From a virus, in IMG/VR virus record IMGVR_UViG_3300036781_000799, positions 1 to 43,403 of that record: 43,403 nt of DNA; one strand, written 5' to 3'. The translations under genes and the position numbers were made by a program. Under the pieces are notes generated by a model that made no database searches, was not told the DNA's origin, and saw nothing but the letters and a program-made list of their open reading frames with translations. This document shows positions 1-43,403 of the stretch, one piece after another. Within the stretch, counting starts at the first letter, position 1, and each line of letters starts with the position of its first letter.

Positions 1-1239
1 TTAGGCAGTCCTGCGGCGCTGTTTGCTACCTTTTGCTACCACCTTGCGGACGGGTCGTCGTTTGGCCTTGCGCTCCTTTGCCCAAGCATGGAGCTTTGCG
101 CCAGCGTCCTGGACATTCTTCAGCGAAACGATGTTGTACCGCTCCAGCATGGATCGTGTCTCGTGACCGCTGATTAACATAGCTTGGGCTTCTGGGATTC
201 CGGCGTCTTGGATCATGACCCGCACCGCAGAGCGGCGCAAGTCGTGAAACAGGAGGTCCGCAGGAATCTCGCTAGGGCGAAGTCTGTGCGCTTCCGTCAC
301 GGCGTTAGTCCACGAACCCCGGAAGTCTTCGACGGGCGTACCTGGAAGGTTTCTCCGTCCCCCGTGGGAAAGCTCGGTGTCTTCGGCCATCCAAAAGAAC
401 AAGCGCTCCTGTTCCGGGTAGTTCTCGTCACGACAGGTTTTCTGGCGGGTCAAGTATTCTTCGACCGAACCCCAGAACGGAAGGTTGCGCTGGCTACCGT
501 TCTTCGACTCGGGAAGCCGGATAATCTTGTTCGTCCAGTCCACATGCGACCAGCGCATTGCAAGAATCTCTCCCAACCGGCAACCGGAATGAAAGGCGAT
601 CACGAACAGAGCTTGGATTGACCGGGGCAGGGCAGCCAAGATGTACTCGTGTGCATCGTACTCGATAAAGCCCAACCGCCGATTGTTCACCCGGACGATG
701 GGAATGTGGGGTACCTTGGCGACACGAGAGGGCGTCCGCTTCGTTTCGAGATACAGAGCCGCACGAATGTAGGCGAAGTGATTGTTGACGGTCGAATGAC
801 TGGCGCTTTCTTCCGTCTCTACGAGCCGGGTTCGGTAGCGTTCGAAATCGGTGGTCGTTAAAGATCCAACCTTGCGGGTCGCCTTTTCACCGTTTCCGAA
901 CTCCTTCGCCTTCCGAACTTTGTTGATGACTAGCTCGATGATGCGTGCTGACTTGTGACTGTTCTGTTTGACGTGCCGGGTGTAGTCGGTCAGCAGTTCA
1001 TCAAGTGTGACGTTCGCCTCTGTGGATGGCTCAAGCTCTCCCCGGTCAATGCGGCCTAAGAAGTTGTTGCGAACCTTTTTGAGATTCTTTAAGGCTTCCT
1101 GTTCGTCCGTCGTCTTCAGCGAACGAGTGAGGCGCTTTCCGTTGTGCATGATTGAGAACATCCACACGCCGGTATCCGACTTTTGATAGATGCTGCCTTC
1201 GCCCTTGGCCCTGTTCTTCGCTTCGTTGGTTGCTTCCAT
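1..1239 (-). CDS. int: Tyrosine recombinase (phage integrase)
   Basis: This 412-residue site-specific recombinase would integrate and excise the phage at an attachment site. The sequence shows an N-terminal arm-binding-like segment with a GSIY motif near residues 15-18, a core-binding SAM-like domain at about 75-170, and a C-terminal catalytic domain with the expected set: Arg221 in GCRLGE, Lys246, His332-x-x-Arg335 in HDLRR, His359 in SGHE and the nucleophile Tyr368 in ERY. The tail after residue 385 is very basic. The ATG start at 1237-1239 fits the complete domain order. The stop codon is the first three bases of the window, so the far side and any attachment site are not visible. The gene is transcribed away from the structural genes, as is usual for temperate phages. 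Confidence 0.96.
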   Translation of the reverse strand: MEATNEAKNRAKGEGSIYQKSDTGVWMFSIMHNGKRLTRSLKTTDEQEALKNLKKVRNNFLGRIDRGELEPSTEANVTLDELLTDYTRHVKQNSHKSARIIELVINKVRKAKEFGNGEKATRKVGSLTTTDFERYRTRLVETEESASHSTVNNHFAYIRAALYLETKRTPSRVAKVPHIPIVRVNNRRLGFIEYDAHEYILAALPRSIQALFVIAFHSGCRLGEILAMRWSHVDWTNKIIRLPESKNGSQRNLPFWGSVEEYLTRQKTCRDENYPEQERLFFWMAEDTELSHGGRRNLPGTPVEDFRGSWTNAVTEAHRLRPSEIPADLLFHDLRRSAVRVMIQDAGIPEAQAMLISGHETRSMLERYNIVSLKNVQDAGAKLHAWAKERKAKRRPVRKVVAKGSKQRRRTA

Positions 1240-1288
1240 GACTCAATGGTAGCAAATACATCCAGTGCGTTCAAGTAGGGGAATCGCC

Positions 1289-1561
1289 TTAGGGAGTCTT
1301 GCAGTAATGAACGGCATCATTCATTGCGGCGTCAATGTCCTCAACGTCAATGAAGAGTCGTGCCCCGATCTTTCGGGCGGGAAACACATTTGCTCTCAAC
1401 ATGCCCCTCACTCCGTCCGGGGTCGTTGAAAGGTAATCGGCGGCTTGCTCCAAGTTCAAATAGCGTGGAACAATCGCTGCCTTCAGATGTGGGTGAATCA
1501 ATGAAGCAAGACGAGGAGCAACCGCCTTTGCCAGTGCATCAATAAACGCTTCATCGAACAT
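1289..1561 (-). CDS. Excisionase-like small HTH DNA-binding protein
   Basis: This 90-residue protein lies 49 bp upstream of the integrase in the same orientation and is probably co-transcribed with it. Residues about 33-80 read like the winged-helix domain of the excisionase/MerR type: YLNLEQAADYLSTTPDGV (first helix and turn), then a short wing with ARKIGARLFID and a final acidic helix. Such proteins bend DNA at attachment sites or bind operators. Position next to int makes a directionality factor the natural guess, but an ordinary repressor is possible. The start ATG lies at 1559-1561. On the minus strand a purine-rich stretch resembling a ribosome binding site lies about 14 nt upstream, a rather long spacing. 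Confidence 0.7.
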   Translation of the reverse strand: MFDEAFIDALAKAVAPRLASLIHPHLKAAIVPRYLNLEQAADYLSTTPDGVRGMLRANVFPARKIGARLFIDVEDIDAAMNDAVHYCKTP

Positions 1562-1722
1562 TGCGTGTGCATCAACCTCACCTTTCCTATCGCAGTTCCG
1601 GCAACGGTGTTGATCGGCTTAAGACCTTATACCCCTGTCGCCTCCTTCGAAGCGTGCTAAGAGCGGATGGCGTTACAGTCCACTCCCCCGGCTCCGATAG
1701 AAAGGGTGAAAGGGAAGCAACA

Positions 1723-1992
1723 ATGTACAACGAACGAGTAGCAAGCTGGTATCACGGAGATGGCGATTTCCATTTTCTGGTGGTGGGATCAAACAATTTC
1801 GCATACGCCAGCGGAAAGACCGAAGAAGAAGCCATACAGGAAGCATTAGATGTTTGGGCAAAAGAGGGAGAGTACGGGGACCCGGAAAGCGATTATAGAC
1901 CAGACCCGCCGACGTTCCTCTATGTCTACAAGGCAGCGGTGGTCGGGCGGGTTTATCCGACTGCGGAGGATCGGAAGGAGTCCGGGTATTGA
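1723..1992 (+). CDS. Small acidic hypothetical protein
   Basis: An open frame begins at 1561, but I place the start at the ATG at 1723 because AGGGA lies 8 nt before it and upstream residues look non-coding. The product is 89 residues, beginning MYNERVASW. It is acidic, with a conserved-looking core (FLVVGSNNFAYASGKTEEEA) that suggests a small mixed alpha/beta fold: a beta hairpin followed by an amphipathic helix, as in HicB-like partial RNase H folds. That resemblance is only an impression, and the catalytic or partner features of HicB are not evident. The gene is divergent from the excisionase-like gene, so the 160 bp between them should contain the regulatory region of both. Function unknown. 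Confidence 0.55.
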   Translation: MYNERVASWYHGDGDFHFLVVGSNNFAYASGKTEEEAIQEALDVWAKEGEYGDPESDYRPDPPTFLYVYKAAVVGRVYPTAEDRKESGY

Positions 1993-1995
1993 GAG

Positions 1996-2196
1996 ATGCA
2001 ACGCAACGACATAATCACGATGCCCAACAGGGAGCGCTTTCGACGGGTGGCGCTCATTCACATCAACAGCGGCGTCTTCAAAGGTCAAACCGGATGGCTC
2101 CTCCAAGCCACCGTCAACCCCCGTCAGCCGGAATGCGGGTCCACCATCGAGGTTGATGGCTTCATTGTGAATCTACCCCCGGATGCCTTCAACTAA
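1996..2196 (+). CDS. Small hypothetical protein, possibly KOW-like
   Basis: This 66-residue frame starts 3 bp after the stop of the preceding gene, so translation is probably coupled. A second ATG lies at residue 9 (2020). The segment HINSGVFKGQTGWLLQA has the glycine and hydrophobic spacing of a KOW motif or other small beta-barrel, which often bind nucleic acid or ribosomal components; this is only a weak suggestion. No cysteine cluster, signal peptide or membrane segment is visible except one isolated Cys. It is the last protein gene before the structured non-coding stretch. Confidence 0.5.
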   Translation: MQRNDIITMPNRERFRRVALIHINSGVFKGQTGWLLQATVNPRQPECGSTIEVDGFIVNLPPDAFN

Positions 2197-2205
2197 ACCG
2201 GGTGG

Positions 2206-2224
2206 TTGTTGTTGTCAACAACAA
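2206..2224. promoter_or_regulatory. Palindrome, 9-bp arms with central T (operator candidate)
   Basis: The sequence is TTGTTGTTG-T-CAACAACAA, a perfect inverted repeat with an odd centre. It lies 43 bp upstream of a TTGACA box. A second T-centred palindrome follows at 2241-2255. Both have the form GTT...G-T-C...AAC and their centres are 33 bp apart, about three helical turns, as expected for paired operator sites. The bound regulator is unknown. Confidence 0.5.
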
Positions 2225-2240
2225 TTCCAAAACGGAACGT

Positions 2241-2255
2241 GTTCACGTCGTGAAC
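2241..2255. promoter_or_regulatory. Palindrome, 7-bp arms with central T (second operator candidate)
   Basis: The sequence GTTCACG-T-CGTGAAC is a perfect inverted repeat around a central T. It ends 11 bp before a TTGACA box, so a bound protein could either block or recruit RNA polymerase. It shares the GTT...GTC...AAC skeleton with the palindrome at 2206-2224. Confidence 0.5.
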
Positions 2256-2266
2256 GGCTCCGCACG

Positions 2267-2297
2267 TTGACAAAATAGAAAACCGTGGAATGATAAA
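2267..2297 (+). promoter_or_regulatory. Sigma-70-like promoter candidate for the structured RNA
   Basis: A perfect -35 box TTGACA (2267-2272) is followed after 19 bp by GATAAA (2292-2297), a 4/6 match to TATAAT. The spacer is long, so the assignment is moderate. The overlapping ATAAATG at 2293-2299 also resembles the TAAATA motif with one mismatch. Either reading would start a transcript near 2304, at the beginning of the folded region. Confidence 0.4.
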
Positions 2298-2299
2298 TG

Positions 2300-2785
2300 A
2301 GTACTTGAAGCTCGTTCAGTTCGCCAATGTGGACCCGGTGATAACGACCACATGAACGAATGGCAGACCGAGGTTTTCAAACCATAGCAGCATCGTGCTA
2401 GATGGCAACTGACAAACGGTGTGAAGTCCAGAGGGCGACATAAGAGCCGCTGGCAAGATGGGTTGGAAACAACCCCGGCTTGTATATCCGTGTCGAACCA
2501 CGGTGGTCAAAGTCGTTAGCGTTAACCTACAGCGGTCGGAAACCATCAGAACCCGATTAGCCTAACCCGTCGAAAGACGGTACCCGACACCTGGAGAGGA
2601 ACAAGCGGGCGGTTAGTATACCGGGCAGCCAACGGGTGAGACTACAGCTAATCCCGATTCCGAATGATGGAAACGGTAGCGAGTTCTTGACGGCATCCAA
2701 TCACGTCTTGTACTCGCTTTCCCTTAAACCGATGAGATGGATGAAAACAGATTCCAGTTGGCGGCCTTAAGCCGCCAACTGATTT
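2300..2785 (+). ncRNA. Large structured non-coding RNA candidate
   Basis: No plausible protein gene occupies this stretch. On the plus strand it can form many stems: 2313-2317 with 2354-2358 enclosing 2327-2332 with 2348-2353; 2385-2389 with 2396-2400; 2445-2449 with 2476-2480 enclosing the perfect GGTTG-GAAA-CAACC hairpin (2461-2474); 2488-2492 with 2499-2503; 2555-2561 with 2647-2653 (7 bp) enclosing 2562-2566 with 2612-2616 and the perfect CCGTC-GAAA-GACGG hairpin (2567-2580); 2669-2673 plus 2679-2684 with 2712-2722; and a final 11-bp hairpin at 2755-2781. GAAA tetraloops appear as such only on the plus strand, which fixes the likely orientation. It could be a free RNA of the large phage type (GOLLD or ROOL classes are examples), a long leader for the sigma gene, or a ribozyme. 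I recognise no family signature. Confidence 0.55.
2755..2781 (+). terminator. Strong 11-bp hairpin without T-tract
   Basis: CAGTTGGCGGC pairs perfectly with GCCGCCAACTG around the loop CTTAA. No run of T follows on either strand, so it is not a canonical intrinsic terminator. It closes the structured region and lies 39 bp before the sigma gene; it could be the 3' end of the RNA, a processing site or an attenuator-like element. Confidence 0.4.
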
Positions 2786-2808
2786 CATGAACCTCATTGC
2801 ATGACCGC

Positions 2809-2814
2809 TAAATG
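2809..2814 (+). promoter_or_regulatory. One-mismatch late-promoter-like element before the sigma gene
   Basis: TAAATG ends exactly 5 nt before the sigma gene's ATG at 2820, the same geometry as the perfect TAAATA elements. If functional, it would allow the phage sigma factor to boost its own late synthesis from a leaderless mRNA. Confidence 0.4.
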
Positions 2815-2819
2815 TTGGC

Positions 2820-3368
2820 ATGAGTCCCACTCAAAGCCATCATTACATTGACAACCCCGCATTGACCAAGATCCTAACCGAATGGTCGCAAGCTCGAAAG
2901 CACGCCATTCAAACCAAGCAACCGGTTCCGCCCATCCCCGACCAAGTAGCGGAAGCGGCTTTATTGATCGCAACGAAGCTATCACGCAAAGGAAACTTTC
3001 TCTCCTACACCTATCGTGATGACATGATCGGCGATGGACTCATGGCCGTGACCTTGTACGTGAAAAACTTCGATGCAACCAAGTGCCGGGTTGGTGGCGC
3101 TTTTGCCTATTTGTCCCAGATCGTTCACAGTGCCTTCCTGCGACGGATCGCCAGCGAACAAAAAGCCGCCTATACCCGTGCAAAGTTTATTGAGCACGTT
3201 AAAGGGTTCGACCATCAAGACGGCGACGAAGGGCATTACGTCAACACTCTGCAACAACATTTCATTGAGACCGGAGCCGAAGTCATTACCAGCTACGAAG
3301 AACGGTTGAAGCGCAAACGGGAACAAGCCAAGGAAGCCATTGCCAGACGAGCGGAGCTTGCCGCATAG
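2820..3368 (+). CDS. T4 gp55-like late sigma factor
   Basis: The 182-residue protein matches my recollection of the T4 late sigma factor gp55 (185 residues) over most of its length. Shared features in order are an N-terminal Y-x-x-N-x-x-L (Tyr9, Asn12, Leu15); the block LSRKGNF...YT...MIGDG at about 54-73, corresponding to LSKRFNF...YT...MIADG; NFD at 83-85; AY-x-x-Q at 96-100; and AFLRRI at 105-110, then a basic stretch. These correspond to sigma region 2, which binds the RNA polymerase clamp and the -10 DNA. gp55 family members recognise TATAAATA without a -35 box. The T4 C-terminal sliding-clamp-binding tail (hydrophobic plus acidic) is not seen; the end here is a charged helix. The matching DNA motif occurs before many structural genes, which strongly supports the call. 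Confidence 0.88.
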   Translation: MSPTQSHHYIDNPALTKILTEWSQARKHAIQTKQPVPPIPDQVAEAALLIATKLSRKGNFLSYTYRDDMIGDGLMAVTLYVKNFDATKCRVGGAFAYLSQIVHSAFLRRIASEQKAAYTRAKFIEHVKGFDHQDGDEGHYVNTLQQHFIETGAEVITSYEERLKRKREQAKEAIARRAELAA

Positions 3369-3398
3369 CTTCCTGTCTTGCGACAGCAAGCGGGATAG

Positions 3399-3405
3399 CT
3401 AAATA
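3399..3405 (+). promoter_or_regulatory. gp55-type late promoter (CTAAATA) for a small RNA
   Basis: CTAAATAC stands 30 bp after the sigma gene. With T4 geometry the start would be about 3411. There is no sizeable protein gene between it and the terminator at 3457-3501, so it would produce a transcript of about 90 nt. Confidence 0.6.
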
Positions 3406-3410
3406 CCCAC

Positions 3411-3501
3411 ATATTGCACAATGGACGCCACGGCTTCTCCTCGGTGTCCAATCCTCGCCCGGTGGTGAATCACTCGTTCACTCACCGGGCTTTCCTTTTT
3501 T
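3411..3501 (+). ncRNA. Putative late small RNA with two hairpins
   Basis: The predicted transcript runs from the late promoter to a strong terminator. Its 5' half forms a stem between TGGACGCC (3422-3429) and GGTGTCCA (3443-3450) with one G-T pair; the 3' half is the terminator hairpin. The only open frame is a 15-codon one from 3421 with no ribosome binding site. A late phage sRNA, or the remains of a leader, is the simplest reading. Function unknown. Confidence 0.45.
3457..3501 (+). terminator. Intrinsic terminator
   Basis: GCCCGGTG (3457-3464) pairs with CACCGGGC (3483-3490), and the stem continues inside with GTGAA against TTCAC past one bulged T. It is followed directly by TTTCCTTTTTT. 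This is the clearest Rho-independent terminator in the window and separates the sigma/sRNA unit from the next genes. Confidence 0.85.
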
Positions 3502-3511
3502 GCCTCCTACA

Positions 3512-3517
3512 TAGATA
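3512..3517 (+). promoter_or_regulatory. One-mismatch late-promoter-like element (TAGATA)
   Basis: ATAGATATCCGC precedes the ATG at 3523 with the same 5-nt gap as the perfect TAAATA sites, and it follows a terminator, so a new promoter is needed here. Confidence 0.4.
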
Positions 3518-3522
3518 TCCGC

Positions 3523-3795
3523 ATGTTAGCCGTACCGCAACCACTTCCCGAACTCATTGAGAGCGTCCTATCGTCGCTCCCACCAGCGCAACGGGCCGTC
3601 GTCGAAATCTCAATGCTCGATACGTACCCACGGGTCCGGGTGCTTTGTCCGATGTGTGACCGGATACACCTGTATGCGACAAAGGGCGGGTGTGACGCAT
3701 TCAAAACGACCCTTGCGGACGGTCAACAGCGCATCAAAGAAATCTTGAAGGCTCGGGGCGTTGTCAGTGTTGACGACGTGATGACGGCGGGTTAG
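3523..3795 (+). CDS. Hypothetical protein with CPMC motif
   Basis: The product has 90 residues. A CPMC pair at about residues 42-45 followed by a His and a further Cys at about 56 (GGCDAF) could form part of a small zinc site. The C-terminal third is a charged helix. The N-terminus (about residues 8-25) resembles an amphipathic helix. No ribosome binding site is visible, but the TAGATA element 5 nt upstream fits a leaderless start. The gene converges with the minus-strand gene 3792-4247 and their ends overlap by 4 bases. I do not recognise the family. Confidence 0.6.
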   Translation: MLAVPQPLPELIESVLSSLPPAQRAVVEISMLDTYPRVRVLCPMCDRIHLYATKGGCDAFKTTLADGQQRIKEILKARGVVSVDDVMTAG

Positions 3796-4247
3796 CTCGG
3801 GTCCGTGTTTGGGTTCGGTTCCGGCTCCGCTGTGTCCGCACCCGTAATAGGAATCGTCCGTGCAGCGGCTACGGATCGCATCCTATCAAGATCGGCCTGA
3901 CCTTCCGGCGTGCCTCCGTTAGTGGCGGCTGTGGGCGCTGTCGCTTCCGCATACTGCACCACTGCGGTTCCCTGAACGCCTATGGTGATGTCATCCTGTC
4001 CCGGACCAGTAAACGTAATGTATGTCACCCCGTCTTTGTCTTCCTTGACGACGGCGTTATGAAACCCGCCGATTACACAAACCATGCTGCCCGAATCGTG
4101 CTCGTTGTCTTTCCCGTGGCGTCCGTCAGAAATGAAGATTTCTGGATGACTTCCGAATCGCTCGTGCAGTTCGACCTGCTTGTAAAACTTCTCAAGAGAA
4201 ACGCTGGCATGTCCGGTCAGGTACTCTCCGTTCTTAACTCGTCTCAT
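3792..4247 (-). CDS. Minus-strand hypothetical cargo protein
   Basis: This 151-residue frame runs against its neighbours. Residues about 1-95 look like a compact beta-rich domain (KFYKQVELHERFG, MVCVIGGFHNAVV, GVTYITFTGPG); the last 50 residues are low-complexity, rich in Ala, Thr, Pro and Glu, probably disordered. The orientation opposite to the module suggests an inserted accessory gene (moron). The ATG at 4245-4247 shares one base with a possible divergent TTG start at 4247, so at most one of these two starts is likely to be exact. Family and function unknown. Confidence 0.55.
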   Translation of the reverse strand: MRRVKNGEYLTGHASVSLEKFYKQVELHERFGSHPEIFISDGRHGKDNEHDSGSMVCVIGGFHNAVVKEDKDGVTYITFTGPGQDDITIGVQGTAVVQYAEATAPTAATNGGTPEGQADLDRMRSVAAARTIPITGADTAEPEPNPNTDPS

Positions 4248-4525
4248 TGAATACTCACTTTCATTTCAATCTCAGTGACGGCTTGCGTTTGGTCGTCCTC
4301 TATAACAACGAGTCACCGGACCACGGGAAGCAATGGAAACGCACCATTGCGCTTGTGAGAGCGAGAAGGTTGAGGCTTGCTCCCGTGGGCTTCATTCAGT
4401 GCGTTTCCGATGACGATATTATCATTCTGCTTTCGACAAATCCAATTACTAATGTCAATACTAATGGGGCGAAGAAAGCCATATTGGGCTATTTGACAAG
4501 TAGATCAGATGCCATCTCTAGATGA
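4247..4525 (+). CDS. Possible small hypothetical protein (TTG start)
   Basis: The frame codes 92 residues from a TTG; no ATG lies further inside, and there is no ribosome binding site because the upstream sequence is the antisense of another gene. Codon use looks plausible, with hydrophobic and basic blocks, but no motif is recognisable. The C-terminus reads into the palindromic element at 4507-4530. It could be a spurious frame occupying what is really the promoter region of the minus-strand gene. Confidence 0.3.
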   Translation: MNTHFHFNLSDGLRLVVLYNNESPDHGKQWKRTIALVRARRLRLAPVGFIQCVSDDDIIILLSTNPITNVNTNGAKKAILGYLTSRSDAISR

Positions 4526-4530
4526 CATCT
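4507..4530. promoter_or_regulatory. Tandem palindromes AGATG-N-CATCT (operator candidate)
   Basis: AGATGCCATCT (4507-4517) and AGATGACATCT (4520-4530) are two 11-bp inverted repeats with centres 13 bp apart. A further half-site AGATG follows at 4535. They lie immediately upstream of the HTH gene at 4556, so autoregulation is a reasonable guess. Confidence 0.45.
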
Positions 4531-4555
4531 CAAAAGATGCGGTCTATCTACTGAC

Positions 4556-4870
4556 ATGACATTTGCAATCATGCAGGTTAGGCGGGGCCAAACTGTGAAC
4601 GTTGACCCGCCCGAACCCGAACTACAACCGCAACCAACCCCGGTCAAGATCGAAGGAACTCTAGAGAAATCGTCACGGCCCAAAGCCCGACTGATTCAAA
4701 ATGAACTTGCCTATGCGCTCCCCGATGTTGCTCGTTGGCTCAATGTAGATGCCACCCTTTTGCATCGGCGGGTCAAGTCTGGCGAATTGAAAGCATTCGT
4801 ACCGGTGTCTTTCAAAAGCCGTCTGTACATTCGTGAAGCTGACCTTGCGGCGTCTCTCAACAGACAATGA
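4556..4870 (+). CDS. HTH DNA-binding protein, excisionase/MerR-like
   Basis: The 104-residue product has a proline- and glutamate-rich linker at 18-40 and a C-terminal winged-helix-like domain at about 52-103: YALPDVARWLNVDATLLHRR (helix-turn-helix), VKSGEL, then the wing SRLYIREADL. This is the layout of small excisionases and phage regulators. The palindromes at 4507-4530 just upstream could be its binding site. A second ATG lies at residue 6. The stop overlaps the next start (ATGA), indicating translational coupling with the endonuclease VII-like gene. Confidence 0.65.
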   Translation: MTFAIMQVRRGQTVNVDPPEPELQPQPTPVKIEGTLEKSSRPKARLIQNELAYALPDVARWLNVDATLLHRRVKSGELKAFVPVSFKSRLYIREADLAASLNRQ

Positions 4871-5427
4871 GAGCGACTTACACCGGCAAAGCCTGTTACA
4901 AGTGCGGCAACACGGAACGCTATCAATCCGATTGGAAGTGTGTGTACTGCGTCACGCATCCTTCACCCGAACAGAAAGCCCGCAACCGTCAAGCCGTCAA
5001 ACGATACCTAGCGTCCGCCAAAGGGAAAGATATGTTGGACCGTTGGAAGGAATCCGACACCGGCAAGCAATCGGCACGTGACCGGCAAGCCCGGTACAAA
5101 GCCAAGAGCGACGGAAAGAAGAGACGATACAACCACGTCGTCAGAAAGTACGGACTGACACCCGGTCAATACGAAGCTCTCTTGCAATCACAATGCGGCA
5201 AGTGTGCTCTATGCCAGCAAGACATGGGGCTTGATGTTTGTGTTGAGCACGACCATACAACCGGTGTGGTCCGTGGTTTGACACATCGGCGTTGCAATTC
5301 GATCATGGGTCTTGCCGGTGACAATGCCGAACTGTTAATGATGGCGGTTCGATACCTGAACGGCAACACACGGGGCGGAATCCGCATACGTGGGTCAAGC
5401 GTGTCCTTAGGCACGGCTACACCCTAA
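4867..5427 (+). CDS. Recombination endonuclease VII-like HNH nuclease
   Basis: The 186-residue protein ends in a recognisable endonuclease VII domain: YGLTPGQYEALL (95-106), a Cys pair at 113 and 116, VEHDH (126-130) with the HNH-type His-Asp-His catalytic core, then RGLTHRRCN (136-144), where Cys143 and probably His140 complete the zinc site, a position that is usually Cys. Before it comes a basic linker and an N-terminal zinc ribbon with CYKC (10-13) and CVYC (25-28). Family members such as T4 gp49 cut Holliday junctions and branched DNA, clearing replicating phage DNA before packaging. Location shortly before the packaging genes fits that role. Confidence 0.85.
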   Translation: MRATYTGKACYKCGNTERYQSDWKCVYCVTHPSPEQKARNRQAVKRYLASAKGKDMLDRWKESDTGKQSARDRQARYKAKSDGKKRRYNHVVRKYGLTPGQYEALLQSQCGKCALCQQDMGLDVCVEHDHTTGVVRGLTHRRCNSIMGLAGDNAELLMMAVRYLNGNTRGGIRIRGSSVSLGTATP

Positions 5428-6191
5428 ATGGCCGTCATAACTATGGGCACTGCTGATATTCTGAATGCAGAGGACAACCTGCCAGTGAGACTCCTAATAG
5501 GAACCGTGTTCGCAACGCAGTTGGTGTTTGGAACGAGCGTCATCGTCGAATGGAGTCCATCGCTTGTGACTATCGGTGTTGACGGAAAGGGCACCTACCG
5601 GTCGCAGGGCAAAGAGACATCAATACCGTCCTGCAAGGCACTTCAGGTAGGCAATACGGTATATGTCGCCGCAGGGGATATTCCAAGGCGACTCAAACAG
5701 GACGTATTGCAGATCAAAGACTGGTTTACGGCAGATGCTAGTCTGCTAACTTCGAGTCCACTGGTCGCCGACTTACAAGAAACAGTTAGCCAGAACCGAA
5801 TCCATGACCCGGCGCATTACACGAACTAAAAGCCCGGATGGGAAGCCTTGGGGCTTTACTCCGTTCGATTCAATTCCAAGAACGTTGCCTTTAGGCTGAC
5901 ACACTTCGTCCTAACTTCGGTAGGCACCATTAGCGCACGACCCATGGATATGCAAGGAAGCAGCATAATGTGTAATTGTCCGGGGAAACCTCCACTCCCA
6001 GACCAATGGGCCAAATCTAACCCGGTCACGACCATAAGAGACGGACTCCTCGCACTTTTAAAGAGCCAGAGGCCCACAGCGGACCACCCTCAACCATATT
6101 GCAGATCTCTCCAACCAAGGTGTCTTGGATTGCGTTCGGAAACTGCAAGGCGGATGGAAGCAACGCATTCGATACAACTCCTCCAAAGTAG
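5428..6191 (+). pseudogene. Decayed Ntn-hydrolase-like (proteasome-type) gene
   Basis: The first frame (5428-5829, 133 residues) starts on the base after the previous stop and contains a hydrophobic leader followed by TSVIVEWSPSLVTIGVDGKG and CKALQVGNTVYVAAGD, which resemble the N-terminal strands of a family of Ntn-hydrolase-fold proteins with a candidate nucleophile Thr. TAA at 5827 interrupts it, but the same frame stays open beyond, through GLYSVRF and TISARP to TIRDGLLALLKSQ near 6070. The remaining C-terminal motif, GPPSTILQISPTKVSWI, lies in the next frame and stops at 6189-6191. One nonsense codon and one frameshift thus explain the whole 760 bp. Family assignment is from memory of motif patterns and should be treated as tentative. 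Confidence 0.55.
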
Positions 6192-6294
6192 CTCCTCGCT
6201 CCGCTAGTGAATTGGGTCCTTGCCTGCCAGTCACCATCGGCGGGTGGGACGATGGCGACAAAACAGGATTTGTGACGGGCCGAAAGTATGTTTG

Positions 6295-6300
6295 TACATA
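6295..6300 (+). promoter_or_regulatory. One-mismatch late-promoter-like element (TACATA) before TerS
   Basis: TACATA ends 8 nt before the ATG of the small terminase gene. It would mark the beginning of the packaging genes, after a decayed gene. It is weaker than the perfect motifs. Confidence 0.3.
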
Positions 6301-6308
6301 GCCTATGA

Positions 6309-6776
6309 ATGCCAAAGCCCAAGAATCTAGCGACCAACAAAGGCGTTGGTGAACTCGCCCGCAAAGCCGGAATCAGCATCACGACCGCATCACGGAAGCT
6401 CGGAGCCGGAAAGACTCCTGAACAAATCATTGCGGAAGCCGAAGAGTATCGCAAAAAGCAGGAACGCCGATCCGAACAGCCGGAAGCGGGCGACGAAGAG
6501 ACGTTCTACGAAGCCCAACGGCGCAAGGAAATTGCCCTAGCCTCACTTCGAGAACTAGAGCTACAGGTCAAGCAAGGTGACCTTGCACCCATAGCCGAAG
6601 TTAACGCTTGGGTTGCCGGAATGATCGTCGAGGCTCGAAACATCTTGCTCCGCATCGCTCCTGACCTTCGTGACCGTCTCGCCATTGAAACAGATCCGGC
6701 TGCGATTGACAGATTGATTGCCGCTGAGGTTGACCGGGCGCTTGCTGCACTCGCTCAATACCCTACCGGATCTTAG
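6309..6776 (+). CDS. Terminase small subunit (Nu1-like)
   Basis: This 155-residue protein has the layout of lambda Nu1-type small terminases: an N-terminal helix-turn-helix at about 12-45 (VGELARKAGISITTASRKLG) for recognising the packaging site, a strongly charged helical linker at 45-70, and a C-terminal helical region from EAQRRKEIALASLRELEL onwards with the recurrent pattern IVEARNILLRIAPDLRDRLA that serves oligomerisation and contact with the large subunit. The large subunit follows after a minus-strand insertion. The 117 bp upstream, between the pseudogene and this start, is the natural place for a cos or pac site, though none is recognisable by eye. Confidence 0.8.
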   Translation: MPKPKNLATNKGVGELARKAGISITTASRKLGAGKTPEQIIAEAEEYRKKQERRSEQPEAGDEETFYEAQRRKEIALASLRELELQVKQGDLAPIAEVNAWVAGMIVEARNILLRIAPDLRDRLAIETDPAAIDRLIAAEVDRALAALAQYPTGS

Positions 6777-6779
6777 TCG

Positions 6780-7499
6780 TCATGCTGATTGGGTCTCCGT
6801 CTTGATATGGCCTTCACCGTCGCATTTGTCACATACCGAAATCGTCTGTGGGATGTTTAGAAATACGTGCGCCTGCTGCGACGCTTTGGATAGCATGAAT
6901 GTGACATGGTTCATTTCCAGTATTGCCGCAACCCGCACGAGTGCGGTGACATGATGCGACTCCATCCCGGAGCCGAAGATGATGTGAGTAACTAAGCTCG
7001 GGTCAAAGCTAACCATTCTGGCTTCTGCCGACTTGAAACGCCGAATACAGCGCCATTCTTCTTCATACTTCCAGACTTGAGACTTATAGAAGCACGCTCC
7101 AGGGTCCGCTTCTGCCAACACCTGAGGGCGTGTCTTGTAAATCACCTTCTTTAGTTCCCGCTCATTGTCGCTGAAAAAGGGAGCATAAGCCTTGAAGCCC
7201 AACACGAAACCCGTATGATTCCGTGCATAGTGGACCCACATCAAGTGATTGTCGTCCCGCTCTGTCAAGCAGAGTATGCCAACTTCATTCCTAAGCCGGA
7301 AGCGTTCAGCGACGGCTCCTGATCCCTTGGGTAGCAAGAATTGGGTATCGAACACATCGTTGAACTCAGCGGGGCGGCTGAAACGTAATTCCAACTGCTC
7401 CAGGACGCTGATACGTTCTGGTGGAAAGTACTTGTAAAGAGTAGTCGGTTTGGTCTTCCCTGGTTCATACACGTAACTCTGCGCTGTCGAGTCGGCCAT
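6780..7499 (-). CDS. DUF2971-type cargo protein inserted between TerS and TerL
   Basis: The frame is open from 7559, but I choose the ATG at 7497-7499 (MADSTAQSY), giving 239 residues and avoiding overlap with TerL. The sequence has hallmarks of the DUF2971 family: YKYFPPERI, RFSRPAEFNDVFDT, GILCLTERDDNHLMWVHYA and HTGFVLGFKA in this order. The biochemical role of that family is not established, and members occur in accessory and defence-rich loci. A possible own promoter on the minus strand is TTTACG and TATACT 18 bp apart, just upstream of the start and inside the beginning of TerL. Gene orientation against the packaging genes marks it as a moron. A CDKC pair near the C-terminus could be half of a zinc site. 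Confidence 0.75.
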   Translation of the reverse strand: MADSTAQSYVYEPGKTKPTTLYKYFPPERISVLEQLELRFSRPAEFNDVFDTQFLLPKGSGAVAERFRLRNEVGILCLTERDDNHLMWVHYARNHTGFVLGFKAYAPFFSDNERELKKVIYKTRPQVLAEADPGACFYKSQVWKYEEEWRCIRRFKSAEARMVSFDPSLVTHIIFGSGMESHHVTALVRVAAILEMNHVTFMLSKASQQAHVFLNIPQTISVCDKCDGEGHIKTETQSA

Positions 7500-7530
7500 G
7501 TAAGAGTATAGGCTCTCTTGTGTGACGGCG

Positions 7531-7536
7531 TAAATA
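7531..7536 (+). promoter_or_regulatory. gp55-type late promoter for TerL
   Basis: GTAAATACC ends 5 nt before a GTG at 7542 that is in frame with TerL, so the predicted transcription start is the start codon itself. The element lies after the minus-strand cargo gene and would restart plus-strand transcription. Confidence 0.65.
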
Positions 7537-7541
7537 CCGGT

Positions 7542-9497
7542 GTGCCAAGCCTCATACACCAGTGGTCAAGCCTCTGGACCCCACCCCAACGGCTACCGCT
7601 CTCCGACTGGGCGGAACAGAACTTCTACCTGACTACCGATTTCGCACCCCGAAATGGATTGCTCAAGCTCTACGCATGGCAGCGGGAAATCTTTGATGCG
7701 TTCACCGATCCAAGCACAACGGAGATTACTTGCATGTTGGCAATCCAACTCGTCAAGACGCTTTTCATACAGTGTGCCCTTGCTTACGTGATCGCCGAAG
7801 ACCCTGGACCCGTCCTACTCGTGGAGCCGAAGGAAGCGGACGCAATGGCGTTTTCCAAGAAACGCCTGAAGCCCATGATTCAGGCTTCCCCGGCATTGCG
7901 TCACATCATCAACACCGATGCGAAGCGGGATAACACCATTCTGTCAATGGATTTTCCGGGGGGGAACTTTACGGCGGTATCAGCGCTGGTACCGGGGAAC
8001 TTGGCCGGTCGCACGATTAGATACCTTTTCGCTGATGAACTCGATAAGTTTGAGGCGTCAGCCGGTAAAGCCGGTGACCCGATCTCCCTAGCTAAAGGGC
8101 GTACAACCAACTTCGGATCGCTGCGAAAGATCATTCAGACGTGCTCACCAACCAATGAAGGGGAAAGCCGAATTGCGCTTGCCTATGAAGCGTCGGACCA
8201 ACGTAAGCCGTGGGTTCCGTGTCCGCATTGCGGCGGGTTCCAGATACTCACCTTTGACCGGGTGAAGTGGGGCGACAAGCTGCCAGTAGAACTCAGGGGT
8301 TCGAATGGCGAAGTCCCTGGACCAACTTGCTATGAGTGTTCGCATTGTGGCGAGTTCTGGAGTGATGTACAGCGACGGAAAGCGTGTGAGCTTATCCAAT
8401 GGCGTGCTGACAAACCTTTCAAGGGACATGCCGGGTTCTGGATTTCGCACTTATACAGCCCGTGGAACTCCTTGGAAGAACTCGCTTCCGATTTCCTCAT
8501 TGCCAAGCGTAGCAAGCAAACATTGAAGGTGTTCATAACGGAACGTCTAGCCGAACTCTGGAAGGAAGACGGACAGGTACCCGATGAACAGCGCTTGTAC
8601 GAGCGTCGTGAAAGCTACCCATTCGGTGAAGACGCAGTTATACCGCAACGTGGCTTGCTTCTAGTTGCCGCAACGGACGTTCAGGAAAACCCGCCAAGAC
8701 TTGAAACCAGCGTCTTCGCCTTCGGTCGAGACAAAGAATGTTGGCTCATTGACTATCAGGTCATACAAGCATTTGCGGACGACAAAGCCAAGTCAGCATT
8801 GCCGGTCACATCGCCCGCAGTGTGGGCCGAACTCGATAGACGGGTATTGCAAAAGGGGTACCGGCACGAGTCAGGCGCAATACTTCCAATTTGGTTGATG
8901 GCGATTGACACCGGCATGAGACCACAGCCGGTCTACGATTTTGCCCTGAGACATCCGCAACCGGCATACACACCAGCAGGCGGGCTAATCTCCGTCCCTT
9001 CGCATCGTTCCGTTGTCCCCGTCAAGGGTAACGATGATGACTTAAAGATCATTGCCGGTGTATCGAAGGAAGACGCAGCACGGAAGCGTCAGGGCGTGCG
9101 GATTGTGAGCGTGGGAACGACCCGTTGCAAAACGGAAATCTTCGACAACTTGCGGTATGTGAAGCCTGACCCGGATGGAAAGCCGGTTGCGAATTGCTGG
9201 CACTTCCCCAAGGTCGAGAGAACTTACTTCGAGGGTCTGTGCTCGGAACGTCGAGTGGTGAAGGCGAACACTGGCGAAGTTGTTTGGCAGAAGATTAACC
9301 CACGCAATGAACCGCTTGATTTGGCCGTATACGCTCGGGCGGCGGCTTCGATGGTGGGCGTTGATCGCTTCAAAGACCATCATTGGGCGGGTCTGGAAAG
9401 CCGGTTGACGGAGCGCAACGAGGCGAAAGAAGCCGCCAGCCCTGCAACGCCAGTTGCAACACGTCCTAAACGGTTGGCGGGCTTCGCATTCAACTAA
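7542..9497 (+). CDS. Terminase large subunit (lambda GpA family)
   Basis: The 651-residue packaging motor begins, in my reading, at GTG 7542, because a TAAATA element ends 5 nt earlier; an in-frame TTG at 7518 is the alternative. The family pattern is clear: SDWAEQNFYL at the N-terminus, a degenerate Walker A with IQLVKT, GPVLLVEPKEADA and the Walker B-like LFADELDKF for ATP hydrolysis. Two CxxC pairs (CPHC and CYECSHC) follow, as is usual in GpA proteins. The nuclease part starts with ATDVQENPPRLE and includes AIDTGM. It cuts concatemeric DNA and drives it into the prohead through the portal. The stop TAA at 9495-9497 is also the first half of the next late promoter. Confidence 0.95.
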   Translation: MPSLIHQWSSLWTPPQRLPLSDWAEQNFYLTTDFAPRNGLLKLYAWQREIFDAFTDPSTTEITCMLAIQLVKTLFIQCALAYVIAEDPGPVLLVEPKEADAMAFSKKRLKPMIQASPALRHIINTDAKRDNTILSMDFPGGNFTAVSALVPGNLAGRTIRYLFADELDKFEASAGKAGDPISLAKGRTTNFGSLRKIIQTCSPTNEGESRIALAYEASDQRKPWVPCPHCGGFQILTFDRVKWGDKLPVELRGSNGEVPGPTCYECSHCGEFWSDVQRRKACELIQWRADKPFKGHAGFWISHLYSPWNSLEELASDFLIAKRSKQTLKVFITERLAELWKEDGQVPDEQRLYERRESYPFGEDAVIPQRGLLLVAATDVQENPPRLETSVFAFGRDKECWLIDYQVIQAFADDKAKSALPVTSPAVWAELDRRVLQKGYRHESGAILPIWLMAIDTGMRPQPVYDFALRHPQPAYTPAGGLISVPSHRSVVPVKGNDDDLKIIAGVSKEDAARKRQGVRIVSVGTTRCKTEIFDNLRYVKPDPDGKPVANCWHFPKVERTYFEGLCSERRVVKANTGEVVWQKINPRNEPLDLAVYARAAASMVGVDRFKDHHWAGLESRLTERNEAKEAASPATPVATRPKRLAGFAFN

Positions 9498-9500
9498 ATA
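9495..9500 (+). promoter_or_regulatory. gp55-type late promoter overlapping the TerL stop
   Basis: TAAATA shares its TAA with the TerL stop codon and ends 9 nt before the ATG at 9510. The predicted leader would be about 4 nt. Confidence 0.6.
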
Positions 9501-9509
9501 ACTTCCAGT

Positions 9510-9716
9510 ATGGACAATCCTCCTATCTGGACGCAGCAAGATTTGATTGCGATTTCTCAAGCGATTTCAGCCGGTGTGCTGGAAGTTCGTTTTGCAAACG
9601 GATCGGCACGGTACAACACAACCGCCGATCTCTTGAAGGCACGTCAAGCAATTCAATCCTACCTTGATTCGCAAACCGGAACAGTTCGCATTCGGCAAAC
9701 ACTTCTGTACAACTAA
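9510..9716 (+). CDS. gpW-like head-tail joining protein
   Basis: The 68-residue length and position between TerL and portal match lambda gpW. The pattern DLIAISQAISAGVLEVRFANG followed by a short strand (ARYNTTADLL) and a helix agrees with the gpW fold of two helices and a small beta hairpin. In lambda this protein stabilises filled heads and makes them competent for tail joining. The stop overlaps the portal start (TAATG), so the two are translationally coupled. Confidence 0.85.
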   Translation: MDNPPIWTQQDLIAISQAISAGVLEVRFANGSARYNTTADLLKARQAIQSYLDSQTGTVRIRQTLLYN

Positions 9717-11251
9717 TGGGTTTCTTCACCAACATCATTGACGCTGTTCTAGCACGTCCTAAGACCAATGCTCTTGGTTCACCCAACGGCTACAGTGCAG
9801 GCGCATACAACCGCTACACGAAGACCTGGAATGCTTCGCCACTTGGACCAAACACCCTTGCCGAAGTCAACTTGCAGACGATCCGCAAGCGCACACGGGA
9901 CGCCATCCGGGACAGTGCCATTGCAGAGAGCGCTTTTAACAAGTGGGTCAGCAACGTAATCGGTTCCGGTATCGTTCCGCATTTTCTACACCCGGACCCG
10001 GACACCCGGAAGACGATTCAAGACGCTTGGGACAAGTGGTCAAAAGCAGCCGACTATGACGGGATTGACTCGTTCTATGGTCTGCAAACGTTGGCGGCTA
10101 TGGAACTGTTCGCAGCGGGGGAAGTCTTCGTTAGGTTCCACACTCGCAATGACGGCTCCTTCACAGTCCAGTTGATCGAATCGGAACAGCTTTCCGAGTT
10201 CCGCAACATCGCAATGACGGCGGAAGGCAACAACGTAAAAATGGGCATTGTCTTTGACAACGAAGACAAGCGCATAGGGTACGACCTTTGGAAGGTCAAC
10301 CCGTGGGACACCATCGTTGTGTCTGAGGGCGTAGGGCAATACGTGTTCATTCCGGCTGACGAGATGTTGCACGTAATGAAGCGCACCCGTGCCGGTCAGT
10401 TGAGACCAACCGGGGGTCACATGACATCGGCGTTGATCCTACTCCAGCAAATTGAAAAGTACTCGGAAGCGGAACGGCTCCGTAAGGAAATGGCGGCTTG
10501 CTTTGCCGTGTTCATTACCAAGCTGACTTTGGACGACCAAGTATTACCGCCTTCCACAATCCCGGATGCCACCTTCTCGCAGGGCAAGGACGAGTCACGC
10601 ATCGAACCGGGCACCGCTCAATACTTGCTGCCCGGTGAGGACGTGAAGTTTTCCGAACCGCCCGACAGTGGCGACTTCGCCTCGTTCATGAATCAACAGT
10701 TGCACCTGTTCGCCGCTGGCGTGGGTGTGACCTTCGAACAACTCACCAACGACTTTTCGAAAGTCAACTTCAGTTCGATCCGTGCCGGTGTGCTTGAGTT
10801 CCGCAGAGCGGTTGAGCAATACCAAGCCAACATCGTCATTCACCAAATGCTTGAACCGGTCATGAAACGTTGGATGAAGGAAGCCGTATTGAATGGCTCC
10901 TTGACATTGCCGGATGACTACTTTGACACCCCGGAAGTCTACGAGGCGGCTAAGTGGGTCGCACCCGGTTGGAATTGGGTAAACCCGAAAGACGAAGTTG
11001 ACGCATACCAAACCGCCGTTAGATCCGGCTTCATTTCCCGTACACAGGTAGTCAGAGAACAAGGGTTCGACCCCGAAATCATTGATGCACAGCAAGCCGA
11101 AGAACGGCAACGGGCGGAAGGTCTTGGACTCATTTACGATTCGGACCCGAACAAGGTTTTGATTGGCCGTGAAAGTCAACCGTTGGCATCAACAGCGGTT
11201 GAACCGGGCACCGACACACCCGCCGAATCAATGGAAGCGGCAAACGGATAA
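9716..11251 (+). CDS. Portal protein (lambda gpB family)
   Basis: The 511-residue protein shows the lambda portal pattern: a short N-terminal region, then RKRTRDAIRDSAIAESAFNKW with the following VIGSGIVPHF, an alpha/beta wing region with GEVFVRF and IESEQLSEF, FIPADEMLHV, and the stem/clip with KVNFSSIRAG and a tail containing WVAPGWNWVNPKDEV. It forms the dodecameric ring at one head vertex for DNA passage and docking of terminase. It starts in overlap with the gpW stop. Its TAA stop forms part of the following late promoter. No truncation is evident. Confidence 0.95.
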   Translation: MGFFTNIIDAVLARPKTNALGSPNGYSAGAYNRYTKTWNASPLGPNTLAEVNLQTIRKRTRDAIRDSAIAESAFNKWVSNVIGSGIVPHFLHPDPDTRKTIQDAWDKWSKAADYDGIDSFYGLQTLAAMELFAAGEVFVRFHTRNDGSFTVQLIESEQLSEFRNIAMTAEGNNVKMGIVFDNEDKRIGYDLWKVNPWDTIVVSEGVGQYVFIPADEMLHVMKRTRAGQLRPTGGHMTSALILLQQIEKYSEAERLRKEMAACFAVFITKLTLDDQVLPPSTIPDATFSQGKDESRIEPGTAQYLLPGEDVKFSEPPDSGDFASFMNQQLHLFAAGVGVTFEQLTNDFSKVNFSSIRAGVLEFRRAVEQYQANIVIHQMLEPVMKRWMKEAVLNGSLTLPDDYFDTPEVYEAAKWVAPGWNWVNPKDEVDAYQTAVRSGFISRTQVVREQGFDPEIIDAQQAEERQRAEGLGLIYDSDPNKVLIGRESQPLASTAVEPGTDTPAESMEAANG

Positions 11252-11254
11252 ATA
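11249..11254 (+). promoter_or_regulatory. gp55-type late promoter overlapping the portal stop
   Basis: ATAAATAC uses the portal TAA as its first three motif bases and ends 6 nt before the GTG start at 11261. The predicted leader is only one nucleotide. Confidence 0.65.
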
Positions 11255-11260
11255 CTTTCT

Positions 11261-12733
11261 GTGAACTTCCTACACCTACAGACCCGCATCTTTGATACTC
11301 CGCTTGCCATTCAACCGGCAAAGCTCGAAGTGATCTTGCAAGCCATCGGTTCCCGTTTGGGTCTTCCTAGCGGCTTCCAGGTTACCCCGGTTGAAGCCGC
11401 AATGAAGGTGCAAGCCGCCACACCGAAAGCGTACAGCGTCACACAGGAAGGAATTGCAATCATTCCCATTCAAGGGACGCTCATGAAAAAGACATCCGGT
11501 CTTATGGCGTTGAGCGGTTGCACGTCCTATGAAGCGCTTGCTAACGAGCTTTCCGAGTGCGTGAGTTCGCCACAGGTGAAGGGTATTCTTCTAGACATTG
11601 ACTCACCGGGTGGGGAAGTATCGGGCTTGTTCGATCTTGCGGACGCCTTTTACAATGCCAGAGCTTCCGGCAAGCCGATCTATGCGGTTAGCAATGAATC
11701 CGCTTTCAGTGCGGCGTATGCGCTGGCGTCGTGTGCTGACAAGATTTTCATAACCCGCACCGCTGGCGTTGGGTCCGTGGGCGTGTTTTGCCTTCACGTC
11801 GACCAGTCGTCCGCCGATGCGAAAGCCGGTCTGAAATACACCTACGTAAAAGCGGGCGCAAAGAAGACCGAAGGGAACCCACACCAACCGCTTTCAGAGC
11901 AAGCCGCAACCGACCTTCAAGCCGAGGTTGACCGGGAATATCAAATGTTCGTCGAACTGGTAGCCCGCAATCGTGGCGCTAACGTTCGGTCGGTCATTGA
12001 TACAGAAGCCGGATGCTTTTTCGCAGACAATGCCCTACCGCTATTGGCTGATGAAGTCGGAACATTCGAAGACGCATTAGCGGCTTTGAGCGAAGCCGTG
12101 TCCATTTCTGGCACGGAGCAAGGCGCATTTATAAATACTTCAGCAACCACGAACGAGGGACACAAGCAAATGAAGACAGTAGAACTCAACGCAACGGAAG
12201 ACAACGCAGTGCTTGAAGCCGCCATTGTCGCAGAGAAAGCGGACGACGAAATGGAAACGCCAGAGTATGCGGCGGTACCGGACGACGGGGACGGCGACGA
12301 AGACGAACCGGAAGACGACGAGAAGAAAAAGCCGGAAGCATCTACTAGCGACATTAAGCAGATTATGAATCTGTGCAAGCTGGCAAGCGTGGACATTACC
12401 ACGGCGTCCGACTTCATCAATAAGGGCTATTCAGTCCAACAGGTCATTGACGCTTTGGCTACAGAGCGTTCGACACGGAGCAACAAAACCAAAGTGAACA
12501 CCACGATTAACAGCACGACCGCAAATACCATTGACGCTCTCCAGGAACAAGCCCTAGCGAGTGCCAATGACGACCCGAAGAAAGCGCTTGCGACTTTCAA
12601 GAGTCTTTTGAAAAAGAATCCGTCTGCATACGTTCAGTATGTGGATACCAAGATGGAAGCCCTAGCTTTGCCTTCCACCAAGCGCAAATACATTGCGGAA
12701 CTCGAAGCGAAGCACGGTCAGAAAGTGGCCTAA
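11261..12733 (+). CDS. S49-family prohead protease fused to scaffold (lambda C type)
   Basis: The 490-residue product combines an N-terminal S49/SppA-like serine protease with a C-terminal scaffold, as in lambda C/Nu3. Visible protease features are VKGILLDIDSPGGEVSG (about 106-122), the presumed nucleophile Ser150 in SAFSAAYALAS, the GVGSVGVF strand (169-176) and the general base Lys197 in YVKAGAKK. After about residue 290 comes a Thr/Ala linker, an acidic stretch with DDGDGDEDEPEDDEKKK, and a helical C-terminus. A GTG start at 11261 is chosen because the promoter motif ends 6 nt before it. The protease would cleave the scaffold during head maturation. An internal in-frame start at 12170 would give the scaffold alone. 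Confidence 0.93.
   Translation: MNFLHLQTRIFDTPLAIQPAKLEVILQAIGSRLGLPSGFQVTPVEAAMKVQAATPKAYSVTQEGIAIIPIQGTLMKKTSGLMALSGCTSYEALANELSECVSSPQVKGILLDIDSPGGEVSGLFDLADAFYNARASGKPIYAVSNESAFSAAYALASCADKIFITRTAGVGSVGVFCLHVDQSSADAKAGLKYTYVKAGAKKTEGNPHQPLSEQAATDLQAEVDREYQMFVELVARNRGANVRSVIDTEAGCFFADNALPLLADEVGTFEDALAALSEAVSISGTEQGAFINTSATTNEGHKQMKTVELNATEDNAVLEAAIVAEKADDEMETPEYAAVPDDGDGDEDEPEDDEKKKPEASTSDIKQIMNLCKLASVDITTASDFINKGYSVQQVIDALATERSTRSNKTKVNTTINSTTANTIDALQEQALASANDDPKKALATFKSLLKKNPSAYVQYVDTKMEALALPSTKRKYIAELEAKHGQKVA
12130..12137 (+). promoter_or_regulatory. Perfect T4-type late promoter inside the protease gene
   Basis: TATAAATAC matches the full T4 late consensus over all eight positions. 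It lies within coding sequence, 32 nt before the in-frame ATG at 12170, and GAGGGA precedes that ATG by 9 nt, so here a conventional ribosome binding site would be used. Confidence 0.65.
12170..12733 (+). CDS. Nested scaffold protein (Nu3-like internal start)
   Basis: An ATG at codon 304 of the protease gene opens a 187-residue product, MKTVELNAT onward, in the same frame. It is acidic at the start (DDGDGDEDEPEDDE), then helical with DIKQIMNLCKLASVDITTA, and ends with a basic helix typical of capsid-binding scaffolds. It has its own perfect TATAAATA element and a GAGGGA ribosome binding site, so separate expression at higher levels than the full-length protease is likely, matching the lambda C/Nu3 arrangement where the scaffold is needed in large excess. 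Confidence 0.65.
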   Translation: MKTVELNATEDNAVLEAAIVAEKADDEMETPEYAAVPDDGDGDEDEPEDDEKKKPEASTSDIKQIMNLCKLASVDITTASDFINKGYSVQQVIDALATERSTRSNKTKVNTTINSTTANTIDALQEQALASANDDPKKALATFKSLLKKNPSAYVQYVDTKMEALALPSTKRKYIAELEAKHGQKVA

Positions 12734-12751
12734 GCAGAGGAATAGAACCCA

Positions 12752-13126
12752 ATGGCATACGAAGCAATTTCACAGCATTTCAGCGCACCCGCAGCAAGTG
12801 ACCTTTCGGCACTGCAATACACCGCTGTTATTTTCGACACGACGGCGGGCGGCTCCCAAATCGCAGCGGCAACCGCTGCCAAGAACATGGACGGCATTTT
12901 GCAGGACGCTCCCAAGAGTGGTCAGGCGGGCAATGTCGCAATCAACGGCGTGACCAAAGCAAAACTTTCGGGCAGCGTCACAGCGGGCGACCAACTCGAA
13001 ATTGATACGGGCGGAACGTTCGTTACCAAGGCATCCGGTCAGGCGGTAGCAAAGGCTCTGTCTAGCGGGTCCAGTGGCGACATTATCCCCGTATCCCTTT
13101 ACAAGGGTAACGGTCTGTACGCCTAA
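12752..13126 (+). CDS. Head decoration/stabilisation protein (gpD-like)
   Basis: The product has 124 residues and lies exactly between scaffold and major capsid protein, the place of lambda gpD. It begins MAYEAISQHFS and is rich in Ala, Gly, Thr and Ser, with strands such as YTAVIFDTTAGGSQI and LSGSVTAGDQLEIDTGGTFV, a pattern typical of the DUF2190/decoration families that sit on the capsid surface and secure expanded heads. AGAGGAA about 8 nt upstream acts as ribosome binding site. No separate late promoter motif precedes it, so it is read from the scaffold or protease transcript. Confidence 0.8.
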   Translation: MAYEAISQHFSAPAASDLSALQYTAVIFDTTAGGSQIAAATAAKNMDGILQDAPKSGQAGNVAINGVTKAKLSGSVTAGDQLEIDTGGTFVTKASGQAVAKALSSGSSGDIIPVSLYKGNGLYA

Positions 13127-13182
13127 GAGAAATCAACAAACCCTTTTCGCAAAAAGAAAGGACGTGAGGAATGAAATAACAA

Positions 13183-14172
13183 ATGAATCCGACAGTAAAC
13201 GCAGTTCACTATGATGCGCCATTGAGCTTTGTAAGCAACATGTACGCACAAGGTCAAGACGCTTTCATTGCGACGAGGGTCTTTCCGATGGTTAGCGTAC
13301 CGCAAGCATCCGACTTGATCTATACGATTAACAAGGGCGACTTTGCACGCAACACCATGCAGAAGCGGGCACCCGGCACCGAGAGTGCGGGTATCGGCTA
13401 CAACGTTGACACTAACAAGTCTTACCGTTGCGCTGTGTGGTCCATCCACAATGACATCCCGGACCAGATCCGGGCCAATGCTGACGCAGCGCTCAATCTG
13501 GAAATGAACACCACGGAGCTTTTGACCAAAGCGGCTTTGATTAACCGTGAAGTCACTTTTGCTTCGAGCTTCCTTTCTTCGGGCAAGTGGGCGACACAGT
13601 GGACGGGTGAAGTATCTTCGCCTTCCACCAATCAGTTCTTGCAGTGGAACGACCCGGCTTCAACCCCGGTTGAAGACATTCGCAAGGTTCGGACGCTCGT
13701 TCATCTTGCATCGGGCGGCTTCGCACCGAACAAGCTCGTTATTGGTCGCAGCGTCTATGATGCGCTCCGCAACCATCCTGACATCCTGGACCTGATTAAG
13801 TATCAGGGCACCCCGGCTAACCCTGCACAGGTCACCTTGAACGCTCTCGCAGCGCTCTTTGATCTCGATGAAGTGTTGGTGACGGAAGCCGTGAACAACA
13901 CAGCGGCGGAAGGTCAGACGGCATCTTTCAGCTACATTTCGGACAAGTCGGCATTGCTGGTGTACACCCCTGATGCTCCTGGCTTGGGCGTTCCGGCTTC
14001 CGGCTACACATTCAACTGGACGGGTCTTTTCGGAACCGGCAACGCTGGCACCCGTGTTAAGGCGTTCCGCATGGAATGGCTTGATTCGCTCCGTGTGGAA
14101 GTTGACCAAGCCTATGACATGCAGATCATGGACAACACCTTGGGCGGCTATTTCATCACTGCCGTTGCCTAA
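13183..14172 (+). CDS. Major capsid protein (lambda gpE family, HK97 fold)
   Basis: The 329-residue protein shows the E-type capsid pattern: an N-terminal arm, then FIATRVFPMVSVPQASD, the loop with YTINKGDFARN, the spine-helix area around IPDQIRANADAALNLEMNTTE, then NKLVIGRSVYDALRNHPDI and the A-domain strands near LDEVLVTEAVNNTA. The C-terminus WLDSLRVEVDQAYDMQI is also typical. It builds the icosahedral head. GTGAGGA lies about 11 nt upstream; the neighbouring GAAATA differs from the late promoter motif in its first base and I do not call it. The stop overlaps the next start. Confidence 0.93.
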   Translation: MNPTVNAVHYDAPLSFVSNMYAQGQDAFIATRVFPMVSVPQASDLIYTINKGDFARNTMQKRAPGTESAGIGYNVDTNKSYRCAVWSIHNDIPDQIRANADAALNLEMNTTELLTKAALINREVTFASSFLSSGKWATQWTGEVSSPSTNQFLQWNDPASTPVEDIRKVRTLVHLASGGFAPNKLVIGRSVYDALRNHPDILDLIKYQGTPANPAQVTLNALAALFDLDEVLVTEAVNNTAAEGQTASFSYISDKSALLVYTPDAPGLGVPASGYTFNWTGLFGTGNAGTRVKAFRMEWLDSLRVEVDQAYDMQIMDNTLGGYFITAVA

Positions 14173-14417
14173 TGGGATTGCTTGACACAAAGAACCGGGA
14201 AGACTGGCGAACGCTCACCAGTCTTTCTATTCCGGTCATGACCGTTCGCAACCGTCCCCTTCTTTGGAACGGTGACATGTTGCCGGTTGGCTTCGTTTTT
14301 CCGGTCATTGAGACCGAATCAAGACGGGTTCGACAACTGTACGAGCAAAACAAGATCGGCGTTGCCGTGGTCATTGAACCGGAGCCGGAACCAAAGAAAA
14401 CGAAAAAGAGGAAATAA
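14172..14417 (+). CDS. Small head-associated hypothetical protein
   Basis: This 81-residue product overlaps the capsid gene stop by one base and is probably translationally coupled. A middle segment (MTVRNRPLLWNGDMLPVGFVF) looks beta-rich, followed by a helix (RRVRQLYEQNKIGV) and a basic, Lys-rich tail after a Pro-Glu stretch. Similar small proteins occur between capsid and connector genes in lambda-like phages, but I cannot assign a role. It might be a connector accessory or a capsid-binding factor. Confidence 0.65.
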   Translation: MGLLDTKNREDWRTLTSLSIPVMTVRNRPLLWNGDMLPVGFVFPVIETESRRVRQLYEQNKIGVAVVIEPEPEPKKTKKRK

Positions 14418-14419
14418 CC

Positions 14420-14836
14420 ATGGGTATTCAAAAGTTCAAAAGGGGCGTAGTCGCTCCGTCGTTCACACCGGCATTGTCGGGCATTCCGCTTGCTGACCTT
14501 GCACACGGAACGGATGGTCAGATTCCGGTTGCTCAAACATCGGCAGCAACCACCTATCGGGCAGTATCGGGCGATGTCACCATGACGAGTCTCGGCGCTA
14601 CCACAATCGGGGCGGGCAAAGTCACGAAAGCCAAGATGAAAGTCTTCACGGCTAACAGCGTATCGGGCACGGGTTCGGCGCAAAACGTGGCGCATGGTCT
14701 CGGCACAACCCCAACCTTCGTAATCATCACGTCTCCTGACGGCGGAACCCTGACGTATGGAACGCACGACGGAACCAACGTTAAGTTCACAGCGGGCGAC
14801 AACTCCCACCACTTTGACGTTATCGCTTTCGCCTAA
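14420..14836 (+). CDS. Putative head fibre or surface structural protein
   Basis: The 138-residue protein starts MGIQKFKRG and carries, at about 78-115, the pattern AQNVAHGLGTTPTFVIITSP, which is common at the C-termini of phage fibre and other surface proteins. The rest is Thr/Gly/Ala-rich, suggesting an extended trimeric fibre. Its location in the head region favours a head fibre. AGAGGA lies 7 nt before the ATG. Confidence in a structural role is moderate, in the exact role low. Confidence 0.6.
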   Translation: MGIQKFKRGVVAPSFTPALSGIPLADLAHGTDGQIPVAQTSAATTYRAVSGDVTMTSLGATTIGAGKVTKAKMKVFTANSVSGTGSAQNVAHGLGTTPTFVIITSPDGGTLTYGTHDGTNVKFTAGDNSHHFDVIAFA

Positions 14837-14854
14837 GAGCGGAGCCAACATCCA

Positions 14855-15268
14855 ATGAGCAACTACAGAGACAAAGGCGTAACGTTCAAGACCACCCGCA
14901 CAAGTGGCGTTGACGTTCCTTCGGTGAACGTTGACAACATCACAGTTGACTTGACGGGCGCAACTCTCGATCCGACCAACCTAGCTTTAGAGCAAGGACA
15001 CTTGGTTGCTCTGGCACCTGTGCCGGGTGTGGCGCAACACATCGCTTACACGACCCATGCAGAGAGCACAACGGTAGGCGTCACGCTGATAGAGCTTTGT
15101 GCAACGACCGATTGTCACATTGTCATTGGCGGAAGCCCGGTTGCAACGGCCAATTCAACGTATCTTCCTGCGAAGACCATCAAGCACTATTCGTGCCAGA
15201 TCACCGATAAAGTATCGGTGATTCAGGACTCCACGGGCGGAACCCTGTACATCACGCCGTGTTCGTAA
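14855..15268 (+). CDS. Hypothetical structural protein of the head module
   Basis: A 137-residue, Thr- and Val-rich protein (KTTRTSGVDVPSVNVDNITV, GVTLIELCATTDCHIVIGG) with the look of a beta-sandwich of a virion protein. The segment with GVTLIELCATTDCHIVIGGSP followed by AKTIKHYSCQITDKVSVIQD is reminiscent of small phage proteins that coat the capsid or bind head fibres. AGCGGAG lies about 11 nt before the ATG. The gene lies between a fibre-like protein and the first connector protein. No exact family is recognised. Confidence 0.6.
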   Translation: MSNYRDKGVTFKTTRTSGVDVPSVNVDNITVDLTGATLDPTNLALEQGHLVALAPVPGVAQHIAYTTHAESTTVGVTLIELCATTDCHIVIGGSPVATANSTYLPAKTIKHYSCQITDKVSVIQDSTGGTLYITPCS

Positions 15269-15269
15269 A

Positions 15270-15605
15270 ATGGCCTTCAATGATCTCGTCAAACTTGCAC
15301 ACAACGCAGTTCTAAACGTCTTCGGCGTTCAGGCTGAAAGCATCCCTGCACTTTTCACACCCCAAGATTACTCGGGGCCGCAGTTCATCAACGGCGTAAT
15401 CTCTCCTCCTCCACTCGAAGAACAAGTAATACCCGGTTCCATGACCGGTACGAGCGTGGTGTACTTCTTTGTCCGAATCGTTGACATCACACCACAACCC
15501 CGGATCGGGGACAAGCTCACCTTGGACGGCGTTCTTTACAACATTGACAAGGTGAACATTGACAATCAAAACGGGGCAATGCTCCACATGCGGAAGGTGT
15601 CCTAA
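15270..15605 (+). CDS. Head-tail connector (gpFII-like)
   Basis: The 111-residue protein shows the small beta-barrel pattern of lambda gpFII-type joiners: an N-terminal helix (DLVKLAHNAVLNVFG), a strand with IPALFTP, a middle with GTSVVYFFVRIVDI, and the C-terminal signature RIGDKLTLDGVLYNIDKV ending in a strand rich in hydrophobics. It would attach to the portal-stopper complex and provide the docking surface for the tail. Its stop overlaps the next start. Confidence 0.75.
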   Translation: MAFNDLVKLAHNAVLNVFGVQAESIPALFTPQDYSGPQFINGVISPPPLEEQVIPGSMTGTSVVYFFVRIVDITPQPRIGDKLTLDGVLYNIDKVNIDNQNGAMLHMRKVS

Positions 15606-16075
15606 TGTTGAAACCTTCGCTTGTCGTCAACGCAGTCATTACGACCTTGCAAACCATTCAACCGTTCGTTGCCGCAATGAACGGAGCGCAAAACATCAAG
15701 GCGCATTCGTTTGTCAATGGTCAGGTGGTCCCGATCATGACGGACATTTACGAGATGACTTCGCCGTCTTGCTTGGTGGTCTATGAAGGCACCTTGGGCG
15801 GGAACTTTGACGGGATGACGATGTGGAAGCATCACCTAACCGTCTATTTGAAGGCTCCGAATCAAGCCACAGTACAAGCCCCATTGGGTTACGAAGACTT
15901 GGTTTGGTTAGTCGTCAATGGAGCCGTGAACGGGACGCAGTTGAACATCCGGCAAATCAGCGTCATCCCCGAGGTTACGTTAGTGGACACACCGACCATA
16001 ACCCGGCTCACCGATGAAACCCGGACAGACTTTTTCAAGATTGATATGGTGTTCCCCGAGATTGGGGATAACTGA
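15605..16075 (+). CDS. Tail terminator-like protein
   Basis: The 156-residue product lies directly between the connector and the tail tube gene, the conserved position of the tail terminator (lambda gpU). It has an N-terminal helix (LVVNAVITTLQTIQPFV), a central strand pair (CLVVYEGTLGG, HHLTVYLKAP) and a C-terminal DETRTDFFKIDMVFPE strand typical of terminators, which cap the growing tail tube and face the head. Assignment is from order and predicted fold, not from direct sequence similarity. Confidence 0.65.
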   Translation: MLKPSLVVNAVITTLQTIQPFVAAMNGAQNIKAHSFVNGQVVPIMTDIYEMTSPSCLVVYEGTLGGNFDGMTMWKHHLTVYLKAPNQATVQAPLGYEDLVWLVVNGAVNGTQLNIRQISVIPEVTLVDTPTITRLTDETRTDFFKIDMVFPEIGDN

Positions 16076-16085
16076 CGGCAAACGC

Positions 16086-16091
16086 TAAATA
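16086..16091 (+). promoter_or_regulatory. gp55-type late promoter before the tail tube gene
   Basis: CTAAATAT lies 21 nt before the ATG at 16113. The predicted transcript would begin near 16097 and include CAGGGG, which can serve as the ribosome binding site. This high-demand gene thus has a short conventional leader. Confidence 0.6.
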
Positions 16092-16112
16092 TCATCTCAG
16101 GGGTTATAACCA

Positions 16113-17120
16113 ATGGCAACACGTGTACAAGCATTAAAACTCGGATTGGGCAAGGCAAAGCAAGCGGACATTGTGACCGTTGCCGGTTCGTTCCTGACTT
16201 TCGAAAAGACGAACGAAGACGTTACCAGCGTCAACTTCACAACGGAGAATGACGCTCCTTGGATCGGCAAAGGCAACGAGTTTGTTTCGAGCGCTGGCGT
16301 TTACCCGGTTTCGCAGACTCCGCAAAACCGTATTGAAATGTACGGATCGGCGGAAATGGTCACTTGGGCTTTTGCTTACGCTCTTGGGCACGTCGCCGAA
16401 GCAACCGGACTGTATACGTTGAAGCCGATTCAAAACGGCACAACGCTTGAGCTTCCCTATTTTTCAATCTGCGAACAGATGCCGGAAGGGGGAGCGGAAG
16501 CGATTGATAACGTCTATGTCGGTTGCTCGATGGAAGACGTAACGTTCACGCTCAACAGCGGGCCGGGTCTTCAGTCAACCAAGGTGGTTTCAAATTGGGT
16601 TGGATCGGGCAACTACACCAGCCCGTCAACGGTTAGCCTTCCGTCGCTCACTACTCAGCACTTCATGCCGGGTGCGTCCGCTGCCCTTACTGTCAACGGA
16701 ACGGACTACGTAGCCGCAAAGACGCTCTTGAACGCAACGATTGGTTGGAAGAACAACCTTCTGTTGAATGCGGGTTTCTTCCCCGGATCGGGCACACAAA
16801 ACGGTGCGGCGGTTCGTGGCCGTATGGAAATCGGAGTGCGTCAGCCTACCTTCGAGTTCACTGTTAGATTGCTTTCGACTTCAACGGAGTTTGCCTCGTT
16901 GGTCGGTCTCACTTCGGGAACGGCAGTCTTGACCGTCACTTTCGACGCCACCCACACAACTACGTTCACCTTCGGTGAAGTCACCTTTGAGAGCGTGACT
17001 AACACCGTGGTTGACGGGATTGCGGCGGTTCGTGTCGTGTGCGCTGTCCAGGATTCGGACGGAACCGGCAACCCCTTGATTGTCACCAGCAAGTGCGGAA
17101 TTACGGGTATCGCTCAGTAA
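16113..17120 (+). CDS. Major tail tube protein
   Basis: The 335-residue product has the composition and motif order of siphovirus tail tube proteins: an N-terminal strand with IVTVAGSFLTFEKTNEDV, a long beta-rich core including IGKGNEFVSSAGVYPV and ALGHVAEATGLYTLKP, then an inserted or added Ig-like domain near VRQPTFEFTVRLLST and LTVTFDATHTTTFTFGEVTF. The tube polymerises around the tape measure protein. It is followed by the small protein and chaperones as in lambda. A CAGGGG ribosome binding site is present. Confidence 0.8.
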   Translation: MATRVQALKLGLGKAKQADIVTVAGSFLTFEKTNEDVTSVNFTTENDAPWIGKGNEFVSSAGVYPVSQTPQNRIEMYGSAEMVTWAFAYALGHVAEATGLYTLKPIQNGTTLELPYFSICEQMPEGGAEAIDNVYVGCSMEDVTFTLNSGPGLQSTKVVSNWVGSGNYTSPSTVSLPSLTTQHFMPGASAALTVNGTDYVAAKTLLNATIGWKNNLLLNAGFFPGSGTQNGAAVRGRMEIGVRQPTFEFTVRLLSTSTEFASLVGLTSGTAVLTVTFDATHTTTFTFGEVTFESVTNTVVDGIAAVRVVCAVQDSDGTGNPLIVTSKCGITGIAQ

Positions 17121-17124
17121 AGCC

Positions 17125-17286
17125 ATGCAAACGGGGACAGCAGTAACAAGCCCGATGCAAGACCGTGCGGAGATGTTAGAAGACATCGAATGCACGTTCC
17201 GCAACATGATTGCGGATATGAACACGGTGCGGGATGAACTGGCGTCCGTCTTCGCCGATCACCAAAAGACGCACACGGAAATCTAA
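17125..17286 (+). CDS. Small helical hypothetical protein
   Basis: I place the start at the ATG at 17125 because the longer open frame overlaps the end of the tube gene. The product is 53 residues, mostly one charged helix (RAEMLEDIECTFRNMIADMN), which could be a small tail assembly accessory. The stop TAA at 17284-17286 makes up the first half of the next late promoter. Confidence 0.55.
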   Translation: MQTGTAVTSPMQDRAEMLEDIECTFRNMIADMNTVRDELASVFADHQKTHTEI

Positions 17287-17289
17287 ATA
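17284..17289 (+). promoter_or_regulatory. gp55-type late promoter overlapping an upstream stop
   Basis: CTAAATAC shares its TAA with the stop of the small helical protein and ends exactly 5 nt before the ATG at 17295, so the predicted mRNA starts on the A of the start codon. Confidence 0.7.
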
Positions 17290-17294
17290 CCTTC

Positions 17295-17696
17295 ATGGCA
17301 ATCACAGTAAATCACACCGTCACCCGCACGTACAAGAACCAGGGTTCAACCGCACGCACGCTAACCGAAACGGTCAGCGGCAACACGGAGCGCAATCTCG
17401 CCGTCACGGTTTCGGCGTCAACCAACAACCATGAAGTTGACCTTGCGTTTCTTCATGCCGATCTCAAGAGCCTGAGTATCACCAGCGACCAAGCCGTAAC
17501 CATCTACACCAACGCAGCATCAAGCATGAGTCCGCAAGACACAATCCCGATTGCGGCGGGTCAGGTGCTTATCTGGACGCTGGCAACCGACTTGATTGCT
17601 CGTTGCCCATTCTCGGATAACGTTACGGCTCTGTTCATCACGAACACGGGCGGAACCGCTGCCAACATCTACATTGATTCGATTCTGACAATCTAA
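17295..17696 (+). CDS. Putative tail-associated structural protein
   Basis: The 133-residue product is a beta-rich protein with the recurring pattern LKSLSITSDQAVTIYTNAAS followed by QDTIPIAAGQVLIW and FITNTGG, which occurs in small virion proteins close to tail tube or decoration genes in many phages. It has no ribosome binding site but a late promoter 5 nt before the ATG. It might coat the tail tube or the capsid; I cannot say which. Confidence 0.65.
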   Translation: MAITVNHTVTRTYKNQGSTARTLTETVSGNTERNLAVTVSASTNNHEVDLAFLHADLKSLSITSDQAVTIYTNAASSMSPQDTIPIAAGQVLIWTLATDLIARCPFSDNVTALFITNTGGTAANIYIDSILTI

Positions 17697-17698
17697 CC

Positions 17699-17950
17699 TT
17701 GCGTAGCAACTGTTTGGTTTTCGCAATCAAACGTTGGGTCACTTCGGGCGGCTATGTGATCGTCAGAAAGTCGTTTTACGGTTGGTGGCCTCATTTCCTT
17801 TGGTCGAAAGACCTTCGAACCTTTGTTGAGTTCGTCCCCGTGGCTCCCCGTCGCCGTTTCTTTCCGCCGTTGTGGTTCCGTGGCAGGGTCAAGACGCACA
17901 CGCTACATATCCCCGAGGAACCACACCATTCATGTTGTACGGTGAATTGA
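17699..17950 (+). CDS. Small conserved tail-region protein (WWPHFLW motif)
   Basis: An 83-residue frame starts with TTG two bases after the previous stop; a GTG at 17756 is another possible start. It contains KSFYGWWPHFLWSKDLRTF and PLWFRGRV, an aromatic-rich pattern I have seen in short proteins near tail genes of several phages. Its end overlaps the next gene start by 19 bases. Function unknown. Confidence 0.55.
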   Translation: MRSNCLVFAIKRWVTSGGYVIVRKSFYGWWPHFLWSKDLRTFVEFVPVAPRRRFFPPLWFRGRVKTHTLHIPEEPHHSCCTVN

Positions 17951-18483
17951 ATACAATCATTCTCGAAAACGGAGAGACGCTCCACGGTCTCAAAGTCCAA
18001 ATCCCACACCCCAAGAAATCGGCACTCATCCGGCGTCCGACCGATAAGGAGCTTGACGCCACACGGGACAAGTTCCGCAAGCTGGTAAAGAAGAACCCCA
18101 CCAACACGGACAAGACGCCATATCTCGACTTGTTCAACACGATCCGTCTAGACGACGGTGCGGAGTGGGACGAGTACGAAGCCGAACACATCATTGGTTG
18201 GGTGATTCAAGCTCAAGTGGAATCCGCCGAAACGGTCAACGAGGAACTGGTGGTTACGATCAAGACTCCAACCGGCTCCGTCAAGCACTTCTTACGGTTC
18301 CCCACCTTCAAGGAAATGCAGATTAAGACCGGCTCCGCTCTGTTTGACGTTCTGTTCCTTCGGTCGGAAGGCTACGCACCCGATACGACCATTCCCAACA
18401 TTCACCGGGAATTGTCCGTGCAAGAAGTCATGAAGGAGCACCTTCTGTTTGATCCCTACGTAGCGACGGACCCAAACGCCTAA
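17932..18483 (+). CDS. Tail assembly chaperone (lambda gpG-like)
   Basis: The ATG at 17932, 11 nt after GAGGAA, gives 183 residues, MLYGELNTII onward; an upstream in-frame extension from 17872 is less likely because it lies inside the preceding gene. The position between the tail tube and tape measure genes, the charged helical content (KELDATRDKFRKLVKK) and a slippery heptamer just before the stop identify it as the short chaperone that coats the tape measure during assembly. The final codons, GAC CCA AAC GCC TAA, contain C-CCA-AAC in the correct frame. Confidence 0.75.
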   Translation: MLYGELNTIILENGETLHGLKVQIPHPKKSALIRRPTDKELDATRDKFRKLVKKNPTNTDKTPYLDLFNTIRLDDGAEWDEYEAEHIIGWVIQAQVESAETVNEELVVTIKTPTGSVKHFLRFPTFKEMQIKTGSALFDVLFLRSEGYAPDTTIPNIHRELSVQEVMKEHLLFDPYVATDPNA

Positions 18484-18944
18484 AGCCGGAAGATTACCCG
18501 GACCCGCCAACGTTGCGGTTCCTTATCAACCGGCAACTTCGCCGTGAGTCTCTCTGTCCAGGTGGGGCGGTAGTCTGTCCGCTCCGTATCCAAGACCCGT
18601 TGATGACGTGCGACGATTGCGGAGCCACCCACCAAGCCCGCAACGTTGATTGTCCTTCGTGCGGTTCGCCAGAGACCACAACCGTTCAGTGTGACCAATG
18701 CCCGGTAAAACGCATTGACGAGTTAATGCGGTCGGAAGCTGGCGTACTCCTTCCACAGGTGTACGAACTCAACAGAGCGTCAGAGACATTCAACATTGAT
18801 TGGGGCGACGTGTCCGCACGGTTGGGTAAGGGCGTGGACGTTCTGAAACAGGAACTCTCGAAGCTCCACCAAGAACAGTTGGAAGCCGCAAAACAAAAGC
18901 CCGCTGAAATTGATTGGTCCAAGGTGAAGCGCTCGAAACAGTAA
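17932..18944 (+). CDS. Tail assembly chaperone frameshift fusion (gpGT-like)
   Basis: A -1 slip on C-CCA-AAC at 18471-18477 moves ribosomes into the frame that continues through RLKPEDYPDPPTLRFL to the stop at 18942-18944, giving about 337 residues. The extension carries three Cys pairs (CDDC, CPSC and CDQC), a likely zinc-binding domain, followed by a helical tail (VDVLKQELSKLHQEQLEAA). This is the equivalent of lambda gpT, expressed only as a fusion. A stand-alone start (TTG at 18513) has no ribosome binding site and is not needed. Confidence 0.7.
18471..18477 (+). promoter_or_regulatory. Programmed -1 frameshift site (CCCAAAC)
   Basis: The heptamer reads C CCA AAC in the zero frame of the chaperone, fitting X XXY YYZ, four bases before its TAA stop. 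A short CCGG...CCGG hairpin (18487-18502) follows and might help. Tail chaperone frameshifts are conserved among long-tailed phages. Confidence 0.7.
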
Positions 18945-18947
18945 ATA
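18942..18947 (+). promoter_or_regulatory. gp55-type late promoter overlapping the gpT-like stop
   Basis: GTAAATAC shares its TAA with the chaperone fusion stop and ends 6 nt before the ATG at 18954. Confidence 0.65.
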
Positions 18948-18953
18948 CTTCGT

Positions 18954-19406
18954 ATGAAGATTACACGGGCACGTTTCACGCTGTCGCCGTTCACATCGGA
19001 AACAATGGCGAACATCGGCAAGGTACTTGCAAAGTCCATGCGTGACCGGATCGGGTCCGGGTTGAATGCGCTCGACAGAAACGCAAAGCCATTGAAGCCG
19101 GGTCGAACCGGACGCAACGGGCAGGAGCTTCGAGGTTACCCCGATTACAAGCAATACCGTGGCTTGCAACCGATTCGAGATTGGTTGTATAGCGGGCGGA
19201 CACTGCGAAGTCTTCAAGTGCTCTCCGTCAATCAGAACCGGGGAACAATCGGGTTCACCGATGCGAAAGCCGATCAAATCGCACACTTCAACAACCTCAT
19301 TGAAAAGGCGTTTGCGGTCTCACCGAAAGACGCCATTGCATTGCAGCAAGCCGTATACAGCACCTTCAAGCAAGAAAGACTCGTGCAATTCAGACGGGTT
19401 GCATAA
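18954..19406 (+). CDS. Hypothetical tail-module protein
   Basis: The 150-residue basic protein lies between the chaperone and the tape measure genes. It includes VLAKSMRDRIGSGLNALDRN, then KPLKPGRTGRNGQE and YRGLQPIRDWLYSGRTLRSL, ending with NQNRGTIGFTDAKADQIAHF. This combination of a helix and a loop with LYSGRTLRSL...IGF resembles minor virion morphogenesis proteins (Mu gpG-like/HK97 gp10-like tail completion proteins), so a role in tail completion is possible. No ribosome binding site; the late promoter places it on a nearly leaderless mRNA. Confidence 0.6.
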   Translation: MKITRARFTLSPFTSETMANIGKVLAKSMRDRIGSGLNALDRNAKPLKPGRTGRNGQELRGYPDYKQYRGLQPIRDWLYSGRTLRSLQVLSVNQNRGTIGFTDAKADQIAHFNNLIEKAFAVSPKDAIALQQAVYSTFKQERLVQFRRVA

Positions 19407-19414
19407 GCCAACCG

Positions 19415-20005
19415 TTAGCCGTGTCGCTCTTGAAGCTCCAATCCATAGTCACCACCTACGATCACTGCGACGTTATCCAACGAGATTGGTCTTTTGAATC
19501 CGCCGTCTCCCGATTTTCCGACCGTCACCGAAAACTCGTTGCAATCGAAGACTTCCACGATGGAAGACGCTAGAACGGGTCCTAGAAGGATTACGTTCCT
19601 ACCCGTGTTCATTTGAGACAACTTGACGAGCTTTCCCTTGAACGGTGCGACAGCCCGGTATTTTCTTTGACCGTCCGTTTCTCGGGGCGGAACTATCGGG
19701 GCGGGTTCAAGCCACAGTTTAGACCCGCCCAAATGAATCTGCATTTTAAGGCTGAGAAACCCGTATTGCTCTCCCCGGACGGAATCGGTGTTGAACTCAA
19801 GGATGTTGTCCCAATTCAGGGTGACGCCGTGGCCCGTTGCATCAAGTTCTAGTGTGACCCCATCCTTCCTTGAAGCTCTGGTGATGCGCCAATCCCGGTC
19901 TAGGGCTTCAAGCTCCGTACCGCCCGGACCCCCGTCAAACCTTCGTGGAATTGGACGGAGCCGAACACACTTCCCCACGTTCTTAATGATTTGATCTATG
20001 TTCAC
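19415..20005 (-). CDS. Minus-strand hypothetical cargo protein before the tape measure
   Basis: The frame is open to 20023, but a GTG at 20003-20005 gives MNIDQIIKNVG..., which looks like a natural N-terminus. The product has about 196 residues with repeated beta motifs: VRLRPIPRR, DRDWRITRAS, VTLELDATGHGVTLNWDNI, FLSLKMQIHLGG. It resembles small hypothetical proteins found in many bacterial genomes rather than a virion protein. A TATATT on the minus strand 6 nt before the GTG could be its own -10 element. It interrupts the tail operon in the opposite direction and is therefore best read as a moron. Confidence 0.6.
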   Translation of the reverse strand: MNIDQIIKNVGKCVRLRPIPRRFDGGPGGTELEALDRDWRITRASRKDGVTLELDATGHGVTLNWDNILEFNTDSVRGEQYGFLSLKMQIHLGGSKLWLEPAPIVPPRETDGQRKYRAVAPFKGKLVKLSQMNTGRNVILLGPVLASSIVEVFDCNEFSVTVGKSGDGGFKRPISLDNVAVIVGGDYGLELQERHG

Positions 20006-20048
20006 GAACACAATATAACGCACTCCCGAACGCAGGGAGCCAGAACCA

Positions 20049-20054
20049 TAAATA
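20049..20054 (+). promoter_or_regulatory. gp55-type late promoter for the tape measure gene
   Basis: ATAAATAT ends 5 nt before the ATG at 20060, giving a predicted leaderless start. It follows the minus-strand cargo gene and explains how the tape measure escapes its interference. Confidence 0.7.
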
Positions 20055-20059
20055 TCCCT

Positions 20060-23000
20060 ATGGGATTAGAAACAGTAGTCTACGAAATTGACACCCGATC
20101 AACGCTGAAAGCGTTGGACACCATCAACCAAGCTGTGACGGCGGGTGAAGATAGACTTTCATCCCACAATCAAAAGCTCTCGGATGCGTTCGCCAAAGTA
20201 TCGGGCGACTTGGTGAAGTTCTCCGATAAAGCAACCCAATCACAAGAGCGGTTCTTGAAGTCGCTCGAACGTCAGGCCGATGTTGCGGGCAAATCCGGTG
20301 TTGACAAGCTCATTGCGGATCGTGACCGGCTCATTAAGAAATACGGGGACGACGAGAAAGCCGTTGATCGGGTGACGGCGGCTTATAAGAAGCTCATTGC
20401 AGCGGAGCAAGGCGGGGGCGGAAACAATCTTCAGAAGTTCGGGGAAGGTCTAAAGCAGTTCGTACAGAATCCCATGCAAGCGGCGGGCACCCAAGCAACG
20501 AGCTTGGTGGGTGAACTCACGCCAGTTGCGGCGGGTCTTGCCAGTGTCGCAGCGGCGGGTATTGCCGTGGGCGTGGCTCTGTTTCAGAACGCTAAAGGAT
20601 TCGGCGAAGCGTCAGAACAGTTAGTCAACCTGTCGGCATCAACCGGCATTACCATCAACGAGCTTGACAAGTTGCAGGCTATGGCGAAGCTCACCGGCAC
20701 GGAGATTTCATCTATTACCCGTGCGGCTACCACCATGGACGAAGCGTTAGAAGGTGGTGGCGAAAAGGGCAAGAAACTTGCGGACAATCTGGCGAAGCTC
20801 AAGATTTCAACCATTGACTTCAATGGGGCGCAAAAGTCGGGCGGGCAGATCTTGGGCGAAACCTTCGAAGCTCTTTCGAAAGTCGCCGACACAACGGAGC
20901 GCATCGGGCTTGCCGCTGAAATCATGGGTCCGAAGGTCTCTAAGAACTTCCTGCCAGTCATTGCCAACTTGGACAAGCTCAAGACCACGGTTGAAAAGCT
21001 CGGGTTTGGAACCCGTGAAAATCTCATCAAGGAAGGAGCGGAAGCCGCTGAAACGCTCCACGAGCTTGGACTGCGTTTTGACATCCTGGAAGGCAAGATT
21101 GCAGGCTTCACCATTGGTGCGGTTAAGAGTCTTGCGCCAATCGAAGACGCTCTTTTGCAATCGTTCGCACCGATCCTAGAAATCATCCGCTTCATTGACC
21201 AACACAACGCAGCCGTGCTTGAATCGGAAGGCAAAAAGTACGACCTGTCCGGTTCAACCAAACTGTTGGACGTTTTCAAACAGGGAAACATTGCGTCCGC
21301 CCAATCGTTCAACAACGCACAGGGTTTGAATCAGGAAGACGCCATCAAACAAAAGATCAAGGATCTTGAAGAACAGAAGCAAAAGGCACAGCTAACGATT
21401 GATACCGCTGCCCGTGGTCAGCTTGCCAACCGTCCGGGCTTGCTGCAAGCGGAAGCCACGGTTACCAAGACTAACCAACAGATCGAAGGTCAAAAGAAGC
21501 TGTTGGAACAAATCACACAGCGCAAAGAGTTCTTGAAGCAACTTCACGACCAGGAGTTAAGCGCTGGCGATTCGGAACTATCGGCAACGGACAAGATCAT
21601 TGCCAAGCGTGACGAACAGATACAGAAAGCTAAAGAGCTTGGGTTCATCGGCAAGCAGCTTGCCGATATCACGGCGACGGAAAACAAGATTGCACTTCGT
21701 GACCTGGACTCGTTGAACAAAAAGTTGGACGAGCAGCAAGCAAAGGAATTGAAGTCAATCCAGATTGCGGAGCAACGGGCTAACCTTCACCAACAGCAAG
21801 CACGAATCCAAGAAACCCCGATCCGGGAACTTGGCAGCAAAGGCGTAACCGCTGGCGACATTGAAAACGACATTGCAAGATCGGCGGCACAGAAGACGCT
21901 CTTTGCACAGCAAGAACACGACGCAGAAGTAGCGGAAGCAAACCAACTGAAACTTGCGAACGGTCAGACCGATGAACGGGGCAAACAGCTTGCCATTGCT
22001 AAAGCCGATTCGGAACTGAGAAAGCAAGCGGGTCCGTTGGGTCAGATCGAAACGGATCGTCAGAAGGAACTGAACAACCTTCGTCAAAAACAAGTTGACC
22101 AGTTGAAGGCATACGGGGAAGAACTTTCCAAGATCACATCCGGTCAATCCGCCGATGATGTCAAAGCACGTTCGGCGTTGCTGTTGAAGGTTTCCGAACT
22201 GAACAAGAAAGACAACCCGTCCGGTGTCATTGAAGACGCCTTCAAGATTCGCATTGACGAAGCAAACCAGCTTGCCCAAATCGAACTTGATCGAATCCAG
22301 AAAGAAGAGACCGGTTACCAAGCGTCCATCAGTGCGGCAAAGGCATTGAAGCAACTCGCAAAGGAAACCGAAGACGCACAAACGGAAGCCATCTTGAAAC
22401 AGATGGAGCTTCAACACCATCAGTTCGAACAAATCAAGGGCGACGTGGCAGGGCTTTACAATACCCTGTTCACGAAGCCGGGTCAGTTCGGCAAGCAGCT
22501 TGCGGAGACGATCAAGGGAGCCGTCCTAAAGCCGGTGACCGAAGGTCTAGCTGGTGTCACTGCGAACGCTCTGCAACCGCTCATTTTCGGCAAGGACGGA
22601 AAGTCAGGCATTGCCGGTTCATTTGGAAACCTGTTTGGGGGAGCCGATAAGCCGAACACACTCGTTGTGTCGAACGACAGCAACACCAGGGCGACCAATG
22701 ACAATACCGCCGTGCTTGTCGGTCTCACTAACATCATGTCCGCTGCAATGGGGATTCCGGCTCCGTCCGCACCTTCGAGCGTGGCGGGTAGCTCTGTATC
22801 CCTGTCCATTCCTTCGGGTGGCTCCTTGGGCGTTTCTAGCCCATTGGGAGCCATTCAAGCGCTAGTGGGTGGTGGCGGATCGTCACCGAGTTTCTTTCCG
22901 TCGCCTAACGGCAACTTCAACGGCGGGTCTTCCGGTGTCAGCGTCATTTCCAGCGGTATCAGCTTTCCCGAATTGGGCACGAGTGAAGACTTAGGCTCCT

Positions 23001-23956
23001 CCGTGGCGGGTCCAGGTGGTCCGCCGTTGTTGGGTTCCGAGACAGGAGGCATTCCTTCCGGCTTCAAGATTCCTTCCGGGTCCGGTCTTGCTGGCATCCT
23101 GAAAGGTTTTGGTGGTCCCAACGGTTTCAGTCTTTCCAAGTTGAAGGGTTTCAACTGGGGCAGCTTCACACATGCCGGTGATTTCACCGGAGCCGGGGGA
23201 GCCAAGGTATCAGGAGGCGGACGCATCACAGGTGTTGACGGGTTGGCGGGTGCGGCGTTGTTTGCGGGCGGGTCGCAGCTTGCGGAAGCGGGCTTGCTAG
23301 GCAACGCTCGGGGAACCGGGTTAGGAATCTTCGAAGCGGGTGCTGGTGGGGCGGCTCTAGGTCTCAAGTTCGGCGGACCCATCGGGGCAGCAATCGGGGC
23401 AGCGGCGGGAGCGCTTGCCGGTATCGGCGAAATGTTAGCTGGCGTAGAAAGCCCGGTGAACGAGGCGAAACGTCTCGTCAAGCAAAAGTACGGCGTCACC
23501 ATTGACACACAGTTTGCCAATCAGGTGGTCAACGTCGCAAAGCAAAAGTACGGCGGGAAAGTTTCGCTTGCAGTCATGGACCCGGAGATTAGAAACGCTC
23601 TCATGGTGTACGCCTCGGGGACGGGTCAGAAAGTGCCGTTGTCGTCCACAATGCCCCATGCTGGCAACTTGGTTTCAAGTGGCGGACAGCTTCAACAGGA
23701 AGCGTCTTACATGTTCGGGCAAGCGTACACGTATCAATCGAACCTGCCCACATACGGCAACGTTTCGAGTACGACCCTACCCAACAATTCCCCGGCAATC
23801 AGTCTTCACATTGACGGACAAGCGGCGGGCGCATTCATGGCGGGTCAAGTGGTCACCCCTGACTTTGTACAGTCGCAAGCAACCACGGCTAACAACTACT
23901 CGATTGGACGAGTTCAGAACTCCGCAACGCTAAACCAACCGTTGCTATTGGTGTAA
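20060..23956 (+). CDS. Tail tape measure protein
   Basis: I choose the ATG at 20060 (MGLETVVYEIDTRSTLKALD), not the frame opening at 19991, because the promoter motif ends 5 nt before it and the upstream codons overlap a minus-strand gene. The product has 1298 residues. Order: an N-terminal coiled-coil (about 1-140), a small hydrophobic segment around LASVAAAGIAVGVALF, a TMP core with SEQLVNLSASTGITINELDKL, a very long charged helical region rich in Gln/Lys/Glu (about 400-800), and a Gly/Ser/Pro-rich flexible region with two hydrophobic, possibly membrane-interacting patches near AGGAALGLKFGGPIGAAIGA. It sets tail length and probably aids DNA passage into the cell. Confidence 0.92.
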   Translation: MGLETVVYEIDTRSTLKALDTINQAVTAGEDRLSSHNQKLSDAFAKVSGDLVKFSDKATQSQERFLKSLERQADVAGKSGVDKLIADRDRLIKKYGDDEKAVDRVTAAYKKLIAAEQGGGGNNLQKFGEGLKQFVQNPMQAAGTQATSLVGELTPVAAGLASVAAAGIAVGVALFQNAKGFGEASEQLVNLSASTGITINELDKLQAMAKLTGTEISSITRAATTMDEALEGGGEKGKKLADNLAKLKISTIDFNGAQKSGGQILGETFEALSKVADTTERIGLAAEIMGPKVSKNFLPVIANLDKLKTTVEKLGFGTRENLIKEGAEAAETLHELGLRFDILEGKIAGFTIGAVKSLAPIEDALLQSFAPILEIIRFIDQHNAAVLESEGKKYDLSGSTKLLDVFKQGNIASAQSFNNAQGLNQEDAIKQKIKDLEEQKQKAQLTIDTAARGQLANRPGLLQAEATVTKTNQQIEGQKKLLEQITQRKEFLKQLHDQELSAGDSELSATDKIIAKRDEQIQKAKELGFIGKQLADITATENKIALRDLDSLNKKLDEQQAKELKSIQIAEQRANLHQQQARIQETPIRELGSKGVTAGDIENDIARSAAQKTLFAQQEHDAEVAEANQLKLANGQTDERGKQLAIAKADSELRKQAGPLGQIETDRQKELNNLRQKQVDQLKAYGEELSKITSGQSADDVKARSALLLKVSELNKKDNPSGVIEDAFKIRIDEANQLAQIELDRIQKEETGYQASISAAKALKQLAKETEDAQTEAILKQMELQHHQFEQIKGDVAGLYNTLFTKPGQFGKQLAETIKGAVLKPVTEGLAGVTANALQPLIFGKDGKSGIAGSFGNLFGGADKPNTLVVSNDSNTRATNDNTAVLVGLTNIMSAAMGIPAPSAPSSVAGSSVSLSIPSGGSLGVSSPLGAIQALVGGGGSSPSFFPSPNGNFNGGSSGVSVISSGISFPELGTSEDLGSSVAGPGGPPLLGSETGGIPSGFKIPSGSGLAGILKGFGGPNGFSLSKLKGFNWGSFTHAGDFTGAGGAKVSGGGRITGVDGLAGAALFAGGSQLAEAGLLGNARGTGLGIFEAGAGGAALGLKFGGPIGAAIGAAAGALAGIGEMLAGVESPVNEAKRLVKQKYGVTIDTQFANQVVNVAKQKYGGKVSLAVMDPEIRNALMVYASGTGQKVPLSSTMPHAGNLVSSGGQLQQEASYMFGQAYTYQSNLPTYGNVSSTTLPNNSPAISLHIDGQAAGAFMAGQVVTPDFVQSQATTANNYSIGRVQNSATLNQPLLLV

Positions 23957-23960
23957 CGCA

Positions 23961-24416
23961 ATGCCCGGAAATCTTCAAGTAGCCGAACCCGTGGGTGTGT
24001 TGCCGCAAATCCTGTACACGTCGTTTGAGGAAAGCCGTATCTTTCCGATGTTGACGCAAACCTATCATGATTCGACGGTCGAACGGTATTTGATCCAAGA
24101 CGGTGTAAACGCTCCGCAATCAATCAGGGCGTGGCGGCTTTCCACCCGGCTAACATCGTATGCCGATACCATGCGGGCGGGTGCGTTGCAACTGGCAACC
24201 TTTCGAGACTTCTATAGCGCTCACTTGGGCGGGTTGATTCCGTTCTATTGGTATCACCCCTTCGAGACGGACGGCGCACTCGTGGGAAGCAACTACGACG
24301 CAACCGGAGATAACGAGATTGGGCGACACGTCGTCAGGTTCTTGAATGCGTCATGGAATGAGACAACCGACATGTCTTTGACAAACGTTTCCTTCGAGCT
24401 TCAAGAAATCGCCTAG
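23961..24416 (+). CDS. Minor tail protein (gpM-like position)
   Basis: The 151-residue protein begins four bases after the tape measure stop. The pattern ILYTSFEESRIFPMLTQTYHDSTVER, then RAWRLSTRLTSYADTMRAGALQ and FYWYHPFE suggests a distal tail protein domain like the N-terminal ring of Dit/gpM proteins; a similar pattern recurs in the first 130 residues of the next protein. It would form the ring connecting tail tube and tip. Confidence 0.65.
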   Translation: MPGNLQVAEPVGVLPQILYTSFEESRIFPMLTQTYHDSTVERYLIQDGVNAPQSIRAWRLSTRLTSYADTMRAGALQLATFRDFYSAHLGGLIPFYWYHPFETDGALVGSNYDATGDNEIGRHVVRFLNASWNETTDMSLTNVSFELQEIA

Positions 24417-24428
24417 TTAACCGAAACC

Positions 24429-24434
24429 TAAATA
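24429..24434 (+). promoter_or_regulatory. gp55-type late promoter before the tail tip gene
   Basis: CTAAATAT ends 9 nt before the ATG at 24444. Predicted leader about 4 nt. Confidence 0.65.
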
Positions 24435-24443
24435 TCTGTCTCC

Positions 24444-27400
24444 ATGGCAGATACTTTAGGACCCATTCAAACACCAACCCCGAAAGACTCCGGGCTAACG
24501 TTTCCGTTCGTCTCTGACTTCGGCTACTCGACGCAAAGCCCGTACACAACGGTAACGCATCGGTTCGGTGAGCTTGCGACCAAAGCAACGCAAACGTTCC
24601 TATCCGGCATTGGACCCACCAAGTACTTTTTCAAACGCTCCGTCTTGAGCGAACACGACGCAGCGGTATTGCTCGATTTCTACGAGTCCGTTCAAGGCTC
24701 CTTCCAGAGCTTCATCTACAATGCGCCAACCGGGGACCACACAACCACACCGGTTCAGGTGGTCTTTGACGTTCAGCCGGTCTCTATTCAGCACCTAGCG
24801 ACCATGTGTCAAATCGGTCTGACGTTTATTGAAGCTCCGTCAAGCTCCACGCTGGCACCCTATGACATTGTCGCAACGGTGACCCGGTTTCCTAGCGACA
24901 CATTGAACACGGCGTTGTTGTCGCAGGTTCAACAGATCATTCCTTTGGTTCACATCAAGGTTTTGGATTCGACCGTACCCGACATTTACTTGAGTGATCG
25001 GCGGGTGACCGTTGGCGGCAATTCGTATCTTCCCCGGCTCCTGGACATCGGTGAACCCGGAACATCCGTCATCATGTCCCAAAACATTTCAGGGGCAGCG
25101 GACAACGTGCAATTCACGTTCGGCAATGCAGACCGATCAATGGTCAAGTTGGCGAACGCAACCGAATTGAAGAACGCTTCCATTGACCTGTGTTTGTATC
25201 ACGTGCAAACCGGTATTCTCATTCAACTTTGGAAAGGGTTTGTTGTCAGCTACCAATCGGACGGAACGAGTACGTTCACGCTGCAATGCTCTGACGGTCT
25301 GTTTCGAGTGACGCAACCGTACCCGACCCGGACGGTATCACGCACCTGTTACAAGCCCTTCAATAGCTCTCCGCTGTGTCCGTATGGATCGGCGGGCAGC
25401 GGCGGGAACCCGAACGCTTGCAGCTACCAGTATGACGACGCAGTAGGAAGCGGATGTGTGCAACACGGGATGCAAGCGTACTTCGGCGGAATCCGAATCT
25501 TGCAGGAAGGCGTACAGATTCTTGACAACAGTTCCGGCTTCCTTGGGTTCGACCGCAACCGGGTTACTTCAACTTCGATTGTGTCTGACTCCATTTGGGG
25601 TCAGTGCTTGCCAGAGATTTGGTGCAATGACGACGGGGACGCAGGAAACGCTTTCTATGCCAACTGTCTCGTTGCGGCGGTTCGGGATGAAGGCGATTAT
25701 TTCGACGTGTTGGGCATTGTCGGTGTTGGTCGCATCGGCCAATACACCGGAATGCAAGTTCACACGAACTCAGACGGCTACCACTACATCATTTCGCCGT
25801 TGGCGGATGGACAGTTACCGCAAGGCTTCAAGGTCAATTCACAACTCGTAGTCACTTCCGATACGAGCTTGGGGCTTCGTGAGCTTCACGGCGAAGACCC
25901 GGACACCGTGGACGATTTCTCGTTGACTTCATCCGGCAACGTCCAAACCTCAAACAAAGCGGCGGGTCTGGCGTTCGTTGACTTGCGGTATGCGAAGCCG
26001 TCCGGGATCAACCCGAGTACAACGGATTCGCATTCAATGGTTGTGCCGATCTCCCAAGGTCTAGCCGGTTGGGTGTGGGATGCGTCCGGTACAAGATCGT
26101 CTGTCAGCGGCTTGACCAATCCGTTTTGGATTGCCGTAAACGTCTACCTTCGTGCTCTTGGCTTGCAGACGGCGGACAGCGCAACGCAGCTTCAATACTT
26201 CGTACTCGATTCGTTGATTTTTGGCGACGGGTCCGGGTGTGCGGAGATTGCGGATTTGGTTGTTGACGACCTTCTAGGAATCGGCACGGAAAAACAATTT
26301 CGGTTCATGGGCAGCTTTGCCCAACAAAAGCCCGTTCGGGATTGGCTCACCGAAATCATGAATTGCTGCAACGGGTACTTTACCTTCGAGTTCGGCAAGC
26401 TCAAGTTGGGCATCCGTGAGAATGCCGGTTCCGTGTCAGCGTTCACAGGTGGCAACACGCTTTATCAGTCGTTGCACTTGGCTCCCATTGACACACAGTT
26501 TGAACGCTTGGAAATCTCCTTCGCTGATAAGAGCGTTCAATACCAAGCGAACACGGCGACGTATGAAGACAGAGACCACGAGATTTACTACGGACGCCTA
26601 GCGGCTCCGCTGGTAAAACAAATGCACAGCGTTGGTATTTCTTCGCTGTCGCAAGCGCTACGAGTAGCGGCAACGTTGGTGCGTGAAGAAACGGGCGGTA
26701 TCAACGCTTCGAACACCTTCAACAACGGAACCGACATTGACCCGGTGGAATGGCGTACCGCCCGCAAAGCAGCTTGGGGAACAACGATCCTTGCCCTTGA
26801 AACGGAAGTGGGGCAAGTCGTCAGCATGACTCACCCGGACATCCCCGGCAAGTCTGGCACGGTCACAGTATCGGGCGTGAACGTGACGTTGACGGGTGGC
26901 GACAGCTTCACCCAATACACGGGCGACACGTCGCTCGTGAACAAGGAAGTGGTTATTAACGGCGTCCAGGTCACCATTACGGCGGTTACGGACGGGTCGC
27001 ACCTGATGGTTGACACGTCACCCGGCAACGGCACGGGCCTTGCCTATGGCGTGGCGTCCGCTGATTTCAGAATCACCAAGTGGACGTTGATGAAAGATTG
27101 GTCAATCCAAATCGAGGGACGCACGGTCACCGATTCGATGTACCAGCTTGACATCGGACCCAAGCCGGTTGATATCGCTCCGCTTCCCTTGCCGGTCATG
27201 TTCTACCCGGAGCCGTTAGGATGTTGGGCACCCTTCCAGGTTCAAGCCCCAAGCTCTGACGCTCTTTGGCCGCACGAGTGGACGTTCGACGCTCAACAGA
27301 TTTACAACATTAATGCGGACGGCTCCGCATCGGCGTACATCGTCACGCAAGGGAAGGAACCGGCGAACGAGTTCATTCCCAACGTTGGCGCTCCTTCCAT

Positions 27401-28913
27401 CACGGCGGGTAATGTGGTCCGTTCCACCACGGGCGGAAGTCTCGAAGGTGGCAAGACGTACCGGGTTGCGATTTGCGGGCGGAACTCTGACGCAGTGTGT
27501 ACGCCACCTTCCGAAGTCATCCTTGTTCAGATTCCATCAGGCACCAACACAAACAAGTTCGTTGTGAATGGGATCATTTGGCCGTCTGTTAGCGGCTTGG
27601 TTGATTTCGCCGTGTTCGTTTCCGAGTTCGATGATTTGCTTTGTGAACAATCCATTGTCAGCTTGACCGGTTCGGGCGGCTCGATCTCGCCTACCACCTT
27701 CACCGTCACGGGTCCGCTTGCCCGGTCAACGTGGGCGTTGCCTAATCCGAACTCACAGAAAATCAGAATCAAACCCAAGATCCTAACGCATGGCGGAATC
27801 TTGGGAGCCGGTGTCACCAGCGTTTCAGATACTACGCTGATTTCGGCGGACTGCGTAGACGTGACGCTATCGGATGACTACACCGGACGCCAGCTAGTCA
27901 TCATTGGCCGTGAAGAAGGGTCCGCACCCTTCGAGTCTTTCAACATTACTGACTTTGACCCGTCCACGGGAACGTTCACGTTGGATCGGAGCGCATCGGC
28001 GGTAATGGCTACGGATGCGTTCGTTGTCACCTTTGCCGGTTATGACAACTCGGGATCACCCCGGACGTTTACGGATTCGCTCATCTCGAACTCGTTGAAC
28101 TTCAATCCGGTCACCAGGGCACCAACACCACACAGCGGCTTGACGACCAATCAAGACAAGGGTTGCATTGCCCGTGTGATCGCTGGCACCAACCGGGGAG
28201 CCAAAGCAAAGATTGTTTCCAATGGTTCCACAACGTACAACTTCGATGTTGACTTGGTGTTGGACTCGACTTCCGTAATCATCATCGAAGACGGAGCTTG
28301 GGGACCTTCGGCGGATTCGTCAGACATTGCGACAACGCAAAGCCAACTTGCAACGAGCATTTCCGCACCGACCGCAAACTTTCTAAAGCAATCGCTACTC
28401 GTTGGCGGCTACACCGTGGACACCAACGGCATTGAATCGGACGACATCAACGCACCCGTCCGCATGATCTACATTTACGGCACTTCGGCGAACCTGCCCA
28501 AGCCGCAGTTGACGCTCGTTTTCTCGGGACAGGGCGGAAACCCTGACTTGCTCTTGAATGACACAACAACAATCGGAATCATCAATAGCAGCGGCGTGCT
28601 TACAAGCTGGCAAGCCGTGGCACAGGAACCGCCCGAGGGTCAAGCAATCTACATTGACATCTTGCGAAGCACCGACCAGGGCGCAACGTACACAACCATT
28701 TTCACGGGTGCGGGTGCGGGTGGTGGTGTTCTCATTCCTGACGGACTGACCACACTTCAGACCGGAACCGCCTTTAGCGGAACCATCAACGTTACAGCGG
28801 GTGACCTGTTCTATGCAAAGGTTCTTCAGATCGGCACGAGTCAAGCCGGGGGACGGGTCAATATCAACCTGTATCTGAAGTCCACCAACACCACAAACAT
28901 TATTGCCCCATGA
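24444..28913 (+). CDS. Giant tail tip / hub protein (L-J-like fusion)
   Basis: The 1489-residue protein appears to merge several lambda tip functions. Residues 1-130 resemble a distal tail domain (FPFVSDFGYSTQSPYTTVTHR...). Residues about 150-345 read like phage BR0599/gpL-type proteins with a Cys-rich cluster at about 302-340 (TCYKPF, LCPYG, ACSY, GCVQHGM) that in lambda gpL binds an iron-sulphur cluster. Around 720-900 comes a J-like hub region (TLVREETGGINA, VVSMTHPDIPGKSG). The rest includes FN3/Ig-like sections and a C-terminal receptor-facing part. Together they form the tip of the tail. Confidence 0.75.
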   Translation: MADTLGPIQTPTPKDSGLTFPFVSDFGYSTQSPYTTVTHRFGELATKATQTFLSGIGPTKYFFKRSVLSEHDAAVLLDFYESVQGSFQSFIYNAPTGDHTTTPVQVVFDVQPVSIQHLATMCQIGLTFIEAPSSSTLAPYDIVATVTRFPSDTLNTALLSQVQQIIPLVHIKVLDSTVPDIYLSDRRVTVGGNSYLPRLLDIGEPGTSVIMSQNISGAADNVQFTFGNADRSMVKLANATELKNASIDLCLYHVQTGILIQLWKGFVVSYQSDGTSTFTLQCSDGLFRVTQPYPTRTVSRTCYKPFNSSPLCPYGSAGSGGNPNACSYQYDDAVGSGCVQHGMQAYFGGIRILQEGVQILDNSSGFLGFDRNRVTSTSIVSDSIWGQCLPEIWCNDDGDAGNAFYANCLVAAVRDEGDYFDVLGIVGVGRIGQYTGMQVHTNSDGYHYIISPLADGQLPQGFKVNSQLVVTSDTSLGLRELHGEDPDTVDDFSLTSSGNVQTSNKAAGLAFVDLRYAKPSGINPSTTDSHSMVVPISQGLAGWVWDASGTRSSVSGLTNPFWIAVNVYLRALGLQTADSATQLQYFVLDSLIFGDGSGCAEIADLVVDDLLGIGTEKQFRFMGSFAQQKPVRDWLTEIMNCCNGYFTFEFGKLKLGIRENAGSVSAFTGGNTLYQSLHLAPIDTQFERLEISFADKSVQYQANTATYEDRDHEIYYGRLAAPLVKQMHSVGISSLSQALRVAATLVREETGGINASNTFNNGTDIDPVEWRTARKAAWGTTILALETEVGQVVSMTHPDIPGKSGTVTVSGVNVTLTGGDSFTQYTGDTSLVNKEVVINGVQVTITAVTDGSHLMVDTSPGNGTGLAYGVASADFRITKWTLMKDWSIQIEGRTVTDSMYQLDIGPKPVDIAPLPLPVMFYPEPLGCWAPFQVQAPSSDALWPHEWTFDAQQIYNINADGSASAYIVTQGKEPANEFIPNVGAPSITAGNVVRSTTGGSLEGGKTYRVAICGRNSDAVCTPPSEVILVQIPSGTNTNKFVVNGIIWPSVSGLVDFAVFVSEFDDLLCEQSIVSLTGSGGSISPTTFTVTGPLARSTWALPNPNSQKIRIKPKILTHGGILGAGVTSVSDTTLISADCVDVTLSDDYTGRQLVIIGREEGSAPFESFNITDFDPSTGTFTLDRSASAVMATDAFVVTFAGYDNSGSPRTFTDSLISNSLNFNPVTRAPTPHSGLTTNQDKGCIARVIAGTNRGAKAKIVSNGSTTYNFDVDLVLDSTSVIIIEDGAWGPSADSSDIATTQSQLATSISAPTANFLKQSLLVGGYTVDTNGIESDDINAPVRMIYIYGTSANLPKPQLTLVFSGQGGNPDLLLNDTTTIGIINSSGVLTSWQAVAQEPPEGQAIYIDILRSTDQGATYTTIFTGAGAGGGVLIPDGLTTLQTGTAFSGTINVTAGDLFYAKVLQIGTSQAGGRVNINLYLKSTNTTNIIAP

Positions 28914-30223
28914 GTGTAAGCAGACTTCTTTTTATTGACGGGTTCGAAGATTACGACGTAAGAGGGCAAGCGTACAACTATTACACAACCTCCCAACTGT
29001 TCCCGTATCCCGGACGGGGCAACATGGGTGCTCAAGGTGGGGCTTCGATCACATTGCAAGGCGAAGAACCCACGCTGACAATCGGCTTTGCCTACCGCTT
29101 GCTGAACATCATACCGGCAATCTCAATGCCGGTCTTAACCTCAATGGCTAACAATGTCAGCGGCTTTTCGTTCGGTCTCATTCATTATGACGACAACGCC
29201 AGTGCAACCGCTGTTTCATCGGGCGGTATAGTCACCATCAGTGTGACCCATGGCGGGTCTTACTATGATGACGATAACCCGCCTCTTGTGCTTTTGCAAA
29301 GCAGGTTTGTGGGTGGCACCTATGACCACATTGACGTAACCGTTTCCGGGGGACGTGTTATTAGCGCCATTGTGTACGGATCAAGCGGCTATGACGACAT
29401 GCACCCGCCGTCAGTCTACATCGCACCCGGTGGACGGGCGTTTAGAACATTCTCGGGGCAACCGGGCAGCGTCAGCTATGACACACCAAGCACGAAGTTC
29501 ATTAGACCGGGGGTTTGGAATTACTTTGAGTTCACAGCGACTTCGTTTCTTGAAGTGGACGTGTTCAGCGGACGCTTTTACGCAATCGTCGTCTACAAAC
29601 TGAAAGTCAATGGCGTGACCTTCCTTGATAGTGCAATCACGTCACCGGAAAACGACTTGGGCCAATCAGACTTTCTCTTTGCTTCGATTGGTTTCAATAC
29701 CAACATCATTGGTGTGTTCGATGACCTGTACATTACGGACGGAGAGCTTTTAGCGGACGGGTTGTTTACCAATCACGGGCAGGGGTTGCAAGTTAAAACA
29801 CTCTTTGTCAACGGTCCAGGTGCGTACAACGATCTAACGCCATCCGTGCCGGGTGCGGAGAACTGGAAAATGGTGAAGGATGCGAAGCCGGATCGGGACG
29901 CAACCTATGTTTCCGCTGACAAGAGTCTAGCCGTCAGCATGGTCTTGGAGCAAGATACGTATGCGCTTCAAGACTTGCCCTTGATCTATACGGACATCCG
30001 AGGAGCGCAAGCCAATTTCTACGTTAAGAAAAGTGCGGCGGGTCCGTGCTCGTTCCAAGGTTTGTTGGGCGACACCGGAGGAGGCGTCAATGTGGTGGGG
30101 ACGTGGTACCCGTCGTTTGCAAACTACGATGCGTTCTACACTCCGATGCGCTATCACAACGGATCAACCTGGACCCGCACCGTTGTCAACGATGCACAAC
30201 TAGGGTTTAGGAAGTCATCGTAA
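28910..30223 (+). CDS. Tail fibre/tip accessory protein, paralogue 1
   Basis: The 437-residue product starts in ATGA overlap with the preceding stop. It opens with LLFIDGFEDYDVRGQAYNYY and has a beta-rich body like a lectin-type sandwich (WNYFEFTATSFLEVDVFSG), with an inserted Gly/Asp-rich repeat domain containing GSYYDDDNPP and SSGYDDMHPP. The C-terminal 140 residues (ENWKMV..., YALQDLPLIYTDIRGAQ) are shared with the next gene. Such proteins decorate tails of many phages and may bind surface glycans. Confidence 0.65.
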   Translation: MSVSRLLFIDGFEDYDVRGQAYNYYTTSQLFPYPGRGNMGAQGGASITLQGEEPTLTIGFAYRLLNIIPAISMPVLTSMANNVSGFSFGLIHYDDNASATAVSSGGIVTISVTHGGSYYDDDNPPLVLLQSRFVGGTYDHIDVTVSGGRVISAIVYGSSGYDDMHPPSVYIAPGGRAFRTFSGQPGSVSYDTPSTKFIRPGVWNYFEFTATSFLEVDVFSGRFYAIVVYKLKVNGVTFLDSAITSPENDLGQSDFLFASIGFNTNIIGVFDDLYITDGELLADGLFTNHGQGLQVKTLFVNGPGAYNDLTPSVPGAENWKMVKDAKPDRDATYVSADKSLAVSMVLEQDTYALQDLPLIYTDIRGAQANFYVKKSAAGPCSFQGLLGDTGGGVNVVGTWYPSFANYDAFYTPMRYHNGSTWTRTVVNDAQLGFRKSS

Positions 30224-30227
30224 AGCC

Positions 30228-30233
30228 TAAATA
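30228..30233 (+). promoter_or_regulatory. gp55-type late promoter for paralogue 2
   Basis: CTAAATAT ends 5 nt before the ATG at 30239; predicted leaderless. Confidence 0.7.
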
Positions 30234-30238
30234 TCGCT

Positions 30239-31324
30239 ATGGCTTACTTGGCTTTTGCCGATTCATTCCAATTCTACGATCTCCCGACACAAGCTAACCA
30301 GCTTTACAACTCGGCAGACTTCAAGTATGGAAACGGAAACAACGTCCTACCCGGAAGCACCTTGCTCCCCGGCTCCAACTATGGGGCGGGTCAATTCACT
30401 TTGCCAAGTGAAGTCAGTGAACTGACGGTTGGTCTCAGATGGCAGACACCGGAAATCTTTTTTGCCCCATTTGAATTTGCGAACTCCGCTTCCGGGTTTG
30501 GGTTTGCAATAGAACCTGTTGGCGACGGTCGGTTTACTTTCGTAGCGGGTCTTGCCGGTTCGAGAAATGCGGGCGTCATCACTACCAAATCAATACGGGC
30601 TTGGACATGGTATTACTTCGAGCTTCACGTATCGGCGGCTCGTCATCATCAACCATACGTTCCGGCGACAATGACCACACCGGCAATCTTTGAAGCGTAT
30701 TCGGTCGAATGCTTTTACGACTTCTATGTAAACGGCGAAGCGTGGGTATCGGGTCAGTTCCTTGAATCGCCCCAGAGACGCACGGTCGGTGACGGCAACG
30801 TTGGTGACAATCCTTGGATTCAACATCTCAACGTTTCATCGGTCTATATCCACAGCATCCCCGGAATCATGACAGATTTCTATGTCACAACCACGGGCTT
30901 TGATCCGTTGGGAGATGTCCAGGTGGTTCCGCTCTATCCCACGGGTGACCATGACACCCAATGGACACCGTTAGCGGGAACGAGTCATTACCAGCAGGTT
31001 GACACGCACCCACCGACAGGAAGCACGTACAACATTGCGACTTCAGCCGGTCTCGAAGACTCGTACACCTTGCAACAACTTCCGGCATTCACCGGAGAAA
31101 TCAAAGGAAGCGTTGCAATCTGGTACATGAGCTTGAGCGATCCGGGAGCGGGTGCGGCGTTCGGCTATTACAACAACGATTCGAAAGCAACCGGCTTGTT
31201 CTATCCGTCGTTCGGTTCGTGGGGCTTCACTTACGATGCGTGGCGGTACTTCCCCTTCACATCAACCGAATGGACGCAAGCACAGGTTAACAGTCTTGCA
31301 TTGGGCATTGCCCGGTTTACTTAA
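30239..31324 (+). CDS. Tail fibre/tip accessory protein, paralogue 2
   Basis: The 361-residue protein is a paralogue of the preceding one: FADSFQFYDLPTQANQLYNS corresponds to FIDGFEDYDVRGQAYNYY, WTWYYFELHV to WNYFEFTATS, and DSYTLQQLPAFTGEIKGSVA to DTYALQDLPLIYTDIRGAQA. It lacks the inserted Gly/Asp repeat. The independent late promoter means both can be made in different amounts. It probably forms a virion tail appendage; binding target unknown. Confidence 0.65.
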   Translation: MAYLAFADSFQFYDLPTQANQLYNSADFKYGNGNNVLPGSTLLPGSNYGAGQFTLPSEVSELTVGLRWQTPEIFFAPFEFANSASGFGFAIEPVGDGRFTFVAGLAGSRNAGVITTKSIRAWTWYYFELHVSAARHHQPYVPATMTTPAIFEAYSVECFYDFYVNGEAWVSGQFLESPQRRTVGDGNVGDNPWIQHLNVSSVYIHSIPGIMTDFYVTTTGFDPLGDVQVVPLYPTGDHDTQWTPLAGTSHYQQVDTHPPTGSTYNIATSAGLEDSYTLQQLPAFTGEIKGSVAIWYMSLSDPGAGAAFGYYNNDSKATGLFYPSFGSWGFTYDAWRYFPFTSTEWTQAQVNSLALGIARFT

Positions 31325-31339
31325 AGAGGATTCTTTCAA

Positions 31340-31870
31340 ATGGCAGCAACCTTTACTTGGCTCCAAGACAACGGAGCTTCAACCGGATCACCGGCACACG
31401 GCACGACACAAGCGGCGGCAACGTCTGATAACAACTGGAAAAACATTGACGATGCAACATCGTCTATCACTTCGTTTCCGCTCACCGCAGGCAACAACAG
31501 CTATGAAAAGTTCATCTATGCGGAGTTCTCCGGGACGTTCACGACCATTACCAACGGGCTTTGGGCACACACGGCGGGCACCTTCGGAACGGGCTTGACT
31601 CTAAAAGGCGTTGTCAGTTCCACCTACACCACCCCGGCAACAACCACCAACAGCGCACTGACAACAGACATGACTTCGGCTATCTCGGTTGGATCGGGCG
31701 CAACGGTTTTGTTTGTGGGCACGGGTCCGCAAACCGGAAGCCCTGGCGCATCGTGTTCAACGAATCCTTGCTTCACGCAATACTTGGTTTCCCAACTGCA
31801 AACCACGTCTTCAGCGGCAAGCGGTCTGACGATCTCCGCAACCCTGACCCTTCAATACGACGAGTCGTGA
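31340..31870 (+). CDS. Small Thr-rich virion protein, copy 1
   Basis: The 176-residue protein starts MAATFTWLQDNGASTGSPAH and consists mainly of Thr/Ser/Gly-rich strands, with GLWAHTAGTFGTGLTLKG in the centre and a final LQTTSSAASGLTISATLTLQ. AAAGAGGA lies about 10 nt before the ATG. Copy 2 follows directly. It is presumably a beta-sandwich tail decoration or fibre-associated protein. A Cys pair (SCSTNPC) occurs only in this copy. Confidence 0.65.
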   Translation: MAATFTWLQDNGASTGSPAHGTTQAAATSDNNWKNIDDATSSITSFPLTAGNNSYEKFIYAEFSGTFTTITNGLWAHTAGTFGTGLTLKGVVSSTYTTPATTTNSALTTDMTSAISVGSGATVLFVGTGPQTGSPGASCSTNPCFTQYLVSQLQTTSSAASGLTISATLTLQYDES

Positions 31871-31886
31871 GCACGGGCGAAAACGA

Positions 31887-31892
31887 TAAATA
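31887..31892 (+). promoter_or_regulatory. gp55-type late promoter for copy 2
   Basis: ATAAATAC lies 24 nt before the ATG at 31917. The predicted leader of about 19 nt includes CAAGAGGAAC, a good ribosome binding site. Confidence 0.6.
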
Positions 31893-31916
31893 CAGATTCA
31901 AGAGGAACTATTCAAG

Positions 31917-32474
31917 ATGGCGGCTACATTCAACTGGTGTCAGGACAACGGCACACAAACCGGTTCACCGGCACACGGTACAACTCAATCCGGGTTCAGT
32001 GCGGACACGCACTATCCGACCCAACAGGATTGGAAGAACGCAGACGACAACCAGCAAAACTCGGGGACGGCGTATAGTGCGGCTCCGATCACAGCAGGAA
32101 ACAACTCGTACACCGTGTTTCAATACGGCAAGTTCACCGGCTCATTCAATCAAGTATCGGCGGGTCTTTGGGCGCATACCTCGGGGACGTTCGGAACCGG
32201 CTTGACCTTGAAGGGTACGGTTACCTCAACCTACGCCACACCGTCCACAACGACCAATGCCTCGTTGACAACGGACATGACCACGGCTATTTCCATCGGG
32301 TCCGGTCTGACGGTTGATTTCTCCACCACGGGACCCTATGACGCTTCGCCAACTTCCAGCATCACATCGTCAGGCTACACGCAGTACCTTGCAACGCAGC
32401 TTCAAACCACGTCTTCGGCAGCGGCGGGCGACACTGCAAGCGCTGTGCTCACCCTTCAGTACAACGAGAATTGA
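31917..32474 (+). CDS. Small Thr-rich virion protein, copy 2
   Basis: The 185-residue product is a tandem paralogue of the previous one over its whole length (MAATFNWCQDNGTQTGSPAH, GLWAHTSGTFGTGLTLKG, LQTTSSAAAGDTASAVLTLQ) with a 10-residue insertion near residue 35 and no Cys pair near residue 150. It has its own late promoter and ribosome binding site. Divergence in the middle of the proteins suggests different binding roles or alternative surface variants. Confidence 0.65.
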   Translation: MAATFNWCQDNGTQTGSPAHGTTQSGFSADTHYPTQQDWKNADDNQQNSGTAYSAAPITAGNNSYTVFQYGKFTGSFNQVSAGLWAHTSGTFGTGLTLKGTVTSTYATPSTTTNASLTTDMTTAISIGSGLTVDFSTTGPYDASPTSSITSSGYTQYLATQLQTTSSAAAGDTASAVLTLQYNEN

Positions 32475-32482
32475 GGCGGGTC

Positions 32483-32488
32483 TAAATC
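32483..32488 (+). promoter_or_regulatory. One-mismatch late-promoter-like element (TAAATC)
   Basis: CTAAATCTC lies 17 nt before the ATG at 32506. A start at about 32494 would give a leader beginning GAGGG, a ribosome binding site. Confidence 0.35.
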
Positions 32489-32505
32489 TCTCCGAGGGCA
32501 ATACA

Positions 32506-32910
32506 ATGCTTAAGTACCTGTTTGAAGCCCACTTCAAAGACGGCTCCGTCATCCAACAAACGCAAGGCGACGTGTCGGCCACCGACCCGACCAAATCAGC
32601 TTTCTATGATGTCTTGCAGCGGCAAGACGATTTGAAAGCGTTCGGTTTGTTTTCGGACGAGTCCCCGAACACATACGCCGTGTCGCTTGAAACTGGCGTC
32701 TTCGAGATTAACGGCATTCCCTTTGCCGTGCAAGATCCGTCAAGACCTGTACCCGAAGACGTTCAAAAGCGCATTGTGTATTTCCGCAGAGTAACCCGCC
32801 ACTTCACCGGGGACCTGACGGAATGCGCTGTTGACATGCTGTTTCACATTGGCTTTCAATGCACGGACGCCAGCGGCAAGAACCACCAATACACCATAGC
32901 GGTTGAATAG
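32506..32910 (+). CDS. Hypothetical protein between fibre genes
   Basis: The ATG at 32506, seven nt after GAGGG, gives 134 residues; an in-frame extension to 32314 overlaps the previous gene and is unlikely. It opens with MLKYLFEAHFKDGSVIQQTQ and ends with a Cys in HIGFQCTDASGKNHQYTI. The beta-strand pattern with KDGSVIQQTQGDVS resembles small phage proteins of unknown function that lie near fibres. A chaperone role for fibre assembly is conceivable but unsupported. Confidence 0.6.
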   Translation: MLKYLFEAHFKDGSVIQQTQGDVSATDPTKSAFYDVLQRQDDLKAFGLFSDESPNTYAVSLETGVFEINGIPFAVQDPSRPVPEDVQKRIVYFRRVTRHFTGDLTECAVDMLFHIGFQCTDASGKNHQYTIAVE

Positions 32911-32912
32911 CC

Positions 32913-32918
32913 TAAATA
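32913..32918 (+). promoter_or_regulatory. gp55-type late promoter before the beta-helix fibre gene
   Basis: CTAAATAG lies 37 nt before the ATG at 32956. The leader contains AATACAATG twice-repeated sequence but no clear ribosome binding site beyond GGCGGAT. Confidence 0.5.
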
Positions 32919-32955
32919 GCTTCGTCCTGCAATACAATGCGGCGGATCTAATACA

Positions 32956-35562
32956 ATGGCTAACCTCATCTCGGCACAGACCGGCAATTTCACCAGTTCT
33001 TCAACGTGGCAGACAGTAGACAGTACATCGGAGCTTGATTCCGAAGCCGGGTCAACCGCTGTCAGCACTTCGAACCTGGACAGTTCCACCTTCGTACCGA
33101 CCGCTATTACCGTTGACGGCGTGGCCTTGAAGTTTTCCGCAAGGGCAGCTTCACCAACCGGCACCTTTACCGTAACGCTTCGAGACAGCACAACGAGTAC
33201 AGACGTTGATTCGGTCACCGTCAATGTGTCGGACCTTCCAGCGCCACCGGGTAACTGTTGGATCTTTTTCAAGTTCGGCTCCACTCACACGCTATCGGGC
33301 ACAGACTCGTATCTGATTCGGGTTGCGTGTTCGAACACCGGAAGCCAAGTTATCTTGTTCCGCAATGCGACTTCAAACAACTGGAGCCGGAAGCTACGGA
33401 CGACAACCACACAAGCACCCGCAGCTAACAACCATCTAGTCATCTCTAACCAGTTCACAGGGGCGGGCACGTCCACGGCGGTAACCGTGACGATGGACAA
33501 CACGGCGTCAACCACGTGGGGACCTTCGAGCGTGGGCACGCAAGGCGTTGTTGTCGGCGGGAACGGTACGCTGACGTTCGGCACGTCGTCAAGCACCAAC
33601 TATAACTTTACGTGGCGTGGCTACTTCCTAATCTCGGGTGGTGGCACGGTCAACGTTGGAACCTCGGGTACCCGCATTCCTTCAAGCTCAAGCGTCACGC
33701 TTCAAATGGATTCGGCTTCCAACGGCGACAGCTTTCTAAAGCCGGATGCGGGCGGAACGCTGAACATTTACGGAGCATCGAAGACCGGCTATTCGTACCT
33801 CACGGCGGATGCTGCAAGCTCGGCAACGAGTGTGACCGTCAACGATACAACCGGTTGGCAAAACTCGGATGTCTTGGCATTCTCACCGACCGATACGAAC
33901 CGCACACACTACGAATCAAAAAGCGTTGCTTCGAGTGGTGGCATTTCAGGTTCCACCGTTACGCTGGCGTCCGGTTTGGGCGTGGCGCATTCGGGAACGG
34001 GCATCCTTGCCGCATTCGTTTTGAACTTGACCCGCAACGTAACGCTTTCGAGCAAGAGCACGAGCAACAAAGGGAATCTGTGGGTACCAGCGGCGGGCGG
34101 AACTGTCTACATTGAATGTTGCCAGTTCGACGGCTCCACCATGGGGAGCAATTCAGCGAACCTTCGTCCGGTTGACCTTCAAATGACCACCAACACGGTG
34201 ACATTGAAGAACTGTGCATTTCAACAATCAACAACGGGTTCACAATCCAATACCAATCTAATTCACATCAGCGGCGGTACTGCGAACAACTGCACCCTGG
34301 ACACGCTCGTAATCTATGACTGGATTAGCAACATGGTGACAGTCAACACGAAAACCAGCGGCTCAAGCATCGTCATCAATAATTGCATTGGCATGAACCA
34401 AGAAAACAACGGCGGTTCCACCTTTGGTATTGCATCCGCCAATGTAACCGTGACCAACAACATTTCCATTAGTGCATCGGCGCTCAACAATGGACCCGGT
34501 ATCAGCTATTACAATTCGGACCTGTCTTCCTGGACCATGACCGACCCAACGAAGTTCAGCGGTAATCAAGTTTGGTATGCAGAAAATGAAGGCTTCGGTT
34601 TTGGGAGTTCCGCCAATGGTAGCGGTTTCTCGATTGCAATTCAAAACTGCATTGCCGCACGCTGCCAACGATCCGGCTTTGATTTCGGGGGAGTCTTTTT
34701 CCGTAGTGCCATCATGGACAACTGCAAGTCATTCGGAAACGGCGTAGCAGGAGCCGGATACAACGTCTATGTTTCCGCTAATGCGTGTGCATATCTGGAG
34801 ATTCGGAACTCCTTGCTTGCTTCCGATACGGCGTACACGTCAACCGTTGGAATCATGGGACCCTATACCAACTTCAACGGGGGCGGCAATTTTATTGTCC
34901 GCCTGTACAACTGCACGCTTGGCGTTGCAACGGGCATCTATACGACCCACGCAACGGCTGATATGTACATGGTGTTCCCAAATCAAATGAACATGCAAGT
35001 GTATGCGGACAAGACGGCGTTCGGCTCAAGTACATTGCTGTTCAATCTGACCGATGCAAACCAACAGTTGAATGACGGCGGAATTGATCTTGCTTCTAGC
35101 TTCGTCCGCTGCCAAGACTACGGGCAAACCTCGGGGGATCACCGGTCATTCTTTCCGCAAGGCAACATCAAGATTGATTCGAGCGTCTATCACACGTCCG
35201 CTCCTTCACAAAAGCTCACCCCGTCGCAAGCCTCGTACAAACTCCGCAGTGGCGTACAGCAAGCGTCCGTATCAAATGGCGTGGGACGCAACGTTAGCGT
35301 GTGGGTCCGCAAGTCGAAAGCGTCAACGGGTGATAGTGCCGATTACAACGGCAACCAACCCCGGCTTTTCGTTCGGCGCAATGATGCGTTGGGCATCACG
35401 TCCGACACGGTTCTAACGACCGCTTCAAGCGCAATCGGGAATTGGGAACAACTCACCGGCACAGCGGTTGCCAGTCCGCCCGAAGACGGAGCCGTTGAAA
35501 TGTGGGTGGACTGCGACGGTACAACCGGGTTCATCTCCGTTGATGACTGGAGTATTTCCTAA
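32956..35562 (+). CDS. Beta-helix tail fibre/spike-like protein
   Basis: The 868-residue protein has a Thr/Ser-rich N-terminal beta-sandwich (1-150), a G8-like stretch at about 165-260 (VTMDNTASTTWGP, GTLTFGTSSSTNYNFTWRGYF, GGGTVNVGTSGTRIP) and a long region of short repeated strands rich in Asn, Ser and Cys at 350-680 typical of right-handed parallel beta-helices (NVTVTNNISIS, LKNCAF, MDNCKSFGNG, VRLYNCTLGVATGIY). A jelly-roll-like carbohydrate-binding domain ends it (WVRKSKASTGDSADYNG). Such spikes can bind or cleave host polysaccharide; no catalytic set could be confirmed. Its stop overlaps the next start. Confidence 0.7.
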   Translation: MANLISAQTGNFTSSSTWQTVDSTSELDSEAGSTAVSTSNLDSSTFVPTAITVDGVALKFSARAASPTGTFTVTLRDSTTSTDVDSVTVNVSDLPAPPGNCWIFFKFGSTHTLSGTDSYLIRVACSNTGSQVILFRNATSNNWSRKLRTTTTQAPAANNHLVISNQFTGAGTSTAVTVTMDNTASTTWGPSSVGTQGVVVGGNGTLTFGTSSSTNYNFTWRGYFLISGGGTVNVGTSGTRIPSSSSVTLQMDSASNGDSFLKPDAGGTLNIYGASKTGYSYLTADAASSATSVTVNDTTGWQNSDVLAFSPTDTNRTHYESKSVASSGGISGSTVTLASGLGVAHSGTGILAAFVLNLTRNVTLSSKSTSNKGNLWVPAAGGTVYIECCQFDGSTMGSNSANLRPVDLQMTTNTVTLKNCAFQQSTTGSQSNTNLIHISGGTANNCTLDTLVIYDWISNMVTVNTKTSGSSIVINNCIGMNQENNGGSTFGIASANVTVTNNISISASALNNGPGISYYNSDLSSWTMTDPTKFSGNQVWYAENEGFGFGSSANGSGFSIAIQNCIAARCQRSGFDFGGVFFRSAIMDNCKSFGNGVAGAGYNVYVSANACAYLEIRNSLLASDTAYTSTVGIMGPYTNFNGGGNFIVRLYNCTLGVATGIYTTHATADMYMVFPNQMNMQVYADKTAFGSSTLLFNLTDANQQLNDGGIDLASSFVRCQDYGQTSGDHRSFFPQGNIKIDSSVYHTSAPSQKLTPSQASYKLRSGVQQASVSNGVGRNVSVWVRKSKASTGDSADYNGNQPRLFVRRNDALGITSDTVLTTASSAIGNWEQLTGTAVASPPEDGAVEMWVDCDGTTGFISVDDWSIS

Positions 35563-36554
35563 TGGCGAACAACGAGCAATATGTCAACGATCCGGGCACA
35601 ACGCTAAACGGATCAATCAACAATTCCGTCACTTCGCTGGTGGTCAGTTCGGCGACGGGCTACCCCACGGGCGGGAACTTCCGTATTCTCCTTGAATCCG
35701 AAATCATGTTGGTTACCGCTGTGTCTGGCACCACCTGGACGGTGACCAGGGGAGCCGAATCAACCACGGCGGCAAGCCACGCTAACGGCGTTGTGATTAA
35801 CAGCGTGTTGACGGCGGGCGCTATTGATGCGATCCGAGGGAATGAAAGCGGCGTTGATGTGTACGCCAATCTTCCCACAAACAGCTTGAAAGCCGGTGAC
35901 CGATTCATACCGACCGACAATGACGCAAACTATGAGTACACGTACAACGGTTCAAGTTGGGTTGCGTCGTGGGCACCCAATCAAAACTTGAACAAGCCGC
36001 CCACGGCTTCTAACTTCGGTTGGTTGAATCAAGGAACGGCAACGCTAACCGATCTCACGGGCGGCGGGTTGCAGTTCTCAAGCCGTACCGATACGCAGCT
36101 TTCAGCGATCACGCAGAGCGCACCATCAACCCCGTACACCATTACGTATGGGTTCACCTGTTTAGGAGTGGGTCCAACCGTGGGCTTCATCTTCTATGAT
36201 TCCGGTTCGGGAAAGATTGTCATGTATCACATTTCCGCCAGTTCCACGGGCAGCGCTCTTTGGGGTTACACGGTCTCAAAGTGGACATCATTAACGGCGT
36301 TCGCATCGGCTTATAACAACTCCAACACCGCTAACGTTGGCATGTCAGGGCCGATGATGTTCTTACAGATCACGGACGACGGAACCAACTTCAAGTTCAG
36401 ATACGGCATTGATCGAAACACGTTCATGCAGCAAGACAGCCGTGCGAGACATGATTACTTGCCAGCGGGTCCCACCCATTACGGTATCCATTGCGGCGGG
36501 TCCGTGAGTGGTCAGCCAATCATCGTAAACATCTTTCACCATAAACAGACCTAA
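35562..36554 (+). CDS. Tail fibre protein
   Basis: The 330-residue product begins at a TAATG overlap. The N-terminal 90 residues contain the small beta domain SLVVSSATGYPTGGNFRILL...TVTRGAESTTAASHANG, frequently found at the attachment end of phage fibres. The middle has a linker (DVYANLPTNSLKAGDRFIPT) and the C-terminal 180 residues form a probable lectin-like sandwich (LTGGGLQFSSRTDTQLSAIT, YTVSKWTSLTAFASAY, MFLQITDDGTNFKFRYG). It is likely receptor-binding or glycan-binding. Confidence 0.65.
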   Translation: MANNEQYVNDPGTTLNGSINNSVTSLVVSSATGYPTGGNFRILLESEIMLVTAVSGTTWTVTRGAESTTAASHANGVVINSVLTAGAIDAIRGNESGVDVYANLPTNSLKAGDRFIPTDNDANYEYTYNGSSWVASWAPNQNLNKPPTASNFGWLNQGTATLTDLTGGGLQFSSRTDTQLSAITQSAPSTPYTITYGFTCLGVGPTVGFIFYDSGSGKIVMYHISASSTGSALWGYTVSKWTSLTAFASAYNNSNTANVGMSGPMMFLQITDDGTNFKFRYGIDRNTFMQQDSRARHDYLPAGPTHYGIHCGGSVSGQPIIVNIFHHKQT

Positions 36555-36568
36555 GGGGAGCTTGAGCA

Positions 36569-38458
36569 ATGGCTACCCATATTCGGATCGGTCAGTATCG
36601 GTTAGGTACAACCGGTTCGTCAATCACGAACCAAACCCAAACCGGTAAGGCTCGAATCCAAGTAACAACCACGCAAACCCAAACGGGTAAAGCGTTCGTA
36701 TCGCACACGAGTACACAGACTCAGAGCGGTAAAGCACGCATCCAAAAAGCCGCTACCCAAACGCAAACGGGTAGAGCAAAGATCACCTACACGACCCGGA
36801 CGCAAACGTTAGCCGGTCAAGCGGACATCTACGGAACCACCACCCAAACCCAAACGGGCAAAGGTGCGATTGCCAAGACCACCACCCGGACACAGAGCGG
36901 CAAGGGAAAGCTCGTTGCACGTGTCAATATCTTCCCCGGCAAAAACTGGATTTGGGGTTTACCAAGCTCGGGGCTTGATCCGAACTCGCAAGCCGGTCAA
37001 TTCTGGCTTTGGGGTTTGCCGTACATTTGCCTTGATGCACCTTCGTCAATCGGCGTTAAGACCCAAACCGGCAAGGCAAGAATTGGGTTGGTCTCAACCA
37101 AGACGCAATTCGGCAAAGCCCGCATTACGCTCGTATCGGATCGCACACAGACCGGCAAAGCTCGGGTCACTGCGAAGACTGCCCAAACACAAACGGGGCG
37201 GGCGAACGTCAACAACAATTCGGCACCCACCCAAACCGGCAAAGCCCGTGTCCAGGTCACCGACACGAAGACGCAAACCGGTAAAGCTCGGGTCAAAGTC
37301 ACCGTTGACCAAACACAGACCGGTATTGCAACCATCGTTCAAACCCGGCTGAAGACACAGACCGGTGTTGCGAACATCAACAACAATACGAGTCAGACCC
37401 AAACGGGTCTTGCTCGAATCAATGGACCGTTAAAGATCTATCCGCCGTCACAGAAAAAACGGCTTTGGGGGTTGCCAGTCCCCGGCTTGAATGACAACGA
37501 CCCGTCAACGTTTTGGTTGAAGGGGCTTCCGTTTGCCGGTCTCGATGTTTCCGAGGTTCACGCAACCACCACCAAGGTTTTGTTCGGTCAAGCGTCAATC
37601 GTTCTTCGTCCCCAACAGACATTGACGGGGCAAGCATACATTGCAAGTCCGTTCCAAGACCTGACCGGGCAAGCGTGCATCAAGAAACGTGTCTTCCAGA
37701 TGTTGACGGGTCAAGCCACGATCAGACGACGCACAACCAAGACGTTGGCAGGGCAAGCCAACATTGCACCCGTGGGAACCGTGCTTACCAAGCAGACACA
37801 AAGCGGGGTTGCAAACCTCATAGGCAACACGAAGCGGACCCAAACGGGCAAAGGCTCTATCCAGGTCACCACCCAACGAACGTTGACGGCTCAAGCATAC
37901 TTGGGCGTGCCAGATGTGACGCCACCAACCGCACCAACCGGCTTGACGATCTCCAGTCTTACCCTGACGTGGGCAGCGTCCACGGACAACGTAGCCGTCA
38001 CCGGTTACTTGATCCAACGTTGCACAGGTGGCGGGTGTACCTCGTTCATCACGATTGGTTCCACGTCGTCATCAACGCTCACGTTCACGGATGGCGGCTT
38101 GGCACCCGGAACCTACTGTTACCGGATCATTGCTTTTGATCTTGCTGGCAACCTGTCCGCACCTTCGGCGGTTGTGTGTCACACCGTCGCCAATGTGTCA
38201 CGCACTGAAAGCTTGTTTGGTCAAGCGTCCATCCAAGATGCTAACCCGGCAATGGGTATGTTGATTGGTCAAACCTTGATTCAAGTATTGCGGACGGGCG
38301 GGAACCAATATCTTGGTCAAACCCTGCTACAGGTCATAACGAGTACGACCGAACCGGACATGAAGGTTTTGTGTTCACAGGTCTGTCTTCGTGTCGCCGT
38401 TCCTTGGATCGGTACGAAGTCCTACGCCTTTAGCGAAGCGGGGCACACTCGAAGCTAG
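36569..38458 (+). CDS. Repeat fibre protein with 14-residue TQTGKARI repeats and FN3 domain
   Basis: The 629-residue product is dominated by imperfect 14-residue units of the form x-TQTGKARI-x4-T. Roughly six units lie at 16-108, nine more at 170-290 and eight at 340-450. Two related spacers (WGLPSSGLD... and WGLPVPGLN...GLPFAGLD) separate the three blocks. A fibronectin type III domain follows at about 450-545 (PPTAPTGLTISSLTLTWAAS, YCYRIIAFDLAGNLS), then two more degenerate units (FGQASIQ, IGQTLIQ). AGGGGAG precedes the ATG by about 10 nt. It probably forms an extended fibre or adhesin-like whisker; length could change by repeat recombination. Confidence 0.75.
   Translation: MATHIRIGQYRLGTTGSSITNQTQTGKARIQVTTTQTQTGKAFVSHTSTQTQSGKARIQKAATQTQTGRAKITYTTRTQTLAGQADIYGTTTQTQTGKGAIAKTTTRTQSGKGKLVARVNIFPGKNWIWGLPSSGLDPNSQAGQFWLWGLPYICLDAPSSIGVKTQTGKARIGLVSTKTQFGKARITLVSDRTQTGKARVTAKTAQTQTGRANVNNNSAPTQTGKARVQVTDTKTQTGKARVKVTVDQTQTGIATIVQTRLKTQTGVANINNNTSQTQTGLARINGPLKIYPPSQKKRLWGLPVPGLNDNDPSTFWLKGLPFAGLDVSEVHATTTKVLFGQASIVLRPQQTLTGQAYIASPFQDLTGQACIKKRVFQMLTGQATIRRRTTKTLAGQANIAPVGTVLTKQTQSGVANLIGNTKRTQTGKGSIQVTTQRTLTAQAYLGVPDVTPPTAPTGLTISSLTLTWAASTDNVAVTGYLIQRCTGGGCTSFITIGSTSSSTLTFTDGGLAPGTYCYRIIAFDLAGNLSAPSAVVCHTVANVSRTESLFGQASIQDANPAMGMLIGQTLIQVLRTGGNQYLGQTLLQVITSTTEPDMKVLCSQVCLRVAVPWIGTKSYAFSEAGHTRS
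36620..37920 (+). repeat. Coding tandem repeat array, 42-bp unit
   Basis: The DNA under the 14-residue repeats carries related 42-bp units, for example ACCCAAACGGGTAAAGC-type cores. Units differ by many synonymous changes, so the protein pattern is conserved better than DNA identity, suggesting selection on the protein. Confidence 0.7.
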
Positions 38459-38712
38459 GCGGACGGCTCCGCAATCGCTCCACGGTCTTCTATGGGGCTT
38501 GGCGGGGCGTTCCGCTTCATGGTCAGGGCGGCTTCGAGCGTGGGCAACTCCCGTTGTACGGAGTCGAGCGCTTGCCGGTGTTGGGTCAGCTTGTGTTCCA
38601 TCTCTCGAAGCTCCCCAAGCAACCGGGCTTCAATGCTCCTTGCTTGGGCTTCGAGCGCTATCAAGAACCCTAACGTGTGGCTCATTAGAAGTTGGTGCTG
38701 TTCGGGTGTCAT
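38455..38712 (-). CDS. Small coiled-coil cargo protein
   Basis: The ATG at 38710-38712 (MTPEQHQLLMSH) is preferred over the GTG-started extension to 38757 and gives 85 residues. The protein is almost entirely helical: LGFLIALEAQARSIEARLLG, then REMEHKLTQHRQALDSVQRE. The stop shares the CTAG overlap with the stop of the repeat fibre gene, so the two genes converge tightly. It is on the opposite strand to the tail genes; it could be a small accessory or lysis-related factor, but no sequence evidence supports any function. Confidence 0.45.
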   Translation of the reverse strand: MTPEQHQLLMSHTLGFLIALEAQARSIEARLLGELREMEHKLTQHRQALDSVQRELPTLEAALTMKRNAPPSPIEDRGAIAEPSA

Positions 38713-38787
38713 GGTATCGAGATTTAGACGCAAAGGCAGTAGCACCCTTTGGAGCACTTCCAGCGTGGAAGTAGAGTCGAGTACGGA

Positions 38788-39573
38788 CTAGAGACCAGCC
38801 ATGAGCCTTCCAAAACTTCGCCTAAATCCGCCTAGCACTCTGGCCTTGCCTTCAACACTCAGCACTGCCTTAATGCAGTTGCCCATCCCAAGTAGGCCGA
38901 TCCCCACAAAAAACGAGAATGACGGAAACGGCCAATGTCGCCAAATGGCAACGATGCCCACGACGCTCCCCATAAAGGCAAGAAGTCCCGCCGAAAACAT
39001 TGAGGCAGCACTTGCTAACTTAGACGCATCGCCACTGGAGAAAACGTGTTTGGAGGCGTCCAATGGCTTTGCCGCTCCGACACACACGCCTTCCACCCTA
39101 AAAGTCAACTCCGGGTTACCGGCGTATATCAACTGCACTCCCATGCCATCACCCCATTCAATGATTTCGAAAAGCAATTCAATCGTTCCGTTGGGTGGAT
39201 AGATCCGGCCTATGGCGCATTGGCAAACAGTGCGAGATTTTCCGAACACCGAAACGGCAAGGATTTCGGCTTCCCCGTAGTTCACCGCAAACGTTTGCAA
39301 TACATCATTCCGTCTGATTGGTTTTCGTCCATCGTTCCAAAAATACACGAGTACGGCTGAGACCGTTTCGGCTTCTATCAGTTTTCCATGGTGGGTGACT
39401 TGCAGTTCAGACGACGAGGTTACCGACTTGTCTACGATGCGGGGGCGAAAAGGGTAAACGGCATAACACGGAACCGGCTTCCGGACGCTCTTGAAGTAAA
39501 ATACAATGCTCAATCCACCGAATACGAACGTACCGAGGACGCCAAGGACTGCGACAATATCAAGCCAGTGCAT
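38788..39573 (-). CDS. Membrane-anchored hypothetical cargo protein
   Basis: I choose the ATG at 39571-39573 (MHWLDIVAVLGVL), which places a transmembrane helix right at the N-terminus; the frame stays open to 39654. The 261-residue product has TM1 at about 4-27 (LDIVAVLGVLGTFVFGGLSI), a soluble beta-rich domain of about 130 residues (LQVTHHGKLIEAETVSAVLV, FWNDGRKPIRRNDVL), and two more TM helices near the C-terminus (FSAGLLAFMGSVVGIVAIW and FFVGIGLLGMGNCIKAVL), followed by a basic tail. The orientation and character suit a prophage-expressed gene, for example superinfection exclusion or defence, but this is inference only. Confidence 0.6.
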   Translation of the reverse strand: MHWLDIVAVLGVLGTFVFGGLSIVFYFKSVRKPVPCYAVYPFRPRIVDKSVTSSSELQVTHHGKLIEAETVSAVLVYFWNDGRKPIRRNDVLQTFAVNYGEAEILAVSVFGKSRTVCQCAIGRIYPPNGTIELLFEIIEWGDGMGVQLIYAGNPELTFRVEGVCVGAAKPLDASKHVFSSGDASKLASAASMFSAGLLAFMGSVVGIVAIWRHWPFPSFSFFVGIGLLGMGNCIKAVLSVEGKARVLGGFRRSFGRLMAGL

Positions 39574-39717
39574 TTCCTGGAACCACCAAAAGTTAAGTCG
39601 GAGAGCCAAGGATATCACGTAGCTTTCAGGACTCGTCAACGTCCGGTTGGACAAAACGCCTCGGTAGGGTTAGATGGTGTGCTCGTAAAGCTGTACTCGT
39701 TGTCAGCCGATCTTTAG

Positions 39718-40491
39718 ATGGTGAAAGTTCGGCTTCTGCACGGAGACTGTCTGGAGTGGATACCACGGCTCCCCAAACATTCCGTTGATTTGGTTTTCTG
39801 CGATCCGCCATACGGCACGATCAAGGAAGGGCGATTGAAAGGGATTGACCAGTTGATACCGCCTAGCAAGATGTGGGAAGCCTTCCGGCACGTCTTGAAG
39901 CCATCCGGTACCGTCGTGTGGTTCGGGTCGCAACCTTTCATCAGTCAAGCCATATGCGCCAACCTGGACCACTTCCGGTATGACCTGATTTGGCGCAAGA
40001 TGCAAAGCGGCTTTCTGAACTGCAACAACCGACCGCTGAAGGAACACCAAACCATTGCGGTATTCAGTGAGAGAGCACCCGTTTTCAATCCTCAAATGGA
40101 GCCGGGGACGCCGTACCTTGTGAGGCGCAACGGCAAATCAGATGTCTACAAACGAGGGCGGACTCCTCTAGGCGTCAATGAGAGTGGTAACCGTTTCCCG
40201 TCGTCTGTGCTCACCTTCAAGCAAGCCGGAAGGCGGAATGTTCACCCCTTCGAGAAACCATTACCGCTCTGTGAATGGATCGTCAGGACGTTCACACATC
40301 CCGGTATGGCTGTCCTTGATCCTACGTTTGGTGGGGGAAGCTCTGGCGTTGCTTGCCGGGTGCTTGGTCGCTCGTACATCGGCATTGAGCAAGACCGGGA
40401 TTGGTTCATTGTGGGGCGTGACCGGATCTTGACCACACCGGAACCGGCAAAGATTCAAGCCCTAATGGACCTTGCCCAATGTGGCGATTGA
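39718..40491 (+). CDS. DNA methyltransferase, N4/N6 type (beta-class order)
   Basis: The 257-residue enzyme shows the catalytic DPPY at 29-32 near the N-terminus and the AdoMet-binding segment DPTFGGGSSG at 201-210, preceded by HPFEKPLPLCEWIV (176 onward). Motif IV before motif I is the beta-class order, as in many phage orphan adenine or N4-cytosine methylases. No restriction enzyme gene is nearby, so it is probably solitary and protects phage DNA from host restriction. The ATG at 39718 directly follows an A/T-poor region without a clear ribosome binding site. Confidence 0.88.
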   Translation: MVKVRLLHGDCLEWIPRLPKHSVDLVFCDPPYGTIKEGRLKGIDQLIPPSKMWEAFRHVLKPSGTVVWFGSQPFISQAICANLDHFRYDLIWRKMQSGFLNCNNRPLKEHQTIAVFSERAPVFNPQMEPGTPYLVRRNGKSDVYKRGRTPLGVNESGNRFPSSVLTFKQAGRRNVHPFEKPLPLCEWIVRTFTHPGMAVLDPTFGGGSSGVACRVLGRSYIGIEQDRDWFIVGRDRILTTPEPAKIQALMDLAQCGD

Positions 40492-40518
40492 AGCCAAACA
40501 GGAGGTATGCTTACTGAC

Positions 40519-40890
40519 ATGAACCTTTCCGAAGTCTCAAAGGAACTTCAAGGCGCTCTCTCCGATGAAGAGAAAGCGGCAAACGCATTAGAACAAGCCA
40601 AAGCCAAGTTAGTGCCACTCCAAGAGGCATTGAAAGCCGCAAGCAACCGAGTTGATGTTTTGATGAATCAACGATCCGGGTTGATGGCGGAAGCTCCTTC
40701 GTCGAGCGCAAAACGTGGCGGACGCAAAGCGGGCGGTACGGGTCGCACCTGGAAGCCGGAAGCAAAGATTGCGGCTACAATCGCCCGGACCCGGACCCGG
40801 TTATTGAAAGAAGGGAAGTCGAAAGCCGCAGCGGAGAAAGCAGCGAAAGCGGCGGGCAAGGATCTTGCGGCGAGACTGGGAGTGAGGTAG
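40519..40890 (+). CDS. Small basic helical protein
   Basis: GGAGGT at 40501-40506 touches an ATG at 40507, leaving no spacing, so I prefer the ATG at 40519 (MNLSEVSKELQG), giving 123 residues. The N-terminal half is a coiled coil (EEKAANALEQAKAKLVPLQE); the C-terminal half is Lys/Arg/Ala-rich (AKRGGRKAGGTGRTWKPEAK and repeated KAAAEKAAKAAG). It is probably a nucleic-acid-binding protein of histone-like or H-NS-like style. It forms a run of small same-direction genes with 40897-41725. Confidence 0.6.
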   Translation: MNLSEVSKELQGALSDEEKAANALEQAKAKLVPLQEALKAASNRVDVLMNQRSGLMAEAPSSSAKRGGRKAGGTGRTWKPEAKIAATIARTRTRLLKEGKSKAAAEKAAKAAGKDLAARLGVR

Positions 40891-40896
40891 GGAAAA

Positions 40897-41100
40897 GTGA
40901 CTAACAAAATCCTGCACGGTTCGGCCAAGCAAACGAAGGAGGAGACCTGGACGCCTATTACATTTCAATACGTGGCTGACGGTCTAGGAATCGAAATCTT
41001 AACTCCTGAGGATTTTCGAGTACAGGTCTCTAGCGGCGGCTCCTACGAATTCAGGATACAAGGACAAGGCGGTCTCAATGGCCGGTTGATGTTCAAATAG
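40897..41100 (+). CDS. Small hypothetical protein
   Basis: The 67-residue product starts with GTG after GGGAAAA, six bases downstream of the previous stop. It has a beta-rich sequence (TPITFQYVADGLGIEIL, FRVQVSSGGSYEFRIQG) and no Cys. Family and role unknown; likely co-expressed with its neighbours. Confidence 0.5.
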   Translation: MTNKILHGSAKQTKEETWTPITFQYVADGLGIEILTPEDFRVQVSSGGSYEFRIQGQGGLNGRLMFK

Positions 41101-41123
41101 TTCAGTGCTGAGAAAGGGAAACG

Positions 41124-41405
41124 ATGTCAACGACCGATGAGATTCTGAAACTTTTGATCGTAGAGCGGGACAAGCTCACCAAGGCGATTGAAGCGCTGTC
41201 TGGTGGCGCTAAACGCCGTGGCCGTCCGCCAAAGAATCCGTTAGCGAACGCTCCTGATTGGGTTCTACCTGCATCCCAGAGGAAACAGGCAGCGGCGAAA
41301 CCGGCACAAGGTAGGCGCACCTGGACCGCTGCACAGAAGAAAGCAGCGGCGGCAAGAATGAAGGCACGGTGGGCGGCTAAGCGGAAGCTGGCGAAAGCAT
41401 CCTAG
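41124..41405 (+). CDS. Small basic protein with AT-hook-like RRGRPPK
   Basis: The 93-residue product has an N-terminal helix (TDEILKLLIVERDKLTKAIE), an AT-hook core RRGRPPK at 31-37, and a C-terminal Ala/Lys/Arg segment (QKKAAAARMKARWAAKRK) like the tails of small bacterial DNA-binding proteins. AAAGGGA precedes the ATG. The combination suggests minor-groove binding at AT-rich DNA, possibly nucleoid association or silencing; target unknown. Confidence 0.65.
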   Translation: MSTTDEILKLLIVERDKLTKAIEALSGGAKRRGRPPKNPLANAPDWVLPASQRKQAAAKPAQGRRTWTAAQKKAAAARMKARWAAKRKLAKAS

Positions 41406-41410
41406 GGGCA

Positions 41411-41725
41411 ATGGTCGAGACCAACAACCCGGCAACGACGGTAATAGGTTTGCCACCTGACGATGTTTCGGTGTTGGATTTGTCCGGGCATCATCGTACA
41501 CGGATTCTCAAGGCGCTGTCGGATGCGAACATCACGACCGTTGAAGAACTCGCCGACCGGGTTGCACATCCGATTAGTGGTCCGCCTTGGAAACTTCGCA
41601 ATCCCATCAAGGGTATCGGCTATAGCAGCCTTTGGCTTCTCGTCTTGGCACTGCGTGTGTACTACAACTACATGGACGAAGAGAGCTTTAAGAAGCGGTT
41701 TGGGTTTGCGAAACGCCACCGCTGA
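41411..41725 (+). CDS. RNA polymerase alpha-CTD-like helix-hairpin-helix protein
   Basis: The ATG follows a GGGG ribosome binding site by two bases, five bases after the previous stop. The 104-residue product contains DDVSVLDLSGHHRTRILKAL-SDANITTVEELAD (about 17-50) followed, after a loop, by NPIKGIGYSSLWLLVLAL (about 63-80). The order matches the C-terminal domain of bacterial RNA polymerase alpha subunit, where SARSxNCLKxxxI-x-TVxDL and LGxKSLxEI form two HhH units. It may bind DNA or touch RNA polymerase. The presence in a phage with its own sigma factor is suggestive, but the HhH fold is common and this is inference. Confidence 0.5.
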   Translation: MVETNNPATTVIGLPPDDVSVLDLSGHHRTRILKALSDANITTVEELADRVAHPISGPPWKLRNPIKGIGYSSLWLLVLALRVYYNYMDEESFKKRFGFAKRHR

Positions 41726-41800
41726 AGTTGGAAGCCGCTACGAGTCTGACCGGCTCGGGGCGGCTTTCATTTTGGGGGACGGACGGAGAGAAAAACAATC

Positions 41801-42052
41801 ATGAACGGCAAGCCTAATGCGTTCTCAATCATCATGAGCGTTCTTGGCGTGGTCGCTTTTGGAATCCTCATATACGCACTTGTCAATAACCATGACGATG
41901 TACGGCCGATACCAACCGGCACACACAATACAATCCTTGAAGACGACAAGAAGGCCAAGACGGAGCATCTACTAGCTATCTGCCGTGACGTGCTGACCCT
42001 GCCCGAATCGCAGCTTACCGCCGAAGAAAACAGTATGAAACCGTGTGTCTAG
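41801..42052 (+). CDS. Small membrane-anchored protein
   Basis: The 83-residue product begins with an N-terminal signal anchor (FSIIMSVLGVVAFGILIYAL, residues 8-27) followed by a short polar region with two Cys (one in LLAICRDV, one at the end). GGAGAG precedes the ATG by about 9 nt. Its size and topology are compatible with a spanin- or holin-like lysis accessory, but no endolysin is seen nearby, so this remains a guess. Confidence 0.5.
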   Translation: MNGKPNAFSIIMSVLGVVAFGILIYALVNNHDDVRPIPTGTHNTILEDDKKAKTEHLLAICRDVLTLPESQLTAEENSMKPCV

Positions 42053-42071
42053 CAGCGGCGGGAAAGTGACC

Positions 42072-42403
42072 ATGAAAAAGATTCTGTTGTGGTCCGGGGG
42101 TTTGGTGGCGTTCGCTTATGTGGGTTGGGCTTTGTTCCTCCTCGGGGAACAGTAACCACGACGGCGTACAAGACCGGGGACGACGCAAAGAAGCAAGCGG
42201 TATTGAAAGCCCATAGCGTCATCCTGAAGGCAATGACGAATCCCACAACCGTAGTCTTCAGCCATGACGACCCGTTGTTGATGGAAGGGCAGTATTGGGC
42301 GGTACGTGGCGTCGTTGCGGACCCGGCTTACTCAATCCGAGCAAACTACGTTTGCTCCTTCCGTCCCGAAGACGAACCGCACCCTTGCATGATCGAACCC
42401 TAG
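42072..42403 (+). pseudogene. Frameshifted small secreted protein
   Basis: A 27-codon frame at 42072-42155 (MKKILLWSGGLVAFAYVGWA..., after GGAAAG) has all features of a signal peptide or membrane anchor but stops early. The next frame is open through 42403 and carries a domain TGDDAKKQAVLKAHSVILKA...PTTVVFSHDD...WAVRGVV...RANYVCSF, which lacks its own leader. Joining the two with one frameshift around 42130-42150 gives an ordinary exported protein. The domain resembles that of 42903-43403 (helix, then P-T-V-F, then Arg-x-x-x-x-x-x-F). It may be a recent mutation, a sequencing error or two separate genes, so I call it a pseudogene only tentatively. Confidence 0.45.
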
Positions 42404-42600
42404 AACGCCGTTTCCTCAAAATCGCCTTCTGAAATTTTCTCGCCTAGTTCGTATTCGTCCTCTGCTTTTACCAACTTCAGTTCGCCCGTCTCTATATTCT
42501 TAACCCAATAGCTGTAATCAGGGGCCATTCCCGGATTCATGATTGCGGCGATGCTTTGCGATCCACTTTGATATTTTTCAACTATCTCCCAGTCCGCCAT
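42400..42600 (-). CDS. Small acidic hypothetical protein
   Basis: The ATG at 42598-42600 lies six bases after GGAGG on the minus strand, so I prefer it over an extension to 42645. The 66-residue product (MADWEIVEKYQSGSQSIAA...) is acidic at its C-terminus (KAEDEYELGEKISEGDFEE) and may be a single small domain. It lies downstream of another minus-strand micro-gene and its stop overlaps the plus-strand stop at 42403. Confidence 0.6.
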   Translation of the reverse strand: MADWEIVEKYQSGSQSIAAIMNPGMAPDYSYWVKNIETGELKLVKAEDEYELGEKISEGDFEETAF

Positions 42601-42618
42601 TTCGGAACCTCCGCAAAA

Positions 42619-42643
42619 GCGCCCCACCCGGAAGGCGGGGCGC
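42619..42643 (-). terminator. GC-rich hairpin, weak minus-strand terminator
   Basis: GCGCCCC (42619-42625) pairs with GGGGCGC (42637-42643). On the minus strand it is followed by TTTT, so it may partially terminate transcripts after the micro-gene 42650-42730 and before the next gene. Confidence 0.5.
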
Positions 42644-42649
42644 ATTGGT

Positions 42650-42730
42650 TTAGTCAGGATCTTTTTCGGCTTCGTCTTGATCTGGATTTGTGTTTTCCGG
42701 TTCGTCGTTTTGCTCGTTGTCCTCAGCCAT
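42650..42730 (-). CDS. 26-residue acidic micro-protein
   Basis: A perfect AGGAGG stands nine bases before an ATG at 42728-42730 on the minus strand. The frame codes MAEDNEQNDEPENTNPDQDE and six more residues, very rich in Asp, Glu, Asn and Gln, ending at TAA 42650-42652. It is shorter than usual gene-finder limits. The strong ribosome binding site is its main support. The product would be disordered and acidic; function unknown. Confidence 0.5.
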   Translation of the reverse strand: MAEDNEQNDEPENTNPDQDEAEKDPD

Positions 42731-42902
42731 AAGATAGCGCCTCCTTTCTTCAGGATTCTTGCAGACCGATCTTAGATCCGGGCTTCATGAGTCTGACACC
42801 CCGGCTCGGAAAAGGCAAGGCCCATCGTTGACCCTGCCCGTTGTTGCGTGGGTCGGTAGCGGGTCTGCTATCGCCCACCAAAGTTTTCTGAGATTTAAGC
42901 CG

Positions 42903-43403
42903 ATGTTAGCGGGTATGGCTAGACCCGTCATGCTCGTTCTCGTTTCAGCCGTCTCGTTGGTGGCGCAAGATCCCGTCCACAACCAAATGGCGGCCAAGGA
43001 AGCGGCCAGAGAGTACATCAAAGACCACCTGAAGGCACCCGCTACGGCTGTATTCTCCAAGGAGACGGTTTGTGCTGTGAATGACAAAGGGGACTTTGCG
43101 GAAGCCTCGGGAACCGGAACCACACCCGAATGTGAGCCAGCCCCTTTGAACGTCGGCACAGGAGAAAATCTCGTCGTCTACCGGGCTTCTGTGGATTCTC
43201 AAAACTCATTCGGCGCAATGCTCCGCACGAAGTTCTTATTGACGGTAGGGTTTGTAAAGGGCAAATGGACCTTCATAGATCAGCGTGCCACCGTGAAGCT
43301 CCTCTATGAAGCCTGCACGGAGTTAAGCAAATCGTATCGTCAGGCAGGGCTACTTGAAAAGGTCAGGGATTGCAACTCCGAATATCCGAGCGCAGCAAAA
43401 TGA
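42903..43403 (+). CDS. Small exported hypothetical protein
   Basis: The frame is open from 42759, but I place the start at the ATG at 42903 (or the ATG at 42915), from which a clear signal peptide follows (MARPVMLVLVSAVSLVAQD). The mature part of about 140 residues has AKEAAREYIKDHLKAPATAV, a Cys pair region, VYRASVDSQNSFGAMLRTKF and a C-terminal helical stretch with two Cys (ACTELS, DCNSEYP). It resembles small periplasmic proteins with a K-x-P-x-x-A-x-F ... N-x-F-G-x-x-x-R pattern. The window ends exactly on its TGA stop. Confidence 0.55.
   Translation: MLAGMARPVMLVLVSAVSLVAQDPVHNQMAAKEAAREYIKDHLKAPATAVFSKETVCAVNDKGDFAEASGTGTTPECEPAPLNVGTGENLVVYRASVDSQNSFGAMLRTKFLLTVGFVKGKWTFIDQRATVKLLYEACTELSKSYRQAGLLEKVRDCNSEYPSAAK

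Follow-up and report, generated by a model that had tools for sequence, protein, structure and literature searches.

The late box of phage T4, TATAAATA, spans positions -13 to -6 (PMC2988020, PMC7892883), and the residues with which the T4 sigma factor gp55 grips its flipped bases have been described (PMC7892883). By itself, gp55 supports accurate basal transcription, for which its clamp-binding tail is unneeded (PMC2988020, PMC7892883). The late promoters of the Aeromonas phage Aeh1 read a/gC-TAAATA (PMC2988020). Phage-encoded sigma factors are also known from siphoviruses and temperate phages, for example P-SS2 (PMC2784084) and WBeta (PMC9429907). A 2010 review of T4 late transcription called the restriction of this device to T4 and its relatives puzzling (PMC2988020), and in the open-access literature we found gp55 reported from neither lambda-type nor temperate phages. 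Here, we analyzed 43,403 nt of viral DNA (positions 1 to 43,403 of the IMG/VR record IMGVR_UViG_3300036781_000799; hereafter the window), for which a preliminary description had reported a gp55-type sigma gene in a lambda-type temperate phage. We find it likely that a gp55-family sigma factor, probably a stand-alone one, drives TAAATA late promoters in this phage.

Profile, fold and most functional residues place the 182-aa product of the gene in question (Table 1) in the gp55 family. A profile search matched residues 3-171 to PHROG 234, 'late sigma transcription factor' (E 8.9e-44), and phmmer aligned residues 6-172 with the gp55 chain 7d7c_F of the gp55-dependent open complex in the PDB (7d7c; E 1.1e-13); a Pfam profile scan of the protein gave no match. 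The AlphaFold model (mean pLDDT 90.6) comprises a sigma region 2, a long H4 and a helical extension, as in the gp55 family. Its sole significant fold match in the PDB was 7d7c_F (TM 0.73 by target length), and several of the next-ranked matches were sigma factors or sigma region 2 domains. The earlier assignment as a T4 gp55-type protein is thus borne out, and the profile and structure comparison proposed as a check on the relation to sigma region 2 brought no refutation: profile, sequence and fold searches all lead to the gp55 family. The motifs named at that stage are real as well, as the 18 invariant columns in an alignment of 64 gp55s (the window protein plus 63 from fetched contigs) are present in the protein.

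Among the T4 base-contact residues, N13, L54, F86 and Y97 are conserved in the aligned window protein, T99 is replaced by serine and R57 by lysine, and H95 is phenylalanine, likewise in nearly all gp55s. The acidic polymerase contacts E70, D74 and E77 correspond to D68, D72 and M75; the position of E77 holds glutamate in 105 of 105 other gp55 sequences but methionine here. The C-terminal clamp-binding motif of T4 and T2 gp55 is absent: T2 gp55 ends in SPSLDFLYEAND and the window protein in KREQAKEAIARRAELAA, a basic, alanine-rich helix. No bacterial clamp-binding pentapeptide was found in the protein. A simple pattern finds a clamp-binding-type motif in 68 of 104 other gp55s; short cyanophage forms, like the window protein, lack it. 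In a tree, the window protein sits on a long branch that lies outside the gp55s sampled from contigs, so it has not been copied recently from any of these; its precise placement is unsure and was not used, as it and T2 gp55 are both long branches with possible mutual attraction. Codon usage (z -1.6) and G+C of the gene agree with the rest of the phage.

Table 1. Coordinates of the gp55 locus, the TAAATA sites and the main phage genes in the window
Feature	Position	Strand	Remarks
Tyrosine integrase, 412 aa	1..1239	-	PHROG 1 E 9e-42; PF00589
HTH_17 excisionase-like protein	1289..1561	-	Family profile matches
Non-coding stretch upstream of gp55, 620 nt	2200..2819	+	Folds better than shuffles, z -3.5
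Sigma70-like promoter upstream of gp55	2267-2294	+	Sequence match
Hairpin upstream of gp55, 13-bp stem	2754-2782	+	Predicted fold
TAAATG, one mismatch to TAAATA	2809..2814	+	5 nt before gp55 start codon
gp55-family late sigma factor	2820..3368	+	182 aa, ATG start, intact open ORF
TAAATA after gp55	3400..3405	+	Exact match; terminator-like hairpin with T-rich tail downstream, 3457-3490
Lambda-type packaging, head and tail module	6309..23956	+	Family profile matches
TAAATA, 5 nt before terL GTG start (7542)	7531..7536	+	Exact match
TAAATA, 9 nt before head-tail adaptor Ad1 start (9510)	9495..9500	+	Overlaps terL stop codon
TAAATA, 6 nt before head protease GTG start (11261)	11249..11254	+	Overlaps portal stop codon
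Perfect TATAAATA in protease gene	12130..12137	+	32 nt before in-frame ATG 12170 with Shine-Dalgarno
TAAATA, 21 nt before gene 16113 (probable major tail protein)	16086..16091	+	Gene has Shine-Dalgarno
TAAATA, 5 nt before gene 17295	17284..17289	+	Exact match
TAAATA, 6 nt before gene 18954	18942..18947	+	Exact match
TAAATA, 5 nt before tape-measure start (20060)	20049..20054	+	Exact match
TAAATA, 9 nt before gene 24444 (1489 aa, tail)	24429..24434	+	Exact match
TAAATA, 5 nt before gene 30239	30228..30233	+	Exact match
TAAATA, 24 nt before gene 31917	31887..31892	+	Gene has Shine-Dalgarno
TAAATA, 37 nt before gene 32956	32913..32918	+	Gene has Shine-Dalgarno

The gene sits in a setting that is foreign to T4. 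With an integrase and lambda-type packaging and head genes, the window has the make-up of a temperate lambda-type siphophage, and its gene content points to a temperate life cycle. The late module encodes TerS, TerL, Ad1, portal, protease, a decoration or scaffold-like protein, major head protein, head closure and tape measure. The integrase and the core of the lambda-style module that had been described (TerS, TerL, portal, protease, head and tape measure) were therefore recovered, while completeness of the head and tail module is plausible, although several tail proteins have no family match. No Q-like antiterminator was found among the window proteins scanned (some small ORFs lay outside the scan), in agreement with the earlier statement that none was seen. 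None of the scanned proteins had a match named gp33, and a search for the gp45 sliding clamp (PF02916) gave no match in the window, although the record may be incomplete. Replication genes and repressors were recognized neither between integrase and terminase (1240-6300) nor in the window as a whole, and the window starts and stops at gene ends, as trimmed provirus records do; the phage may therefore be incomplete. Between integrase and terminase there are also small proteins without a family at 1996, 3523 (with a CxxC pair), 3792 (- strand), 4247 and 5428, the last with a codon usage unlike that of the late genes (z -6). An endonuclease VII (PF02945, the family of T4 gp49) at 4867-5427 is a second T4-type function in the early region; endonuclease VII is common in other phages too. 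At the other end, 36569-38458 encodes a 629-aa protein with many TQTQ.GKA-like repeats followed by a fibronectin-like stretch, which looks like a repetitive tail or fibre protein.

Relatives of gp55 were found by tblastn in 2307 phage records. Among the records listed, the shortest with gp55 is an 89-kb single-cell marine contig, and nearly all others exceed 120 kb. At all of the at least 112 other loci that were fetched from viral and genome contigs, gp55 is adjoined by uvsW, gp47 or gp46. None of these three genes was found in the window, none of the fetched loci has other genes in common with it, and the window alone among these loci has gp55 together with both an integrase and a head module of the lambda type. 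The contigs searched yielded no further genome with gp55 in a lambda-type context, and gp55 was not found in the relatives reached via the head protein or the terminase, most of which are short fragments. Searches from individual parts of the phage gave little more: single-protein patterns found no close relatives of the 182-aa protein in IMG/VR, a plasmid search found none, a DNA pattern for its GGAFAYLSQ insertion had no match, no relatives of the integrase were found, a TerL search in genome contigs had no match, and the probable tail protein had no relatives beyond IMGVR_UViG_3300036781_000806.

TAAATA forms the last six bases of the T4 late box (positions -11 to -6). It has 13 exact matches in the window, all 13 on the + (late) strand and none on the - strand, where 5.9 are expected on both strands together and none of 100 shuffles reaches 13; the sites pointed out in the preliminary description are thus real. 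Within the 45 bases upstream of gene starts, which make up 4% of the sequence, lie 11 of the 13. TAAATA ranks first of all hexamers for start proximity (P 3.5e-14, in a test with the motif already known and the terL and tape-measure starts fitted to homologues), and with uncorrected mechanical starts 9 of 13 still lie within 50 nt (P 4e-10). No TAAATA stands before the leftward integrase or excisionase-like genes. Two features support reading the sites as putative late promoters: they stand at the places expected of such promoters, and a pair of related prophage segments has kept them. Only the exact TAAATA core is enriched: TATAAATA with up to one mismatch was found 7 times (8.0 expected). 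The late region holds no excess of sigma70-like sites (5, against 10.8 expected). An origin of TAAATA as a mere by-product of TAA stop codons was rejected, as only 4 of the 13 overlap one. Most window sites have C at -12, as opposed to the A read by T4 gp55. Further upstream, A is frequent at -16 (10 of 13) and -15 (8 of 13), a possible extra contact.

The distance from TAAATA to the start codon carries further information. Because the T4 late box ends at -6, TAAATA followed by 5 nt places +1 on the first base of the start codon. This spacer of 5 nt precedes terL, 17295, the tape measure gene and 30239, and one of 6 nt precedes the protease gene and 18954. Eight window starts with spacers of 5-9 nt have a weak Shine-Dalgarno or none (-3.5 kcal/mol or weaker), whereas all four starts with longer spacers have one (-5.0 or stronger; exact P 0.002). 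The related record described below shows the same split (P 0.03; pooled exact P 2e-5), and every longer-spacer start in the pooled set, 16-40 nt from TAAATA, has a Shine-Dalgarno; in the short-spacer group, TAAATA itself fills part of the Shine-Dalgarno stretch, which qualifies this comparison. In that record, the 17295 gene has no TAAATA before its start and a Shine-Dalgarno instead. The split supports the view of TAAATA as a putative promoter from which transcription starts about 6 nt further on; many of the late mRNAs would then be leaderless.

The record IMGVR_UViG_3300036781_000806 (66 kb) has the late module in common with the window, in two segments. In segment A the common proteins are 49-92% identical to those of the window and the aligned DNA is about 73% identical; in segment B, on the other strand, TerL is 53% identical to window TerL. 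The record (L002, L121, L149) holds two related phage segments head to head, with TerLs 53% and 79% identical to that of the window; an integrase lies at one end, and the genes at the other end look bacterial. Segment A has nine TAAATA sites, all forward, and segment B eight, all reverse, so that each set is co-directional with its late genes. At the junctions that can be compared between the window and segment A, TAAATA is kept at 7 of 8, with spacers and flanks changed. The TATAAATA in the protease gene and the internal ATG that follows it are likewise kept at the same place (L002/L121). This ATG may be a nested scaffold start like that of lambda Nu3, and the arrangement at 12130-12733 of the window looks as if a nested scaffold owned a late promoter.

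No gp55 was detected in the 66-kb record, and no other sigma gene either (no Sigma70_r2 match). Nothing upstream of the segment A TerS resembles the early region of the window; segment A apparently lacks the region after the tape-measure block and continues into bacterial-looking genes, and the record looks like prophage remnants without early regions. The missing gp55 therefore says little. Nonetheless, the argument is at its weakest here, with TAAATA arrays in a related record where gp55 was not detected. In the head and terminase families, the more distant relatives have neither TAAATA arrays nor gp55. Judged by eye, genes in the flank of the related record resemble Acidobacteria proteins, and the host may belong to that group.

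The surroundings of gp55 may bear on its own expression. The stretch before the gene holds no convincing gene and could be a structured leader, operators or an RNA of unknown kind; palindromes lie near 2207-2256. An Rfam search found no family at gathering score, the weak matches near gp55 being far below threshold. The TAAATG just before the start codon, which was found after the fact, is tentatively taken as a self-reinforcing gp55 promoter. Behind the gene, a late transcript from the TAAATA at 3400 to the terminator-like hairpin would be about 90 nt long, a possible small RNA.

Taken together, these observations suggest the following scheme. The gp55-family sigma, consisting of a region-2-like domain and a helical extension, would direct host RNA polymerase to TAAATA promoters ahead of the packaging, head and tail genes, each promoter being a shortened T4 late box without a -35 element. 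Transcription would start about 6 nt after TAAATA, and in about half of the mRNAs made from these promoters the 5' end would then lie at the start codon or beside it. The factor would fill the role held by Q or other activators in other temperate phages. Given that it lacks the clamp-binding tail and that gp45 was not found, the factor most probably works alone, with late timing set by its own synthesis and without the coupling to replication of T4; that it reads TAAATA, and does so independently of a clamp, is our inference. Late timing would then follow gp55 expression; the gene is preceded by a sigma70-like promoter and by the 620-nt stretch with its strong predicted folding, and TAAATG may allow self-reinforcement. 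Counted against this scheme are the related record, with conserved TAAATA arrays and no detectable gp55 or sigma gene, the methionine at the E77 contact, the C at -12 of most sites, and the lack of a second genome found with gp55 in such a context. A broader version, in which a family of temperate lambda-type phages, possibly of Acidobacteria, uses stand-alone gp55, leaderless mRNAs made by TAAATA at 5-6 nt and TAAATG self-reinforcement, is one that we hold with somewhat less than even confidence.

TAAATA might instead be read by a host sigma factor, for instance as the -10 box of leaderless host genes, with the gp55-like gene a bystander in another role. Some bacteria are known to have leaderless genes in which a -10 box immediately precedes the start codon, a precedent that favors this idea, as does the related record, which keeps its arrays where neither gp55 nor another sigma gene was detected. 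However, sigma70-type boxes need a T at the last -10 position, which TAAATA lacks, while it is identical with the T4 late box from -11 to -6. Its restriction to the late strand, never before the leftward integrase and excisionase-like genes, the lack of such arrays in distant relatives of the same head and terminase families, and its co-occurrence with a gp55 gene in the window also speak against a host sigma, and we regard this explanation as unlikely.

Alternatively, gp55 might depend on a clamp and on a co-activator of the gp33 type, supplied by the host or by DNA beyond the record, in a T4-like replication-coupled system; this would fit a record that has no replication genes and may be incomplete. 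Moreover, gp33-like proteins are both small and divergent, and near gp55 there are several small ORFs without a family. Yet the protein has its basic, alanine-rich helix in place of the T4/T2 C-terminal clamp-binding motif and lacks the bacterial pentapeptide, and no gp45 family match was found in the window, so that such a dependence seems quite improbable. An assembly chimera, with a gp55 gene from a T4-like phage joined to a lambda-type contig, could be suspected on the grounds that among the loci fetched gp55 otherwise occurs in a T4 context only and that no second contig is so arranged. Against this, uvsW, gp46 and gp47 are absent, though at least one is present at all other fetched loci (at least 112). 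The codon usage and G+C of the gene fit the phage, the protein branches outside the sampled T4-like gp55s and is not a recent piece of any, and a matching promoter array lies in the same phage. We therefore consider a chimera very improbable.

If the scheme of a stand-alone gp55 holds, a small temperate phage has the sigma part of T4 late transcription and a promoter array to go with it, but apparently no clamp. The phage would be a natural case in which to ask whether gp55 can drive a late programme alone, how a sigma factor can replace Q in an integrating phage, and in what way leaderless translation can be dictated by promoter position. The regular promoter word makes these predictions testable with purified protein and short templates.

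Among described systems, T4 is the closest in its parts. The window protein resembles gp55 (PDB 7d7c) in length, fold and most base-contact residues, and the putative promoters resemble T4 late promoters in having TAAATA at -11 to -6 and no -35 element. On the other hand, the window protein has no clamp-binding tail and has methionine for E77, no gp45 was found, the box is without the conserved TA at -13/-12, and the genome is a small lambda-type one with an integrase. With no tail motif on the protein and no gp45 found, the phage is not assigned to the clamp-coupled late transcription of T4. Aeh1 shares the TAAATA core and C instead of A at -12 but is a large T4-like phage. P-SS2 and WBeta are likewise siphoviruses or temperate phages whose genomes encode a sigma factor; these sigmas are described as host-like group 2/3 or sporulation-like rather than gp55, and control of a late regulon is not described there. 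The lambda Q antiterminator holds the same logical place, the switch from early to late genes in a lambda-type phage, but it acts on elongation from one late promoter, whereas the window phage is proposed to use a sigma factor and about a dozen dispersed promoters.
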